A stretch of DNA of 64,000 nucleotides, taken from assembly GCA_027627225.1 (NCBI GenBank), contig CM051024.1:81376704-81440703 (forward strand), given 5' to 3'. The translations under genes and the position numbers were made by a program. Source of the stretch: Congeria kusceri (taxonomy: Eukaryota > Mollusca > Bivalvia > Myida > Dreissenidae). Of this stretch, positions 1-64,000 are shown piece after piece; within the stretch, counting starts at the first letter, position 1; each line of letters begins with the position of its first letter. The notes under the pieces are model-generated. The model did not search any database. It saw nothing but the letters and a program-made list of their open reading frames with translations, and was not told the DNA's origin.

Positions 1-128
1 GGTGCTGTGTGCTCCCGTACGTCAGTCCGCCCCGCCTGTCGACTGATGGTTGTATATCGATATGTTAATGTATGGGGAGGGTGTCATTGTGTTGGTGCTG
101 TGTGCTCCCGTTCGTCAGTCCGCCCCGT
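1..128. repeat. Tandem repeat, 94-bp period, cut by window edge
   Basis: A 34-nt block starting GGTGCTGTGTGCTCCCGT occurs at 1-34 and again at 95-128 with one mismatch, giving a 94-bp period. Only one full period is visible, so the array probably extends left of the window. No coding role is seen. Confidence 0.7.
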
Positions 129-2432
129 ATTCCATCGCAGCGATGATGATGATAATGGCAAAGGCTATCTATAATGAAATAAAGAATGGACACAGAAAAT
201 ACCACGAACGAGAACTTATTATTTTTCGTGTAAATACGAGTCAATAAAACATTAGACACGAATAGTAAACATATACAATTTGGAATTAATTATTCTATAA
301 CAAACGTCACAACTATAACAATAACGAACTGTGTTTTCAATATTCTGTCCGCGAGGCGTCCACACAGAGAGTGCACTATAAGTCACTCTAACGTCGGCGA
401 TTGTCGTCATTACTTTGACAATCATCTTAGATCAGCGGTAATCACAAGAGATACTCGCCTTATCAAGTTCTGTGTCAAGAACAATTGCGTAAATGATCGC
501 TTCCTTCATTGATCAATCGCAGGTTCTGTACATCAGAGCTGTCAGGACTTGAATGAGATATTCGAGAGCGCTTCAGGAGTGCCATATGGCGTCTATGTAC
601 ACTGTCGATTGATGAATTTAAGGGACGTCCCCAGTAAATGTCTTTAAACTCTCTTAAACAGCCTGTGTTACTGAACACAACTTTGGTAACCCATTTATTT
701 ACCCCGTACTAAGACTAAAAACTTTTTCGAACACTATAGCAATATTATTGTTTTTAGCATAAACGGGGGGTTTCCGATATTCTAAACAATCCTAAAATTG
801 CCGGTACATCTTGCGTTATTGTTTAAAATATTTGGAAATAGTTTGATTACTGTATTTAACCTGACGAGTTATTGACAAACGGTCAAAGTACCTTTATACA
901 TGTGCTAGGAAAGTTACAGATAAAAAACATAAGGCCTTAGGCCAACTATCAAACTGCTGGGATCCAGAGCAGCAAACTCATACCAATACTGCGATTTGGG
1001 GAGTAAGGTCTAAAGCCTAAGATTCATAACTACTATTTGTGGCAAACATGGGAAAGATCTAAAGATAAGCATAACCGTTATTGAATTCAGTTACTGGCTA
1101 TAACAAGCTAGTGCGCATGACCATTTATGAAGACATATTTTCCTTCAGAATCATAATGACATACAGCAGACAACATTAGCAGATGTAGTTAAAAATATTA
1201 TGGTTGAATATGTAGTGTCCGTGACAAAATTAAAGATATAGATCTACATTTGTAACTTGTATTAAAAAAAATAAACTTTACTAAACATTGTAAAACTATG
1301 CACTAAATTAAGTTGTTTTTAACGTTTTTTAGGTCATGCATACGGCACATGTGAGTATTTTTACTATATACCAATTAAAGTTGTGTTTTATTACTGTTGT
1401 TCGATCCTAGTACACATAATCATATAATTTATCTATTTATCTCAATTTGTTAAAATATACACTTTTTCGTATTGTTAACTTATCATCATTTAGAAGGGTA
1501 ATGCGCCTTTAAAGTAATAAATACAAAGGCGTAAACCTTTAATGTCATGATATGTCTCACTTATCTGTCAACTCGCGGACCATTCAATCTCTAAACGTTT
1601 TTCTCGTGCTTGTTCTGGTTCACCGTAGATCTGTTTGTGCCAGTTCTTATATTGTTGTTTTTTTCGGTTCTGAAGTTAATTATTGGAATATTAGAACCAT
1701 CCGAGCTATCAGCTAATTCCGTATTCGTGATTATATGACAAAGTGTTGTAAGCACTGTGTTTAATAACGGAATATCCGCTTTAATCCTGTAAACATAGTG
1801 CAAACGTGTGTTGAGTGTGAAAATTATGACAATATTCCATGGACACATAGGAATTGATGAGTTCAAAACTAATAAGGTGTCTTATTATAGCCATGCACGT
1901 GTTTAAGGTGGATTTATATTGTATTGTTTGAATACTGAAATACTATTCGTAGAAATGACACAGCATGGATAATTTGCGTCAGAGATGTAATTCGGAGAAA
2001 ATTATGTGGGGAAATGCAACGGATGATGGTCAGCATAGTATTAAGCAGCGTTTCGAAAGCATTCCTCACATGTTGGTACTGTCAACAATCTGTGTAAATT
2101 ATTGTGATAGCTGTACTGAAAACTGATAGACTTTACTTTAAAGTACAGAAAAATACTAACAATGGCACGCATGCGTTCCACGTATGTACATGGCGGAAAG
2201 TACATCATCATTTAAAGAATATTTAAAGGGGGTTAAAACTAATATCTCATCTCAAGGGCATTACAAGAACAAATATTATAATAAACTTTACGTGATAACG
2301 AGGTTTAAGTTACGTGTGTTTGTGTGCTGATACTTGAGCTGTTACCGTTTTATACCCGAATATCGTGTGCGTTTCTTTGGTAATACGTTGTCTTGGACAA
2401 GCTGTTGCCATATTGTCATCTCTACGGCAATC
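129..2432. other. Gene-free stretch upstream of the GPCR
   Basis: AT-rich DNA with only short, unsupported open frames. It presumably includes the promoter and 5' UTR of the receptor at 2433, but I see no convincing TATA box, CpG cluster or known repeat. Confidence 0.5.
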
Positions 2433-3533
2433 ATGGCCAACGAAACAGATTTCGTGACCACTGAAGCGGTTAATTCAAAGAAGGACTTCATTTCAATATG
2501 GATTAAAATAATTCTATGCATTCTAGTGTTCATAACCATATGTGTAGCCGTCGTGGGCAACACGTTCACGTGCGTAATAGTTTACCGAAAGACGGTTATG
2601 AGAACGGCTAAAAACCTTTTACTAACGAATATAGCGTTGTCGGACTTGGTGCTGTCTTGCACGGTGATGCCGTTCTTGATATTCAAAACAGTGTTCCCGG
2701 GACATTTAGTGGACTTACGCCTGTGTGTTTCATTTTCAATGATCAAAGACGTCACTGTGGCCGTTTCGACCCTTACCTTGCTGATTATAAGCGCAGACCG
2801 GTACATGATTGTTGTTCACAAGAAAGATCGGCTCACCGTTTACATTGCCAAATTATGCATCGCTATCACATGGGGCATTTCAATCCTGTTCACTCTGGTA
2901 CAGCTTGAAAGCAACAGCCAGGAGGCAATTTTGCACGATGTTCTGTTTTGTGATCTACATGGTTCATCTTCAAGATTAACGGTCATATATACGGCAAGCT
3001 TTGTGACGCTGACTTTCATTCTCCCAGTGGCAGCCACATTTTACCTATTCGCCGCCATTTTGAGAACTGTGCAATTAACCTACAAGAAAGTGCATATTCA
3101 TACCGGAAGTAATCTAAATATTACCGTAACGCAGTACAGCAGCAAACTGGGACTTCCTCCGGTGGCGATGCGTTACAGATTCACGGGAGATTTTGAAGCC
3201 AAACGACGCGCATTTGGGACGATATTTATTTTATTTACCACATTATTTTTATGCTGGTTGTTTTATATGACAGAGAGGATTTCCAGAAATAACGGTAACA
3301 AAGAACATACGTCAGTTGATCTAATTGTGAAGTCAGTATTTATATCTTTAGGATTTATTAAAAGTGCGCTTTATCCTGTAATATTCTGCGCGCGCAATCG
3401 TCGTTTCCGGTCAGCATGTGGACGAATTTTGACGGCCAAGCTATGTCTGTTCAAGAAATGTGTCGTCGTCAAGTCTAGACGAATACGCCCACAGAGTCTT
3501 TACGCATACCCTGAATCTGTCGGCCATCTTTGA
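2433..3533 (+). CDS. Class A (rhodopsin-like) G-protein-coupled receptor, intronless
   Basis: A single uninterrupted 366-residue frame. I start it at the ATG at 2433 (context AATCATGG) because the 33 upstream in-frame codons look non-coding and lack an ATG. Seven hydrophobic segments are visible: TM1 about 24-51 (G42-N43), TM2 61-84 (LSDL, D71), TM3 about 100-121 followed by an intact DRY at 122-124, TM4 about 138-158 (W147), TM5 186-212 (P198), TM6 262-282, TM7 295-320. C98 and C173 can form the usual TM3-ECL2 disulfide. N3 is a possible N-glycosylation site. A basic stretch (RNRRFR) after TM7 fits helix 8. Two switches are altered: CWxP in TM6 reads CWLF (274-277), and NPxxY in TM7 reads YPVIF (314-318). 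By family it is a plasma-membrane receptor signalling through heterotrimeric G proteins. The ligand cannot be inferred. Intronless orphan receptors are common in molluscs. Confidence 0.88.
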   Translation: MANETDFVTTEAVNSKKDFISIWIKIILCILVFITICVAVVGNTFTCVIVYRKTVMRTAKNLLLTNIALSDLVLSCTVMPFLIFKTVFPGHLVDLRLCVSFSMIKDVTVAVSTLTLLIISADRYMIVVHKKDRLTVYIAKLCIAITWGISILFTLVQLESNSQEAILHDVLFCDLHGSSSRLTVIYTASFVTLTFILPVAATFYLFAAILRTVQLTYKKVHIHTGSNLNITVTQYSSKLGLPPVAMRYRFTGDFEAKRRAFGTIFILFTTLFLCWLFYMTERISRNNGNKEHTSVDLIVKSVFISLGFIKSALYPVIFCARNRRFRSACGRILTAKLCLFKKCVVVKSRRIRPQSLYAYPESVGHL

Positions 3534-5157
3534 CCATGGTATCCGAAATGAATCTATCCGAAAATATGCATGTTGACGCTGACCTATAGATCAACCAAAA
3601 TTCAGCTGTATATAACGTCCTGCAAAAGTGCGAATTTCGACCCAGGAAAAGGCATCAGTCGTCTAAAATATAACTCAGCCCGTCCTGTGTTGCATTTTAT
3701 GAGAGAACACTAGCATGATCCACTAGCTGATACCGCTCTGACTGGGTAACCTTGACTAACGAACGCAATTGCAAGCATTCTCTGCAACATACTGATGGAC
3801 ACTTTATAAACCGAAGCTATAAAGATCCAAGCTTCAGAAAAAATTACACACGCATGCCGCAGAAAAGTGCAAAAACTAGGTTCCAAACACCAAACGCCAG
3901 AAGACAAATGAGCCACAAGAACTGTCTATTCTGTATTTGCAAATTAAGCCATGGCAAAACTATAAGTTTGTTGTTTCTTAAACAACTAGGTTTCCAACTG
4001 GGCTAGACAAAAGAATCATGCTCGCTGCTGGAATAGGAGGCATTCTGTATTTTGCACTACATACGATCTAGTACGCCTCGACACAACTATATCAAATCTT
4101 CGTTTCGTTCAGCTAGTTCGACTTTCAAATGGAGACTTGTCCAGACACAAACCTGTGAATGGTTCAAGCTGCTTCTCATGTGCTAACAATCATCACACGA
4201 CAACATATTCAATTTGAAAATATTTGTGGAGATTTTAATTGAGTGTCTGTATGCAATCACCTGATGCATATGTCAAATAACAGTGGTGAACACGTGCTTT
4301 GCAGGCACTGTGTCTATTATCTATTGCAATCTAATACTTTGCGTTTTCAGTTTTGTTTAGCTCGAAGAGTGCTATTTTTTATCAGATGATCTATGTTTGT
4401 GTTAATTAGAAACTTAATAGCGTTGCGGTATCTGTATTTTCAATGAATTATATAAAACTTGGACAGAAATAGCCATTTTAAAGCAGAAATGTGTCTTGGA
4501 TCTTCTTTCATACGTCAGCGTGTTCAGGTTTTAATTAGGTTTCTTGTATATACTGATTATAATTAAATCCCATTAATCAAAACTGTTTTTCTCTGAAAAA
4601 AAATCGTCTGATGTTACAAATCTTTTACCGAAGTAAGTTTATCGAAATATATCATGGTCCCTTTATAGTTTGTTTAGTGCTTTGGAATTACATCTACGAA
4701 ATCATGGTTGTATATGTAAACTCGGAACAATATTCATTCTTTTTAACCGAAATGTTGTATAGACATTTTATTTCTTGTGAAAAAAATCAATACATATTTT
4801 AAACGCAATTAATACCCGGTACTCTCTAATTAAATATGTTAATAATCGTGGAACATGTCAATGAAAATATACACTTTCCCGGGTTTTGCGCATGAACACA
4901 TGTATATGTTTTATTTATATTCAGTTTGGCCTTACTCAGCATGTACTAGTGTGTCAATCGAAAATGTTAACGTTCATTAATAACTATTGAAAATTTAATT
5001 AACTATTACATTACCCATTAAATTTTTTTTTTTAATGTGTTAGGCAATGTTTCAATGCTCAGGCATTCACAAGCCAATATAACTCCCAACGTTTGAGCAA
5101 TAACTCATGAGTTATTTGGTTTTTAGAACGCTTTGAGAGAAACGAATTTAGTGTTAT
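3534..5157. other. Gene-free stretch downstream of the GPCR
   Basis: Holds the receptor's 3' UTR and AT-rich intergenic DNA. The longest frames (about 60-85 codons) have no recognisable composition or motif. No repeat structure is obvious. Confidence 0.5.
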
Positions 5158-5825
5158 GTTTGAGGAATTATGCCAGCCTTTCACTATAGAAATTATTAAT
5201 AAAACTATCAATGAATTAAACAAAACGTTCAGGCCCCGATAGGCTTTTAAGATGAGTTCTTCATCTATGATAAAGACCTAATTTTACCATACATTTTAGC
5301 TGTTCATCTTCTGAGCGTTTGTATGAGAAAAAACTAGTATATACAAACAATAAATATAAGTATAGAGGCATAAAGGCATAACATTACTGAGAACATAAGA
5401 AAACTCCTTACACGCATCTAAATATTCGACTTTCACGGAACAGTATTCCGTTGATCTAGAAGCTCAGGCGGGTTTCAGACAAAATATAAGCAACATCGAT
5501 AATAATTTTGTGCTTTGTGGTCTTCAGACGCCTATATTAACCAAGGAAGTCAAGGTGAGTTGGGGGGGGGGGGGGGGTTGTTGATTTTAGTAACGTTTTG
5601 ATAACATTGGTATAGAAATTATTTGGTTTAAACTTATTGACCTAGGCTTTCGAGGCAAAATCTTTAGTATTTTTAAATCAATTTATTCAGCTGTTCGATC
5701 TAGAGTGAAGTTTTGTAATCAGTTATTACGTTGATATTTCGAATGCATGCTAGGTGTGAGACAAAGGGAATGTGTACCTCCTTTCCTGATTCCAACGTTA
5801 TTAAATGATTTAGAATCTACCGTAA
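5158..5825 (+). pseudogene. Decayed non-LTR (LINE) reverse transcriptase fragment
   Basis: Several separated frames read as consecutive blocks of a LINE reverse transcriptase in the correct order: ELCQPFTIEIINKTINEL near 5160-5230, DEFF then ILPYIL near 5250-5300, EAQAGFR near 5458-5480, a GFRGKIF...SIYSAVRSRVKF block near 5645-5720, and LGVRQRE followed by LLNDLE near 5747-5817. EAQAGFR and LGVRQ(G)E are conserved RT motifs of non-LTR elements. The frames shift between blocks, stop codons occur, and no YxDD box was found. A 16-nt G run (5562-5577) lies inside. This is a dead 5'- and 3'-truncated copy; the clade cannot be fixed from these pieces. Confidence 0.72.
5562..5577. repeat. G16 homopolymer
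   Basis: Sixteen consecutive G, directly after AAGGTGAGTT within the decayed LINE. It is the longest homopolymer of G noticed in the window and could form a quadruplex or be a sequencing length error. Confidence 0.9.
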
Positions 5826-5878
5826 AACGGTATCAATGGAATTGAGGTATGTAACGCCACATACATATATGCACGTCG

Positions 5879-5936
5879 CCGCATAAACGTGAACACACGA
5901 TTTCAACGCATATACTGATCGGACACGTTTATGCGG
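5879..5936. other. Short inverted repeat (13-bp arms)
   Basis: CCGCATAAACGTG at 5879-5891 is perfectly complementary to CACGTTTATGCGG at 5924-5936, with a 32-nt loop. The surrounding sequence repeats the motif ACGCATAT several times, suggesting a small palindromic repeat element. Confidence 0.6.
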
Positions 5937-8104
5937 AGACGCGCAACGCATATATTAATCATTGCTTATATGCGTCAGGACTGTGCCTTTATAACGCATT
6001 TAGAGCACTAATATTAATTATTTATAATACGTACAGACGGAAACAAGTCAGGGAATAAGACTGTTGTTTGTAATGATGAAGGAGAACGTTTGTTTGGCTC
6101 GGCTAAGGATCTTCGGAATTCGCCAGCATGACTCACAATAACTTCCTCCTCCTCGTTAGATAAACTGTCTCCATCTATGTTACCTACCTATTGTTATCTT
6201 GTTTATGACCGTTAAGAAAAATAAAAATCAAAACGCTGACAGCGCACAAAAACTGTTGATGACAAAAGAAACTAAAATCATGTGCATTATGAATGCATTT
6301 TTGCTAAAAAGGAAACTGTTTGAATGAAATTCAATTTCCCACCTTCAAACTTAATAATATGGCTTCTTATTCAATAACATTTGCTAAAAAGGAAACATTT
6401 GTTTGAATGAAATTCAATTTCCCACTTTCAAACTTAATAATATGGCTTCTTATTCAATAACATATACGACATGTAACAACAAATATTTGTAAGAAACCAA
6501 CAAATATTTTTAAAGTTAATTATCTTGTTCATACTGCAGTTTTAAAATTAACACATTGCAGTATATTGCTATCAGAATATTCAGAATAAGAATCTTTAAC
6601 AAGAAATAACACTTTCACAACGCGTCAACAATAACCGATGGAGCGAATTAATTAAGTGGTCTTATTCTAGGACACCCAGGTAAATATTTCGGTTACATTC
6701 AAGTAAATAGCGAAAATTGGGGTGTCATCAATTTGACGTAACATTTGTAGTGAATGACTTTTTAGAAACTGTAATGATATTAAATCACATCATATACACA
6801 TTATAATACACCTGACATACATTATCTCTGATAATAAAAAGTTAAGAAAACATTCGCGAATTTTTGCTGTTTTGAAAAAGGATCTTTTCAGGTTTCGATT
6901 TCCTGACTCGTAGCCTGCAAAGAAAAGAAGTAGTTTTTCGCGATGCCTGTTTTTGGAAATTACCCTCTCAAGAGACCGTTGCATCGACATTGAACGTGTA
7001 ATTGATATAAAAGGGACAAACAAAATGCTTTAAAAAGAGATCATTTTATTTAGAGTTATAATATTACAAAATACATACATAAGATGTTTGACAAGCGATT
7101 GATTCAGAACAGAACAGTATTTTAATAGCGATTACTAGAACTATTGAATAAGAATTATTAAAGGATTGTGAAAATGGTATATAAATAATAAAAAATACTA
7201 TATTTTATAAATCAGATGGCTTCAAACATAACACCGGTGGAATTATTAATTATTATTGTATGCATCTTTATTTCAAATTATTACCATGACGGCACATAAC
7301 TATGCATGAATGATTATCATACTTATATAACGTACAAATATTTATAAACCAATAATAACTATGAACATGAGCATGCATACAATCTATAAAATAATAACCA
7401 GTCGCAACAGCACACCAAAAATTAATGTGAGTAAAATAACAGACAACTTTGTTCAACAAAAAACAAACAATGGTAAAAACGGTGGACACGAAAGCATAAT
7501 CACGCAAAGGTTTAACCACAAAATCAACCACAGCCTTCATTGAACAGAGCCAAATCTTATAACCTATTTGTAGTATATTATTTCGATGAAATGGATATAT
7601 ATTTTTGTTTTCAAAACGACCCTCATATTTAACTATAAATTAAGTATAAACTAGTTTAGAAACTGGTATAAAATAAGTTTGACCCCAATGAATATTTATC
7701 CAATATATATATTTTTTTTTTAACACAACTTTTTAGTATGAACATGAAAGACCAAGATAATATGCATCATTAACTTATACAACCGTGATGGAAGGCGTAA
7801 CAGTTGTCTGCATGTGTGCATCAATGCACGTAACAAATTTGGTAAAGTTATGATAAAACAAAAAACTGGCACTAAGTTATTTAGAAGAATAGTAAACCAT
7901 AAACATAAAACTGACCTATTCAATATAACAGATGCCTGGAATAATCTTAGAAATACCTTTAAAACGTTATGGAAATATTTAAAGCAATATCAAACACTCA
8001 AAATAATAAATTAATAATGCTTTTTCATAATTTCCGTGGTATTCCACTGTATATATGCTGAAGCAAAGTACATGTTATCAATGTTTTGTGTATATATATA
8101 TATA
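5937..8104. other. Gene-free AT-rich stretch
   Basis: Contains the duplicated block at 6301-6463 and otherwise no recognisable gene. Frames of 60-90 codons on both strands lack conserved motifs and are treated as chance. Confidence 0.5.
6301..6463. repeat. Tandem duplication, about 80-bp unit, two copies
   Basis: The block starting TTGCTAAAAAGGAAAC at 6301 is repeated at 6381 with about three differences. The two copies are adjacent, consistent with a recent local duplication. Confidence 0.85.
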
Positions 8105-8106
8105 TA

Positions 8107-8960
8107 CAGTAGAACCTGTCTAAACCGAACGGCGTCGGGACCGGGCCGATCGTTCGGTTTTCAGAGGTGTTCGGTTTACCCAGGTTTTTTTAAATGTCAT
8201 ATTCCTTTAAAAATTTACGTTCTTTTATATATGTTTATTCGAGTATATAATAAGACAAGACAACATGTTAACGTTTACACTTTTATATAATTGTTTATTA
8301 TTTTTGTTATTTACGATTAAAAATGTGTATTTGCACATAAAACGACACTCAAATTATCAATCAAACAAGTTCATGAATGTATGTTATGTACAACCTATTT
8401 ACATCTCTTTAAAGAAATCGTTGACTGCTTTTATAAGTTTAAACATTTTTATTTTAGCTTGATCATGTCGCAATCGTTAGGTTTCAAGAGATCAGTGCCA
8501 GAATTTACTATATATATACATTAACTACATTATTGTGAAACATAAAAAATTGTACAGCGTAAATGAATTTCAACATAAAACACGACCGAATAATCTGTTT
8601 TTCACAAGTTGACTATTGTCCTATGCACCAACTTGCTAATTGCTAATTGCACCACTGTCCCGTTATCACCACGGCGAGTATGCCCGTTGTGTGTACTTGT
8701 GTCACCAACTATCGAGTTCACACTTCCGCGGTATCGCGAAGTGACACCTAACAGGATACACCGTTAGGTTTATTCATTTTTTTAAGATTGAATGAGATCA
8801 CATTTGTGAAAAAATCGTTCGGTATTCGGTTTGGACAGGGTTCGGTTTATTAAGGTTTTTTGATAAATAAAATAATAAGGAAAAAAATCGGGACCAACAC
8901 AGCCGTTCGGTTTGGACCGGGATTCGCTTTCACATGGTTCGATTTGGACAGGTTTCACTG
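8107..8960. mobile_element. Pogo/Tigger-like MITE with TA target duplication
   Basis: The left end begins CAGTAGAACCTGTCTAAACC and the right end is its imperfect inverse (GGACAGGTTTCACTG, 8946-8960). Both are flanked by TA (8105-8106 and 8961-8962). CAGTRGAACC-type ends with TA duplication are typical of pogo/Tigger members of the Tc1-mariner superfamily. Subterminal direct and inverted TTCGGTTT motifs occur inside both ends (8152-8176, 8820-8925). There is no transposase frame in its 854 bp, so it is non-autonomous. Confidence 0.78.
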
Positions 8961-8962
8961 TA

Positions 8963-10458
8963 TATGCTGCAACAAAGTACACGTAATCAATGTTTTTTAA
9001 GGCATACTCAAACACTCAATAATAAATGCTGCTTAATAACATTCAGTGTATCAATGCTGAAGCAAATGTCACTCTTATACAACAAAAACTCAATACTTAT
9101 AACTAAAACAATAACACAATAAAAAATGTTATCAGGAAATGCAACATTATAATACAGTCAACACATAAATACGTGATGTAATTAAGCAAAACCTAAAACA
9201 AATTTAGAAAGTCTCGTAACATTTGATTGCGTTCAAGTTTTTTACAAACTATAGTACATAATGACACAGTGTTAATAAATAAAAATACGATTGTTGTCTT
9301 ATATTACAAATGACTATTATACTAAGCGAACGGTTTATTTTGCACTAAAATGAAACAAAATACAACAATTGTGGAAATTTGTTAGCTACAAACATGTTTT
9401 GTTTGCCTGAGGACCTCCACCCCTCTGCCCTGTATATTTTTTGGAGATGTAAGTGGATTTTTTTACTAATAATGTAAATGTCAACAATTTTCTTTGCAAG
9501 TAAAGTTAATGTGTCCATAAAACATTCTAAGCTGGACTAACAGTTAACGCCAGTATAGCACTATTCCATATTTGAAAGTAAATCTCATTATAGGATAGAT
9601 AAAATATAAAATGTACTCGTTCTTGTTGTTAACACGCAGTGTAATCAAGTCTTGTAAGAACAACTGGATGATCTTGGACAACTGTAACTTATCAATCATA
9701 ATGTTTAAGTGGTAATGTTTTCTTGTATAAAATGTACATGTGAGACAATTCCAGACATCAACACCACGTACACATTGTACAGAATTCAAAGTTAATAGAC
9801 AGTGATTTAGTAAAGAATTATTTCAATTTCAACTTTCGTAAAATATGGACTTAATCATTTAAAGCAGGTTTGCTTTAATTTAACATTGTGTTGCATGTCA
9901 TTATAGTCGCTATCTAATTGACTAACATATACATTTAACATTGTGTTGCATGTCATTATAGTCGCTATCTAATTGACTAACACATACATTTAACATCGTG
10001 TTGCATGTCATTATAGTCGCTATCTAATTGACTAACATATACATTTAACATTGTGTTGCATGTCATTATAGTCGCTATCTAATTGACTAACATATACATT
10101 TAACATTGTTTTGCATGTCATTATAGTCGCTATCTAATTGACTAACATATACATTTAACATTGTGTTGCATGTCATTATAGTCGCTATCTAACTGACTAA
10201 CGTATACAGAACTAAAACCATACGGCAGCCGATCATGTTAATAATGATGTTATGAACACGAATTCTAAAACGGTATCAGAAAAATATGTACACATAAAAA
10301 TATAACATGCTTAAACACAATACACACTATTTGTCAAATTTAACACCAACGAATGGTTTGCATATATGCATTTTCAAAAAGTGTCTAAATTGGACACATT
10401 TAAACAATTGTTAATATTATAAACGTACAATCTTAAACAATATTTTAAATATAACACT
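8963..10458. other. Gene-free stretch with one minisatellite
   Basis: AT-rich intergenic DNA holding the 55-bp array at 9879-10208. Short frames here show no motif. It separates the MITE from the 3' end of gene A. Confidence 0.5.
9879..10208. repeat. Minisatellite, 55-bp unit, six copies
   Basis: The motif TAACATTGTGTTGCATG starts at 9881, 9936, 9991, 10046, 10101 and 10156, exactly 55 bp apart. Copies differ by only one or two bases, so the array is young or homogenised. Confidence 0.95.
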
Positions 10459-10464
10459 TTTATT
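10459..10464 (-). promoter_or_regulatory. Candidate poly(A) signal of gene A
   Basis: AATAAA on the minus strand, about 230 nt after the gene A stop codon. Placement fits a 3' UTR end, but in AT-rich DNA chance matches are common. Confidence 0.35.
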
Positions 10465-10691
10465 TGTGACAGACAATGGTATCATTTCAATAAATATCAA
10501 CTGATCAACTTCGTAAATAATGATAGCAAAGGTTTACGGAGTATTATCTTTATACGATTCAATATAATTATTATAAAACACATCGTATAAACTTACCGAA
10601 AATGAGATAATTATCCAATTAAATTATTGATGACCAACATCCCGCTAGAGTTTATATGGAGTTCATATAACATCTGTGAATTTTCTTCACT

Positions 10692-11613
10692 CTATGGTGG
10701 TCTCAATTCCACGTTTGATTTATTATACAACAATTGTAACGCGTAGTTCAATCCAAATGAAAACGTTTGGTCCAATTCCATCCCACCAGTCTGGAAACCG
10801 CCAAGGTGTACCATAGATACAGCTATTACCCTTGTTGCGCTTGGATTATTAATCAAATCCGCATTGCCCAGCAATCGGGGTATGCAAACCACAGAACCGC
10901 TGTCACCTTGGGCGGTAAACCTTTCATCTGAACCAGGTAAGTTGTCTATCACCACAACGTAACTGTTAAAAGGCTGTGCAGCTACAGGCAATGCTGGTGG
11001 CGGTAACTCCATGTCCGCAGACGAAATAATTCCAAATGTCAAACCAGATTCACCGCCATGTTTGTAAACGTTAATATGCAATATATTTGCACCTTGTCCA
11101 TCCCAAATCTCCCAGGGTCTGTTTAATCCATCCTCGTCTTTTATATTTGTCTCGCATAAGCGTTCAACATCATCGATTATTTTCAACGCCGTAAAGTCAA
11201 TTAGACGAAAGGAGGTTTCGGCAGAGCAAACTGTTAGATCTGGATTACTTCTCGCAAACAACATGAAATTGCCATCGCTATTTTTGATAAAAACATCTTG
11301 TTCTCTCGCGGGATAACCGAGCAAATGGGCGCACGTAAGGGCGTATTTCCTGTCGTTATCATCAAAAACGAACGCCCCGACTGTGCCGGTGTCAACCGAC
11401 CGTATGACATCTCCGTTTTCGTATTGTATGTTGGTAAGAGGTATTGGTGGTTTGGTCACTTTCTTAACCGACCACGGAAATTCAACACTGTGACGTTTCA
11501 TTATTTCCTTTATTTCTGAGCCAGCTTTCTGCACTTGTTCATTGTTAACCACTGATTCCAAATACACGGTAAATTGATTGTAGACTGTTCCAATACAATG
11601 CACCCCTTTAATG
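10692..11613 (-). CDS. Gene A exon 4 (protease domain, stop codon)
   Basis: The acceptor TTTATTTTCAG precedes position 11613. The exon begins with one base completing a split codon, encodes residues 402-707 and ends at TAG 10692-10694. It contains the whole catalytic triad, so the protease domain is a single-exon module. Confidence 0.88.
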
Positions 11614-14600
11614 CTGAAAATAAACAAGTACACAGAATATATTGTAAACAAATTGCACACATTACAGACAAAAAGACAAATTGCAACAAAAAGTGTATAC
11701 TTATAATGAATATTATATTTAGGAAAGCGTGTCTTACAAAGCAGAACAGACAATATACGTATAGGACCGTAGCTATGTTTACCCTAAAATTTCTTTTCGG
11801 GCAGGTGCTGGTACGACAGGGGCCTTTCGTAGCCAGTTAATCTTCTTTCCAAAAGAGGACTGCTCAAGGTAGCTGTTTACTTCAAACGACATCTTCATGC
11901 AAATTGTTGATTTCTTGGCATATTCGTTTTCTAGTTTTTGCACAAGAGGCCATACGTCTGTAATTATGGAGTTCACTAACTCTGAGTATTTGCATACTTT
12001 ATCTTTGTATTTCAATTTCTTTATGTCCTCTTCCATGATTTTTAAAAGTAAACCTTCGGTAGAAGATGCAATGTGGTATGTGAATTCGTCGTCGAATTGA
12101 GTATCAACAAGAATTCCCTGTGAAATGTGTGATGATACAGACAGTTTTTCATAAAACGGAAAAATAACTCGGCATTTTATTATCCTAGCTAGATTTAACA
12201 AAGTTTCGCGTCCAATTTTCCCTTCAATCCCTGGCGTGAGCTTCTCCATGGCACTTATGCCAGCCGCGATTGAGTTAATAGCGCGGTTTGTAGAAACGAA
12301 GTTCTCAAAATGGCTTGGGTGTATAGTTTCCTTATTGTCCCATGTTTCACTAGGAATAAGCAACTTCAGGCATTCGGCTACCTCTGAGAACCCGTCAACC
12401 AACTGCTGCTCAAAATAATCTGAAATGGCTGCAGGCAGGTCGGTGCTATCTATTTTGAACACCACTGACCATGACTTATTCCAGCTAAGTGGACGCCATT
12501 TCAACTGTTCATCAAAATCGTTTTGAATAATTGTGCGTTCTTGATCGGAAGATGTCTTGAACAGATTAACGGCAAAAAACAGCATACTTTCTTCAGAAGG
12601 GGATTCTTTGTTAAGAACTTCTAGGGCATCTTTTAAATTCTGAAAGGGATTCAGATGTATTAATGCATAAATAAGCATCGTAACAGGAGACTATCTTCAC
12701 TACCGATGGAACTATGTAAGTTACATAGTTTCCAATTCGTTCGAAAGTATGAATGTTTTTCAACGTATTTTGCTGGTTATATTTCCTTACTATATATGTA
12801 AGCAATCCAAATTTCCCACATAACATAACTTTAAATATTTAGAAAAATATGTATTTGTTAATAAAGCGTCGTCAAATTTAGTTCATGTTCTTGAATATTA
12901 ATGGAAAACTTAAAAATCGTTAATTTGTTGTTTTTTACGCAACTGTCTTCAACGCCAATACCAGCCTGGTAACCAGGGTTGTATAAGTTTTACTTTGACT
13001 TGATTTACAGACAGATAACATGGGTGCAGGGTATTTTAGAGTTCTATATAATATATTTGAACGTCAATGCCCATTACCTGAATGAAATGAGGGTCTTGTC
13101 CCTCTAAAAAGCACAGATACAACAGAGTTTTCGTATTCTCCTTGCCATCACTTTCTTCTGTTGATGTCGGTAGCGACGTCGGGTCAACACTGAATCTTTC
13201 TGTTGGGGAGTCGGATTTCGTTATTACTTTTATTTCAAGATCACTTTTAAACCTCGTAAACCTCTTTTTTATTGCTTCTAGTTGGTCCTGTATTTTCCAC
13301 TCCACCGATCCTGAAGGGAGGGCGTAAAGTATGCTGGTTATTGGCAATCAATATGTTTACGTCTAGTATGTTGTTTTTGGACAAAATGATATTTCATACA
13401 ATAAAATATAACACGATGTTTTGGTTATTCTGCCGGGCTCGGCTAGCTCAATTGGTAGAGCGCTAGACTGTAAATCTTTGGATCGTGAGTTCGAACCCCA
13501 GCCCGGCGACATAACTTGTGTGCGGATTGGTCATGAATTTATTTATACGGCCATTCTCCCCCTACCTCCGATTGAAGTAGGGCAATTGTCAGTTATGTGC
13601 ACTTAGTACTGGTAAACCGCTCATTCCGGCTAAGCTTGCCAAGGAAACATTGTATGAACAATTGCGTTTAATTCGATATTAAACCGAACGAAAACGTATT
13701 GTTTTTCCATGTTTAATCACATTTCTTGACACATAATTCCAACTAATTTTCAAAGAAGTTTAGATTAAAATGAAGTCAAATTATTCTTCCAATCCAAATT
13801 TACGTCGAGTTTAATTAAATGAAACATGTAATTAAACTTGAAATATTGTTCACCTTAAACGCGTGTTTGTTTGCAAATCAGTACCATTATACAACATTAA
13901 ACCCAACGTAAACGCCTATTTTTTCTCAAGTTTAATCACAATTTATGACGCACTATTAAAATTTAGATCAAATTTATACAAAATTAAGTTCGGTGTTTTT
14001 TTGACCAAATTTACGTTGAGTTTAATCAAGCGGTAATATTAAATCAAATTATACGAATTCATGAAAGAAAAACAAACCGTTATCCTTATAAAACGTATTG
14101 CTACAAAATAACTGTGTCATCATTGTAACGTCTTTTAATAAAAGGCGACGAGATTTTGAATATAATTGTGACAAGTGGAGAAACAGATCCGTTTTAGAGG
14201 TGAACTTCGGGATATTTGCGACGGGATGTGTGGAAGTACTTTGAAGGTCCGGATACTGGGAATTAGGAGCAAACGCCTTGGAATTATTATATTATGCTTA
14301 ATTTAAACTGGTTTCAGTCATTTACACATGGTCCTTATTGTGTTGGTGTGATATATCTCTGCTAGCACAAAAACGTGCTAACGTTAAAAAGGTATGGTTT
14401 GTTTGACGTTTCCAAAACGTTGCGGAATAACGTTACGATATAACCTGTAAATAACCTCATTATAACTTTACGTCAGACATTGCACAACAGAACTAGGAAG
14501 GTGGAGACAAAGAAAATCAAATGTTGCGCGTGTTCGGTCAATCCCAGCTAGATACCGAGAGATAAAGGAATGGTGTTAAATAACATCACTCAGTATCTCG

Positions 14601-15720
14601 GTTTGGGATATTTACATAATTACGTCTTAGAATACAGCAAATGCTTTTCTTTCGTACATCATGGGATGTTTAAATAACTTCATAAAAATAATTATTATAA
14701 ACAAATATCACTCAAAAATCACGTTTTATTGGACAATACATAAGTGCAGATTATGTAGTTTCGAGTGATTCTTTGAAAGAGTTTACTATCTTCTTGCTGC
14801 TTGCAATACACCGCTGGAAATAAGTATACACAATGTCTTACAAGATTGCACTCTTAAAGGACAAAAAAAAATTGAGATTAAAGATTGAGATAAAGAATAT
14901 CAGAGACTACTCGTGGACATTTGTGAAAACGTGGTGAAGTTTTGCTAAACATGGGTGAATGTTTTGTCTACATATGCCACAGACAGGCAGACACTGACTA
15001 TATGACATTATTGAGTATTCAACTAGAACTGATGATCTTCCATAAGAAATGTATATAGTATCAACATTCAAACTTAACCAGATATATTTGGTGCCGCATC
15101 AAGATTTTTTGTGTGTGATGATTTGACACAAATGTTAGTCATATGTAATAATCTGATAAATATTTACTATTTCAAAGTGTTATATTTATATATTATAGTA
15201 ATCTATATTATGTTACTGTTATCACTTTTACTTCAATCTAAACGAACCGCACAGTTGATCTGATCACTTTTGTGTACAATAATTTATAACTGTGTTGATA
15301 TAAATGAAATTATAGCAGTATATAGAATACTTTGGGTTTGTCGATTATGTCCCGATTATTGCAATTTTATAACCAATATATATTCTATGCATGCAATAAA
15401 ATGTGATTTATATAACTGAAATATAGATATAGTATCATAATTATGGTGACACACAAAATATTTTAATAAGGAAATTCTACATGATATGATGACAGGTTTA
15501 CACGATATAAATGTAAGTAAATACATGTAGATAAATTATAACGGGCAATGGCTGATAAAAGTAAGTAACCAGTCTAACATGTATACATTAAAATTAGTCG
15601 TCACTTACCAAATATATCTATAAATCGTGGATACAGGCTTAAAAAGCGATTCCGGAAGTATTGAACTCTGGGGTAAACACGCCATGTCGGATATAGTGTC
15701 TGAATTCGCAGTTCTGACAT
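10692..15720 (-). CDS. Gene A: four-exon protein with C-terminal trypsin-like serine protease domain
   Basis: Model: exon 1 15609-15720, exon 2 13078-13310, exon 3 11783-12639, exon 4 10692-11613 (2124 nt, 707 residues). All introns are GT-AG, and the phases (1, 0, 2) are identical to gene B at 40.8-44.9 kb. The N-terminal 37 residues carry a WRVYPRV...RFLSLYPRF block shared with gene B. Exon 3 (about 116-400) is predicted mostly helical with no domain I recognise. Exon 4 is a PA-clan serine protease: His497 (LTCAHLL), Asp540 (LIDFTALK) and Ser639 (QGDSGSVV), with trypsin-like spacing of 43 and 99. No signal peptide or membrane segment is seen, so an intracellular protease is inferred. The substrate is unknown. 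The fusion of a PA-clan protease to a long, unrecognised cytosolic N-terminal region is unusual. An antisense SINE lies in the 2.3-kb first intron. The catalytic triad suggests activity, not a pseudogene. Confidence 0.85.
11783..12639 (-). CDS. Gene A exon 3 (helical middle region)
   Basis: The acceptor ATCCCTTTCAG lies before 12639 and the donor GG|GTAAAC is at 11783/11782. The frame would otherwise stop at TAA two bases into the intron, the same arrangement as in gene B. The C-terminal end carries MSFEVxSYLEQSSFG, nearly identical in the two paralogues. Confidence 0.85.
13078..13310 (-). CDS. Gene A exon 2
   Basis: The acceptor CTCCCTTCAG lies before 13310 and the donor CAG|GTAATG at 13078/13077. 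It encodes 77 full codons plus two bases completing a Gly. It shares WKI near the start and YLC...GQ near the end with exon 2 of gene B. Confidence 0.8.
13432..13660 (+). mobile_element. tRNA-derived SINE (antisense in gene A intron 1)
   Basis: A tRNA-like head at 13432-13508 begins GCCGGGC and ends GCCCGGC, with an A box (TAGCTCAATTGG) and a B box (GAGTTCGAACCCC) that would support Pol III transcription. The anticodon loop position reads CTGTAAA. The cloverleaf is poor: the anticodon and T stems have mismatches and extra bases separate the acceptor and D stems. The head continues into a body containing GGGCAATTGTCAGTTATGTG and TACTGGTAAACCGC, which I recognise as mollusc SINE sequence. The exact SINE family and 3' end are uncertain. 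Confidence 0.7.
13661..15608. other. Remainder of gene A intron 1
   Basis: AT-rich intronic DNA. A small inverted repeat (GATACCGAG near 14550 versus CTCAGTATC near 14591) is the only structure noticed. There is no open frame of note. Confidence 0.5.
15609..15720 (-). CDS. Gene A exon 1 (start codon)
   Basis: ATG at 15720 in context ACAATGT, 37 codons plus one base, then a consensus donor G|GTAAGTG. It encodes WRVYPRV and RFLSLYPRF, which match exon 1 of gene B (WRVYPRV, RFLDLYPRF). A possible acceptor (TTATTGTAG, near 15790) upstream suggests a further 5' UTR exon. The exon was found only through its similarity to gene B. Confidence 0.8.
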
Positions 15721-15870
15721 TGTATGTGTGGTAAATTTACATTCGGATTAGATATCTCCATGTGGCGAATGCCAGCTGACTTCTACAATAAAATACAAGA
15801 TAATTTAACACACACCTTATGAACAATGTAAACCTCATAAAACTAGCTTTACGAAGTTTAAAAACTTTAA

Positions 15871-16148
15871 ACGATGAGATTTAGTAGTTCGCTTTTTTAA
15901 ACGATGAGATTTAGTGGTTCGCTTTTTTAAATGGTGAGATTTAGTGGTTCGCTTTTTTAAACGATGAGATTTAGTGGTTCGCTTTTTTAAACGATGAGAT
16001 TTAGTAGTTCGCTTTTTTAAACGATGAGATTTAGTGGTTCGCTTTTTTAAATGGTGAGATTTAGTAGTTCGCTTTTTTAAACGATGAGATTTAGTAGTTC
16101 GCTTTTTTAAATGGTGAGATTTAGTGGTTCGCTTTTTTAAATGGTGAA
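15871..16148. repeat. Minisatellite, 30-bp unit, nine copies plus a partial
   Basis: A strictly 30-bp unit (ACGATGAGATTTAGTGG then TTCGCTTTTTTAA) runs from 15871. Only two sites vary: ACGATGAG or ATGGTGAG, and TAGTAGTTC or TAGTGGTTC. The array starts 150 bp upstream of the gene A start codon, on the promoter side. Confidence 0.95.
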
Positions 16149-17163
16149 TGATAAGATGTTTTAGTTTTGACTAAATATTTGAAATTATGACTTATTTTGT
16201 AAAACTTCTTACATGTTTCACAAAAGATAAGATAAAGTCAATAATCTACTTGCAAATATATAACGTTTTTACAAAGGAGAACCTATTATATATACGAGTA
16301 TTATTTCAATTAATAACACATTCACTATTTAGAGTTTTAATTTTTGTGACAAATTTTACCAAATAATTTCTGTCAAGCAAACTTAATCCATGTTCGATGA
16401 CATAAAGTAATTGTATTCATTTCATCACATTTAATGCAGATTCCGCATGTAATGAACACAACTTCCTGATCCTAAAAACTTCAAATATCAAAATCCAAGT
16501 AACCTTTGTGTTTCAAGTACAAATTAAATAAGATAATTGAAGTATTTTTTAAAACCGACAAAACGAAGTCAACTGTTCTCTAGAGCTATTTTTCATTTCG
16601 AATTGGGTTTTCCAAAGTTTAAAATACATATGATGGGATTTCGTGAAATACGAGCTGTCATGGTTTACCGATTACTTGAAATACAAGTTTCCCACACCCG
16701 ATTACGAAACACTTCGATATCCGTAACTACTTAAGTATAAATAGGAATGCTTCATAACATTCTTACTTAGAGTATGTACACACAAAACCTGCAAAACGTG
16801 CACATATCTCATATACTTCAACTCCTCTCTGGAAAGTTTCACCATCACGACCTGCTTTCAAGCGAAACTTTGTGCTGGTTTCCAGATAGTTTCTTCATGT
16901 TACGTTAAACCTTTACGACTGGGAACCATAATTGTTTTCGTCCCAAATTCATTTCAAACATTTGACAACGAAAGTTGGACGTCTGTATTATTGGTTACCG
17001 GGGGAATTCTGTAATATTGGTTACCGGGGGTAATTCTTTTAATCGATCGTTGAAGTACATAATATGATAATTTGTTGGTAGTTGCATAAAATGTAAACCA
17101 CTAGATTATACACCAACACGTAATCAGCCATTAAGTTGATGAACTTGTATGGAACGCCATGAT
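16149..17163. other. Gene-free stretch
   Basis: AT-rich DNA. A 26-bp near-duplication (ATTGGTTACCGGGGG at about 16991 and 17019) is the only structure noticed. No gene is supported. Confidence 0.5.
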
Positions 17164-18112
17164 GTCTTATGTCGTCATGATTCGTGTTGTCTTGTTTAGG
17201 ATTGTCTTATTATGTCAAAAATAATGTCGTTATGTTAAGATTTAGTTTCATCATGTGCTTTGATTTGTCGAACTTTTCAAACAATTATGTTATTTTGTCA
17301 AAAAAATCGTGTCATTATGTGAAAATAGTGTTTCATCATGTGCTACGATGAGATGAATTTGTCAAAAGTATATCTTATCATTTCAAAAAGACCTGTCATT
17401 ATGTTAAAATATTGTTTCATCATGTGCTAAGAGTATGTGAACTTGTCAATATAATATGTTATTATGTCCAAAAGACGTGTCATTATGCTAAAATGTTGTT
17501 TCATTTAAGATTAGTTGAACTTGTCAAAAGTATATGTTGTTATGTCCATAGGACGTGTCAGTATGTTAAAATGTCGTTTCATCATGTGCTATGGTCAGGT
17601 GAGTTTGTCCAAAGTATATGTTATTATGTCCAAAAGACGTGTCATGATGTTAAAATATTGTTTCATCATATGCTATGATCAGGTCAACTTGTCAACAGAC
17701 TATGTTATTTTGTCAATATACTATGTTATTGCGTCAAAATTACGTGTCATTGTGTTAAAATACTGTTTTATCATGTGCTTCGATCAGGTGAACTTGTCAA
17801 AATTATATGATATTATGTTTAAAAGACGTGTCATTATATTAAAATGTTGTTTCATCATGTGGTCTGGTCAAGTGAACTTGTCACAAGTATATGTTATCAT
17901 GTCTAAAAGGCGTGTCATTATGTTAAAATGTTGTTTCATTATGTGCTCTGGTCAGGTCAACTTGTCAAAAGCATATGTTATTATGTCCAAAAGACGTGTC
18001 ATCATGATTAAATGCTATTTTATTATGTACTTAGACTAGGTGAACTTGTCTAAAGAATATGTCATTTTGTCTAAAAGACGTGTTATTATGGTAAAATGTT
18101 GTTTCATCGTTT
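17164..18112 (+). repeat. 84-85-bp minisatellite array, left arm of an inverted pair
   Basis: About eleven diverged copies of a unit reading GTGAACTTGTCAAAAGTATA, then TATGTCCAAAAGACGTG, then TTTCATCATGTGCTATG. The spacing is 84-85 bp. Copies are most alike from about 17400 to 18060 and more degenerate at the left. The same unit occurs in the opposite orientation at 25328-25620. Open frames across this array are by-products of the repeat. Confidence 0.9.
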
Positions 18113-18305
18113 ATTATTCTAATGATTTTGTACATTAAACTGGTTATTCTATCATATACACATGTTTTTTGTTGATATATGATTTTAACTTGTCAAGACT
18201 TAGTCTTATCATGTCTACAGTTAATTCGTTTTGTTGCATCTACGTGTTGTCTTGTCCAAATGTCATGTTGTTGTTGACACAAATTTATTGGAGTGTAACC
18301 ACGAA

Positions 18306-18548
18306 ATGGCGGGAAATCAGAGCACGATGGAGCCATTGGAGGAAGTTCTCACTCACGCAGGATTGCCTGCATTAATTAATAAATTTAAGTCCGAAAAAAT
18401 AGAAGTAAGCGCAATCGCAACGCTTTCCGATGAGGATATAGTGCGCTTGGGAGTGGTCACTATTGGGGATAGATTGCGCCTGAAAGAATGCGCTAAACAA
18501 AAGCAGATTCGTACCACAGACTTGAGTATAGTCTATATAGAGTTCTAG
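18306..18548 (+). CDS. Small SAM-domain-like protein (possibly a first exon)
   Basis: An 80-residue frame from ATG 18306 (a second ATG at 18327). Residues about 8-66 look like a sterile alpha motif: LEEVLTHAGLPALINKF, then SAIATLSDEDIVRLGV, then GDRLRLKECAKQK. This is the five-helix pattern with the usual L..LxDEDL..LGV core. SAM domains mediate protein-protein oligomerisation. The frame may stop here at TAG or splice onward; no strong donor was found. It starts about 190 bp inside the left 84-bp array and points inward, mirroring the SAM-HTH exon at 25159. Part of the same mobile unit is the favoured reading. Confidence 0.6.
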   Translation: MAGNQSTMEPLEEVLTHAGLPALINKFKSEKIEVSAIATLSDEDIVRLGVVTIGDRLRLKECAKQKQIRTTDLSIVYIEF

Positions 18549-18887
18549 ATCTAGTTTTTTTTTTATACCAAATCTTAGCTGTACCTGAATCAATACGACT
18601 TGTGTGGTATGTGCTACGGATTTTGAAAGACGATAAGATCACTAATAAGCTGGATCCATGGCATAATCTATGGACACGTTGCTGTGGTAAAATTATTGAA
18701 CTGTATGAATAGATAACGACTAACCCCATTAATGACTCGTGCCATGTTGTCATAACAACAGATAGTTGTTGACCATTTACTCATAACAGTGGTATTAAAG
18801 GGACCTGTTCACAGATTGGCTAATTGAAAAAGACTTTCAATATTTTTATACCCCTACTCTTTGAAAAAGTGTGGTTTATATATGAAT

Positions 18888-19645
18888 TGTGCATGTTGGT
18901 CCGTACGTAAGTACGCCGGTACGTGCGTCCATTATTGTGTTTCCCCTCCATAACTTCGTAACGCCTGGAAGGATTTTAATAACTTTATTATTCCCCATGA
19001 CCAGACGATGTGTCGCGTACCTGACCCATGCGCGTCAATCAAAAGGTCATGGTTACAATTCAATACATCTTTTTTACTGCCGCTCCATAACTTCGTAATG
19101 CCTAGAAGGATTTTAATATAACTTGATATAAATATTTACTATGACCAGCAGTTGTGTCGGGTACATGACCCATGCTTGTCCTACAATGGTCAAGGTAAAT
19201 GTTTTTCATTTCCGCTTCATAACATCTTAATGCATGGAAGGACTTTAATACAACTTAAGATATTATTATTCCCCATGACCAGAAGATGTAACGCACACAT
19301 GACCAATGCTTGTCCTTGAAAGGGCAAGGTAACAGTTGAAGGTAAAAGGTCAAAAACTTGTATTTCGTTTCTGCTCGGTAACTTCTGAATGCCTGAAAGG
19401 ATTTGAATATAACTTATTATTCCTAATGACCCCATGTCTCGCATACATGACTTAATCTTGTCTGTCATAGATCAAGGCACAATTCAAGGTCATATATTTG
19501 TATTGTATTTCCACTCCATAACTTCTTAGTGTCTAGAAGGATTTTAATATTACTTAACATTGTTATACTTCATGATCAGATAATGTTTCACGTATGCTTT
19601 CCATTCTTGTCTGTCAAAGGTCAAGGTCACAATTCTACGTCTGCA
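18888..19645. repeat. Degenerate tandem repeat, about 135-160-bp unit
   Basis: The motif CATAACTTCGTAATGCCTGG, or close variants followed by AAGGATTTTAATA, recurs near 18948, 19084, 19219, 19379 and 19520. Between copies are CCATGACCAGA, CATGACCCATGCTTGTC and GGTCAAGGTCACAATTC. This composition is familiar as an abundant mollusc repeat. No coding potential. Confidence 0.8.
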
Positions 19646-19649
19646 TCCG

Positions 19650-20690
19650 CGTCTAATCTTGGTTTATACAGTTTATCATCAAATGTCTTGTATCTTCAAA
19701 ACTACATGTTATTCACTTCAAACTTGGAATATACCTTTGTCATTTACTACAGCATCAGGTGCAACATTTCCACAATTCAGATTTGTATTTTGACAGAGTA
19801 ATGCGCCTTTTTGCACATAGATTTTCTTGTTTTAAGTTTATATTCAAAAGTCTTACGACTTGACAACTACATAAGTTATTCACTTCAAACTTGAAATGAA
19901 CCTTTGTTATCAACTCCCAACATCAATTGCAACATTCCCCATAACTCTATTTTGTATCTTGAAAGAGGTATGCCCCTTTTTCACATAGATTTATGTTTAA
20001 AGTTCATATTCAAACGTCTTATAACTTCAAAACTACACCACAAGTTATTCACTTAAAACTTGGAATGTACCGTTGTCACCAACTCTAACATCAAGTGCAA
20101 CATTTCCCAAAACTCAATTTTGTATTTAGCAGAGTTATGCCTCTTTTTCACATACATTTTCGTGTTAAAGTTTTAATTAAAAAATCTTGTAACTTTAAAA
20201 CTACAGAAGTTATTCACTTGAAACTTGGAATGTACTTTTGCAACATTCGCTATAACTCTGTTTTGTATTTTGGCACAGTTATGTCTCTTTTTGCACATAG
20301 TTTTTTCAGATTTAATTTGTATAACTTAAAACTTGATAGGTAATCCAATTGAAACTTGGAATATACATTTGTCATCATTCATCATTGCCACAATCCACAT
20401 AACCCTGTTTTGTATTTTGACAGTTTTATACTCCTTTCCCCAAAGATTTTCAGTGTTACGTTTCTATTCAAAAGTCTTGTAATTTTTAAACTACATAAAG
20501 TATTCACTTGAAATTTGGAATACGTCCTTGTAATCAACTCCAGCATCAGGTGCAACAATCCCCATAACTCGCTTTTTGTATTTTGACAGAGGTATGCCCA
20601 CTTTTCACATAGATCTCGGGGTTAAAGTTTTTGTTCCAAAATCTGATAATTTCTAAACATGTATACGCATTGTATTTCAACAAATGTATA
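19650..20690. repeat. Second degenerate tandem repeat, about 145-170-bp unit
   Basis: The landmark CTTTTTCACATAGATTTT recurs near 19806, 19975, 20140, 20283, 20431 and 20596. Each copy also has AAAACTACA..GTTATTCACTT, GAAACTTGGAATGTAC and CAACATTTCC. It abuts the previous array, but the units are unrelated in sequence. Confidence 0.8.
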
Positions 20691-22512
20691 AAACATCCCT
20701 AATTACCGGTCATGAAAATGTGGCTGCAACGTCCCAAAATATGGAGGTCAGATTATCAACAACCGTAAATTTAAAATACTAGTAAATTCCATTATAATGA
20801 ATGTTGAACTATTAAAGTCTCTGTTTTCAGCTGTTAATTATTATTCTAACATTACATTTACTGAATATTCTATATACAAAAAAAATACAACAAATTTTCG
20901 TTGTTAATCTACCAATAAACAACGCAAACAAGTATTTTGTTATTGACGTCATAATGAATTTGTATCAAGGAATGACGTCACTAGCGTTCGAACGTTCGCT
21001 CGGGAAGTTGTGCGGAACATAGTAAAATGTAGTTTTCAATACAATTGCAAAAAAATCAGATCATTTTAGAATCGAAATAATATTCAATTTATCGTTGTTT
21101 ATCCGCCAGTAAACAACTCTTTGTCGTTCTTATGCGTGGCTATTAAACTACATACTGGGCTTACGCCCTCGTCGTTTAATTTGTCCCCATCAGAAATGTC
21201 TTGGCCGATAAACAACGATAAATCGAATATTATTATACGTGCCATCTGAAATGGCCGCATACTCATATGGCGGGTTTTTGTATAGATCTTGATCTAACGT
21301 TCGCTTAGCTCAAACATATTTTATCGCAATAGATCTAGTAGCCTACCTTGTGTACGTCTTAATAAATTATTTGTCCTGTTAATTTTAAACCTTGATCGTA
21401 TTTTAATAATTGTGTCGTTTTCAACTTCTAAACATGTTGTGTTCTTTGAAAGCATACCTTATGTTATTCCAATGCTTTTAATCGATCACTAGAATAGACA
21501 ATTCTATGTAAAAATGTGTATGGTGGTTAGAGAATTCTTAGTGAATACTTTAAAAAATGACCTACAAAGTTTTCTTCAGAAAAGGGTTTAGATTTTTGTG
21601 AATTTGGATTAAAATTGGATTCAATTAAATTTTAACCGATACCTGGTACGTCCTCTAAACAAGTGTGGTGACCTAAACTCGTTTGTTCATGAAAAAACAT
21701 AGGAAAAACTACCGAACTCGCCTTTAACAAAAATGAACAGAACTGTACACGGCACACAATTTTACTGTTCATGATGTAAGGTAAATCTTAAAAAACTATT
21801 ATCCGACACCACTGGATCAAGTCAGAGTGGTGATAGTGAAAACTAAAAAGAAAAAATCGGCACATATCTTAAATATTGGCGTATAACCGCCAACTTTGAC
21901 ATTTCCATCGAAAGGAACAAGTTGAGAATGAATGTTGAAGTTGAGCTAATAAATTCAAAATGTCGCTTCGTAGTACAAATTATGATTTATTTATGTATTC
22001 ACTACCAGCATGGGTAAGTAATGATCTCAGCAAGATATGTGTAAATATGTATACATCTGAAACACATACATATTAAACTACATCTTTGTTCCCAAAGCTT
22101 ATATACTTTGAACGCATTAATATGACTTGCTAAAATAACCTGTTGTCAGCTATTATGTATGTATTATGTATGTAGAGTCTACACTCTATTGTTCATTGCA
22201 TAGCTAAAATGGTACTAATCTGTACTTATTTTGCCGTAAATATCAAAATACTTTTATATAAATGTACACCATGCGAGGTTAGTAACAGCAGTTGTGGTAA
22301 ATATTAGATTAACACAATTTGTTTTATAATTGACATATTATTTTATAAAGATACATTTATTGTATAAAACATGGTACAGTTATGGCTCACTGCCTTTCCA
22401 TTGCATTTATCTGGTGACCGATATAGGATCTGTAGTTCATAAAACATCTTCCCATTATCTGGGAAAGTGCCTATTGGGTCAACTGCAATTAACTGACCAC
22501 CACACATTTTTG
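20691..22512. other. Gene-free stretch containing one small MITE-like palindrome
   Basis: Apart from the inverted repeat at 21076-21234 and a partial relative of its end near 20890-20935, nothing is recognised. The stretch lies between the SAM ORF and the C-terminal part of the integrase pseudogene. Confidence 0.5.
21076..21234. mobile_element. Small palindromic MITE-like element
   Basis: AATAATATTCAATTTATCG at the left pairs with the right end, where CGATAAATCGAATATTATT closes at 21234. The arms are about 29 bp, and both continue with GTTGTTTATC. The 159-bp length and lack of a frame fit a MITE. A target duplication could not be defined. Confidence 0.65.
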
Positions 22513-23010
22513 TCAAAACCAATTAGGGATTTCATTATATTCACGCGCTATTCTGAATACATTTTGGTAAACGTTGATACCGAAATTTGGACAAACCCAG
22601 TTTCTAGGACACTCGCGCGCAAGTCGAAGTAAACACTCATCGTTTATCTCTGGATGGTCTATTTGAAAAACCGGTGTTTCATTAATTTGAGGAATGTTTT
22701 GACTATGCTGTACGGGCGGAAGTAAATCCAATGTATCTAATTCGCCGTTCAGAACTCATGCAGTCCACAAGCGCATAGGTGATGTACCCACGGTCCTCAG
22801 TCTGTGGGAAGCCCAGGCTTCTCTCCATATATTGAGCTTTTCGTTTATTTTGTGCAGGTATGTATAATGCAGAGAAATGCAAGGGATTTAGAAAGCTCAA
22901 AATACTTTCATCTTCCATAAATAAAAAGAGCTGATACAAGTGAGCTAAGACTCCTTCATATACGTCGCGCCAGAGTGTCTCAATTCTTAGGTTGTGTGTG
23001 CTTTTTCCTG

Positions 23011-23262
23011 TTAGAATTCCACGGGCTCCTCTTTTTCGTACATAAATTCGACAATTCTTATGTTTTCCAGGCCTTGATCAGTTCTGACGCAACGAGGCAT
23101 ACCAAACTTGTATGTAGCTTCACAGAACACCTCTAGAAGCGACTCAGATCTGTTGTTATCTAAACAGCGTAAAGCAGTCACTAGTCTGCTGAATCCGTCT
23201 ATTGCACCTGCAATGACAAAGCCCCACCTAATAATTTTGTGATTTGTATCCACGTGCCACAT
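23011..23262 (-). pseudogene. Integrase core segment (first and second catalytic Asp)
   Basis: The longest intact piece of the integrase core, 83 codons from ATG 23262, covering WHVDTNHK, AIDGFSRLVTAL and CVRTDQGLEN. It is part of the pseudogene above and is listed because it is the most searchable portion. Confidence 0.75.
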
Positions 23263-24229
23263 ATGTTTGGTCCTTGAACGTGATCAATGCGCCGGTGCAA
23301 CCTTCCAAGTTGCCGTTCTTTTATGCCATTCTGATCGTGCTGATGTAGAATATCTCGAAGTCTGTACCGAGGTATCTAAAACACATAATTCCTATAATGA
23401 CTCAGATCTTGTAATGAAATAAATATAAAAGAAGTAATTTACTGTTATTTACAAACTCGTACCATTTTCCTACCACTTAAAACACGGTCTGTAATCACTA
23501 GTGCCACCTCTTTTTGGAGATGCATTGGAAAACGAGCCAATTATACTTCATAGGTGGCGCTAATGACAGAAAGTAGTAGGAACAAGTAAAAACAGTGATA
23601 GAAGGTGAGTTGGGTTTATATGTTTTATAACCATTTGTGACACTGTTTTAAAAATTGGACAATGTAGTGCGATTTGGAATCAATATTACCTTGCAAAAAT
23701 GTAGAGAAGTATGAAGAAGTCACAACGCATTTTAAAACGTCAGGATTTTCATAAGTTGTTACATGGTTAAAATTGAACCAGGTAATTGATGAATTTGAAC
23801 GTGTTAAGACGTAATTTACACACAATTAGAGCATTAATGGCTTAAATTAATTACTTTCGAAATGTATTATTTGCTGCGTTATCAAAAATGTTGGTTTGAC
23901 GTCGATTAAACATACTATTTTGCATTTTCACGTAAGAGGTGGAGCCAAAGCAATGGAGGTGGCGCTCAGAACAGGAGTTGGAGCCAATGCATATTATATA
24001 GTTTGAAGAATTGACAATTTTATTAACGTTTCATTCTACATTTCGTGATAAGCATTACATGTATAATCATATTGACCATTTAAATTGTCACAAATATCAC
24101 TTAAATAGTATCTTTTGTAGTGCATGTATACAGTTCATCTTAACAAGTCTGCAAATTCAAGTAAGGTGTACGATTCTTTAAGGATTTGTAATGAATCGAA
24201 ATCGAACACATTTGAACCTTATACACGCC

Positions 24230-24419
24230 CCGTTCCAGAAGCGACCCTGGGTCTTTTAGTGCCCGGTGTGAAGCACCTAGTACACTGCACCTCGGTTTAA
24301 CGTCTCATGCGAAAGACGAGGAAGAAGGTTAGGGTGTAGCGGGGGGCTCGAACCTGCGACCCCTGGGTTGCGAAGCCGATGTTATTCCACTAGACTACGC
24401 ATCCGCCACAAGCTTTATA
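24230..24419 (-). mobile_element. tRNA-derived SINE inside the integrase intron
   Basis: On the minus strand a tRNA-like head runs from 24419 (GTGGCGG) to 24336 (CCGCTAC), with the A-box region TAGTCTAGTGG and B box GGTTCGAGCCCC. The acceptor stem pairs fully with one G-T, but the anticodon stem does not form. A body containing CCGAGGTGCAGTG and GGTGCTTCACACCGGG follows. A separate B-box-like relic (GAGTTCGAATCC) lies on the plus strand near 24498. Family and 3' end are uncertain. Confidence 0.6.
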
Positions 24420-24691
24420 TCGATACGCGCATGCGCGCTATTGATAAATGCATTCTAACCTATGGATGTTTCCATTTAAGTGCGCGATTTCATAGGCGCG
24501 AGTTCGAATCCTGCTGGAACCGTGTATCGAAAAAACAACATTTTTGGCGTTCTATAAATTTTTCCGTCAATATAATGTGTTGTTTAATACGTGTCTATAT
24601 AAATACCGGCGATATGTCCCTTTAAAAGCAATTCCTACCAAACTAGATCATATATCAATATTCGAAATATACAGTAGAACGACATATTTAC

Positions 24692-25159
24692 TATGATATT
24701 TTTCTGGCGGAGGATCTCAATTAACATTCGTTCTCCACACCTGGGAATTTCCTGTAATGTTTCTTTTACTACAACAGTTCATTGCTCATCGTCTATTTCC
24801 GTGAACAGAAGTTTCTTTAATCCAAATGCTCGCATTCGTCGGTAGATTGTACTTTCAGAAACACCGAGTAATTGAGCAATTTCAGTTATAGTAAAATTAA
24901 TGTTTATCAAATATTCTAAATAGTCTTTTGGTATCACATACACAGGTGCCCCTCCACCATTCCCCGGTAACGAACTTGGTTTAGAAGGTCCATAAGGAAT
25001 ATAGGCTATCCTCAGTTTCATGATTTCACCCCTGTCACTGAGTCCTACACAGTTCATTTCATATAACGACATCTTGCACACAATATCAGGAGAAATATTT
25101 TCATTTTTAAATGCATGTGTAAGTCGCTCTAATCCAATGTCTTTCAATATCTTCTCCAT
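24692..25159 (-). pseudogene. Exon 1 of the integrase: SAM plus helix-turn-helix
   Basis: Open for 126 codons from ATG 25159 to the TGA at 24779. The reading frame resumes directly after the stop with family-like sequence, so the TGA is probably a mutation. The start lies about 170 bp inside the right-hand 84-bp array. Confidence 0.75.
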
Positions 25160-25327
25160 GTTAAATTACACTAGTTATTTATTAAATTACAGACACGCTT
25201 AGTATAACAGTTTATAATCTAAACGTTCATAATAACAAAGCTATTAGACATAACAAAACACCGATCTGACAAGTTGACATTACCCGATAATAAAACAAGA
25301 TGTGAACATTGCATAACACATTCTTTT

Positions 25328-25620
25328 TTGACAAGTTCACCTGATCATAGCACATGATGAAACAACATTTTACCATAATAAAACTTCTTTTTGACATAAT
25401 AAGATATTGATTGACAAGTTCACCTAATCATAGCACATGATGAGACCACATTTTACCATGAAGACACGTCTTTTAGATCTAATAACATATACCTTTCAAA
25501 AGTTCAGCTGATCCTAGCACATGATGAGACCACATTTTACCATGAAGACACGTCTTTTGGATATAATAACATATACCTTTCAAAAGTTCAGCTGATCCTA
25601 GCACATGATGAAACGCCATT
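25328..25620 (-). repeat. 84-bp minisatellite array, right arm of an inverted pair
   Basis: About three and a half copies of the same unit as at 17164-18112, reverse-complemented: GACAAGTTCACCTGATCATAG then CACATGATGAAACAACA. The CACATGATGA landmarks fall at about 25353, 25436, 25520 and 25604 (84-bp spacing). Confidence 0.88.
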
Positions 25621-25639
25621 TGATCACTTTTTTATCAGA

Positions 25640-25990
25640 ATACCTCATTCCAAACACGTTACTATGTATATTCTTCAACATTTGGTCATGCTTTTATAAA
25701 AATACTAAAACAAAACACGTTACTATGTATGTTCTTTAACATTTGGTAATGCTTTTATAAGAATACTAAAACAAAACACGTTACTATGTATGTTCTTTAA
25801 CATTTGGTAATGCTTTTATAAGAATACTAAAACAAAACACGTTACTATGTATGTTCTTGAACATTTGGTAATGCTTTTATAAGAATACTAAAACAAAACA
25901 CGTTACTATGTATGTTCTTTAACATTTGGTAATGCTTTTATAAGAATACTAAAACAAAACACGTTACTCTAAGTAGTCTGCAACATTTGA
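25640..25990. repeat. Minisatellite, 61-62-bp unit, six copies
   Basis: ACACGTTACTATGTATG starts at 25653, 25715, 25776, 25837, 25898 and 25959. The copies are nearly identical except the first and last. Degenerate relatives (CGTATCTATGTTCTGTAAC) continue to about 26050 and faintly to 26450. Confidence 0.93.
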
Positions 25991-26074
25991 ACAGGATTTT
26001 GTGAGAACATTAAAACAAAATACGTATCTATGTTCTGTAACATTTGATCAGGCAATACGTATACTGAATACAAA

Positions 26075-26240
26075 CAAAGTAAAAATCCAGCTGCATCAAC
26101 AGGAGATAATTCTTATGAAGCGCACAAGTCCTTTATTTACAGTAAGTGACCAATTGCCAAAACAACACGCACAATACAAAACACACAACAAATACAAAAC
26201 ACAAATATGGATAAAACTGGGTTCACCGACTTGGAACAGT
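26075..26240 (+). repeat. Dispersed repeat, copy 1
   Basis: About 165 bp (ACAAACAAAGTAAAAATCCAG through GGATAAAACTGGGTTCACCG) that recurs at 36766-36955 in the same orientation with about 75-80 percent match by eye. Shared landmarks are TCCTTTATTTA, ACCAATTGCCAAAA and ATAAAACTGGG. No coding role is seen. Confidence 0.75.
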
Positions 26241-27068
26241 CACTTTATTGTGTATTGTCTGCAACATTTGAGAATACATTTGTACGAATACTTACAAAGC
26301 AAAAAACGTTAAAATTTATGGTCTGCAGCCTTGATTAGGATTTCGTAAAAAGTTACTAAAAACACTAAAACATAATAATGCAACTTTGTATCAGGATTTT
26401 GTCAAAATACACGTACAAGGCTTTATGTCTGGGCTGCAAAATTTTAACAGGTCCTTGTTATGAAAGGAAACGTACAGCTCGAAAACATTAACATGACACT
26501 CGCGTTCTGTTATCAGCATTCACCGTTCACGCGTTTCACACGTTTAACGATATCAAACAGTATTTTCTGTGGGATATTCTTTCATCGATTTACCTCGAGT
26601 CGAGTACGGAAAATAATATATGCATGGTAACGTTGTTTTAATATATTCATGCATAAAGCTCAGTGTAAGGTTAATGTTGGCGAGCATTCACAGTCTACTA
26701 TATGTATATACGGACTACAACAATTATTTGTGGTTGTTTTTTTCAGAATACCGAAACAGAACACTGCCATATGAATTTACTGCGAATATCGCAAGGCACT
26801 ATTCACGGACTGCAACATTTTATCAGGTATTTTTATAGAACATGGTACTGTTATGTATAGAGTATACCAGGTTTCTTAAGCTTATAACACTTAAACTAAA
26901 CACAAAGATTCTGTGAGAAAAATTAATCTTTACATCATTACAACGCACATGATTATCTGATATCTAAGAACAGGCTTACGTGTAAAATGATAAACACAAC
27001 ATAACACACAAAACGCTGTGGTATAATTTATCACTGCATGAAAATAATCTGTGTGTGTATATAAAGGA
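26241..27068. other. Gene-free stretch
   Basis: AT-rich DNA with scattered degenerate relatives of the 61-bp unit up to about 26450 and nothing recognisable after that. Confidence 0.5.
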
Positions 27069-27470
27069 TATGTGTTTGTTTTTGGTGTGATAACGCGTGA
27101 TATAATCACCGGAACAGGAGACAATATTTTCACGAGCGCTTGCGCGAGTGGAAATATGTAAATCGTCTCCCTTTTCGGTGATGATATCACGGGTTATCAC
27201 ACGGAAAACAAACAAATGTTCTTTTTATTTAATGCTTTATTAACCTTTGTTTTACATTTTGATTGGAAAATATCACGGGAATCATTACGTCATTACGTCA
27301 AAATAATGACGTCATTTCACAGTTTTGAGCCCGGTATCGATGACGGTCCGTTTCATTTAACGTAATAAATCGGAACCCAAAAAAGTAGTCCCTCGGTGTG
27401 AGTGATATAGGGATGTATCTCAATGATATTTATCTATAATTCACTACTTTGCATTAAATAAAAACTGATA
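27069..27470 (+). mobile_element. Foldback/MITE-like element, copy 1
   Basis: The segment 27069-27219 is a long palindrome. About 50-bp arms (GTGTGATAACGCGTGATAT versus the inverse of ATATCACGGGTTATCACAC) surround a core CACGAGCGCTTGCGCGAGTG. Downstream sequence (ACAAATGTTCTTTTTATTTA, then a GTGATATAGGGATGTAT region) is shared with 47670-47960. The two loci are therefore dispersed copies of one element about 300-400 bp long. Confidence 0.72.
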
Positions 27471-27592
27471 TTAAGTCGTAATATTTTTAAAAGGGATTTT
27501 CCACTGAATCCCATTTAAAAGGGCCATTTTCCAGGTTATTTATGAAAAATAAACCTCATTTTTTCAATAAATTACCAAAAAGCAAGAAAAAT

Positions 27593-28050
27593 GTTCCGCT
27601 GGCGGAAGAAAACTTCATTTGTTTCTATAATTTTATAAGAATTTGCAATAAATGTTCCGCTGGCGGTACATAAATAAACCTTTTTAATTCCAGGAAACCA
27701 CCTTAAATGTTGCCCCACAAATTCTTGTATTCCTAATTACAAGGAACCGAAGTGTATCGCTGGCAGTACAAACATCATGACATTTATATTTAGAATAACA
27801 GAAAACCTGATCTGCCGGCGGTACAAGCATCCAAACATTAATATTCTGATTAACCAAAAAATAACAAACTAAACGTGTTCCGCTGGCGGTACAAGTAGCC
27901 TTTATATTCTAACTTACAAAAAAAAAACGTTCCGCTGGCGGTACAAACATCCCAACTTTTATATTCTAAATTACAGAAAATAAGACTAACAAATTGTTCC
28001 GCTGGCGGTACAAACATTCTGAAACAGAAAACTAAAAATTGTTCCGCTGT
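27593..28050 (+). repeat. Interspersed array with core GTTCCGCTGGCGGTACAA
   Basis: Eight copies of an approximately 18-22-nt core start near 27593, 27654, 27754, 27809, 27877, 27929, 27996 and 28041. Unlike AT-rich 25-80-nt spacers separate them. The core contains the inverted repeat CCGC-TG-GCGG. Some spacers share TTTATATTCTAA. The last copy is truncated after GTTCCGCTG. Confidence 0.85.
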
Positions 28051-28713
28051 TTTAAATTACACAAGATTATATTGATGATCGGATCAACATATCATGGTTA
28101 AAAGTTTGGATATATCACAGATTTTCTACTCCACAAAATCATGATACGATCAGTTTTAACAGGTTAATATGAATTCACTGGTTACTATGTTTGAAATAAT
28201 GTTCGTTAAATAAAAGAATTGTTTTCTACGTATGCACAGGACTTTGACAAGACTACTTTGTACAAGGGATGCCTCTTCTTCTGATATGTTATTATTTATT
28301 CATTTCGTATTCTATCGCATTACCGAGTTGAAAAGTAGGGTGCTATTATTTTGTATCATATCAATTTTATTCCAATCAGTGTTTCGTGGGTAAAAATGAG
28401 CAAAGCTTTTTATCAGTTACATTTGGTAAACACACTATTAAGTATGAAAACCTATTTATTCAGGCAATGGAGACAATTACACTTTAATGCATCAATAAAT
28501 TTCGTTAATTTGAAATTGAAGAGTAATTATTGTCTGATATACGATAGCAGACAGAGGTTCAAAACATGCAAGTACGTCATACCAAAGACATTTTGAATAT
28601 AATCCTTAATATGGTAATATGTTGTGAACAACTTTGTAAATGGGTAAAACTTGTAATTATGTAATGTACTTATCCCAAGCAAAGCCACATTTAGAAATAA
28701 CTTAATTTAACCG
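28051..28713. other. Gene-free stretch
   Basis: AT-rich DNA. A frame at 28351-28596 has no recognisable feature. Nothing else is seen. Confidence 0.5.
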
Positions 28714-29608
28714 GTACAACAACAACAGCACCGCCTACGGGTGTTGGACGCTTGACTTTCTTGTATTTGATAGCATTATGGCCTTTTGTTAATATAATGG
28801 GTTCATCACTGTGATGAAGTGTGTTGAATTTCAAGTCAATACCTCTTAAAGATCTTGAGAAATTTGACCTAAACCTAAAATTGTTAGTTGAAAAAAGGGC
28901 AATAACTCATCCAAATTCCTTTATAGTCACCTCATCTTGTCTACAGAAGGGTTCATAACTGTGTTCAAGTATTTTGAGTTTCAGGTCAATACCTTTAATA
29001 GTTATTGTGAAATCTGATCTAAAGAGAAAATTCTAAGTTGAAAAAAGGACAATAACTCAAGCAAAATCCTTGATAGAGTTACCTCCTCTTGTCTACAGAA
29101 TACATTTATCACTGTAATCAAGTACCTGTACCATGAGTTCCAAGTCAATATCTTATACAGGTATTGAGAAATTTTGCTAAATTGAAAATTCTCAGTTGAA
29201 AAAAGGGTTATAACGAAAACAAAATCCTTGAAAGAGTAACCTCCTCATTTCTGCAGAATGGGATCAGCACCATAAACAAGTATCTTAGTTATCAATTAAA
29301 CGTCTTTGATAGTTGTTGAGAAATTTTATATATAACAAAACAAAATGTCAAACTATTCGTTTTAAGTGCAAACACGGGCAGATAACTCTATAAATACAAT
29401 TATAACAGAGTTACCTGCCTTGTTGTAATAAATTACCCTTTTGATCGTGAGCAATTATTGAAAGGTATCAAATGGATACCTTCGATAGTTTTTGAGAAAT
29501 GGACTCTAACAAAAACTTAACCAAAAAACTTAACTAACGCAGACGCTGACGCAAATGCAGACGACAGAGCGACAATAACTCAACTTTTTCTTCGAAAAGT
29601 CGAGCTAA
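28714..29608 (+). mobile_element. Hairpin-ended repeat element 1 (GTCGAGCTAA family)
   Basis: Internal degenerate monomers of about 140-180 bp (TTTCAAGTCAATACCT, AAAAAAGGGCAATAACTCA, GTTACCTCCTCTTGTCTACA). Then a GC-rich tract (CGCAGACGCTGACGC, about 29534-29572) and a right-terminal hairpin CTTTTTCTTCGAAAAG followed by TCGAGCTAA. There is no coding capacity. It is an abundant mollusc repeat type. The left boundary is approximate. Confidence 0.75.
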
Positions 29609-29984
29609 TAAAACGATTAAAAAAATAACAATCATGAATCAAAATATCAATAACAAACATTTTATACAAATTATAGCTAACAAAAAGTAGTATCACAATT
29701 TTCATGACCATAAATGAACATGGATTGAAGTAATTTATACATGCGCACAATCAAACAATGTTAACAGTAATTTTCGAAAAGTTAGTACAGAAAAACCTGT
29801 CAACATCGACACCTTTGAGTGACCACATTTGTCTGTGGTCCCCGCAAATACCTATATTCCATATACATGTACATTGTACTCTAAACCTGTCCCTAACGGA
29901 ACCTGTAAGACCTGACATCTGGACCTATCTATAATTATGTGCATGTAATTAATACAAAAACAAATCAGTACATTTAAAAAAACA

Positions 29985-31098
29985 TGAGCTGTCAGAAGGA
30001 CAGCGCGCTCGACTTAACTGAAGTATTTGTTTTGGAGCACGTTTTGCAAAGTGGACAGGGTAAAAATGTGTCAGTATAAAAAGCTGAGTTATAGTTATTA
30101 TTACCGAGGGTGCTAAAGTTGATGGCGATATTACATTCTACGTTTTAGATGAAAACCATTTGTAGTTTTAAAGTTCCAGGACATGTGAACCTATACATAC
30201 TTAGTAAAATAAGAACTTAAGACTAGGGCTCCAACGGGGCGAAAAAATTCATCGGGTCGGGTCGTCGGGTCAAAATTTCAAAGTTCGGGTAATTTCGGGT
30301 CGGGTCGGGTATTACCGGTAAACCAGTAAATTCTAAAAAAGCTAAACTACATTCAAAAACCTTTTTCTTTAGAGCATTACATGTCAGCTAGTCAGAAATA
30401 AAGAGTTTTTTCATTATAACTGAATACTGTACATAAAATAATATTTTACTTGAATAGTATGCATCACATTCTTAATAGCAATCAGCAAATGCTGGTCATG
30501 AATGACAAAATAACAATGCTATTCGTAAAACACCATTCGCTGGCTAGAAAGACTGAACAGTACAGTAAACATTAAACTTTCAAACAGGTACAACGCTTCT
30601 CTATGTTCAGATATGGGAACACATCTATGATTGAAAATGACTAGAGCAAATAATGTCAAACTAAAGTTTTCAGTTTTAAGAGGAAGGCCAAAAGTTATGT
30701 TTTCACAAAGATTTATAACAAAACTTGACCAAGCTGTTGGTACAATGCTTGTTTATTGCTCATAAAATCAATTTCTTATGGTATAGAACCACGAGTTTTG
30801 TACGACAATGAAATCATATTATATTCATCTTGCGGAAGTGATTTTTACAACGTTTGTTTAATCTACAAAATGGATAACACATTGTACTCCGCTTTCATAA
30901 AATAGCGGCCCGACCCGGTAACGTCGATGAAAACTTAGGCCCGGAATCGCGAGTATTCTTTTTAAGCCGCGAATACGGGTTTCTTGGGGTAACCGTTGGA
31001 GCCCTCCTTAAGACCTGTTATGGTGTTTTGCAGAATATTTCGCAAATATATTGAAAATACAATAGTATGAAAATTGTATATTAGAACCAGTAAATACA
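29985..31098 (+). mobile_element. Left end of a GTCGAGCTAA-family repeat, split by a hAT element
   Basis: Begins GAGCTGTCAGAAGGACAGCG then CGCTCGACTT, matching the left end of the element at 31099. The body is short, lacks the right-terminal hairpin and is interrupted by the insertion at 30224-31006. The precise right limit is unclear. Confidence 0.55.
30224..31006. mobile_element. Non-autonomous hAT element with perfect 8-bp target duplication
   Basis: The terminal inverted repeat is TAGGGCTCCAACGG at 30224 against CCGTTGGAGCCCTC ending 31006. It is flanked on both sides by CTTAAGAC (30216-30223 and 31007-31014). An 8-bp duplication is diagnostic for hAT. The left subterminal region is built from CGGGT pentamers, and the right subterminal region has the inverse (CCCGACCCGG). 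There is no transposase frame in 783 bp. Confidence 0.9.
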
Positions 31099-33030
31099 AG
31101 AGCTGTCGGAGGACAGCGCGCTCGACTTTTCTTGAGTTACTGGCATTTTTTTCTAAAACTAGAAACATGGAAATTCCACGAAAAATAAATTTTCAAACGA
31201 AATGCATTTAAATTAGCACATCAATAACATTTTAGTAATGGTAAACTTGACCTTGACCCCACCAGCCCCATAGAAAACCATTTTTCTATTTTTAGTAACA
31301 GTGACCTTGACCCCACCCACCCCATAAGCAATCTCAAGCGAGGTCTCGATATAAGGAATCTATGTATAAAGTTTCATTAAAAAACTCAATGTGTTCTCAA
31401 GTTATTGAGCGGAAAACGTTTTTCTATTTGAGTAACAGTGACCTTCACCTTGACCCTATACGCAATCGCATGTGAGGTCTCGATATAAGGTATGTATGTA
31501 TTAAGTCTCATTAAAATATCTCAATGCGTTCTCAAGTTATTAAGCGGAAACCGTTTGTCTATCTTCAGTAACAGTGACCTTGACCTTGATCCCACCCCAT
31601 ATGCAATCCCAAGGTTAGATACCAGTAAATTATTGTGTATCCCTCCGTGGTCCATTAAAAAGTAGTGCCTATTACTAAAGAGTTCCTCTTCTCTTCTGGC
31701 ATAAAAGCCATTTAGGAATCTCAGACATGCCTTTAATGGTTATTTTTAATATCATATGCGTATCTGCAATATGTTGGTACATTTCATTGGTGGCTAACTT
31801 GAAAGGTGAACTTTTGGGGGGTGTTTACTATGGTATGGGGCTTTTGTCAAAATATGGCTGCCGAAACCTTGTTTTCTACCGGTGCCTGCATTCAAGTGAG
31901 ATGCATTTTCTTATAAGTAACATGACATATCTTTTTTATTGAAAATTTTTGGAAGAGGGCAGATTGATCTTTAAATTGATACCCGGCTTGCACAATCTGA
32001 AATAAAGGAAATGCTAGAAAGATGCTTGGAAAGTTTGCCATTTTATAATGGGACCCTATGGGAATTGGAATTACTGGTATTTAACCCCAAGCGCGGTCTC
32101 GATATAAGGTATGTATGTATACAGTTGAATAAAAATATCTCAATGTGTTCTCAAGTTATTGAGCGGAAACCGTTGTTACATATTTAGTAACAGTGACCTT
32201 GACCCCACCCTCCCAATATGCAATCCCAAGCGAAGTCTTGATATTGGTTATATATGTATTAAGTTTCATTAAATATCACAATGCGTGTTCAAATTATTGA
32301 GCAGAAACCATTTTCCATTTATAGTAACAATGACCTTGACCTTGACCCCACCAACCACATATGCAATCCCTAGTGAGGTCTTAATATACGTTACCTATGA
32401 ATTACGAATTATTAATATTTGCGGAAACCTTTTTTTTTTTATATATTTTTAGTAACATTAACCTTGACCCCACCCACCCCATATGCAATCCCAAGCGAGG
32501 ATCGCTATAAGGTATATTTGTTTTAAGTTTCATTACAATAGCTTAATCCGTTCTCGAGTTACAGAGCGGAAACAAAACGTTCAGAAACTATTCTACCGAA
32601 AAACTTTAACCTGTCCATATAGCTTATATGTAAAAAATATTAAGTGTAAAAAGGCCCATAATTTTGACAAATTTCGAACTACAGTTATCAAAATTGGCCT
32701 ATAAGTTCATTTTAATCCAGGGGATAAGTGTTATAAGTTTGAATGAAACCCTCAAGCCATTCCTGAGAAACCAGTTTATCGAAAAACTTTAACCTGTCCA
32801 TATAGTTATATGTAACATTTCTAAGTGTAAAAAGGCCCATATATTTGACAAATTTCAAACTAGGTTCATTTACATGTGGGGAATACATGTTTCAAGTTTC
32901 AATGAAATCCTTCAAGCCATTCCTGAGAAACTAGCTTACCAAAAAATTTTCAACTAACTCGGAAGCCGACGCCGACGTCGACGCCGGGGCGAGTAGAATA
33001 GCTTGCCTTTTCTTCGAAAAGTCGAGCTAA
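31099..33030 (+). mobile_element. Hairpin-ended repeat element 2 (complete, GTCGAGCTAA family)
   Basis: Left end AGAGCTGTCGGAGGACAGCG with CGCTCGACTTTTC. Monomers of about 140 bp follow (GTGACCTTGACC, ATATGCAATCCCAAGCG, GGTCTCGATATAAGGTATG, TCAAGTTATTGAGCGGAAAC). A GC tract (GCCGACGCCGACGTCGACGC, 32966-32993) and a terminal hairpin CTTTTCTTCGAAAAG then TCGAGCTAA close it. Left GCTCGACTTTTC and right GAAAAGTCGAGC are also terminal inverted repeats. A foreign block (31617-32090) interrupts it. Confidence 0.78.
31617..32090. mobile_element. Insertion nested in repeat element 2
   Basis: Monomer structure is lost between about 31617 and 32090, and the junctions carry an inverted repeat: ATACCAGTAAATT at the left and the inverse of AATTACTGGTAT at the right. 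The frame at 31727-31942 has no recognisable product. A target duplication could not be defined. Confidence 0.55.
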
Positions 33031-33993
33031 AAATCAAATTGTATGACGTAACTTAATGACTTAAAACGACGACGCGTTATCATGGAAAATCTTGGCAATC
33101 AGAGAAGAATGCCATATCATATGACACCATAAATACAGTGGTTATAAACTTATAAATGTTTATAGTTGTACTAATAGCTCGTTCAGTGTTATGTGAAGAA
33201 AATAGATATTATTGAATGTATATTATGATTAAGATTCCAGAACCAGCAAAAACGATGTGTCACACATAATAATATGTTCTTTCCAAAAAGCCCATCATTA
33301 AACGAAAATATTCGTAAAACGTCATTTAATTTAATTCTACATTCCGTGTTTACTATATTATTTGTGTCAACATTATAAATTTAACTAAAACAGAGACATT
33401 GCTTGCCTGTTATAATCTTCAAAATGCGGCGTTAAAACAATCGTTCCGACGTAATAAATCAGATTTTACAATAATAATCGCCAATGTGCGAGTTTTTGTC
33501 TCTCAATAATGCCGTTTTGAGATGTATGTTGATGTCAAATGTGCAGCTGATGAATTGATGACCATTGTATAACTTACGCCACTAATTAAAACGTTAACCG
33601 GTGTGAAAACTAGACAGCCGCTCCATCAGCTTTATACTAGGTGCGAATTAAATATACAAGGCCTGTCAAAACAACTTTCAATTGAAAATGAAACATATTG
33701 TTGGTCAAGAAACCTGATTAGCCAAATTCTTTGTCCGGTGAACAAAATCGTGGTCTTCCTTTGGGCTACAAACATAATTATCTTACTTTTAATGACATTT
33801 CAACACTTTGTCATTAAATTTTCAAAACCAACACACATTGTCTGAATGCACCTATATAGTGAAAAATGATAGTTATCAGTTTTACTACCAGGCAATCTCT
33901 GTTGGAGACATTTGCCGAAGAGAAATAACTAATAGTATGGCATTAAACAAAACTCAATGTAAACCTTAAAATAAACACAATGCTATATATTAA
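33031..33993. other. Gene-free stretch
   Basis: AT-rich DNA between two repeat elements. A frame at 33603-33845 includes a hydrophobic run but has no conserved pattern and no ATG context of note. No gene is called. Confidence 0.5.
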
Positions 33994-34370
33994 CTAGAAC
34001 TCCGCGAGTCGGATGTGTCGCCTGACGGGGCATAACTCAAGTATGATATGAGCGATTATGCCAAAAACAGATCTTGACCTTTTATGCCTACTAACACTTC
34101 TATAAAGTTTCATAAAGATTGAACAAAATTGTTAACATTATTTTCTGTGCAAGCCTTTTTTTACAAGAGGGTCACACCTCAATTACGATAAGAGCAATTA
34201 TGTCGAAAATCGAAGTTAACCTTCCGTTTCTGCCTACTAACACTTCCATAAAGTTTCATAATAATAGTACTAACCCTTCTCAAGTTATTGTCTGCGTAAA
34301 CTGAAGGGGACGCCGCCGCCGACGCCGCCAAAAGAAACCAGTATAAGTCGCCTTTTCAGGCGACACAAAA
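33994..34370 (+). mobile_element. Hairpin-ended repeat element 3 (TCAGGCGACA family)
   Basis: Left end AACTCCGCGAGTCGGATG then TGTCGCCTGA (34016-34025). Two copies of a roughly 120-bp monomer follow (GCATAACTCAAGTATGAT versus GTCACACCTCAATTACGAT, both with TGCCTACTAACACTTC and AAAGTTTCATAA). Then a GC tract (GACGCCGCCGCCGACGCCGCC, 34309-34329) and terminal hairpin GTCGCCTTTTCAGGCGAC (34347-34364). Left TGTCGCCTGA and right TCAGGCGACA are inverted repeats. Confidence 0.8.
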
Positions 34371-36619
34371 ATAAGAGTCTAATGCGTGCACCACTCGGCC
34401 ATTGAGACTGTTTCCATCTCTAGAGTAATTTTCTGGAGTGAAACAGCTCGCTATTGCTAGCATCTGTACTGCGTAATTACCGACAAACTGTGAATTCCAT
34501 TTCGTTCTTTTTTTCGGCGTAGCTGTCGAAGATCACTTTTGACCCAGATTTTCTTGCGATAATTATGCAGCGGGAAAATTGAATGCCAATTGAATTGGGC
34601 AAATTCTCAAATTCTAGGGAATGCAAACTTCAAACAATGGTTCGACTTATACCAATAACTGTTGCATACTTTTGGGGATTAAAAATTTACATAAATGTTT
34701 ACATAAGCGGTTAAAATGAAGTTATAAACATATCTTCAACATATACTCTAGAACTGATACTAATTATAAACGTATATTCTCATTGTATTCCATAAACAGA
34801 AAGCTATATTCATTCACGTAACGAAATAACTATTTTGTGTAGCCTACGTTAATACAAGTGGATGCTCTATAAATAGCAAGTACGCAATGTTCCCATTCAT
34901 AAATCTCATTCACAGTGTTGCCGTTCAATGTAGTTCATTGATTCTAGTGAGTTCATCACATTCCAGAAACAGTAGTGTCATTAAAAAAATAGCGCGCGTG
35001 GCCAGCAACCGTTGTATAGCTGTGCTAATATACTCGTACATGCATCAATAATAGCGTTCAGAGAATCATAAACCTAAACATTAATAAATGGGGAATTTAT
35101 ATTTATAAACTTACTGTTAATTTGAATTAAAAGTGTGGTTACGATTTATTAACGATTATTTATAATTGCATATTTCTATCAACTTCTCCAGTAGATGTTA
35201 TTTAATCTATAAAAAGATGCTACGTTTTCTATAGATAAAGTGTTATAAAAGAAGATTCGGAATACGTCGAACTGTTATTCGCGCAGCATTAATACACAAT
35301 TTGCAATACCAATTATATACAGGAACCCCTGATATATCATATTTCTACTAATATAATTTAAAATCGTCATAGTCTTATGTATTTTTATGTTTGCGTTATC
35401 AAAAATAAAGTCTTAACATTTCACAAATCGCTGAATGTTCCCTGACTATTGCTTTTTATTCGGATACACAGTATAAATGCTTATTTGACTTCAGATCGTT
35501 ATTATATTAGACAACTAACATGAATGGTATATTACCGGTACTATAAATAACTATATAGACTCGTCTGATACATAATAATTTTAATTCATTCTCGAAATTA
35601 TGTTCTTACATTGTTAATTTGTTAAAATTGCCTGACAAATTCAGATAACAATTATGTTAACCTAAATTATTTCGGCTATTCATATATCACAGGTGGAAAC
35701 GTGGAGCTGTATGAATGGTTTAGTCACAGCATATATATTTATGATACTTTTATTTAATTTTTAAATTAATACATTTATCTCAAATTAACTTTTGGGTCCG
35801 AAAAGTTTTCTTATAGTGTACAAAAAATCTGGGGTCCAATAAGTCTCCCAATATTGGTGGTGACCAAACAATCTGGGCTCTGAGAAGTCACGTAACCGAT
35901 CATCTTGGCTGTCTGTTTAGGTAATTTTTAAATGACATATCAATACTAATTTCAACGCCGATTGTCTTTTTTAAAGACATTTCTTGTTATTGTTATTACT
36001 ACGCACACGTGAATAAAACAAGAAGTAATAAAATAATTAACATGCCCCACTCAACAAATAACCGTAACAAGAGACGGCGATAACGAGACGAAAAGGTTAG
36101 GATTAAAATGTCTAGGCTTCATCTCGGCTCGCTTCGTTTTGTTCGTTTTAATACATGTTAAAATTAAACGTTATACATTTTTAAATATGCACACATAAAC
36201 ACATGAACTTGCATCGATAATAAGCGAGATAAATATGTAAGGATTATCACATGGCCATGATTCCACTTGGCTCGTGACCCACTGAAACCATTTATCAATG
36301 ATTTCGAACGTTGCATAGTGTACTACTTTCTTCCGCGATATTTTCTCAAAATTTGATTCTAGACTAAAAGCTTTGAATTACCCGACTATTTTGAGTTTGT
36401 TTTAAACAGATTATGTTCTAATCACATTCTTCATCAAAACGATTGATGCATTTGGGAAACGCTCATGACATTCAAAACGGAACTTCTTACTTTCGCGTAA
36501 TAATAAAGGAGTTAAAATCACAGTGATTCCATCCATCGGATTTCAGAAGCGGTACATATAGTCGTTCTTCGAACAACTAACAAAACTGAGAAGTGAAGTT
36601 TTGCACGTTATCATAAATA
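34371..36619. other. Gene-free stretch
   Basis: AT-rich intergenic DNA with no frame, repeat array or element ends that I can support. Confidence 0.5.
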
Positions 36620-38252
36620 AGAGGGCCCTGAGGGCCCTATGACGCTCACCTGAGGCCTTGTAACCCAATTAGAATTTGCATCCCCGATGCGTGGCTTATT
36701 TTTACACCAGGTGAATAATCTGAACAATATTGAACAAACCTCTGGGCCTTGCAGTCTATTTAAATATAAACAAAGCAAACCTCCAGTTGCAACAGCGGGA
36801 GAGAACTCTTATTAGCAGCCCGAGGTCCTTTATTTATGGCAAATTACCAATTGCCAAAAACAATACACAGGACATCACAAAAACACATAACAAACACAAA
36901 ACACACATGAATAAAACTGGGATCACCGCCTTGGAACGGTCTATGCAAAGCATTGGGGGGTTTAAACCATGTTACCGATCGGGATGCGGCCAGACTGACC
37001 CCATTTGCATAATTTGAGCAATCTTTGGAGAGGACCACTATACAATGTTACGTACCAAATATAGGAAAGCTGTGGGCCTTGACGTTTCAGAAAAGAAGAT
37101 TTTGAAAGTCAAATTGCTCTTTAAGTCTATAAAAACCATGTGACCCCCAGGGCGTGACCAGTTTTGACCCCAGGGGCATATTTTAATTTGTAGAGGACCA
37201 TTATACGATGTTACATATCAAATATGAAACCTCTAGGCCTTGTGGTTTCTGAGGAGAATATTTTTAAAGTCATTTTGCAATTAAGTCTATATAAACCATG
37301 TGACCCCAGGGGTGAGGTCAGTTTTGACCCATGGGGCATAATTTGAACAATGTTTGGAGAGGACCCCTATAGGATGTTACAAACCAAATACGAAACCTCT
37401 GGGCCTTGCGGTTTCAGAGGAGAAGATTTTTAAAGACATTTTGCTATTTAAGTTAATATAAACCATGTCACCCCAGTGCGTGGCCAGTTTTGATCCCAAG
37501 GGCATAATTTGAACACCCTTTGTAGAGGACCACTATATAATGTTACATACCAAATAAGAAACCTCTTGGCCTTGCGGTTTCTGAGGAGAAACTTTTTTAA
37601 GTCATTTTGTTATTTTTGTCTATATAAAATTTTGTGACTCCCGGGGCGTGGCCAGTCCGACCCCATGGGGCATAAATGAAACACTATTTGTAGAGAACCA
37701 CTATAGAATGTTACATACCAAATATGAAACCTCTGGGCCTTGTGGTTTCAGATTTTTAAAGTCATTTTGCTATATATTCTATTGACCCCAGGTGCATAAT
37801 TTGAACAAACTTTGTAAATGACCACTAAAGGATATTACATACCAAATACGAAACCTCTGGGCCTTGTAGTTTCAGAGGAGAAGAGTTTTAAAGTCCTTTG
37901 CTATATATTCCGAAAAAAAAAAAGTGACCACTATAGTATGTTACACACCAAATATGAAGCCTCTGGGCCCTGCGGTTTCACAGAAGATTTTTAAAGTTTA
38001 CCATTTTTAAATCTTTTTAGCTCTGGTGACCTACATATGCCGCGGACCGTAACGAATTGAAAAACTTTGAAAGAGGGTCATCCAAAGATCATTCCTGTGA
38101 ACTTTGGTGAAAATCTGCAAAGTGGTTTAGGAGATGTTGTTAGAATGAAAAGTAGACGACGGACGCACGGCTGCCGGACGGACGTACGGACGACGGACAA
38201 CGGGCGATCACAAAAGCTCACCATGAACACTTTGTGCTCAGGTGAGCTAAAA
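36620..38252 (+). mobile_element. Hairpin-ended repeat element 4 (CAGGTGAGCTAA family)
   Basis: Left end AGAGGGCCCTGAGGGCCCT then GCTCACCTGA (36644-36653). About eight monomers of roughly 170 bp follow (CCATGTGACCCCAGGG, CATAATTTGAACAA, AATGTTACATACCAAATA, GAAACCTCTGGGCCTTG). Then a GC/ACGG tract (38153-38199) and a terminal stem in which AGCTCACC pairs with GGTGAGCT (38217-38248). A copy of the dispersed repeat sits at 36766-36955. Confidence 0.8.
36766..36955 (+). repeat. Dispersed repeat, copy 2 (inside element 4)
   Basis: Matches 26075-26240 in the same orientation (ATAAACAAAGCAAACCTCCAG through ATAAAACTGGGATCACCGCC). It lies near the left end of element 4, so the copy at 26 kb may be a relic of another element 4 family member. 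Confidence 0.75.
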
Positions 38253-38524
38253 ATGGTATATTTCAAGTTTCAAGTAAATACCGGGTGAATATTTTAGTTA
38301 CAGGACTTTTGAACGTAAAATTAAATTGGATAACACAACAAGTAATGGGGCACAACCATGCTATAAAAACAACTGAGTTATACAAATTGTTGCATCTCAT
38401 GTTGGAGTTAATGACACTGGTAGTTTATAAGCTTAAAGCGAATACCTTATGCATTGAGCGAATTTACAGAACTATTGAACCAAAACTTTACCCAGACAAG
38501 AGAAAAATGCGGAAACCGCATTAA
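38253..38524 (+). repeat. Left part of a hairpin-ended element interrupted by element 5
   Basis: GTTTCAAGTAAATACC, GAATATTTTAGTTACAGG and TGTTGGAGTTAATGACACTG resemble the sequence at 40011-40160. This suggests that 38253-38524 and 40011-40228 were one repeat before element 5 inserted. Its own left end is not visible because element 4 abuts it. Confidence 0.5.
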
Positions 38525-40010
38525 AGCCGGATTTTTTATTTTGCCGATGTATAAGTCAATGTTGGTGAAGAAGTATGGAAGTTTTATGTGGATGATCTAA
38601 AATGTATGCAGTTTGGTGAGACTTGGCAAAAATTTGGTCTCAAAATAAAATGGGAAAAAAGTGTGGACTAGAGAGATGGCATTAAATTACTGACATAATA
38701 TGTTTGTTTCTATGCAATGTTGCACATTTGCATTTAAGAAAGTGCCCGTCAAAGGAACTTTTCACCACTAGACATGCTATCTTTTTTTTTTTGGAAATAA
38801 TGACCAAATGCAAGGTGGATGTAACTGTTCCTTGTATTGATCAAGAACTTTAGAAAATATGACAGGAATGCACAATTTTAACGCAAATTCTATTTTTAGC
38901 TCTAGTGGCCATCTTTTGCAGTGAGGCGAAACCATTTCAACAAGTTTGGTAGAGCACCAATAAACGAACATTGGTGTGAAATTATTTGAAAATCTATCCA
39001 TAGGTCTAGAATAAATTGGCGTTTAGACATATTTATATTTTTAACTCTGGTGGCCATCTTGTGCAGTGAAGAGGAACCATAATCACAGGTTTGGTAGAGG
39101 ACCATCCAATGAACATTTCTGTAAAGTTTCATGAAGATTGACCAAGAACTTTTTAAAATAAGAAAGAAAAAAAAAATTGACGCAAATTCTATTTGTAGCT
39201 CTGGTGGCAATTTTGAATAGGTTTGGTCGAGTGTAAAGTTTTATCAAGATTGATCAGGAGCTTTAGAAAATATGACAGAAATACAAAACTTAAACGCAAA
39301 TTCTATTTTTAGCTCTAGTGGCAATTTCGTGCAGTGAGGCGAAACCATTGAATAAGTTTGGTAGAGGAACACTAAATAAACATTTGTGTAAAATTATTTG
39401 AAAATCTAGCAATATGTTTGGAAGAAATTGTCGTTTAGACATATATTTATATTTTAAGTTCTGGGGGCCATCTTGTGCACTGATGCGGAACCATTTTCAC
39501 AGGTTTGGTAGAGGACCATACAAGGAACATTTCTGTACAGTTTCATGAAGATTGACCAAGAACTTTTGAAAATGTGACAGGAATACGAAACTTTAACGCA
39601 AATTCTATTTTTAGCTATAGTGGCCATTTTGCGCAGTGAGGCGGAACCATTCGAATAAGTTTGGTAGTGGAACACTTATCGAACATTTGTCTAAAACTAT
39701 TTGAAAATCTACCCTTGGGTTTAGAAGAAAATGGCGATTAGACATAATTCAGTTTTTAGCTCTGGCGGCCATCGTATGCAATGAATCGGAACCATTTTCA
39801 CAAGTTTGGTAGAAGACCATCCAACGAACATTTCGGTAAAGTTTCATGAAGATTGGCCGAGAACTTTTGAAAATATGACAGGAATACAAAACTTTTACGC
39901 AAATTGTGTACGACATCGCAACGTCCGCCCGTCCGCCCAACCGCCATCCCAACCGACCGGTTTTTGCTTATCTAAAAGCCGAGATTTTTCGTTGAAAAAA
40001 TCCGGCTAAA
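38525..40010 (+). mobile_element. Hairpin-ended repeat element 5 (AATCCGGCTAAA family)
   Basis: Left end AGCCGGATTTTTTATTTT (38525). Monomers of about 140 bp, alternating as roughly 280-bp pairs, follow (TTTTAGCTCTGGTGGCCATC, ACCATTTTCACAGGTTTGG, AAGATTGACCAAGAACTTT). Then a GC tract (CGTCCGCCCGTCCGCCC, 39921-39944) and a terminal stem in which GATTTTTC pairs with GAAAAAATC, ending TCCGGCT. Left AGCCGGATTTTTT and right AAAAAATCCGGCT are inverted repeats. Confidence 0.78.
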
Positions 40011-40228
40011 AATCGAAGTGAAAATACAAAACTGTGTAATGGGGATTGTTGCATTTGATACTGGAGTTGATAACAATGATACCAATATTTTCTAAGTTGG
40101 AGTGAATACCTAATTTAGTATTGAGGTTAAAGGAATTTTGACTAAAAACTTTAACCGAAGTTCAGACGCCGACGCCTATGCAGGGGCGAGTATGAAAGCT
40201 CACCTATTCTTCGAATAGTCGAGCTAAT
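40011..40228 (+). mobile_element. Right end of hairpin-ended element 6 (AATAGTCGAGCTAA)
   Basis: Monomer remnants, then the GC tract GACGCCGACGCCTATGCAGG (about 40164-40190) and terminal hairpin CTATTCTTCGAATAG (40204-40218) followed by TCGAGCTAA. It probably continues from 38253-38524, split by element 5. Confidence 0.7.
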
Positions 40229-40810
40229 GAACATAATCCAAATAATACACGCAACAGGCGTCAAAGTAGGGCATTCATTTAAGAATTGAAACGCTCTTCA
40301 TCGATGTATGAAATGCAGTGTTTGGGCATCAAATTTGCATACAGCCGCAGGCTTTATGTACGAATTAGATGCAGAATAAACTGACCTTCATACATCGATG
40401 AAGCTCCGAAAAGAGCGTTTCAGTCTTATAATTACAATTCTAATTACAAATGTGAATATGCTTTAAAATTTTACCTAGCAAAGAAAAAATAATTAGGGAT
40501 TTATTTTTTGCAATTCGCGCAGCAAAACATTGAAGTATCATCCTTGCACAGCAGTAGCGTGGTACAGATCTTCATTCATTAGAGGCTATTCACAAAGATC
40601 CTTATCAATACTAATTGAGGCAACCGGCTTCATAGAAAAAGAGAAGCCTGTCAAGTGATGGGTTTCAGCCAATCAGAACACTGTAAAATGATGAAACCAA
40701 AGAAAATTGTAATTATTCATTATACACGTACCTTTACATGGTTATTTTTACGCTTCAGTTCACAAGCGAGTATATTGTCGAAAGATACGCTTCAAAATTC
40801 CAATGAATGG
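40229..40810. other. Stretch downstream of gene B (3' UTR side)
   Basis: Contains an inverted pair (GAAACGCTCTTCATCGATG near 40288 against CATCGATGAAGCTCCG near 40393) and a candidate AATAAA for gene B on the minus strand at 40500-40505. No gene is seen. Confidence 0.5.
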
Positions 40811-41873
40811 TTACTGACATCTTGGCCATGTAAAACGAATGTTTGATTTTAACCTCAATAACATGAGTCCAGTCTTGAGCATGAAAGAAACACTCTGTTT
40901 TGATGTCTTCCCTTCTACTATCATTTCGCCAGCATGGATCATTGACAGGGCAAACGTCCTTGGTTGGTGAACATTACTTATCATCTCGCGATTGTTTATT
41001 AGATTATCAAAACAAACTATAGATCCGCTGTCACCTCTATCCGAAAATGGCCCACCGAGTTTTACATCAGGAAGACTGTCGATCATGATAATATAACTGT
41101 CGGGCGGCTGTAAAGCTCCCGATAAGTCTGGACAAGGAAGCTCCAAATCAGCGCTTGCAATCAACCCGCAAGTTAACCTTGTTCGAGCTCCAACTTTATA
41201 AACCCTTTTACCAACCACATCCGACTGCTTGCCTTCGAACAATTCTATCGACCTAGGTACACCATCGTCGTCCGTAATGTATGGATTACAATACGGCACT
41301 ACGTCCTTTTTAACCTTAACTGCGGCAACGTCAACAAGAGCGAATGTTTGAATTTCGCCGAAGGAAACGGTCATTTCTGGCGAACTGGTTGCAAAATCGT
41401 TAATGACCTGTCCGTCGTCTATGAAAACATCATGTTCAGGATAAGGACTGCTTACCACATGGGCGCATGTCAAACCAAATGCATGACCAGTTACATCATT
41501 AACAATTCCACCGAGAGTTCCAAACCGGTAGTTTTGAGAACCATCACGATCTGTAGAACCGCCAGGCATCTGATTTGGCCAAGGAGAACAAATCGACGTG
41601 CCAAATCCAACAGCCAACTGAGCAGACAATTTAACGCTTACGACCTCAATGGCATACGGATAATGGAAGCCATTATGCTTCATTATTTTTTGAATTTGTT
41701 GACGACAATCCGGTTTGTGAATTCCAATGCTACCTTCTACTTCCATCGCCTCCAAGTTGCCAACATGCTTTACGTTACTTCCCTTCTTCTCCAGATTTTC
41801 TGCATAGTATTCTTGTTTTAAATAAATCTTGAATTCGTTGTAAACTGTTCCGATGCAGTACACGCCATCCACA
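40811..41873 (-). CDS. Gene B exon 4 (protease domain, stop codon)
   Basis: The acceptor TTGCTTTCAG precedes 41873. One base completes a split codon, then 353 residues and TAA at 40811-40813. The upstream GTG at 41872 is not a start; it is the first full codon after the intron. Confidence 0.88.
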
Positions 41874-44800
41874 CTGAAAGCAAAATCAGCTGAACATTAG
41901 TAACAAGAACAAGATGTTACTCTGTTACTGTATGGAGGAAATGGATAGGAAACAAAGAACGTTAATAATAGTATAACTATAAATTATTCTCATCAACTCA
42001 ATTTAAAATTATGGAAAACATTCAAAAAAGGCTGATCGTGTAGATGTCTTCAAACTTTACACTGTTCGTTGTATACATCAACTGTGAAAATACAGTATTA
42101 AAACATTTTTTTTCGCGTCTTAAAATGGAATTTTAATTATGTTACCTCAAAAGTTCCTTTCTCAAATCTAATGGTACGACTGGAGGTCTGGATATCCAGT
42201 GAACATCATTTCCGAAAGATGACTGTTCCAGATAACTCTTGACTTCAAATGACATCTTCTTCATAATAGCGAGTGTTTTCCTCGTTGACTCACATTTTTC
42301 ATCCAAAACTTGAATGACAGCCGAAATGTCATTTCTTATCGATGAACCCAATGACCTACACCTCGAACAATCTAATTTGGAGTACTTTGACGCATTCAGT
42401 ATTTGATTCTTTGTATCTTGTGAAATATGTTCGGCGAATCGTGTTTCGTAGTCAATTCCTTCCAGAATAAGATTAACGGTTTTTGCTGGAACTGCGTATT
42501 TGTGGACACAATAATGAAGCAAAACGCTACATTTAAACATCCTGCTTAAATGCTTTTTGTCAAGAGTGGTGTATGCTTTGGTTTCCTGTTCCGTTTCCAT
42601 TGGCCCTGCGATAGCAGTATCTCCTGTTTTAAACTCACGTATATAAGCATTCATATCACAGTGAAAATGTCCTGTGTGAAAATAGTTCTCAACATCAACA
42701 TCTTTTCCTTTTGGAAGTCCGATTGTAATACCAACTGACAATAAACATTCGTTGATCAAGCCCAAGATATGCGCTAAGTTCTCTTCTATGTAATCCGAGA
42801 TGGTTGTAGCAACTTCGAGTTGCCCGGAACCAAATATCACCCTGCTTATGACCTCCCTTTTTGAGTTGATGTAACTGTCGACAATTGCTTGCTCCGAGGG
42901 CGACGGACTATTTGCAAGGTCCACAATGCAAAACAAAGGCTCTCTAACACAGAAGTTGGAGTAAAGATAATCCAAAACATGATCCAATGTCTGAAGAAAA
43001 ACATTACAACTGCTTTTGCATACAAACTGTTCTGAAGTTTTAAATGGTATATCATCGTAATGTCATGGATATATATGGGCATATGAAACGGATGTGTCAC
43101 AGACAAGGATGCCCCCATGACAAATGTTTGGACACAGACAAAGGGTGTGTCGGCAACAGTTAGTTTTGCCTCCACAAATATATTTTCATATATATTATAT
43201 AGTGGAAAGAAAAAAACAAAAGGTCATAATTCGGCTGAAATTCGTCACAGCTTGAATTCCTTCCTGTACGATAAGGTTCTTCAGCTGTGAACGATTCAGC
43301 GAAATCCGCCAAGCATTTAAAGACGACTTGAGTCCGCAAAATTTCGGAAAGTATGTATTCTACAGTGGAAAAAAATTGACAAATGGCCAAAATTCTGCCC
43401 ATATAGGTCGCACCCCAAATTCCTGAACTACAAATTAAGGCTTTTTAACTGTGAAAGTTTGAGCGAAATTCGCCAAGCAGGTTAAGAGGAGTTGAGTGTG
43501 CTAAATTTCGGGACGTACGCACGGACAGACGGACATGTGCAATGCTCAATGCTTCCCACTTTGTGGGGAGGGGGCGCATAAAAACGCAGCTATAATCACA
43601 TTTGCCACATTTGAAACCCAAATAAATACTGAACCTACACCACCAACTACTACATAAAAGGATAGTCGAGAGCTTTTTGTACAACAAACAAGAAAATGGC
43701 CTTTTCCAATCCAAAATAGCTTTTGACCTAGTGATCTTTTTACACGCAAATGACACGTACTCAAAATATGACATTGATTTTATTAAGGCAGTTAATCTGG
43801 TCCTGTTTTGAAGAAGATCTGATGGAAAATAGGTCTCCTTGTAGACCCATTTTTGATAATGCACATACACAAATCAACTTTATAGTGTCTCATAAACATG
43901 GAATCGTCAGAGAATCAATACGTTTTTCGCATAATTTGACCTACAAACCTTGTTTCCAGCACATTACCCATTGTAAAATGTGTCCTTATTTTATCGTGGC
44001 AATTAATCTTAAGTTTCAATACAAATAGATCACAATTGAGTGTTACAAAGACTGTCATAATACGATCTGGTAACCTGGTGTTCGATCCTATATGTCCAAA
44101 TATAAAACTCTGTGTAGATTTTAATGAGGACATAAATCTAACAAAGACTGCGGCTTGTTGAGTGAACATTGTAGACCTGTAGACATTGTATAGCAATTAT
44201 TGACGCCACACAGCCGCATGACGCAAGAGGCCGGACATACACCTAACGTAACAACTACAAAGATGTTAAGATGTTCTCAATACAAAGATGTTCTCATGTG
44301 AATTAAAACATAAAACTGCACATTGTTTTCATGATTGTTTTTTTTATTTAATTAATTTAAGTTTGTGTGATTCATTGTAAAAAAACACACGTTTTTCCTT
44401 GGTATACCTGTCTGAAATTATCATCCAGCCCCTGTCCTTTTACATAGCACAGATAGACTCGTGATCCTGTTGCACTGTGAGGCGACTGTGGCTCTGCATT
44501 ACGGTCGACAAAGGTATTTTCTTTCGGAAGGTCAGCATTTCCAACTAGGACCATTTCCAAATCATTTTGATACCAAGTGAAAGCGTCATCAATTTTCCAC
44601 ATCAAGTCAAAATTGATGTTGAATGGAAGAAAACCTGATCATATATTTATGTGTTTCTCTGTTATTGTTACATAATTAAAGCAATGCAAATTGTATAAAA
44701 TCAAGACTTGACCTTGCATTAGCATAAAATAATGTTATTGTAAACTGTAAAAGGGAACTGCAATACGATTCAAGGTCTTACCAATAACACGTTTGAATCG

Positions 44801-44890
44801 AGGATACAAATCCAGGAATCTTTTCCGGAAGTAGTGTACCCTGGGGTACACCCTCCAAGACTCAAAGCTGCTGCCTCCGTGGATAGTCAT
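40811..44890 (-). CDS. Gene B: paralogue of gene A, four-exon protein with C-terminal trypsin-like protease domain
   Basis: Model: exon 1 44782-44890, exon 2 44408-44634, exon 3 42146-42990, exon 4 40811-41873 (2244 nt, 747 residues), all GT-AG, phases 1, 0, 2 as in gene A. N-terminal WRVYPRV...RFLDLYPRF, a middle helical region (113-393) with MSFEVKSYLEQSSFG and RPPVVP near its end, and a protease domain with His532 (LTCAHVV), Asp575 (LVDVAAVK) and Ser676 (RGDSGSIV). All three catalytic residues are kept. The protease exon is about 47 residues longer than that of gene A, mainly between CIGTVYNEF and the catalytic His. No signal peptide or membrane span is seen. Substrate and pathway are unknown. 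The pair shows that the exon structure and the N-terminal half are under selection; sequence divergence is substantial outside the motifs. Confidence 0.86.
42146..42990 (-). CDS. Gene B exon 3 (helical middle region)
   Basis: The acceptor TTTTTCTTCAG lies before 42990 and the donor TTGAG|GTAACA at 42146/42145. 281 codons plus two bases, open throughout. As in gene A, failure to splice would stop translation immediately at TAA. Confidence 0.85.
43190..43595 (+). mobile_element. Hairpin-ended repeat element 7 in gene B intron 2
   Basis: Two related monomers (AGGTTCTTCAGCTGTGAACG versus AGGCTTTTTAACTGTGAAAG, both followed by GCGAAATYCGCCAAGC). Then a GC/ACGG tract (CGTACGCACGGACAGACGGAC, 43513-43533) and a terminal hairpin CTTCCCACTTTGTGGGGAG (43552-43570) before GGGGCGCATAAAA. 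The left limit is approximate. Confidence 0.65.
44408..44634 (-). CDS. Gene B exon 2
   Basis: The acceptor GATCAG precedes 44634. It lacks a good pyrimidine tract, but it is the only AG that keeps the frame, and it gives the same split Gly codon as gene A. Donor CAG|GTATAC. 75 codons plus two bases. It carries MWKI and YLCYVKGQG, matching gene A. Confidence 0.75.
44782..44890 (-). CDS. Gene B exon 1 (start codon)
   Basis: ATG at 44890 in context ACCATGA, 36 codons plus one base, donor G|GTAAGA. Its WRVYPRVHYFRKRF and LYPRF match gene A exon 1 at 15609-15720. Too short to be noticed as a frame alone. Confidence 0.82.
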
Positions 44891-47656
44891 GGTGGAAAGT
44901 CCAAGTAAAACATACCGTCATGAATCAAAAGCAACTAAAACAAACAAAAAGCATGATGAATGATGTTAAAATGTCACAAATTACGGTTTGTTATTTTTAG
45001 AAATAGACCTACATTCTTGACATTCATAGTAAAAGTTTTAATCACTTTTAGATTCATGCTTGAATATAACAGTCATTAGATATGTGTCTCGAGTTATCGT
45101 AAACAGTTTCCAATACTTTCACCCTTTCAGTTTGTTCACCTTTAGGGAAAGGATGGCGGGACCCTTCAGATGAGAACTACTGTTTTTCTGAAAAGGGAGC
45201 AATTTAATAACTCATAATTTAAGTCAGATTCAATACCTTACTCAACTTCACCCTTTATCGACTTACCACAGTTATCACACAAATAAAAGAAATTAAAAAA
45301 AATTATAATAAAGTATAAAACTTGAGACTCAAACAACTTTATTCAAAGTTTTCTTTTAAGATGCACAATAATCAGGGTTATTTCCCCCCACTTCTGGACG
45401 GTAATTTTCTGCAAATATATATTTTTCAGGAGGGAAATGGTGTCTAATATCTGCTCCAATAGTTATACAATGCACTTCATTTGCAACCTTTTTATTTCTT
45501 AGAATACGACAATAGGTTTAAGTCTGCATATTTCTTTAAACAAACACTACATCAATATACAAGAAACAAGTATCGGGGTCTTAAGTGTGTTTCTGCCTTT
45601 CATTCTTGGGTTTAGCAGTTTTATTTCTTTATTTCAGAAAAGACAAAATCCTTAAGGAATGTCTGAAAAATATAATATCAACATAACTCAATACTGGCTA
45701 TCATCATACTAAAATAGTGTATGTACTACATAAATAAACTGGTGGCAGAAGTAAACATCTTTTTACAAAATTATTATATATACGTTTTTATTGTTAAAAA
45801 TACTGATTAATTAACTGACAACCTACAACTGTATCGGCACTTAAACATGTATTATTTACCAAGATAAACAAAGCTATTGAACTAAAGTGAAAATAAGTCA
45901 ACTAATGATAATTTGAAAAAGACCTCCAAATATAGTCCTTCTTTCCTATACTATAAATTCAGCCATTCCTATAGATTCGGCCACCCCTAGATAATTAAAA
46001 ATAACTATTATATCTTATAAAACTTGTGTTAGTTATCTGTATTGAGACAATTCTTTCACATAAATATTGTTTTTGGTTTTAAAAATTGTGAATTTTAGAT
46101 TTTGTGTGAGATAATTTAGATCTTTAATAGAATTCCTAAAAATTGCTGCACACTTTGTACATAAGCCAAGAATTGTGTAAACATTCATTTCCGAACAGTA
46201 TATGATTGTGAATGTTAGTCTAATAAAGAATGTTTCTAATGAATTATATAAAAAATTTAACAAATTTTTGTGTTTTCTTAACAAAATGAAGACTGAACTG
46301 AATGATAGGAAACATCTGACTAATGCATGGTTGCTAGGTTGCCTTCCTAGAATTGGCCAGTCACTAACTGAATGACTGTTCTCTACAATATCTGGCCTTT
46401 ATTTAGTACAACAGACCTTAATTTCTAGATAAAACTCTCACTGGTGTTGAATTTGTGGCCTTTAGGGTATAAAAGCATCTTAGCTCTTAAGTGGCCGAAT
46501 ACTGCACTAAAACATAGGCTGCTGCTCCATTAAAAAAAAGTTTTATACGCATTACTTACCGGTATGTTGAAGACATCAGTCCAACATTTTTGCTTACTGG
46601 TAAGTGAAAACAAATCTTTCGGCGGCATCATACAATGATACATGGTCAAAGATGTGTTAGACTATCAGAGGACTATTATAATGCCGTTATAAGTTGTATT
46701 TATCCAAATATTATAGTAACTATTTCAGTGTTTCATATTTTAAAAACAATTATTACAATTTGCTAGTTATAATTTGATAAATTCTAAAAGGCTTACTTAC
46801 CTAAACTACCCAAACTATGTTTAGTTTTTCGTCGGAATTTCCAGAGCTAATAATAGACTAAAGACATCGCGGTTACTTACTACTAAGACGTTTAGCGTTG
46901 GTCCTAATATGGTTCCCGGTCGTACGAAACGAGCCCAAACCTTTAGTGACCACGTGGGGTAATCCTATGGTGGGATACTTCTGCATAAGATATCCGGATA
47001 CTGTTCGTGAAATACTGACTTATTTTATAGTTTTTAAAACGTCAATGACATATGTTAATTTTTCATGAAAATCTTAATTTTTCTAGATAAGTAACAAAAG
47101 TTTGCGAAATAAATCATAGTATCTTATACACAAGAGCGCACTTAAAGTGTGTATGTACGATCTTTCATAACAATTATTTTCAAAATAAGCACAATAACGT
47201 GACTATATAATCTGAAAGCAGATACATAAATATAATACTTTCGAAGAAACACTAACATATTGACTAAATCAACAAATAAGAGTGTAGACTCTTGCGTCAT
47301 TTATTAGTGTTGTGTAACCTAAAACAACTGTCGAGTACATGTATTGGAGTTTCCGTCTGTACAGACGAAAACAAGTTTGAGATTTAAAAATAGCTATATT
47401 GGGCGTTTATCACGATGGTTCTTATTTACTTTTCTTCCATTTTAAAGCAAAGTACATGTTTATAACTGTATCGGTTGGTTTAATTTATATGTCTTTGTCT
47501 GTTGTAAGTTCGTATATGTATATACACTCCTTAAGTGATTTTTTTCGTCATAACCAGACAATCTTTTCACAAAAAATTTCGCGAAAGTTTTTTTAGTATT
47601 CCACCCGTAATTCAAAATATCGATTTCCCTGATTTGATTTAGTACATTGTAAGTAA

Positions 47657-47678
47657 TATATATATATATATATATATG
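47657..47678. repeat. (TA)n microsatellite
   Basis: About eleven TA dinucleotides, immediately left of the foldback element copy. Confidence 0.9.
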
Positions 47679-47960
47679 CGTTGTCACTGGAAAGGGAGAC
47701 AATTTATATTGTCACGAGCGCTAACTCGTGAAAAAAATGTAAATTGTATCAAATTCCTGTGATGATATAACATTTATGACATCGAAAACAAACACATTTT
47801 CTTTTTATTTTATGCTATTGAGTATTTTTTACATTTAACAAAAGTAGTCTAGCACAGTGAATGATATAAGAATATACATCAGTGATATTTTTCTAGATTT
47901 TACCACTTAACATAAAATAAATCATTTTATTTCCGGACGCCACTTAACGTAAAATAAATC
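47679..47960 (+). mobile_element. Foldback/MITE-like element, copy 2
   Basis: Related to 27069-27470: GTCACTGG, AAGGGAGACAAT, CACGAGCGCTAACTCGTGA, GATGATATAAC, AAAACAAACACATTTTC and TTTTATTTTATGCT appear in the same order. The palindrome is more diverged here. The TA run beside it could be the insertion site. Confidence 0.65.
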
Positions 47961-47978
47961 ATTTTCTTTCCGGACGGT
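47907..47978. repeat. Two-copy tandem repeat, about 39 bp
   Basis: CCACTTAACATAAAATAAATC followed by ATTTTATTTCCGGACG is repeated directly with two or three changes. It is followed by GCGCGAA-rich sequence seen in mollusc MITEs. Confidence 0.7.
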
Positions 47979-48612
47979 CTAATTTTCGCTTATCTTGCAG
48001 TCCGAACAGAGCGCGAATCGAAGACGCCGGTAAATCATCCCTTTGCCGGAAGATTAAAATTTATACATGAAAATGAAAAATGCGCGAATTTAGACCGCGC
48101 GAATAATCCGTTTTACAAGAATGCGCGAAATTTAGACATCGCGAAATAAAATTTTAGAGTAGAAAGCAGAAAAGAAATTGACTGGAAAAAAAAACATTTT
48201 ATAAAAACATACCGTTGGGTATATCAATGGTCAAAACTCGTTACAAATAAAATAAATCGTAATCAGGCTTTTGTTGTTGCAGTTGTTCCACTTTCTCTTT
48301 ACATATATTGGAACAAAATGATCTAATTTAATATGATGATATATCAAGAAATGGCACTGATAGGTGTGATGATCATAATTGTTGAGGAATGCATTAGATA
48401 CAGTTATTTAGTGAATTTTTGCCAACAAATGAACTGGTGAATGTTGTAATTTTTTATATCCGTAAACATATTGTTTATTTATTCTTATTACCTTCCAGAG
48501 AAAAACGCGATTTACTTACCGTATTTGTCCCATTATTATAAATGTGCATGTCAGGAAAATACACCAGATATACATATGTAAGAAACAAAAAAAGATTAAA
48601 GGAAAACTCTCG

Positions 48613-48618
48613 TTTATT
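48613..48618 (-). promoter_or_regulatory. Candidate poly(A) signal for CDC25
   Basis: AATAAA on the minus strand, 434 nt beyond the CDC25 stop codon. Two short frames at 48614-48980 lie in this presumed 3' UTR. Confidence 0.4.
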
Positions 48619-48968
48619 TACATATTATATACATACTATTAAGGTAAATACATAAACAACAGTAACAATAGCGTACGTTTTTTGGGCAAAACAAACTGAA
48701 ATCCGACGGTTTCTGAGTTGGATGTCTCGTAGCTCCACTGAAATGCTTTCCAAAGGCCAACCTGGTCCAGTATATATCATTCGCCTTACTCATCTTAGTC
48801 CTTCCTCGGAACAGAGCTTTTAAAAACAAAATTTTTCCTTTCTTTCATTATTGCCATCTGTCCTTGAACAAATGAAGACAATGCTTGATACAGATTGATG
48901 TCATCTAATTTCGTCTTATCTGACCATTCCTTGGCCGGCATCCGCATCATGGGCAATTGCCTGTTTGA

Positions 48969-48989
48969 TGACGTCATCAAATGACGTCA
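48969..48989. promoter_or_regulatory. Twin CRE palindromes (TGACGTCA x2)
   Basis: Two perfect TGACGTCA octamers at 48969-48976 and 48982-48989, 13 bp apart. This is the consensus CREB/ATF site. They lie about 65 nt past the CDC25 stop, within the presumed 3' UTR. Binding is not shown by the sequence. Confidence 0.55.
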
Positions 48990-49051
48990 TCGCTCTTTCC
49001 TGAAAAGCGTCTGAATGAAAATAAACGCTGAACTACAGCAAGGGCTCTTTC

Positions 49052-49234
49052 TTATTTCAAGACGCAAAATTGTCGCAAAAAACTCAGCTGTTTTCTAAGT
49101 CGACTACTGTGTCGTCTACTGGAGCCTAGTTTTTCTCCCGCCGTCCATGATTTAGACTTTACCCGGAAGTGACGTAGATCAACGGAATGATCCTCGTGCA
49201 GCATGGGCTTGTATGTATCCGGGTCACAAAGGTT
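49052..49234 (-). CDS. cdc25: CDC25 last exon
   Basis: The acceptor CTTTTCAG precedes 49234. Open in phase 0 to TAA. YKPM and SKSWTAGEK match the C-terminal end of CDC25 proteins. Too short to stand out as an isolated frame. Confidence 0.85.
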   Translation of the reverse strand, partial: NLCDPDTYKPMLHEDHSVDLRHFRVKSKSWTAGEKLGSSRRHSSRLRKQLSFLRQFCVLK

Positions 49235-50300
49235 CTGAAAAGTAAACAGTACTCGAATAAATATATGCTTTCTTAATGAAATATTTGAGCGTATGACCGT
49301 AGTTTCATTTCAATTTATTTTAAGGAGACTGTGAACACATTTTATAATCAAAGCTGAAAAGATTAAGTTGTAGTTACCACTTGCTCTTTGTGACATCTAT
49401 ATTTAGTAAATAAAGTATCAACTATAAGCTTAAAACTTGCAACTACCTTGAACTTCATGAAGAAGGCCTTGTACCCGCCATGGAGCAGGTACACCTCGGG
49501 GCGGGGTACTGGTCCTTGTGGAGCTCGCGGTCCTGGCTACGCAGAAACCGGTACCTGTAAACGATAAGATATTCAAGAGTTAATACAGCATAAATATATG
49601 TATATACACATATTATACTTAAACTTATATTTTAAAAACATACCATTATACAAACTTATTATGCGGAAAATAATTCTATATATGCTAACTTATTGACTGT
49701 ATAGGTATTTTTTTCAATAGACATACGGAATGATTTAAAATAAAAATGGTCCTCTACTTTATTATTGAATATTCAAAAAAATTCTTACATTTTAGGGCCC
49801 CTCTCGGACGAGAATTCGCAGTGGAAGATAAGCACGTGTCGGCGACCTCCGTTAAGAAGTTTATTAAGAAGAGCGTTGACGTCATCTTTTGTGAAAAGAT
49901 TGACCGTCCCTCTGATGTGCCCGCCTTCAAACTCATACGGGTAGCGGCAGTCGACAATCGTTACGTCATCGAATACGTCAGTGTACTTTCCGTTTACAAC
50001 ATCGGCCATGACTTCCGGTGTAATGGATTTCAAATCTCGATGCTGCCCTGAAATTGTGGGTAAAGTGTATTCCCGCGAGCCGTCCGCAATCATGTCACGT
50101 GATTCGAGCGTTTCGACAGCTTTTAAAAGTTTCTCAGAATTATCTTCCAATTTGCTAGGTGTCGTATCTTTCACTTTCTTTGTGATCCGGATCGGTGAAG
50201 CGGTCAAGTCGGTCTCTGGCGATCTTTTGCCCGAAAACAAGCTTCTCTTGACGTCATCACCAGATCTCCTCCGTGGCAGACGCTTGCACAAAAACTCCAC
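49052..50300 (-). CDS. cdc25: CDC25 phosphatase, 3' three exons (catalytic domain, frame broken)
   Basis: Exons 49789-50300, 49447-49554 and 49052-49234, joined by GT-AG introns. The first visible exon (170 codons, acceptor TATTTTAG) covers LPTISGQHRDLKSI, DCRYPYEFEGGHIRG and the CX5R loop HCEFSSERGP, which are signature CDC25 rhodanese-fold sequences. The last exon encodes NLCDPDTYKPMLHEDH and the C-terminal tail to TAA at 49054-49052. CDC25 removes inhibitory phosphates from cyclin-dependent kinases at cell-cycle entry. The middle exon starts YRFLRSQDRELHKDQYP and ends PEVYLLHGGYKAFFMKFK, but the two parts are in different frames. Relative to the family about ten bases are missing after TACCCC (near 49505). 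Unless this is an assembly error, the C-terminus is garbled. N-terminal regulatory exons are absent and should lie upstream, beyond the retrotransposons. Confidence 0.88.
49447..49554 (-). CDS. cdc25: CDC25 penultimate exon with frame-breaking deletion
   Basis: Acceptor TTTACAG|GTACCGG and donor AAG|GTAGTTG. 108 nt long. Phase 2 entry and phase 0 exit need a length of 1 modulo 3 (about 118 nt). The sequence GTACCCCGCCCCGAGG marks the junction where residues between YP and PEVY are lost. Confidence 0.8.
49789..50300 (-). CDS. cdc25: CDC25 catalytic exon (rhodanese fold, HCEFSSER loop)
   Basis: From the acceptor at 50301 to the donor AAAAT|GTAAGA at 49789. Begins with a GTG valine codon, not a start. 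The basic KRLPRRRS and TASPIRITKK near its beginning resemble the linker before the CDC25 catalytic domain. Confidence 0.88.
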
Positions 50301-51137
50301 CTAAAATATCACAAACGCGCATGCGTGTAACATTTAGCATAATAATATTAATCTTGTGCAATTGTCTGCGTGTGCATTTCATCTTCTGATTGCCAAAAGT
50401 CTGGTATGCCTACTTTGCACACGTATTGATAAGGCAGTTTGGCCTTAATACTAGTACAACGAATGTAGGGGAATGGGTGGTATTATAGAGAACCGTTGTC
50501 GAAAATTAAGAAAACAATCCTTAAAGTTCTGAAAATTTATATTTAGATTATATCTGACAAATAAATACATTTTGGGGGGGATTTTGACGATGAAGAAGCA
50601 AAATAATTCCAATTGAATAATATGTGTACATGCTAATAATTATACAATAATCTGTATAAATATAGAGCCTTATAGACTGTTCTTGGTGTTAGCAAATTGA
50701 TCACATTTAAGGGATTTTTTCTAATCTTCATATCGACAGTCTGAAATAAACACTTATATTATAGTGGTCAAACATGTATATTAAGTGATATTAAAATTGA
50801 TGAAATTTTAATTGACTCAATATTATAGCAGACAAAGAATTTACTCTACATTTTAGTTTTAAGCCACGTTTAAATACTGCCCCAAACAGAAAATGTGTGA
50901 CCACATATTACCTTTACACAAAATGTAATGTAACTGATCTTTTCTTTAGGAAATTTAGTACAAAAAACGCAAATTGGGGTCCTGCATACCATATGTATTT
51001 CGTAAAAAAACTCAATTTTATAATGACCATTCGATAATCCGTACTTTAATGTTTTTCTTGTAAAAAATAAATGTCAGTTAAGGTACTTTTTGCGGCCAAC
51101 GGGCGATTATTAAATCTAAAAATACGTGAATTCCTAC
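50301..51137. other. Presumed CDC25 intron, up to the retrotransposon
   Basis: AT-rich DNA without a frame or repeat. The last bases before the LTR are CCTAC (51133-51137), the candidate left target duplication. Confidence 0.5.
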
Positions 51138-51730
51138 TGTTGTATTTTTAAGTACTAGAAATAAATTAAGACTGCTTTCTTTGATGCCATCTTGGTATGG
51201 TGGAAATCAGTTATCTGAACAGGGTATGTTGTCATCGTTTACCATCATAAATTAGCAAAGACTGGTCTGTTCTGTTGCTCGGCAGAGTCTGTTTGGGTGA
51301 ACTTTCAACAGTTGCCTTCATAAATATTAATTAATGAAGGTAACTTCATGTTATGCTGTTTTGTCTTTTAACAGTTATTATAATAAACAATGATTGTAGT
51401 GACAAGTCTGTGTTCTGGAAATATAAATCGCTTAACAGTTATCCTAATAAATATTGGGGGCCTATCATTGTCAATCCACACCTTGGTAATACCCAAATAT
51501 GGGAGAGTAAGCAGATTCGTATAAAAACCAGGAACACGCAGAATCTAGGGGAGTTGGGAGTTGAGCTTGGACATGTGATGATGTGAGGAGTTTGAGTGAG
51601 AGTTATTCATGAACTAGATTGGTGTATATATTTATTATCGTAGAGTGTAAATAAAATGTAGAGTGTATATTCTGTTGTGTGACGTTTGAAGATATGAACT
51701 ACTCGCCCTCCCATTCTACTTTTTGTAACA
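51138..51730 (+). repeat. 5' LTR (593 bp)
   Basis: Begins TGTTGTATTTTTAAG and ends TTTTTGTAACA, so TGTT/AACA form short terminal inverted repeats. It matches 58370-58962 with no difference noticed. It contains a chance 77-codon frame. TGAACTAGATTGGTGTATATAT and ATAAATAAAATG-type sequence near the end could serve as promoter and poly(A) signals. Confidence 0.95.
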
Positions 51731-51731
51731 C

Positions 51732-51749
51732 TGGTGGCAGCGTCGGGAT
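51732..51749 (+). other. Primer binding site, tRNA-Leu-like
   Basis: TGGTGGCAGCGTCGGGAT, one base after the LTR, matches 16 of 18 positions of the 3' end of animal tRNA-Leu (AAG/TAG type, as I recall its sequence). A related segment TGTCGGGATCAGGACTTTAA recurs about 57 bp downstream. Confidence 0.75.
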
Positions 51750-51855
51750 AAGGACTTTAACACGCTTTTGAGAAAAGTGGATATTTTATTCATCACTGTG
51801 TCGGGATCAGGACTTTAACACGTCGGATATTTGCAATTATATTCTGAACAAAGCC

Positions 51856-52959
51856 ATGGGACCAAAACGCCAAAATGAGAAGGACTCTTGTAATGGCGAA
51901 GAAAGTGTTGATGATGAAATATTACATTTGCGAGAAAAGTTACATTTAGCAGAGACAGAAAATGCACAATTAGAAAGAAGATTAAGGACTGGTGAAGAAG
52001 CAGCCGTGCACCAACGAGATGAGCTTGTGAGACAATATCAACAACGTATAAATGACATTAATACAGATAAAGAGAAACAAATCAATGACCTTCAGCAAGA
52101 AAATAGTTTGTTGCGTGAACAGTCTCAAAATGGTAGTCAGAGGCGCGCAAGCAGTGGGGCAGAACGACGTAATTATGAGGTTCCTATGCCCAGGCAACTA
52201 TTGTTTGACGGGAAGTCTTCTTGGGAGAGCTTCATACATCCGTTCTCTGAGATGGTCAACGCGTGCAATTGGGACGAACAAGAACGACTGTTTCGTCTCA
52301 AAAACAGTTTGAGAGGAGAAGCAGCAGAATATACTTTTCGGCAGCTTGCAACAGACACGCTGAACAATTATGACATCCTGAAATCAGCCTTGGAGTTGCG
52401 GTTTAAGGAGAAACGTTCCGTCTCATCATACCTTGCTGAACTTGAAACAAGGCGTTTCAACAAGGAAAAAGATAAATTGGCAGAATATGTTGCGGATATC
52501 AAACGGCTTGTGTTGAAGGGTTTTCCGACCGCTGATTACGAAACACGGGAAACTATAAACATGCGCCACTTCCTGAAAGGCCTGTTAGATACACAAGCAG
52601 CAGTATTCATAGGAATGAAGGAACCAAAAACAATAGACCAAGCTCGTGATCTATTGGAAACGTACCAGAGCCTACGGGAAGAGGTCAAAGGGGCGCGTGT
52701 CAGAACTGTCGAGTCGAAACCACAACAACATGATTATGTAACAGAAGCAAGACTCCAAGATTTGGGTCGGGATTTGAAAACAAATATTGGAAAGAAGATC
52801 GATAATTTAGCAGACAAGCTAAATAGTAAGAATGGTGGTCAAAGGCAGCGTTTCACAACACGTGACAGGAAAGACATTGAATGTTTCAGATGTCATCGCC
52901 GTGGACACTTCGCATCTGAATGTGCTACAGATGTCGAAAATAACCGTTCGGAAAACTAG
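51856..52959 (+). CDS. gag: Gag polyprotein, copy 1
   Basis: 367 residues from ATG 51856 (GCCATGG context) to TAG. An N-terminal coiled coil (about 20-95, rich in E/Q/R heptads). A retrotransposon Gag capsid region about 105-260 (LLFDGKSSWESF, LRGEAAEYTF). A C-terminal CCHC zinc knuckle C343-x2-C-x4-H-x4-C356 (CFRCHRRGHFASEC). Gag packages element RNA in cytoplasmic particles. It overlaps the pol frame by 16 nt, in the -1 relation. The frame is intact. Confidence 0.93.
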   Translation: MGPKRQNEKDSCNGEESVDDEILHLREKLHLAETENAQLERRLRTGEEAAVHQRDELVRQYQQRINDINTDKEKQINDLQQENSLLREQSQNGSQRRASSGAERRNYEVPMPRQLLFDGKSSWESFIHPFSEMVNACNWDEQERLFRLKNSLRGEAAEYTFRQLATDTLNNYDILKSALELRFKEKRSVSSYLAELETRRFNKEKDKLAEYVADIKRLVLKGFPTADYETRETINMRHFLKGLLDTQAAVFIGMKEPKTIDQARDLLETYQSLREEVKGARVRTVESKPQQHDYVTEARLQDLGRDLKTNIGKKIDNLADKLNSKNGGQRQRFTTRDRKDIECFRCHRRGHFASECATDVENNRSEN

Positions 52960-55316
52960 GGCAGACCAAGGCTAACGGCCCAGCGTTGGTCTCACAGACA
53001 GACACACATTTTCAGACAATTAAATGTAGAAGTACTAGAAGTGATGGACTTACCGTGCTTTTTCCTGTTAAATTGTGTGAGTCTCTAAATGTGAACTTTG
53101 TTATAGACACAGGAGCCTGTACAACAATTATATCAACTGGCGTTTACAATAAGATCCCAATAGAAAAACGACCGGAACTTATGAAAGTTGATCCGTCAGT
53201 GCGTCTTGAAGTAGCGGACGATGGGATTTTAGTTTTAGATGGACAGTGTAAAATATCGTTTAAATCATGCGGACAGTGGTTTGAATATACTGTGTTTGTT
53301 GCACCAATTCGTGAAGATGGACTTATTGGTATGGATTTTCTATATGACTATGATTATCAATTAAGTGCTCAGAATGGATTACGTTTGAATGGAAAGAGGT
53401 GTAAAACATTTGTTGAGAAAATACCTCTGAGGGCAGTTAGGGTCACTACACGATCCATGGTGAAAATTCCAGCCAAATCAGAGTGCATAATACCTGGACA
53501 GGCAATAAATCTTGGGTCAATTAATTCGCCTCTTGGGATTGTATGCCCTTCGTCAAATAAACAGCCTGCAAATGGGATATCATTAGGGCACACTTTAATC
53601 TCCCCAGGGACAGTTAAAAGCAATCAAATACCTGTTAGGCTGGTGAATACCTCTTCCAGGAATGTTACGCTGTTTAAAGGTGCTACACTGGGATTTTTAC
53701 AAGAAATTGACTCCCATGAATTATTGAAAGAAAATGTTGACTTAAACACGGAGAACTGTGCTAGCGAAAACTTAAGTGATGTTAAACCAGATATGACATT
53801 ATGGAGTGATGATTTAAAAGCCTTGTATGAAAGATCGTCGCAAGATTTGAATGAGTCACAAAAAGAACGTTTATCATGTCTTTTGGAAAAGTACAAGAAG
53901 ACTTTCTCAAATTCGCCAACTGATTTAGGAAGAACATCACTAGTTAAACATTATATTGAGACACCATCAAATATAAGACCAATTAAAATACCACCAAGAC
54001 GAGTTCCTAGAACATTTATAGATCAGGAGAAGAAAATAATTCAGGAGCAATTAGATATGGGTATTATTGAGGAAAGCACCAGTCCATGGTCAGCACCATT
54101 GTGTTTCATTAGAAAGAAAGATGGAGGTGTTCGCGTAGTGTGTGACTATAGACGCCCGAATGAGGTAACGAAAAAGAATGCATACCCTCTTCCAAGGATA
54201 GACGAATGTTTAGAGAGTTTGGGTGGAAATAAGTGGTTTTCATCCATGGATTTGTTAAGTGGATTTTATCAAATCGAATTAAATGCTGCGGATAGAGAGA
54301 AGACAGCATTCTGCACTTCCCATGGGGGATTGTATCAGTATGTTACCATGCCACAAGGTCTTCATGGATCGCCAGCAACTTTTCAAAGATGTATGGATTT
54401 AGTGTTTAAAGGTCTTCAGTGGAAAACACTAATAATATATTTAGATTATATCTGCTCCTATGCGAGAACTTTTGAAGAGGCAATTTTGAGACTTGATGTC
54501 ATTTTGGGAAGGTTAGAGAAGGCAAATATGAAGCTAAAACCCAGCAAGTGCCACCTTCTTCAAAAACAGATCGATATTCTTGGCCACACAATTGACTGTG
54601 ACGGAATACGCCCGAATGACGAAAAAGTGGCAGCTGTTCGCCAGTGGCCTCGACCTCGAAATTTAAGTGATTTGAGGTCATTTCTTGGTTTTTGTTCATA
54701 TTATAGACGGTTCATAAAGGGATTTAGTCATCGCGCCGCACCACTTAATCGCTTAATGGAGGCCGGTCAAGCGTTTAATTGGGGTGATGAGCAAGAAAGT
54801 GCATTTGTGGACCTGAAAACTGTGTTGACGGGGAAAGAAGTCATGTCGTATCCACAGGATGACGGAATGTTTATTGTTGACACTGATGCTAGTAACTTCG
54901 CGATTGGTGGATGTTTAAGTCAGATGCAGTGGTGTGAAGTTACAAAGGAATATGTAGAAAAACCTATCATTTTTGCGAGCAAATCACTTGATAAATGTCA
55001 GCGTCGTTACTGTGCGACAAGAAGGGAACTATTGGCAGTTGTTACATTCGTGACACAGTTCAGACATTATCTAATGGGTAAAGAGTTCGTATTACGGACT
55101 GACTGTTCAAGTTTGAGATGGATTATGTCATTCCGATCACCAACAGATCAAATGGCAAGATGGTTGGAAGTATTATCGCAGTACGATTTTCGGATACAAC
55201 ATCGAAGTGGCCGAAAACACATTAATGTGGACAGCCTCAGTCGAATACCCAGTGAACCAGAAGCATGTCAGTGTTATGAGGGACGTCTAATACTAAGGGG
55301 TGTGACACGTGCTTGA
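52944..55316 (+). CDS. pol: Pol, copy 1: protease, reverse transcriptase, RNase H (RT active site altered)
   Basis: Open from 52944 to TGA 55314-55316, without a convincing start codon, so expression by -1 frameshifting from gag is likely. Numbering from 52986: protease DTGA at 41-44; RT about 340-520 with SSMDLLSGF intact, but the YxDD box reads YLDY (485-488, codon TAT at 54447-54449), losing a metal-binding Asp; RNase H with Asp in VDTDAS, Glu in TRRELLAV and Asp in RTDCSS, ending HINVDSLSR. The frame stops before integrase. In the family pol is normally one frame, so about one base is missing at 55315. Both lesions occur in copy 2. Confidence 0.92.
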   Translation, partial: PFGKLGQTKANGPALVSQTDTHFQTIKCRSTRSDGLTVLFPVKLCESLNVNFVIDTGACTTIISTGVYNKIPIEKRPELMKVDPSVRLEVADDGILVLDGQCKISFKSCGQWFEYTVFVAPIREDGLIGMDFLYDYDYQLSAQNGLRLNGKRCKTFVEKIPLRAVRVTTRSMVKIPAKSECIIPGQAINLGSINSPLGIVCPSSNKQPANGISLGHTLISPGTVKSNQIPVRLVNTSSRNVTLFKGATLGFLQEIDSHELLKENVDLNTENCASENLSDVKPDMTLWSDDLKALYERSSQDLNESQKERLSCLLEKYKKTFSNSPTDLGRTSLVKHYIETPSNIRPIKIPPRRVPRTFIDQEKKIIQEQLDMGIIEESTSPWSAPLCFIRKKDGGVRVVCDYRRPNEVTKKNAYPLPRIDECLESLGGNKWFSSMDLLSGFYQIELNAADREKTAFCTSHGGLYQYVTMPQGLHGSPATFQRCMDLVFKGLQWKTLIIYLDYICSYARTFEEAILRLDVILGRLEKANMKLKPSKCHLLQKQIDILGHTIDCDGIRPNDEKVAAVRQWPRPRNLSDLRSFLGFCSYYRRFIKGFSHRAAPLNRLMEAGQAFNWGDEQESAFVDLKTVLTGKEVMSYPQDDGMFIVDTDASNFAIGGCLSQMQWCEVTKEYVEKPIIFASKSLDKCQRRYCATRRELLAVVTFVTQFRHYLMGKEFVLRTDCSSLRWIMSFRSPTDQMARWLEVLSQYDFRIQHRSGRKHINVDSLSRIPSEPEACQCYEGRLILRGVTRA

Positions 55317-57208
55317 AAAAACATCAGCAGTGGTCGGATTTCTCTCAGTTTGACGACGCTGTTCCTTTATTTGCAAAAAGGAATGCTGAGACAGCACAAA
55401 CCTCGGGGTCGTTGAAAGCAAGAGTTTCCAGAGTAAAACTTCATGAAAGTGGATTCTGGAGTTGGATTCTCTTGCTGCTACAGCTTCAGATGGTGAAGTT
55501 GTTGAACTGTGTAAGTTTCATGTATCGTGGATTACTCAGAATAAGGAAATACTGTCGCTACCGGATATCCCGACTGCGCTTCCGTGAATATTCTGACAAC
55601 CCAGATGCAGATCACAGTTCAAAGTTGGGTGACAGGAACAAGAAAATGCTGAAAATAGACGGAAACCCTACTTTAGGTCAAGTGGCATCTCCTGTAGGAA
55701 GTCTTGTGAAATTCAGCACAGTTAACTGTTCACCGGAGAGAATGGCCAGACTCCAACAGCAGGACCCAGATATTGGGGCTGTTGTGAGGTGGCTTAAATC
55801 TGACAGTGGAAGACCCCCAAGAGACACTGTTTCTGGCTATTCACCTAGTGTACGAAATTTATGGCTAGATTGGGACTTACTGATTTTGATTGACGGTGTT
55901 TTGTTCAAGAAATTCATTTTGAAAACGAATGAAGAATGTCCTTTATTGATAGTCCCAAGAGTAATGCAAAGAGAGATTTTAATATCAGCACATGACTCAA
56001 ATACTGGTGCACATTTGGGCATTGATAAAACGTATTCGAAGATTAAACTTAAATTCTTTTGGTACAAAATGAAAGACAGCATAAAACACCACGTTAAGTC
56101 TTGTGAAAAATGTGCAAAGCGGAAACGGCCAGCAAAAACACCTAGAAGTCCACTGACAGAATACACTGTGGGATTCCCAATGGATAGACTTTCAACTGAC
56201 ATCATGGGTCCATTACCTGAAACTGAAAATGGGAATAGATATTGCCTTGTAGTGATTGACAATTTCACGAAATGGGTTGAAGTGTACCCAATGAAGGATC
56301 AATTGGCAAGTACAGTAGCAACGAAAATAGTGTATGAATTTCTGTCAAGATATGGAATGTGCTTAGACATTCATTCGGATCAAGGCTCGAATTTCCAGTC
56401 AAATCTGTTTAAGGAAGTGTGTCGCTTATTGCAAATAAATCAAACACGAACCTCTGGTTATAGAGGCATGGCTAATGGTGCTCCAGAGCGGTTCAACCAG
56501 GTGCTCCAAAATATGATTACAACTTATGTGAATGATAATCAAACTAACTGGGATGACGATTTGAATCTTATTACGTCAGCATATCGTAGCTGTGTGCATG
56601 ATGCGACTGGATTTACACCAAACATGCTAATGTTGGGTCGGGAAGTGACTATACCAGCTGAAATATCGTTGGGCTGCATAGTGACAAGGAATACCCCAGA
56701 CAGTTCAGTGGAATATGTTAATAAACTTCAGGAGAAACTATCTTATGTGTATCAAATTGCCAGAGAGACACTCAAGAAAAATGCAGTTCGCCAGAAGAAG
56801 GATTATGATTCACGAATCAGTAAACATAATTATAAAGTTGGGGACTTAGTGTTGTGCATTAATACTGGAAAATGTAAAGGACTATCAAAGAAAATTACAC
56901 CAAATATATCGGAAGGACCTTATCAAATTCAAAGAAAAATCAGTGACCTTTTGTTCACATTGAAACAAGGTAGGAGATCACAGGTTAAAGTTGTACATCA
57001 TGACAGATTGAAGCCATACACAGGCAACAGATTCCCTGACTGGTGCATTCGAGGTCAAGATGTTAACCTGCTGCCGACACCAGAGAACAAAGGAAATAAG
57101 AACGCTAAGCAGGTATCATCCCAGACAGCTAACAAGGTCAAGAAAGATGTCGCTAAGCCCCGCAGAAGTCTTCGACAAAGAAAGCCAATTCACCGTTACC
57201 AAAGCTAG
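55313..57208 (+). CDS. pol: Integrase part of pol, copy 1 (separate frame)
   Basis: Open for 631 codons in the -1 frame relative to RT. It begins at a TTG overlapping the RT stop, so it has no real start of its own. HHCC zinc-binding region about 225-265 (AHDSNTGAHLG, CEKCAKRK). Catalytic core Asp296 (STDIMGP), Asp356 (HSDQGSNF), Glu392 (PERFN), with exactly 35 residues between the last two. A GPY/F module near the C-terminus (EGPYQI, HHDRLKPY) and a basic tail. All catalytic residues are present. Confidence 0.9.
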   Translation: MKKHQQWSDFSQFDDAVPLFAKRNAETAQTSGSLKARVSRVKLHESGFWSWILLLLQLQMVKLLNCVSFMYRGLLRIRKYCRYRISRLRFREYSDNPDADHSSKLGDRNKKMLKIDGNPTLGQVASPVGSLVKFSTVNCSPERMARLQQQDPDIGAVVRWLKSDSGRPPRDTVSGYSPSVRNLWLDWDLLILIDGVLFKKFILKTNEECPLLIVPRVMQREILISAHDSNTGAHLGIDKTYSKIKLKFFWYKMKDSIKHHVKSCEKCAKRKRPAKTPRSPLTEYTVGFPMDRLSTDIMGPLPETENGNRYCLVVIDNFTKWVEVYPMKDQLASTVATKIVYEFLSRYGMCLDIHSDQGSNFQSNLFKEVCRLLQINQTRTSGYRGMANGAPERFNQVLQNMITTYVNDNQTNWDDDLNLITSAYRSCVHDATGFTPNMLMLGREVTIPAEISLGCIVTRNTPDSSVEYVNKLQEKLSYVYQIARETLKKNAVRQKKDYDSRISKHNYKVGDLVLCINTGKCKGLSKKITPNISEGPYQIQRKISDLLFTLKQGRRSQVKVVHHDRLKPYTGNRFPDWCIRGQDVNLLPTPENKGNKNAKQVSSQTANKVKKDVAKPRRSLRQRKPIHRYQS

Positions 57209-58351
57209 TGCTGGACAACAGCCTGATTTAATGGCCATTAAGCTGATAAGGTGGACAATTAATGGTTAGATGTTTACATTTCCCTGCAGTTCAACTTTGA
57301 ATTTGCAGATCAGAACTGAAATCTGTCAGCGCATTTCATCTCATTGAGCAGGAATCTGGATAATTCTACATGTGTGTGTCTCCACTGTCAAAATTGGAAT
57401 ATATAGTGTGTGTTTTTCTCATGTGTTTAGTGATTTAATTCCAAACCGATGACTTCTGGAATATATTTCGTGTTAATTTGGTTTAATCAGTGTTTCCAGA
57501 GTGTTTGAAGAATTCTATGGATTTAACACAGTGCACACATGGAATTAATTCTTTTTAAGAATCAAACAATTGCGCCATATTCTTATAGCATTGTTTATAA
57601 TATAAAAATATGTTCATTTAATAGTAAGGCGCACAGGACAATTTAGCAGGACGACTGCTACTACAAGTTTCATAAACATTTTACATTTGAAGTGCCTATT
57701 TTACAGATTCATATTAAAATGTTAATTTAAAGTAATGATTAAAAGGCACTTAATGCGGATGCATATCAGGACGTTTGTGTGATAGTGATATGTGTGATTG
57801 TGTGAATTCGTGTAATGGAGTATTAAGACTTTCTGTTCTAGTAATAAGTTGGACGATGAAAGAAGATATTGTGGATTTGCAAATTAAACAGTGGTTTACT
57901 ATGCATAGGACTACACATGTTTATTCATGTTTTCATATACCAAACTCTTACAATGTTTTAAGTATAATGCATGAAATTGGAGAATAAGTTTTCAAAGGAT
58001 TTTCTTCTTTGAATGTGTTTCCGGATAATTAAAGAGGGTACTGCTAATGCTTCATTATTTTGATGCACAAGTCTTTTGTATTTTGTATTGAGAAGTGAAT
58101 TTGCAGTACAAGTAATTTTAAAGGGATGTTTCTTGTAATGTTATGTAGTCATTTACTAGTAATATTCCTTGCTGTGGAGAAGGTTTCTAATCTTAGGATT
58201 AATAATACATAGTATATTTGTAACTGTAGATTTTTGTAGTTTTATTATATTGATATCAAGTGTTTGAGTATACACAACTTACATGTAGTGAGTGTGAGAC
58301 TGGTTCTTTAGTCATTTTTACAACTATTTGGCTTAATTGGGGACAATTAAG
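57209..58351. other. 3' non-coding region of copy 1
   Basis: About 1.1 kb between integrase and the polypurine tract. No env-like frame (signal peptide or transmembrane segment) is present. A 70-codon frame at 57775-57987 has no recognisable feature. Confidence 0.7.
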
Positions 58352-58356
58352 AAGCT

Positions 58357-58369
58357 AAGGGGAGGGGAG
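58357..58369 (+). other. Polypurine tract
   Basis: AAGGGGAGGGGAG directly precedes the second LTR, the standard plus-strand primer position. No such tract precedes the first LTR, as expected for a 5' end. Confidence 0.93.
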
Positions 58370-58962
58370 TGTTGTATTTTTAAGTACTAGAAATAAATTA
58401 AGACTGCTTTCTTTGATGCCATCTTGGTATGGTGGAAATCAGTTATCTGAACAGGGTATGTTGTCATCGTTTACCATCATAAATTAGCAAAGACTGGTCT
58501 GTTCTGTTGCTCGGCAGAGTCTGTTTGGGTGAACTTTCAACAGTTGCCTTCATAAATATTAATTAATGAAGGTAACTTCATGTTATGCTGTTTTGTCTTT
58601 TAACAGTTATTATAATAAACAATGATTGTAGTGACAAGTCTGTGTTCTGGAAATATAAATCGCTTAACAGTTATCCTAATAAATATTGGGGGCCTATCAT
58701 TGTCAATCCACACCTTGGTAATACCCAAATATGGGAGAGTAAGCAGATTCGTATAAAAACCAGGAACACGCAGAATCTAGGGGAGTTGGGAGTTGAGCTT
58801 GGACATGTGATGATGTGAGGAGTTTGAGTGAGAGTTATTCATGAACTAGATTGGTGTATATATTTATTATCGTAGAGTGTAAATAAAATGTAGAGTGTAT
58901 ATTCTGTTGTGTGACGTTTGAAGATATGAACTACTCGCCCTCCCATTCTACTTTTTGTAACA
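58370..58962 (+). repeat. Shared middle LTR
   Basis: Same 593-bp sequence as 51138-51730. It acts both as 3' LTR of copy 1 and 5' LTR of copy 2; no host DNA lies between the copies. Confidence 0.95.
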
Positions 58963-58963
58963 C

Positions 58964-58981
58964 TGGTGGCAGCGTCGGGAT
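58964..58981 (+). other. Primer binding site, copy 2
   Basis: Same 18-nt sequence as at 51732-51749. Confidence 0.75.
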
Positions 58982-59087
58982 AAGGACTTTAACACGCTTT
59001 TGAGAAAAGTGGATATTTTATTCATCACTGTGTCGGGATCAGGACTTTAACACGTCGGATATTTGCAATTATATTCTGAACAAAGCC

Positions 59088-60191
59088 ATGGGACCAAAAC
59101 GCCAAAATGAGAAGGACTCTTGTAATGGCGAAGAAAGTGTTGATGATGAAATATTACATTTGCGAGAAAAGTTACATTTAGCAGAGACAGAAAATGCACA
59201 ATTAGAAAGAAGATTAAGGACTGGTGAAGAAGCAGCCGTGCACCAACGAGATGAGCTTGTGAGACAATATCAACAACGTATAAATGACATTAATACAGAT
59301 AAAGAGAAACAAATCAATGACCTTCAGCAAGAAAATAGTTTGTTGCGTGAACAGTCTCAAAATGGTAGTCAGAGGCGCGCAAGCAGTGGGGCAGAACGAC
59401 GTAATTATGAGGTTCCTATGCCCAGGCAACTATTGTTTGACGGGAAGTCTTCTTGGGAGAGCTTCATACATCCGTTCTCTGAGATGGTCAACGCGTGCAA
59501 TTGGGACGAACAAGAACGACTGTTTCGTCTCAAAAACAGTTTGAGAGGAGAAGCAGCAGAATATACTTTTCGGCAGCTTGCAACAGACACGCTGAACAAT
59601 TATGACATCCTGAAATCAGCCTTGGAGTTGCGGTTTAAGGAGAAACGTTCCGTCTCATCATACCTTGCTGAACTTGAAACAAGGCGTTTCAACAAGGAAA
59701 AAGATAAATTGGCAGAATATGTTGCGGATATCAAACGGCTTGTGTTGAAGGGTTTTCCGACCGCTGATTACGAAACACGGGAAACTATAAACATGCGCCA
59801 CTTCCTGAAAGGCCTGTTAGATACACAAGCAGCAGTATTCATAGGAATGAAGGAACCAAAAACAATAGACCAAGCTCGTGATCTATTGGAAACGTACCAG
59901 AGCCTACGGGAAGAGGTCAAAGGGGCGCGTGTCAGAACTGTCGAGTCGAAACCACAACAACATGATTATGTAACAGAAGCAAGACTCCAAGATTTGGGTC
60001 GGGATTTGAAAACAAATATTGGAAAGAAGATCGATAATTTAGCAGACAAGCTAAATAGTAAGAATGGTGGTCAAAGGCAGCGTTTCACAACACGTGACAG
60101 GAAAGACATTGAATGTTTCAGATGTCATCGCCGTGGACACTTCGCATCTGAATGTGCTACAGATGTCGAAAATAACCGTTCGGAAAACTAG
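59088..60191 (+). CDS. gag: Gag polyprotein, copy 2
   Basis: Encodes the same 367 residues as copy 1 with the CCHC knuckle intact. Offset exactly 7232 bp. Confidence 0.93.
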   Translation: MGPKRQNEKDSCNGEESVDDEILHLREKLHLAETENAQLERRLRTGEEAAVHQRDELVRQYQQRINDINTDKEKQINDLQQENSLLREQSQNGSQRRASSGAERRNYEVPMPRQLLFDGKSSWESFIHPFSEMVNACNWDEQERLFRLKNSLRGEAAEYTFRQLATDTLNNYDILKSALELRFKEKRSVSSYLAELETRRFNKEKDKLAEYVADIKRLVLKGFPTADYETRETINMRHFLKGLLDTQAAVFIGMKEPKTIDQARDLLETYQSLREEVKGARVRTVESKPQQHDYVTEARLQDLGRDLKTNIGKKIDNLADKLNSKNGGQRQRFTTRDRKDIECFRCHRRGHFASECATDVENNRSEN

Positions 60192-62548
60192 GGCAGACCA
60201 AGGCTAACGGCCCAGCGTTGGTCTCACAGACAGACACACATTTTCAGACAATTAAATGTAGAAGTACTAGAAGTGATGGACTTACCGTGCTTTTTCCTGT
60301 TAAATTGTGTGAGTCTCTAAATGTGAACTTTGTTATAGACACAGGAGCCTGTACAACAATTATATCAACTGGCGTTTACAATAAGATCCCAATAGAAAAA
60401 CGACCGGAACTTATGAAAGTTGATCCGTCAGTGCGTCTTGAAGTAGCGGACGATGGGATTTTAGTTTTAGATGGACAGTGTAAAATATCGTTTAAATCAT
60501 GCGGACAGTGGTTTGAATATACTGTGTTTGTTGCACCAATTCGTGAAGATGGACTTATTGGTATGGATTTTCTATATGACTATGATTATCAATTAAGTGC
60601 TCAGAATGGATTACGTTTGAATGGAAAGAGGTGTAAAACATTTGTTGAGAAAATACCTCTGAGGGCAGTTAGGGTCACTACACGATCCATGGTGAAAATT
60701 CCAGCCAAATCAGAGTGCATAATACCTGGACAGGCAATAAATCTTGGGTCAATTAATTCGCCTCTTGGGATTGTATGCCCTTCGTCAAATAAACAGCCTG
60801 CAAATGGGATATCATTAGGGCACACTTTAATCTCCCCAGGGACAGTTAAAAGCAATCAAATACCTGTTAGGCTGGTGAATACCTCTTCCAGGAATGTTAC
60901 GCTGTTTAAAGGTGCTACACTGGGATTTTTACAAGAAATTGACTCCCATGAATTATTGAAAGAAAATGTTGACTTAAACACGGAGAACTGTGCTAGCGAA
61001 AACTTAAGTGATGTTAAACCAGATATGACATTATGGAGTGATGATTTAAAAGCCTTGTATGAAAGATCGTCGCAAGATTTGAATGAGTCACAAAAAGAAC
61101 GTTTATCATGTCTTTTGGAAAAGTACAAGAAGACTTTCTCAAATTCGCCAACTGATTTAGGAAGAACATCACTAGTTAAACATTATATTGAGACACCATC
61201 AAATATAAGACCAATTAAAATACCACCAAGACGAGTTCCTAGAACATTTATAGATCAGGAGAAGAAAATAATTCAGGAGCAATTAGATATGGGTATTATT
61301 GAGGAAAGCACCAGTCCATGGTCAGCACCATTGTGTTTCATTAGAAAGAAAGATGGAGGTGTTCGCGTAGTGTGTGACTATAGACGCCCGAATGAGGTAA
61401 CGAAAAAGAATGCATACCCTCTTCCAAGGATAGACGAATGTTTAGAGAGTTTGGGTGGAAATAAGTGGTTTTCATCCATGGATTTGTTAAGTGGATTTTA
61501 TCAAATCGAATTAAATGCTGCGGATAGAGAGAAGACAGCATTCTGCACTTCCCATGGGGGATTGTATCAGTATGTTACCATGCCACAAGGTCTTCATGGA
61601 TCGCCAGCAACTTTTCAAAGATGTATGGATTTAGTGTTTAAAGGTCTTCAGTGGAAAACACTAATAATATATTTAGATTATATCTGCTCCTATGCGAGAA
61701 CTTTTGAAGAGGCAATTTTGAGACTTGATGTCATTTTGGGAAGGTTAGAGAAGGCAAATATGAAGCTAAAACCCAGCAAGTGCCACCTTCTTCAAAAACA
61801 GATCGATATTCTTGGCCACACAATTGACTGTGACGGAATACGCCCGAATGACGAAAAAGTGGCAGCTGTTCGCCAGTGGCCTCGACCTCGAAATTTAAGT
61901 GATTTGAGGTCATTTCTTGGTTTTTGTTCATATTATAGACGGTTCATAAAGGGATTTAGTCATCGCGCCGCACCACTTAATCGCTTAATGGAGGCCGGTC
62001 AAGCGTTTAATTGGGGTGATGAGCAAGAAAGTGCATTTGTGGACCTGAAAACTGTGTTGACGGGGAAAGAAGTCATGTCGTATCCACAGGATGACGGAAT
62101 GTTTATTGTTGACACTGATGCTAGTAACTTCGCGATTGGTGGATGTTTAAGTCAGATGCAGTGGTGTGAAGTTACAAAGGAATATGTAGAAAAACCTATC
62201 ATTTTTGCGAGCAAATCACTTGATAAATGTCAGCGTCGTTACTGTGCGACAAGAAGGGAACTATTGGCAGTTGTTACATTCGTGACACAGTTCAGACATT
62301 ATCTAATGGGTAAAGAGTTCGTATTACGGACTGACTGTTCAAGTTTGAGATGGATTATGTCATTCCGATCACCAACAGATCAAATGGCAAGATGGTTGGA
62401 AGTATTATCGCAGTACGATTTTCGGATACAACATCGAAGTGGCCGAAAACACATTAATGTGGACAGCCTCAGTCGAATACCCAGTGAACCAGAAGCATGT
62501 CAGTGTTATGAGGGACGTCTAATACTAAGGGGTGTGACACGTGCTTGA
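60176..62548 (+). CDS. pol: Pol, copy 2: protease, RT, RNase H (same lesions)
   Basis: The same protein as copy 1, including YLDY (TAT at 61679-61681) and the TGA at 62546-62548 before integrase. Shared damage means that the duplication came after the mutations, or that both derive from one defective template. Confidence 0.92.
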   Translation, partial: PFGKLGQTKANGPALVSQTDTHFQTIKCRSTRSDGLTVLFPVKLCESLNVNFVIDTGACTTIISTGVYNKIPIEKRPELMKVDPSVRLEVADDGILVLDGQCKISFKSCGQWFEYTVFVAPIREDGLIGMDFLYDYDYQLSAQNGLRLNGKRCKTFVEKIPLRAVRVTTRSMVKIPAKSECIIPGQAINLGSINSPLGIVCPSSNKQPANGISLGHTLISPGTVKSNQIPVRLVNTSSRNVTLFKGATLGFLQEIDSHELLKENVDLNTENCASENLSDVKPDMTLWSDDLKALYERSSQDLNESQKERLSCLLEKYKKTFSNSPTDLGRTSLVKHYIETPSNIRPIKIPPRRVPRTFIDQEKKIIQEQLDMGIIEESTSPWSAPLCFIRKKDGGVRVVCDYRRPNEVTKKNAYPLPRIDECLESLGGNKWFSSMDLLSGFYQIELNAADREKTAFCTSHGGLYQYVTMPQGLHGSPATFQRCMDLVFKGLQWKTLIIYLDYICSYARTFEEAILRLDVILGRLEKANMKLKPSKCHLLQKQIDILGHTIDCDGIRPNDEKVAAVRQWPRPRNLSDLRSFLGFCSYYRRFIKGFSHRAAPLNRLMEAGQAFNWGDEQESAFVDLKTVLTGKEVMSYPQDDGMFIVDTDASNFAIGGCLSQMQWCEVTKEYVEKPIIFASKSLDKCQRRYCATRRELLAVVTFVTQFRHYLMGKEFVLRTDCSSLRWIMSFRSPTDQMARWLEVLSQYDFRIQHRSGRKHINVDSLSRIPSEPEACQCYEGRLILRGVTRA

Positions 62549-64000
62549 AAAAACATCAGCAGTGGTCGGATTTCTCTCAGTTTGACGACGCTGTTCCTTT
62601 ATTTGCAAAAAGGAATGCTGAGACAGCACAAACCTCGGGGTCGTTGAAAGCAAGAGTTTCCAGAGTAAAACTTCATGAAAGTGGATTCTGGAGTTGGATT
62701 CTCTTGCTGCTATAGCTTCAGATGGTGAAGTTGTTGAACTGTGTAAGTTTCATGTATCGTGGATTACTCAGAATAAGGAAATACTGTCGCTACCGGATAT
62801 CCCGACTGCGCTTCCGTGAATATTCTGACAACCCAGATGCAGATCACAGTTCAAAGTTGGGTGACAGGAACAAGAAAATGCTGAAAATAGACGGAAACCC
62901 TACTTTAGGTCAAGTGGCATCTCCTGTAGGAAGTCTTGTGAAATTCAGCACAGTTAACTGTTCACCGGAGAGAATGGCCAGACTCCAACAGCAGGACCCA
63001 GATATTGGGGCTGTTGTGAGGTGGCTTAAATCTGACAGTGGAAGACCCCCAAGAGACACTGTTTCTGGCTATTCACCTAGTGTACGAAATTTATGGCTAG
63101 ATTGGGACTTACTGATTTTGATTGACGGTGTTTTGTTCAAGAAATTCATTTTGAAAACGAATGAAGAATGTCCTTTATTGATAGTCCCAAGAGTAATGCA
63201 AAGAGAGATTTTAATATCAGCACATGACTCAAATACTGGTGCACATTTGGGCATTGATAAAACGTATTCGAAGATTAAACTTAAATTCTTTTGGTACAAA
63301 ATGAAAGACAGCATAAAACACCACGTTAAGTCTTGTGAAAAATGTGCAAAGCGGAAACGGCCAGCAAAAACACCTAGAAGTCCACTGACAGAATACACTG
63401 TGGGATTCCCAATGGATAGACTTTCAACTGACATCATGGGTCCATTACCTGAAACTGAAAATGGGAATAGATATTGCCTTGTAGTGATTGACAATTTCAC
63501 GAAATGGGTTGAAGTGTACCCAATGAAGGATCAATTGGCAAGTACAGTAGCAACGAAAATAGTGTATGAATTTCTGTCAAGATATGGAATGTGCTTAGAC
63601 ATTCATTCGGATCAAGGCTCGAATTTCCAGTCAAATCTGTTTAAGGAAGTGTGTCGCTTATTGCAAATAAATCAAACACGAACCTCTGGTTATAGAGGCA
63701 TGGCTAATGGTGCTCCAGAGCGGTTCAACCAGGTGCTCCAAAATATGATTACAACTTATGTGAATGATAATCAAACTAACTGGGATGACGATTTGAATCT
63801 TATTACGTCAGCATATCGTAGCTGTGTGCATGATGCGACTGGATTTACACCAAACATGCTAATGTTGGGTCGGGAAGTGACTATACCAGCTGAAATATCG
63901 TTGGGCTGCATAGTGACAAGGAATACCCCAGACAGTTCAGTGGAATATGTTAATAAACTTCAGGAGAAACTATCTTATGTGTATCAAATTGCCAGAGAGA
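62545..64000 (+). pseudogene. pol: Integrase part of pol, copy 2 (premature stop, truncated by window)
   Basis: Matches copy 1, except that codon CAG (Gln) at 55481-55483 is TAG at 62713-62715, about 56 codons in and before the zinc-binding and catalytic regions. The rest of the frame stays open to the window end, through Asp-Asp and Glu of the core. C-to-T at this position is the only difference I noticed between the copies. Confidence 0.9.

Follow-up and report, generated by a model that had tools for sequence, protein, structure and literature searches.

The window, a 64,000-nucleotide stretch of the genome of the bivalve Congeria kusceri, contains two tandem-repeat arrays in opposite orientation that enclose two inward-facing genes (Table 1). 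A sequence-only reading had described the arrays, a SAM-domain ORF on the left and a helix-turn-helix and DDE gene on the right, and all of these were confirmed in our analysis. By TRF, the 84-bp unit forms arrays on the forward strand (17207-17716 and 17710-18108) and again at 25333-25611; aligned in inverted orientation, the left and right arrays agree at 74-79% across about 300 bp (E down to 1e-67, 64-kb window). The element's left end lies at 17148, not at 17164 as first proposed, while the right terminus is absent from this copy: homology to other copies ends inside the array near 25621, and a 61-bp array of another kind adjoins the truncated array at 25630. Compared with a fuller copy at C1:93801084-93835315 (C1d), the window copy is colinear at 92-95% apart from a single gap of about 25 kb; around 3 bp at the junction are common to both sides, and the retained interior follows C1d except for about 60 bp. 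The 8.5 kb originally taken as the size of the element is therefore the size of a deleted remnant of a larger one, internally deleted and cut at its right end, as seven copies of the same family in which both termini are present are 26-36 kb long.

Table 1. Features of the element copy in the window. Positions are those of the window; a dot marks features to which no strand is assigned.
Feature	Position	Strand	Basis
Outer edge of the element: left terminus TATGGAACGCCATGA.. with a short spacer	17148..17206	+	Terminus matched in other copies
Array of the left end, repeat unit 84 bp (4 x 21 bp)	17207..18112	+	TRF, autocorrelation
SAM exon, ATG at 18306; predicted first exon of a SAM-C2HC-HECT-like gene, orphaned here	18306..18548	+	PF00536
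Junction of internal deletion of ~25 kb, relative to C1d	18747..18750	.	blastn against C1d pieces
Interior, containing tandem repeats of 134 bp and 168 bp	18747..22330	.	93-95% to L031
Transposase exon 2, rva_4 (PF24764) DDE core, frames broken; 3' end approximate	22515..23375	-	
Predicted transposase intron, GT..AG	23376..24691	-	Read from sequence
Transposase exon 1, predicted SAM fold and helix-turn-helix, one in-frame stop near 24780	24692..25159	-	
Truncated array of the right end, inverted, ~13 sites	25328..25621	-	TRF, inverted match, autocorrelation

The sequence-only reading had proposed that the unit should recur elsewhere in inverted pairs with an integrase between them, and searches of the window's own 1.55 Gb genome bear this out. 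The matches listed were grouped into 41 array clusters, 27 of which stand in inward-facing pairings, with one outward adjacency; 13 of the 14 inward pairings among these matches span 25-39 kb. A SAM exon lies inside 12 of the 14 pairings (among the matches listed), and an rva_4 match inside seven (150 of 922 candidates being scored). All ten of the pairs that were fetched contain the SAM-HTH exon, with the flank 94-98% conserved, and eight of the ten copies keep the left SAM exon at full length in the inner flank. The 14 clusters without a listed partner, four of which have neither gene listed nearby, would suit an independently dispersed 84-bp minisatellite that happens to neighbour separate SAM genes. 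The inward pairings, conserved inner flanks and matching termini led us to reject an independent minisatellite, and together with the target duplications described below they reduce the likelihood of chance neighbours practically to nil.

Fuller copies end in TATGGAACGCC...GGCGTTCCATA, and the terminus of the window's family was matched at 17 of 20 ends of ten other copies. TATGG..CCATA termini are present in four divergent families of 16-36 kb (families 1-4, family 1 being that of the window copy). The terminus pattern has 417 exact matches against none for the reversed pattern, and 21 inward and no outward neighbours occur among the 100 matches listed. The search for target duplications, suggested in the earlier reading, was positive: perfect 6-bp duplications flank 8 of 12 copies with both ends (3/7, 2/2, 2/2 and 1/1 in families 1 to 4), a count that leaves out the family-3 copies on C5 and C9, where the right end was not reached. 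The other family-1 copies comprise two of the seven with no duplication, one with a single mismatch and one with a 7-bp repeat instead; the left end of the C9 copy lacks the TATGGAACG start. A 27-kb pair at C1:27913886 has the terminus and was dropped as another type, having no clear array and flanks that are inverted rather than direct. Inward pairings, common termini and target duplications thus uphold the proposal of one large mobile element, and the inverted arrays at its ends that of terminal inverted repeats made of tandem arrays.

Polinton/Maverick-type proviruses have a similar size range and likewise duplicate 6 bp of target, and they too possess an integrase and long inverted repeats; they additionally carry a protein-primed DNA polymerase and capsid genes. 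Neither gene was found among the 16 ORFs or exons scanned (9 of 15 ORFs of at least 100 aa in C1d pieces, one from copy C1b of family 1, four from family 3 and two from family 2), and the transposase is of the rva_4 type with SAM-HTH, in an element whose termini fit IS3EU. A provirus of this kind is accordingly very improbable.

The right gene is a SAM-HTH-rva_4 DDE transposase that is broken in the window copy. Its rva_4 core matches PF24764 in two pieces (E 8e-29 and 2e-13), with the rve match under the cut-off, and the helix-turn-helix of its first exon matches PF13384 just above the cut-off (E 1e-5). The window frame carries an in-frame stop and several frame breaks; the frames are split alike in C1d and C1b, and the core of C1d has an open frame of 288 aa. 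No SAM family appears for the window's first exon among the best 25 of 42 Pfam families, and in family 2 the Pfam match to SAM reaches no better than E 0.098. The predicted structure of the N-terminus (mean pLDDT 82) is SAM-like, as had been suggested: Foldseek names SAM in 48 of the best 50 rows, with a best E of only 0.03, and TM scores by target reach about 0.77, the best match being the tankyrase-1 SAM (TM 0.76 by target, rmsd 1.8). On this model the N-terminus is a predicted five-helix SAM fold. Whole-model structure lists are dominated by the DDE core, whose neighbours are Tn7 TnsB and IS21 IstA, and are uninformative on the SAM part. A tRNA-like stretch was noted by eye near 24330-24400, within the predicted intron.

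The left ORF of the window matches SAM_1 above the cut-off (PF00536, E 3e-8), and its exon has 93 matches in the genome. We dropped its interpretation as a stand-alone SAM accessory protein once family 3 showed C2HC and HECT exons downstream of a related SAM exon. The SAM of the left gene also passes the PF00536 cut-off in family 2 and falls below it in family 3 (E 0.009). In 12 homologs from other sources the SAM and C2HC parts share one frame, and in homolog P0137 the HECT end is fused to the C2HC part; the SAM match is below the Pfam cut-off in four of five homologs, and there is none in P0137. The HECT C-terminal exons match PF00632 in family 3 (E 2e-9) and in C1b (E 7e-9) over profile positions 230-289 of 306, approximately the last 50-60 positions only, and the match of P0137 is confined to positions 231-280. 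Translations of both exons contain T-C-x-N, which we take to be the motif of the HECT catalytic cysteine region. The supposed first HECT exon of family 3 has no Pfam match and was placed by likeness to P0137. None of the 132 HECT matches listed lies in a family-1 copy; for this family the ligase is supported by the C1b exon and by a 337-aa exon of C1d, for which Pfam gave no family and which C1b lacks. The only Pfam match of a 342-aa exon, to glutaredoxin, is under the cut-off and was not accepted. A protein search with the 80-aa SAM exon found nothing within a length window too narrow for the full protein. Among the family-1 SAM exons dN/dS is 0.23-1.08. By comparison of these sequences, the left ORF is the predicted first exon of a SAM-C2HC-HECT-like gene of E3 ubiquitin ligase type, the remainder of which would have been lost from the window copy through the ~25-kb deletion. 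The caution that this ORF might belong to a spliced host gene was half right: the gene looks spliced, but it travels with the transposon.

Fuller copies contain two convergent genes, one beginning just inside each end. Among the matches listed, 38 of the 39 HECT exons with an rva_4 match within 45 kb are convergent to it. Counting any convergent partner within 45 kb, so are 56 of 57 SAM exons (150 of 922 rva_4 candidates being scored); if just the nearest neighbour is considered, the split is 51 convergent to six divergent, and we attribute the latter to adjacent elements. For 34 of 91 SAM-exon matches no rva_4 match occurs among those 150 candidates. The left SAM exon and the SAM-HTH-rva_4 transposase agree with the suggestion that two SAM proteins, the recombinase being one, face inward, and a profile match joins the two SAM domains (E 2e-11). 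The nearest solved chains to these domains are Bicc1 (E 6e-4), Shank weakly and, by fold, tankyrase, whose SAMs are polymer-formers.

The SAM-HECT gene might instead be a passenger, a captured host-type ligase without a role in transposition. The ligase exons are lost from some copies, including the window's, and the gene appears dispensable in cis because many elements with the TATGG..CCATA terminus measure just 0.7-10 kb; nor is the profile match proof of a common origin within the element, as any two SAMs may match. Fungal IS3EU elements carry quite different extra genes (PMC12730594). The near-invariant convergence of the HECT exons speaks against a passenger, as do the persistence of this layout with SAM exons 38% to 100% identical to the window's and the occurrence of relatives of both ligase and transposase, each with a SAM, in other sources, and we consider a passenger unlikely.

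The repeat unit of the arrays had been given as 84 bp. The array is real, but its base unit is 21 bp (84 = 4 x 21): autocorrelation of the window's left array gives z(21)=4.9 and z(84)=7.8, and it would hold about 42 sites, assuming near-21-bp spacing. All ten arrays examined from families 1-3 show the lag-21 signal, as does family 4; each of the nine interior stretches tested, including repeats, lacks it, and the element's interior in the window has no 21-bp period. The period is not strict, with steps of 19-23 bp, and the best lag is 84 in family-1 arrays and 131 in the right arrays of family 2. These arrays could have arisen by ordinary, foldback-like satellite expansion, in which 21 bp is merely an inherited unit length and not the spacing of phased binding sites; tandem repeats of other kinds abound in these elements (units of 134, 143 and 168 bp among them), and the four families may have inherited one ancestral 21-bp unit. 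Against this, the consensus units differ between families (mostly 10-15 of 21 positions alike) while the period at the ends is common to all four, and the interior repeats lack it. Expansion of this kind is, on balance, an improbable though serious account.

The proposal of an undescribed system gives way to a known superfamily: the element agrees with IS3EU in its termini and its target duplication, and is a probable new variant and not a new kind. IS3EU elements are described as having TA..TA termini, usually 6-bp target duplications, and an integrase-like DDE transposase without an HHCC finger (PMC10045372), and fungal TET+ members end in TAYGG..CCRTA (PMC12730594). The clam elements agree with these descriptions in their termini, which satisfy both patterns, in their 6-bp duplications and in an rva_4 transposase without an HHCC finger, its N-terminus being SAM and HTH by model and Pfam. 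They differ from those two published accounts in their size of 16-36 kb, the 21-bp-period arrays, the SAM of the transposase and the SAM-C2HC-HECT-like partner. In the fungal TET+ elements, the transposase and an alpha-kinase gene lie in opposite orientations (PMC12730594), resembling the clam arrangement of transposase and second enzyme gene; there, however, the second enzyme is a kinase (plus a TET/JBP dioxygenase) rather than a ubiquitin ligase, in fungi rather than a bivalve. IS481EU was rejected, its published target duplications being ~4, ~15 or ~25 bp against 6 bp here. DNA pattern and protein scans of IMG/VR viral contigs gave no relatives, and a literature search, with subscription journals and Repbase Reports mostly outside its reach, found no SAM- or HECT-bearing DNA transposon and no transposon-encoded HECT ligase.

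Taken together, the window very probably holds one copy, truncated and with an internal deletion, of a giant DNA transposon that has ends of the IS3EU type and whose fuller copies carry convergent SAM-C2HC-HECT-like and SAM-HTH-rva_4 genes. We tentatively propose a mechanism that we regard, as a whole, as somewhat less than an even prospect. The helix-turn-helix of the transposase would bind the 21-bp sites and, because 21 bp is two turns of B-DNA, the bound proteins would face one side of the DNA. Along each end their SAM domains could join head to tail, helping to pair both ends, after which the DDE core would cut and insert with a 6-bp stagger. Array binding may also regulate both genes, since each of the two start codons has an array a short way upstream of it in families 1 and 2. 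The ligase would be recruited through its own SAM and would ubiquitinate a putative target there, whether the transposase complex or, on the host side, chromatin or repair factors. That a mixed SAM filament on tens of helically phased sites at each end recruits the HECT ligase by way of a SAM similar to that of the transposase, with local ubiquitination controlling transposition or the host response, is possible but rather doubtful.

If these readings are correct, the clam genome holds at least four DNA transposon families with lengths of about 16-36 kb; in at least three of them a SAM gene faces a SAM-bearing or rva_4 transposase, and two have HECT exons in the copies read. The engagement of the ubiquitin system by a transposon would then be open to direct testing, some of the HECT and SAM 'genes' annotated in bivalves would turn out to be transposon genes, short-period terminal satellites could be understood as platforms for the transposase, and these elements would allow study of the reasons for which multi-site ends and polymer-forming domains arise in transposition.

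Tandem repeats inside terminal inverted repeats are a feature of Foldback/Galileo-type elements, reportedly including Tetris, and the clam termini share it; the Foldback (Galileo/FB) transposase is of P or MULE type, whereas that of the clam is rva_4, and in the clam a conserved non-array terminus lies outside the arrays. Tn7 and IS21, to which the DDE protein is similar in structure, are bacterial, with few sites rather than tens and with neither a SAM domain nor a ligase; Tn7 ends carry several transposase sites of about 22 bp.

The element in the window is very probably the deleted remnant of a giant IS3EU-type transposon with convergent ligase-like and transposase genes. Tandem Repeats Finder recovers the inverted 84-bp arrays described in the sequence-only reading, and the two align with one another as inverted copies, 74-79% identical over ~300 bp (E to 1e-67); a Pfam profile bears out the SAM-like domain of the left ORF. 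The right gene had been read as SAM-HTH-DDE; the HTH, the rva_4 integrase core (PF24764), which lies beyond an intron recognized in the sequence by its GT..AG ends, and a modeled SAM fold agree with this, but the frames of the core are broken and the gene has an in-frame stop.

Against C1d, a 34.2-kb copy of the same family (F1) at C1:93801084-93835315, window positions 17147-18749 align to the left end and positions 18747-20689, 20687-23547 and 23552-25621 to the right part, all at 92-95%. Around 25 kb of C1d between these parts is absent from the window copy, and ~3 bp are shared at the deletion junction. On these alignments the window copy is a remnant of a larger element. The proposal of a single mobile element holds, but not its size of ~8.5 kb, as seven F1 copies with both termini span 25.8-36.3 kb from terminus to terminus. 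A 61-bp tandem array (window 25630-26033), in which no 21-bp period was found, adjoins the truncated right end. In another F1 copy, C1b, a stretch missing from C1d holds an ORF which we take to be MULE-transposase-like (L035:2052-2750), and this stretch is a probable nested insertion.

Coordinates of array, ORF and exon features in the window and in a family-3 copy
Feature	Position	Strand	Evidence
Left array, 84-bp unit	window 17207-18108	+	Tandem Repeats Finder
Right array, 84-bp unit	window 25333-25611	-	Tandem Repeats Finder
Left ORF, SAM domain	window 18306-18548		PF00536, E 3e-8
Right gene, exon with HTH	window 24692-25159	-	profile match
Family-3 SAM exon	L044:2420-2767		PF00536, E 0.009, under cut-off
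Family-3 342-aa exon	L044:4350-5375	same as SAM exon, downstream	
Family-3 exon with motif found at HECT start of homologue P0137	L044:6732-7157	same	no Pfam match
Family-3 HECT end exon	L045:1155-1436	same	PF00632, E 2e-9

A sharp terminus, TATGGAACGCC.., was found at 17 of the 20 ends of ten fetched copies; in the window it lies at 17148 on the left. The right terminus is lost in the window. The expected target duplications were found elsewhere, where perfect 6-bp ones flank eight of twelve two-ended copies. These are three of seven in F1 (the other four comprise one single-mismatch duplication, one 7-bp repeat and two copies without duplication), two of two in each of the divergent families 2 and 3, and the one copy of family 4. 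The latter families measure 16.3 kb (family 2, two copies), 19.8 and 21.7 kb (family 3) and 18.9 kb (family 4). A thirteenth pair, at C1:27913886-27940794, was set aside from this tally for its inverted flanks and lack of a clear array; it spans 27 kb, carries this terminus at its inverted ends and, with its identical inverted flanks, resembles a large palindrome. The terminus pattern has 417 occurrences genome-wide and its reversed control none, and among the 100 places listed, 21 neighboring termini within 45 kb are inward (0.7-36 kb), none outward and eight same-strand. Eight same-strand termini at C2:98375200-98402601, with ~3.8 kb in five of seven spacings, mark a small element that bears this terminus and is repeated in tandem. 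An ORF crosses the outer edge of a family-2 copy on C8 (L049:1994-2284), and this copy may therefore lie inside a gene.

According to one account, IS3EU elements have TA..TA termini and usually 6-bp duplications (PMC10045372). The element here has both, and by these features we file it as a putative giant IS3EU-type variant. Its new parts, as far as the literature searched extends, are the ligase-like gene, the pair of SAM domains and the arrays with 21-bp period, with Repbase Reports and subscription journals mostly outside it.

Searching the 1.55-Gb genome with the array gave at least 170 matches, with 40 of 278 candidates scored; the matches listed were grouped by eye into 41 clusters. Among these, 27 clusters form 14 inward pairings (two share one right array), 13 at 25-39 kb and one at 15 kb, so that the 84-bp unit does recur in inverted pairs; one adjacency is outward and 14 clusters are unpaired. 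As for the integrase between paired arrays, the SAM-HTH-bearing right inner flank occurs in all ten fetched pairs (94-98%), and an rva_4 match is listed inside seven of the 14 pairings, with 150 of 922 candidates scored. The SAM exon is listed inside 12 of the 14, and the left inner flank carrying it is full length in eight of the ten fetched pairs (88-96%), reduced to a 42-bp piece in one and missing from one. Of the unpaired clusters, ten are accompanied either by rva_4 at up to 45 kb or by a SAM exon at up to 5 kb; for four, neither was found among the matches listed.

The left ORF does encode a SAM domain, but in family 3 the SAM exon appears to lead a multi-exon gene with a HECT end. In F1, a 337-aa exon of C1d matches the family-3 342-aa exon (39% identity, E 3e-65); in C1b this exon is missing and the HECT end exon is present (E 7e-9). 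Among 20 homologues of the 342-aa exon, 13 were aligned, and 12 of these hold the SAM region, a C2HC finger motif and a common C-terminal motif in a single frame. P0137, which lacks its start, continues to the HECT C-terminus. In five homologues scanned with Pfam, SAM (four) and PF18574 (three) scored under cut-off, and the HECT match of P0137 was over cut-off at positions 231-280 only. Two homologues and transposase matches come from contigs of identical size (5388 and 468268 bases), which suggests that the two genes may be linked in other sources.

The convergent arrangement recurs across the genome. The SAM exon has 93 matches in several divergence groups, 91 after discounting two split fragments; with 150 of 922 rva_4 candidates scored, a convergent rva_4 lies within 45 kb of 56 of them (53 distinct rva_4 matches), one has rva_4 in another orientation only and 34 have none among those scored. 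Counting the nearest rva_4 only, 51 are convergent and six divergent. The 132 HECT matches listed take in ordinary host genes; 39 have rva_4 within 45 kb, 38 of them convergent and one same-strand. With positions shuffled, on average 7 and at most 12 HECT matches had any rva_4 within 30 kb, versus 39 observed; the control is rough, given approximate contig sizes and crowding on small contigs. Twenty-three SAM exons have a same-strand downstream HECT match within 35 kb, followed in 20 by a convergent rva_4; none of the 132 listed HECT matches falls inside an F1 copy. We consider it unlikely that the ligase-like gene is a passenger, one of the two main rivals. Family-3 elements recur every ~20-20.8 kb along the small contigs C459 (both orientations) and C741, a local amplification.

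The transposase second exon of C1d is an open 288-aa frame, and family 2 carries SAM-HTH-rva_4 in a single open frame (L049:1-1251); for the window, the nearest named transposase relative is a Mercenaria mercenaria protein (72%). AlphaFold2 models, each built on an alignment of 63 sequences, have five helices at the N-terminus. For a 126-residue model, 48 of 50 listed Foldseek rows name a SAM domain, the best being tankyrase-1 (5kni, TM 0.76 by target, rmsd 1.8), with E 0.03 at best among the rows listed. Retroviral integrases, TnsB and IstA are structural matches to the modeled DDE core. The profiles of the ligase and transposase homologues match with a probability of 97 (E 2e-11) across their SAM regions, which indicates likeness and not common origin inside the element, because SAM is a wide family. 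By sequence, the left SAM is closest among solved chains to Bicc1 (E 6e-4), with a weak match to Shank (E 0.02); the SAMs of Bicc1, Shank and tankyrase form polymers. Co-assembly of the two SAM domains is plausible. F1 SAM exons give dN/dS of 0.23-1.08; the ratio is undefined for three pairs, and two loci enter the comparison twice.

In all ten arrays from families 1-3, lag 21, two turns of B-DNA, gives an identity 4.1 to 12.5 standard deviations higher than lags other than multiples of 21. Identity is highest at lag 84 in the four F1 arrays, at 131 in the two right arrays of family 2 and at 21 in the remaining four. Near the termini, additional arrays of family 3 and the two ends of family 4 reach z of at least 3.6 in the outer 400 bp; no 21-bp period was found in nine interior stretches (z -1.4 to 2.3), 134- to 168-bp repeats included. 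Assuming steps of 19-23 bp, the site counts are ~42 and 13 for the window copy, 40 and 31 for C1d, 22 and 28 for family 2, 79 for one family-3 array and 18 and 34 for family 4; steps are mostly 21, with slips. Unit sequence varies between families and the period is kept, a pattern that would follow from transposase-specific sites under a fixed geometry or from inheritance of an ancestral unit.

The HTH would bind these phased sites, and the SAM domains would link the bound proteins into filaments that would pair the element ends; binding would also autoregulate both genes. We tentatively propose a mixed SAM filament, with the transposase on the 21-bp sites and the HECT ligase recruited through its SAM for local ubiquitination. 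The other main rival, that the terminal arrays have no function, is doubtful. The 21-bp period is not strict, however; this looseness, the partial recognition of HECT and the lack of any listed HECT match inside an F1 copy slightly lower our confidence both in the mixed filament and in the IS3EU-type remnant.

Elsewhere in the window, two head-to-tail retrotransposon copies (51772-57208 and 59004-64000), called Gypsy-like on reading the ORF list, have identical ORFs 7,232 bp apart, which suggests a tandem arrangement. An Rfam tRNA match at 13437-13508, with no ARAGORN call, could be a SINE head. Two minus-strand copies of a two-ORF gene (10692-12690 and 40811-43062), similar by eye, lie ~30 kb apart and contain GDSGS, presumably a protease-like motif.
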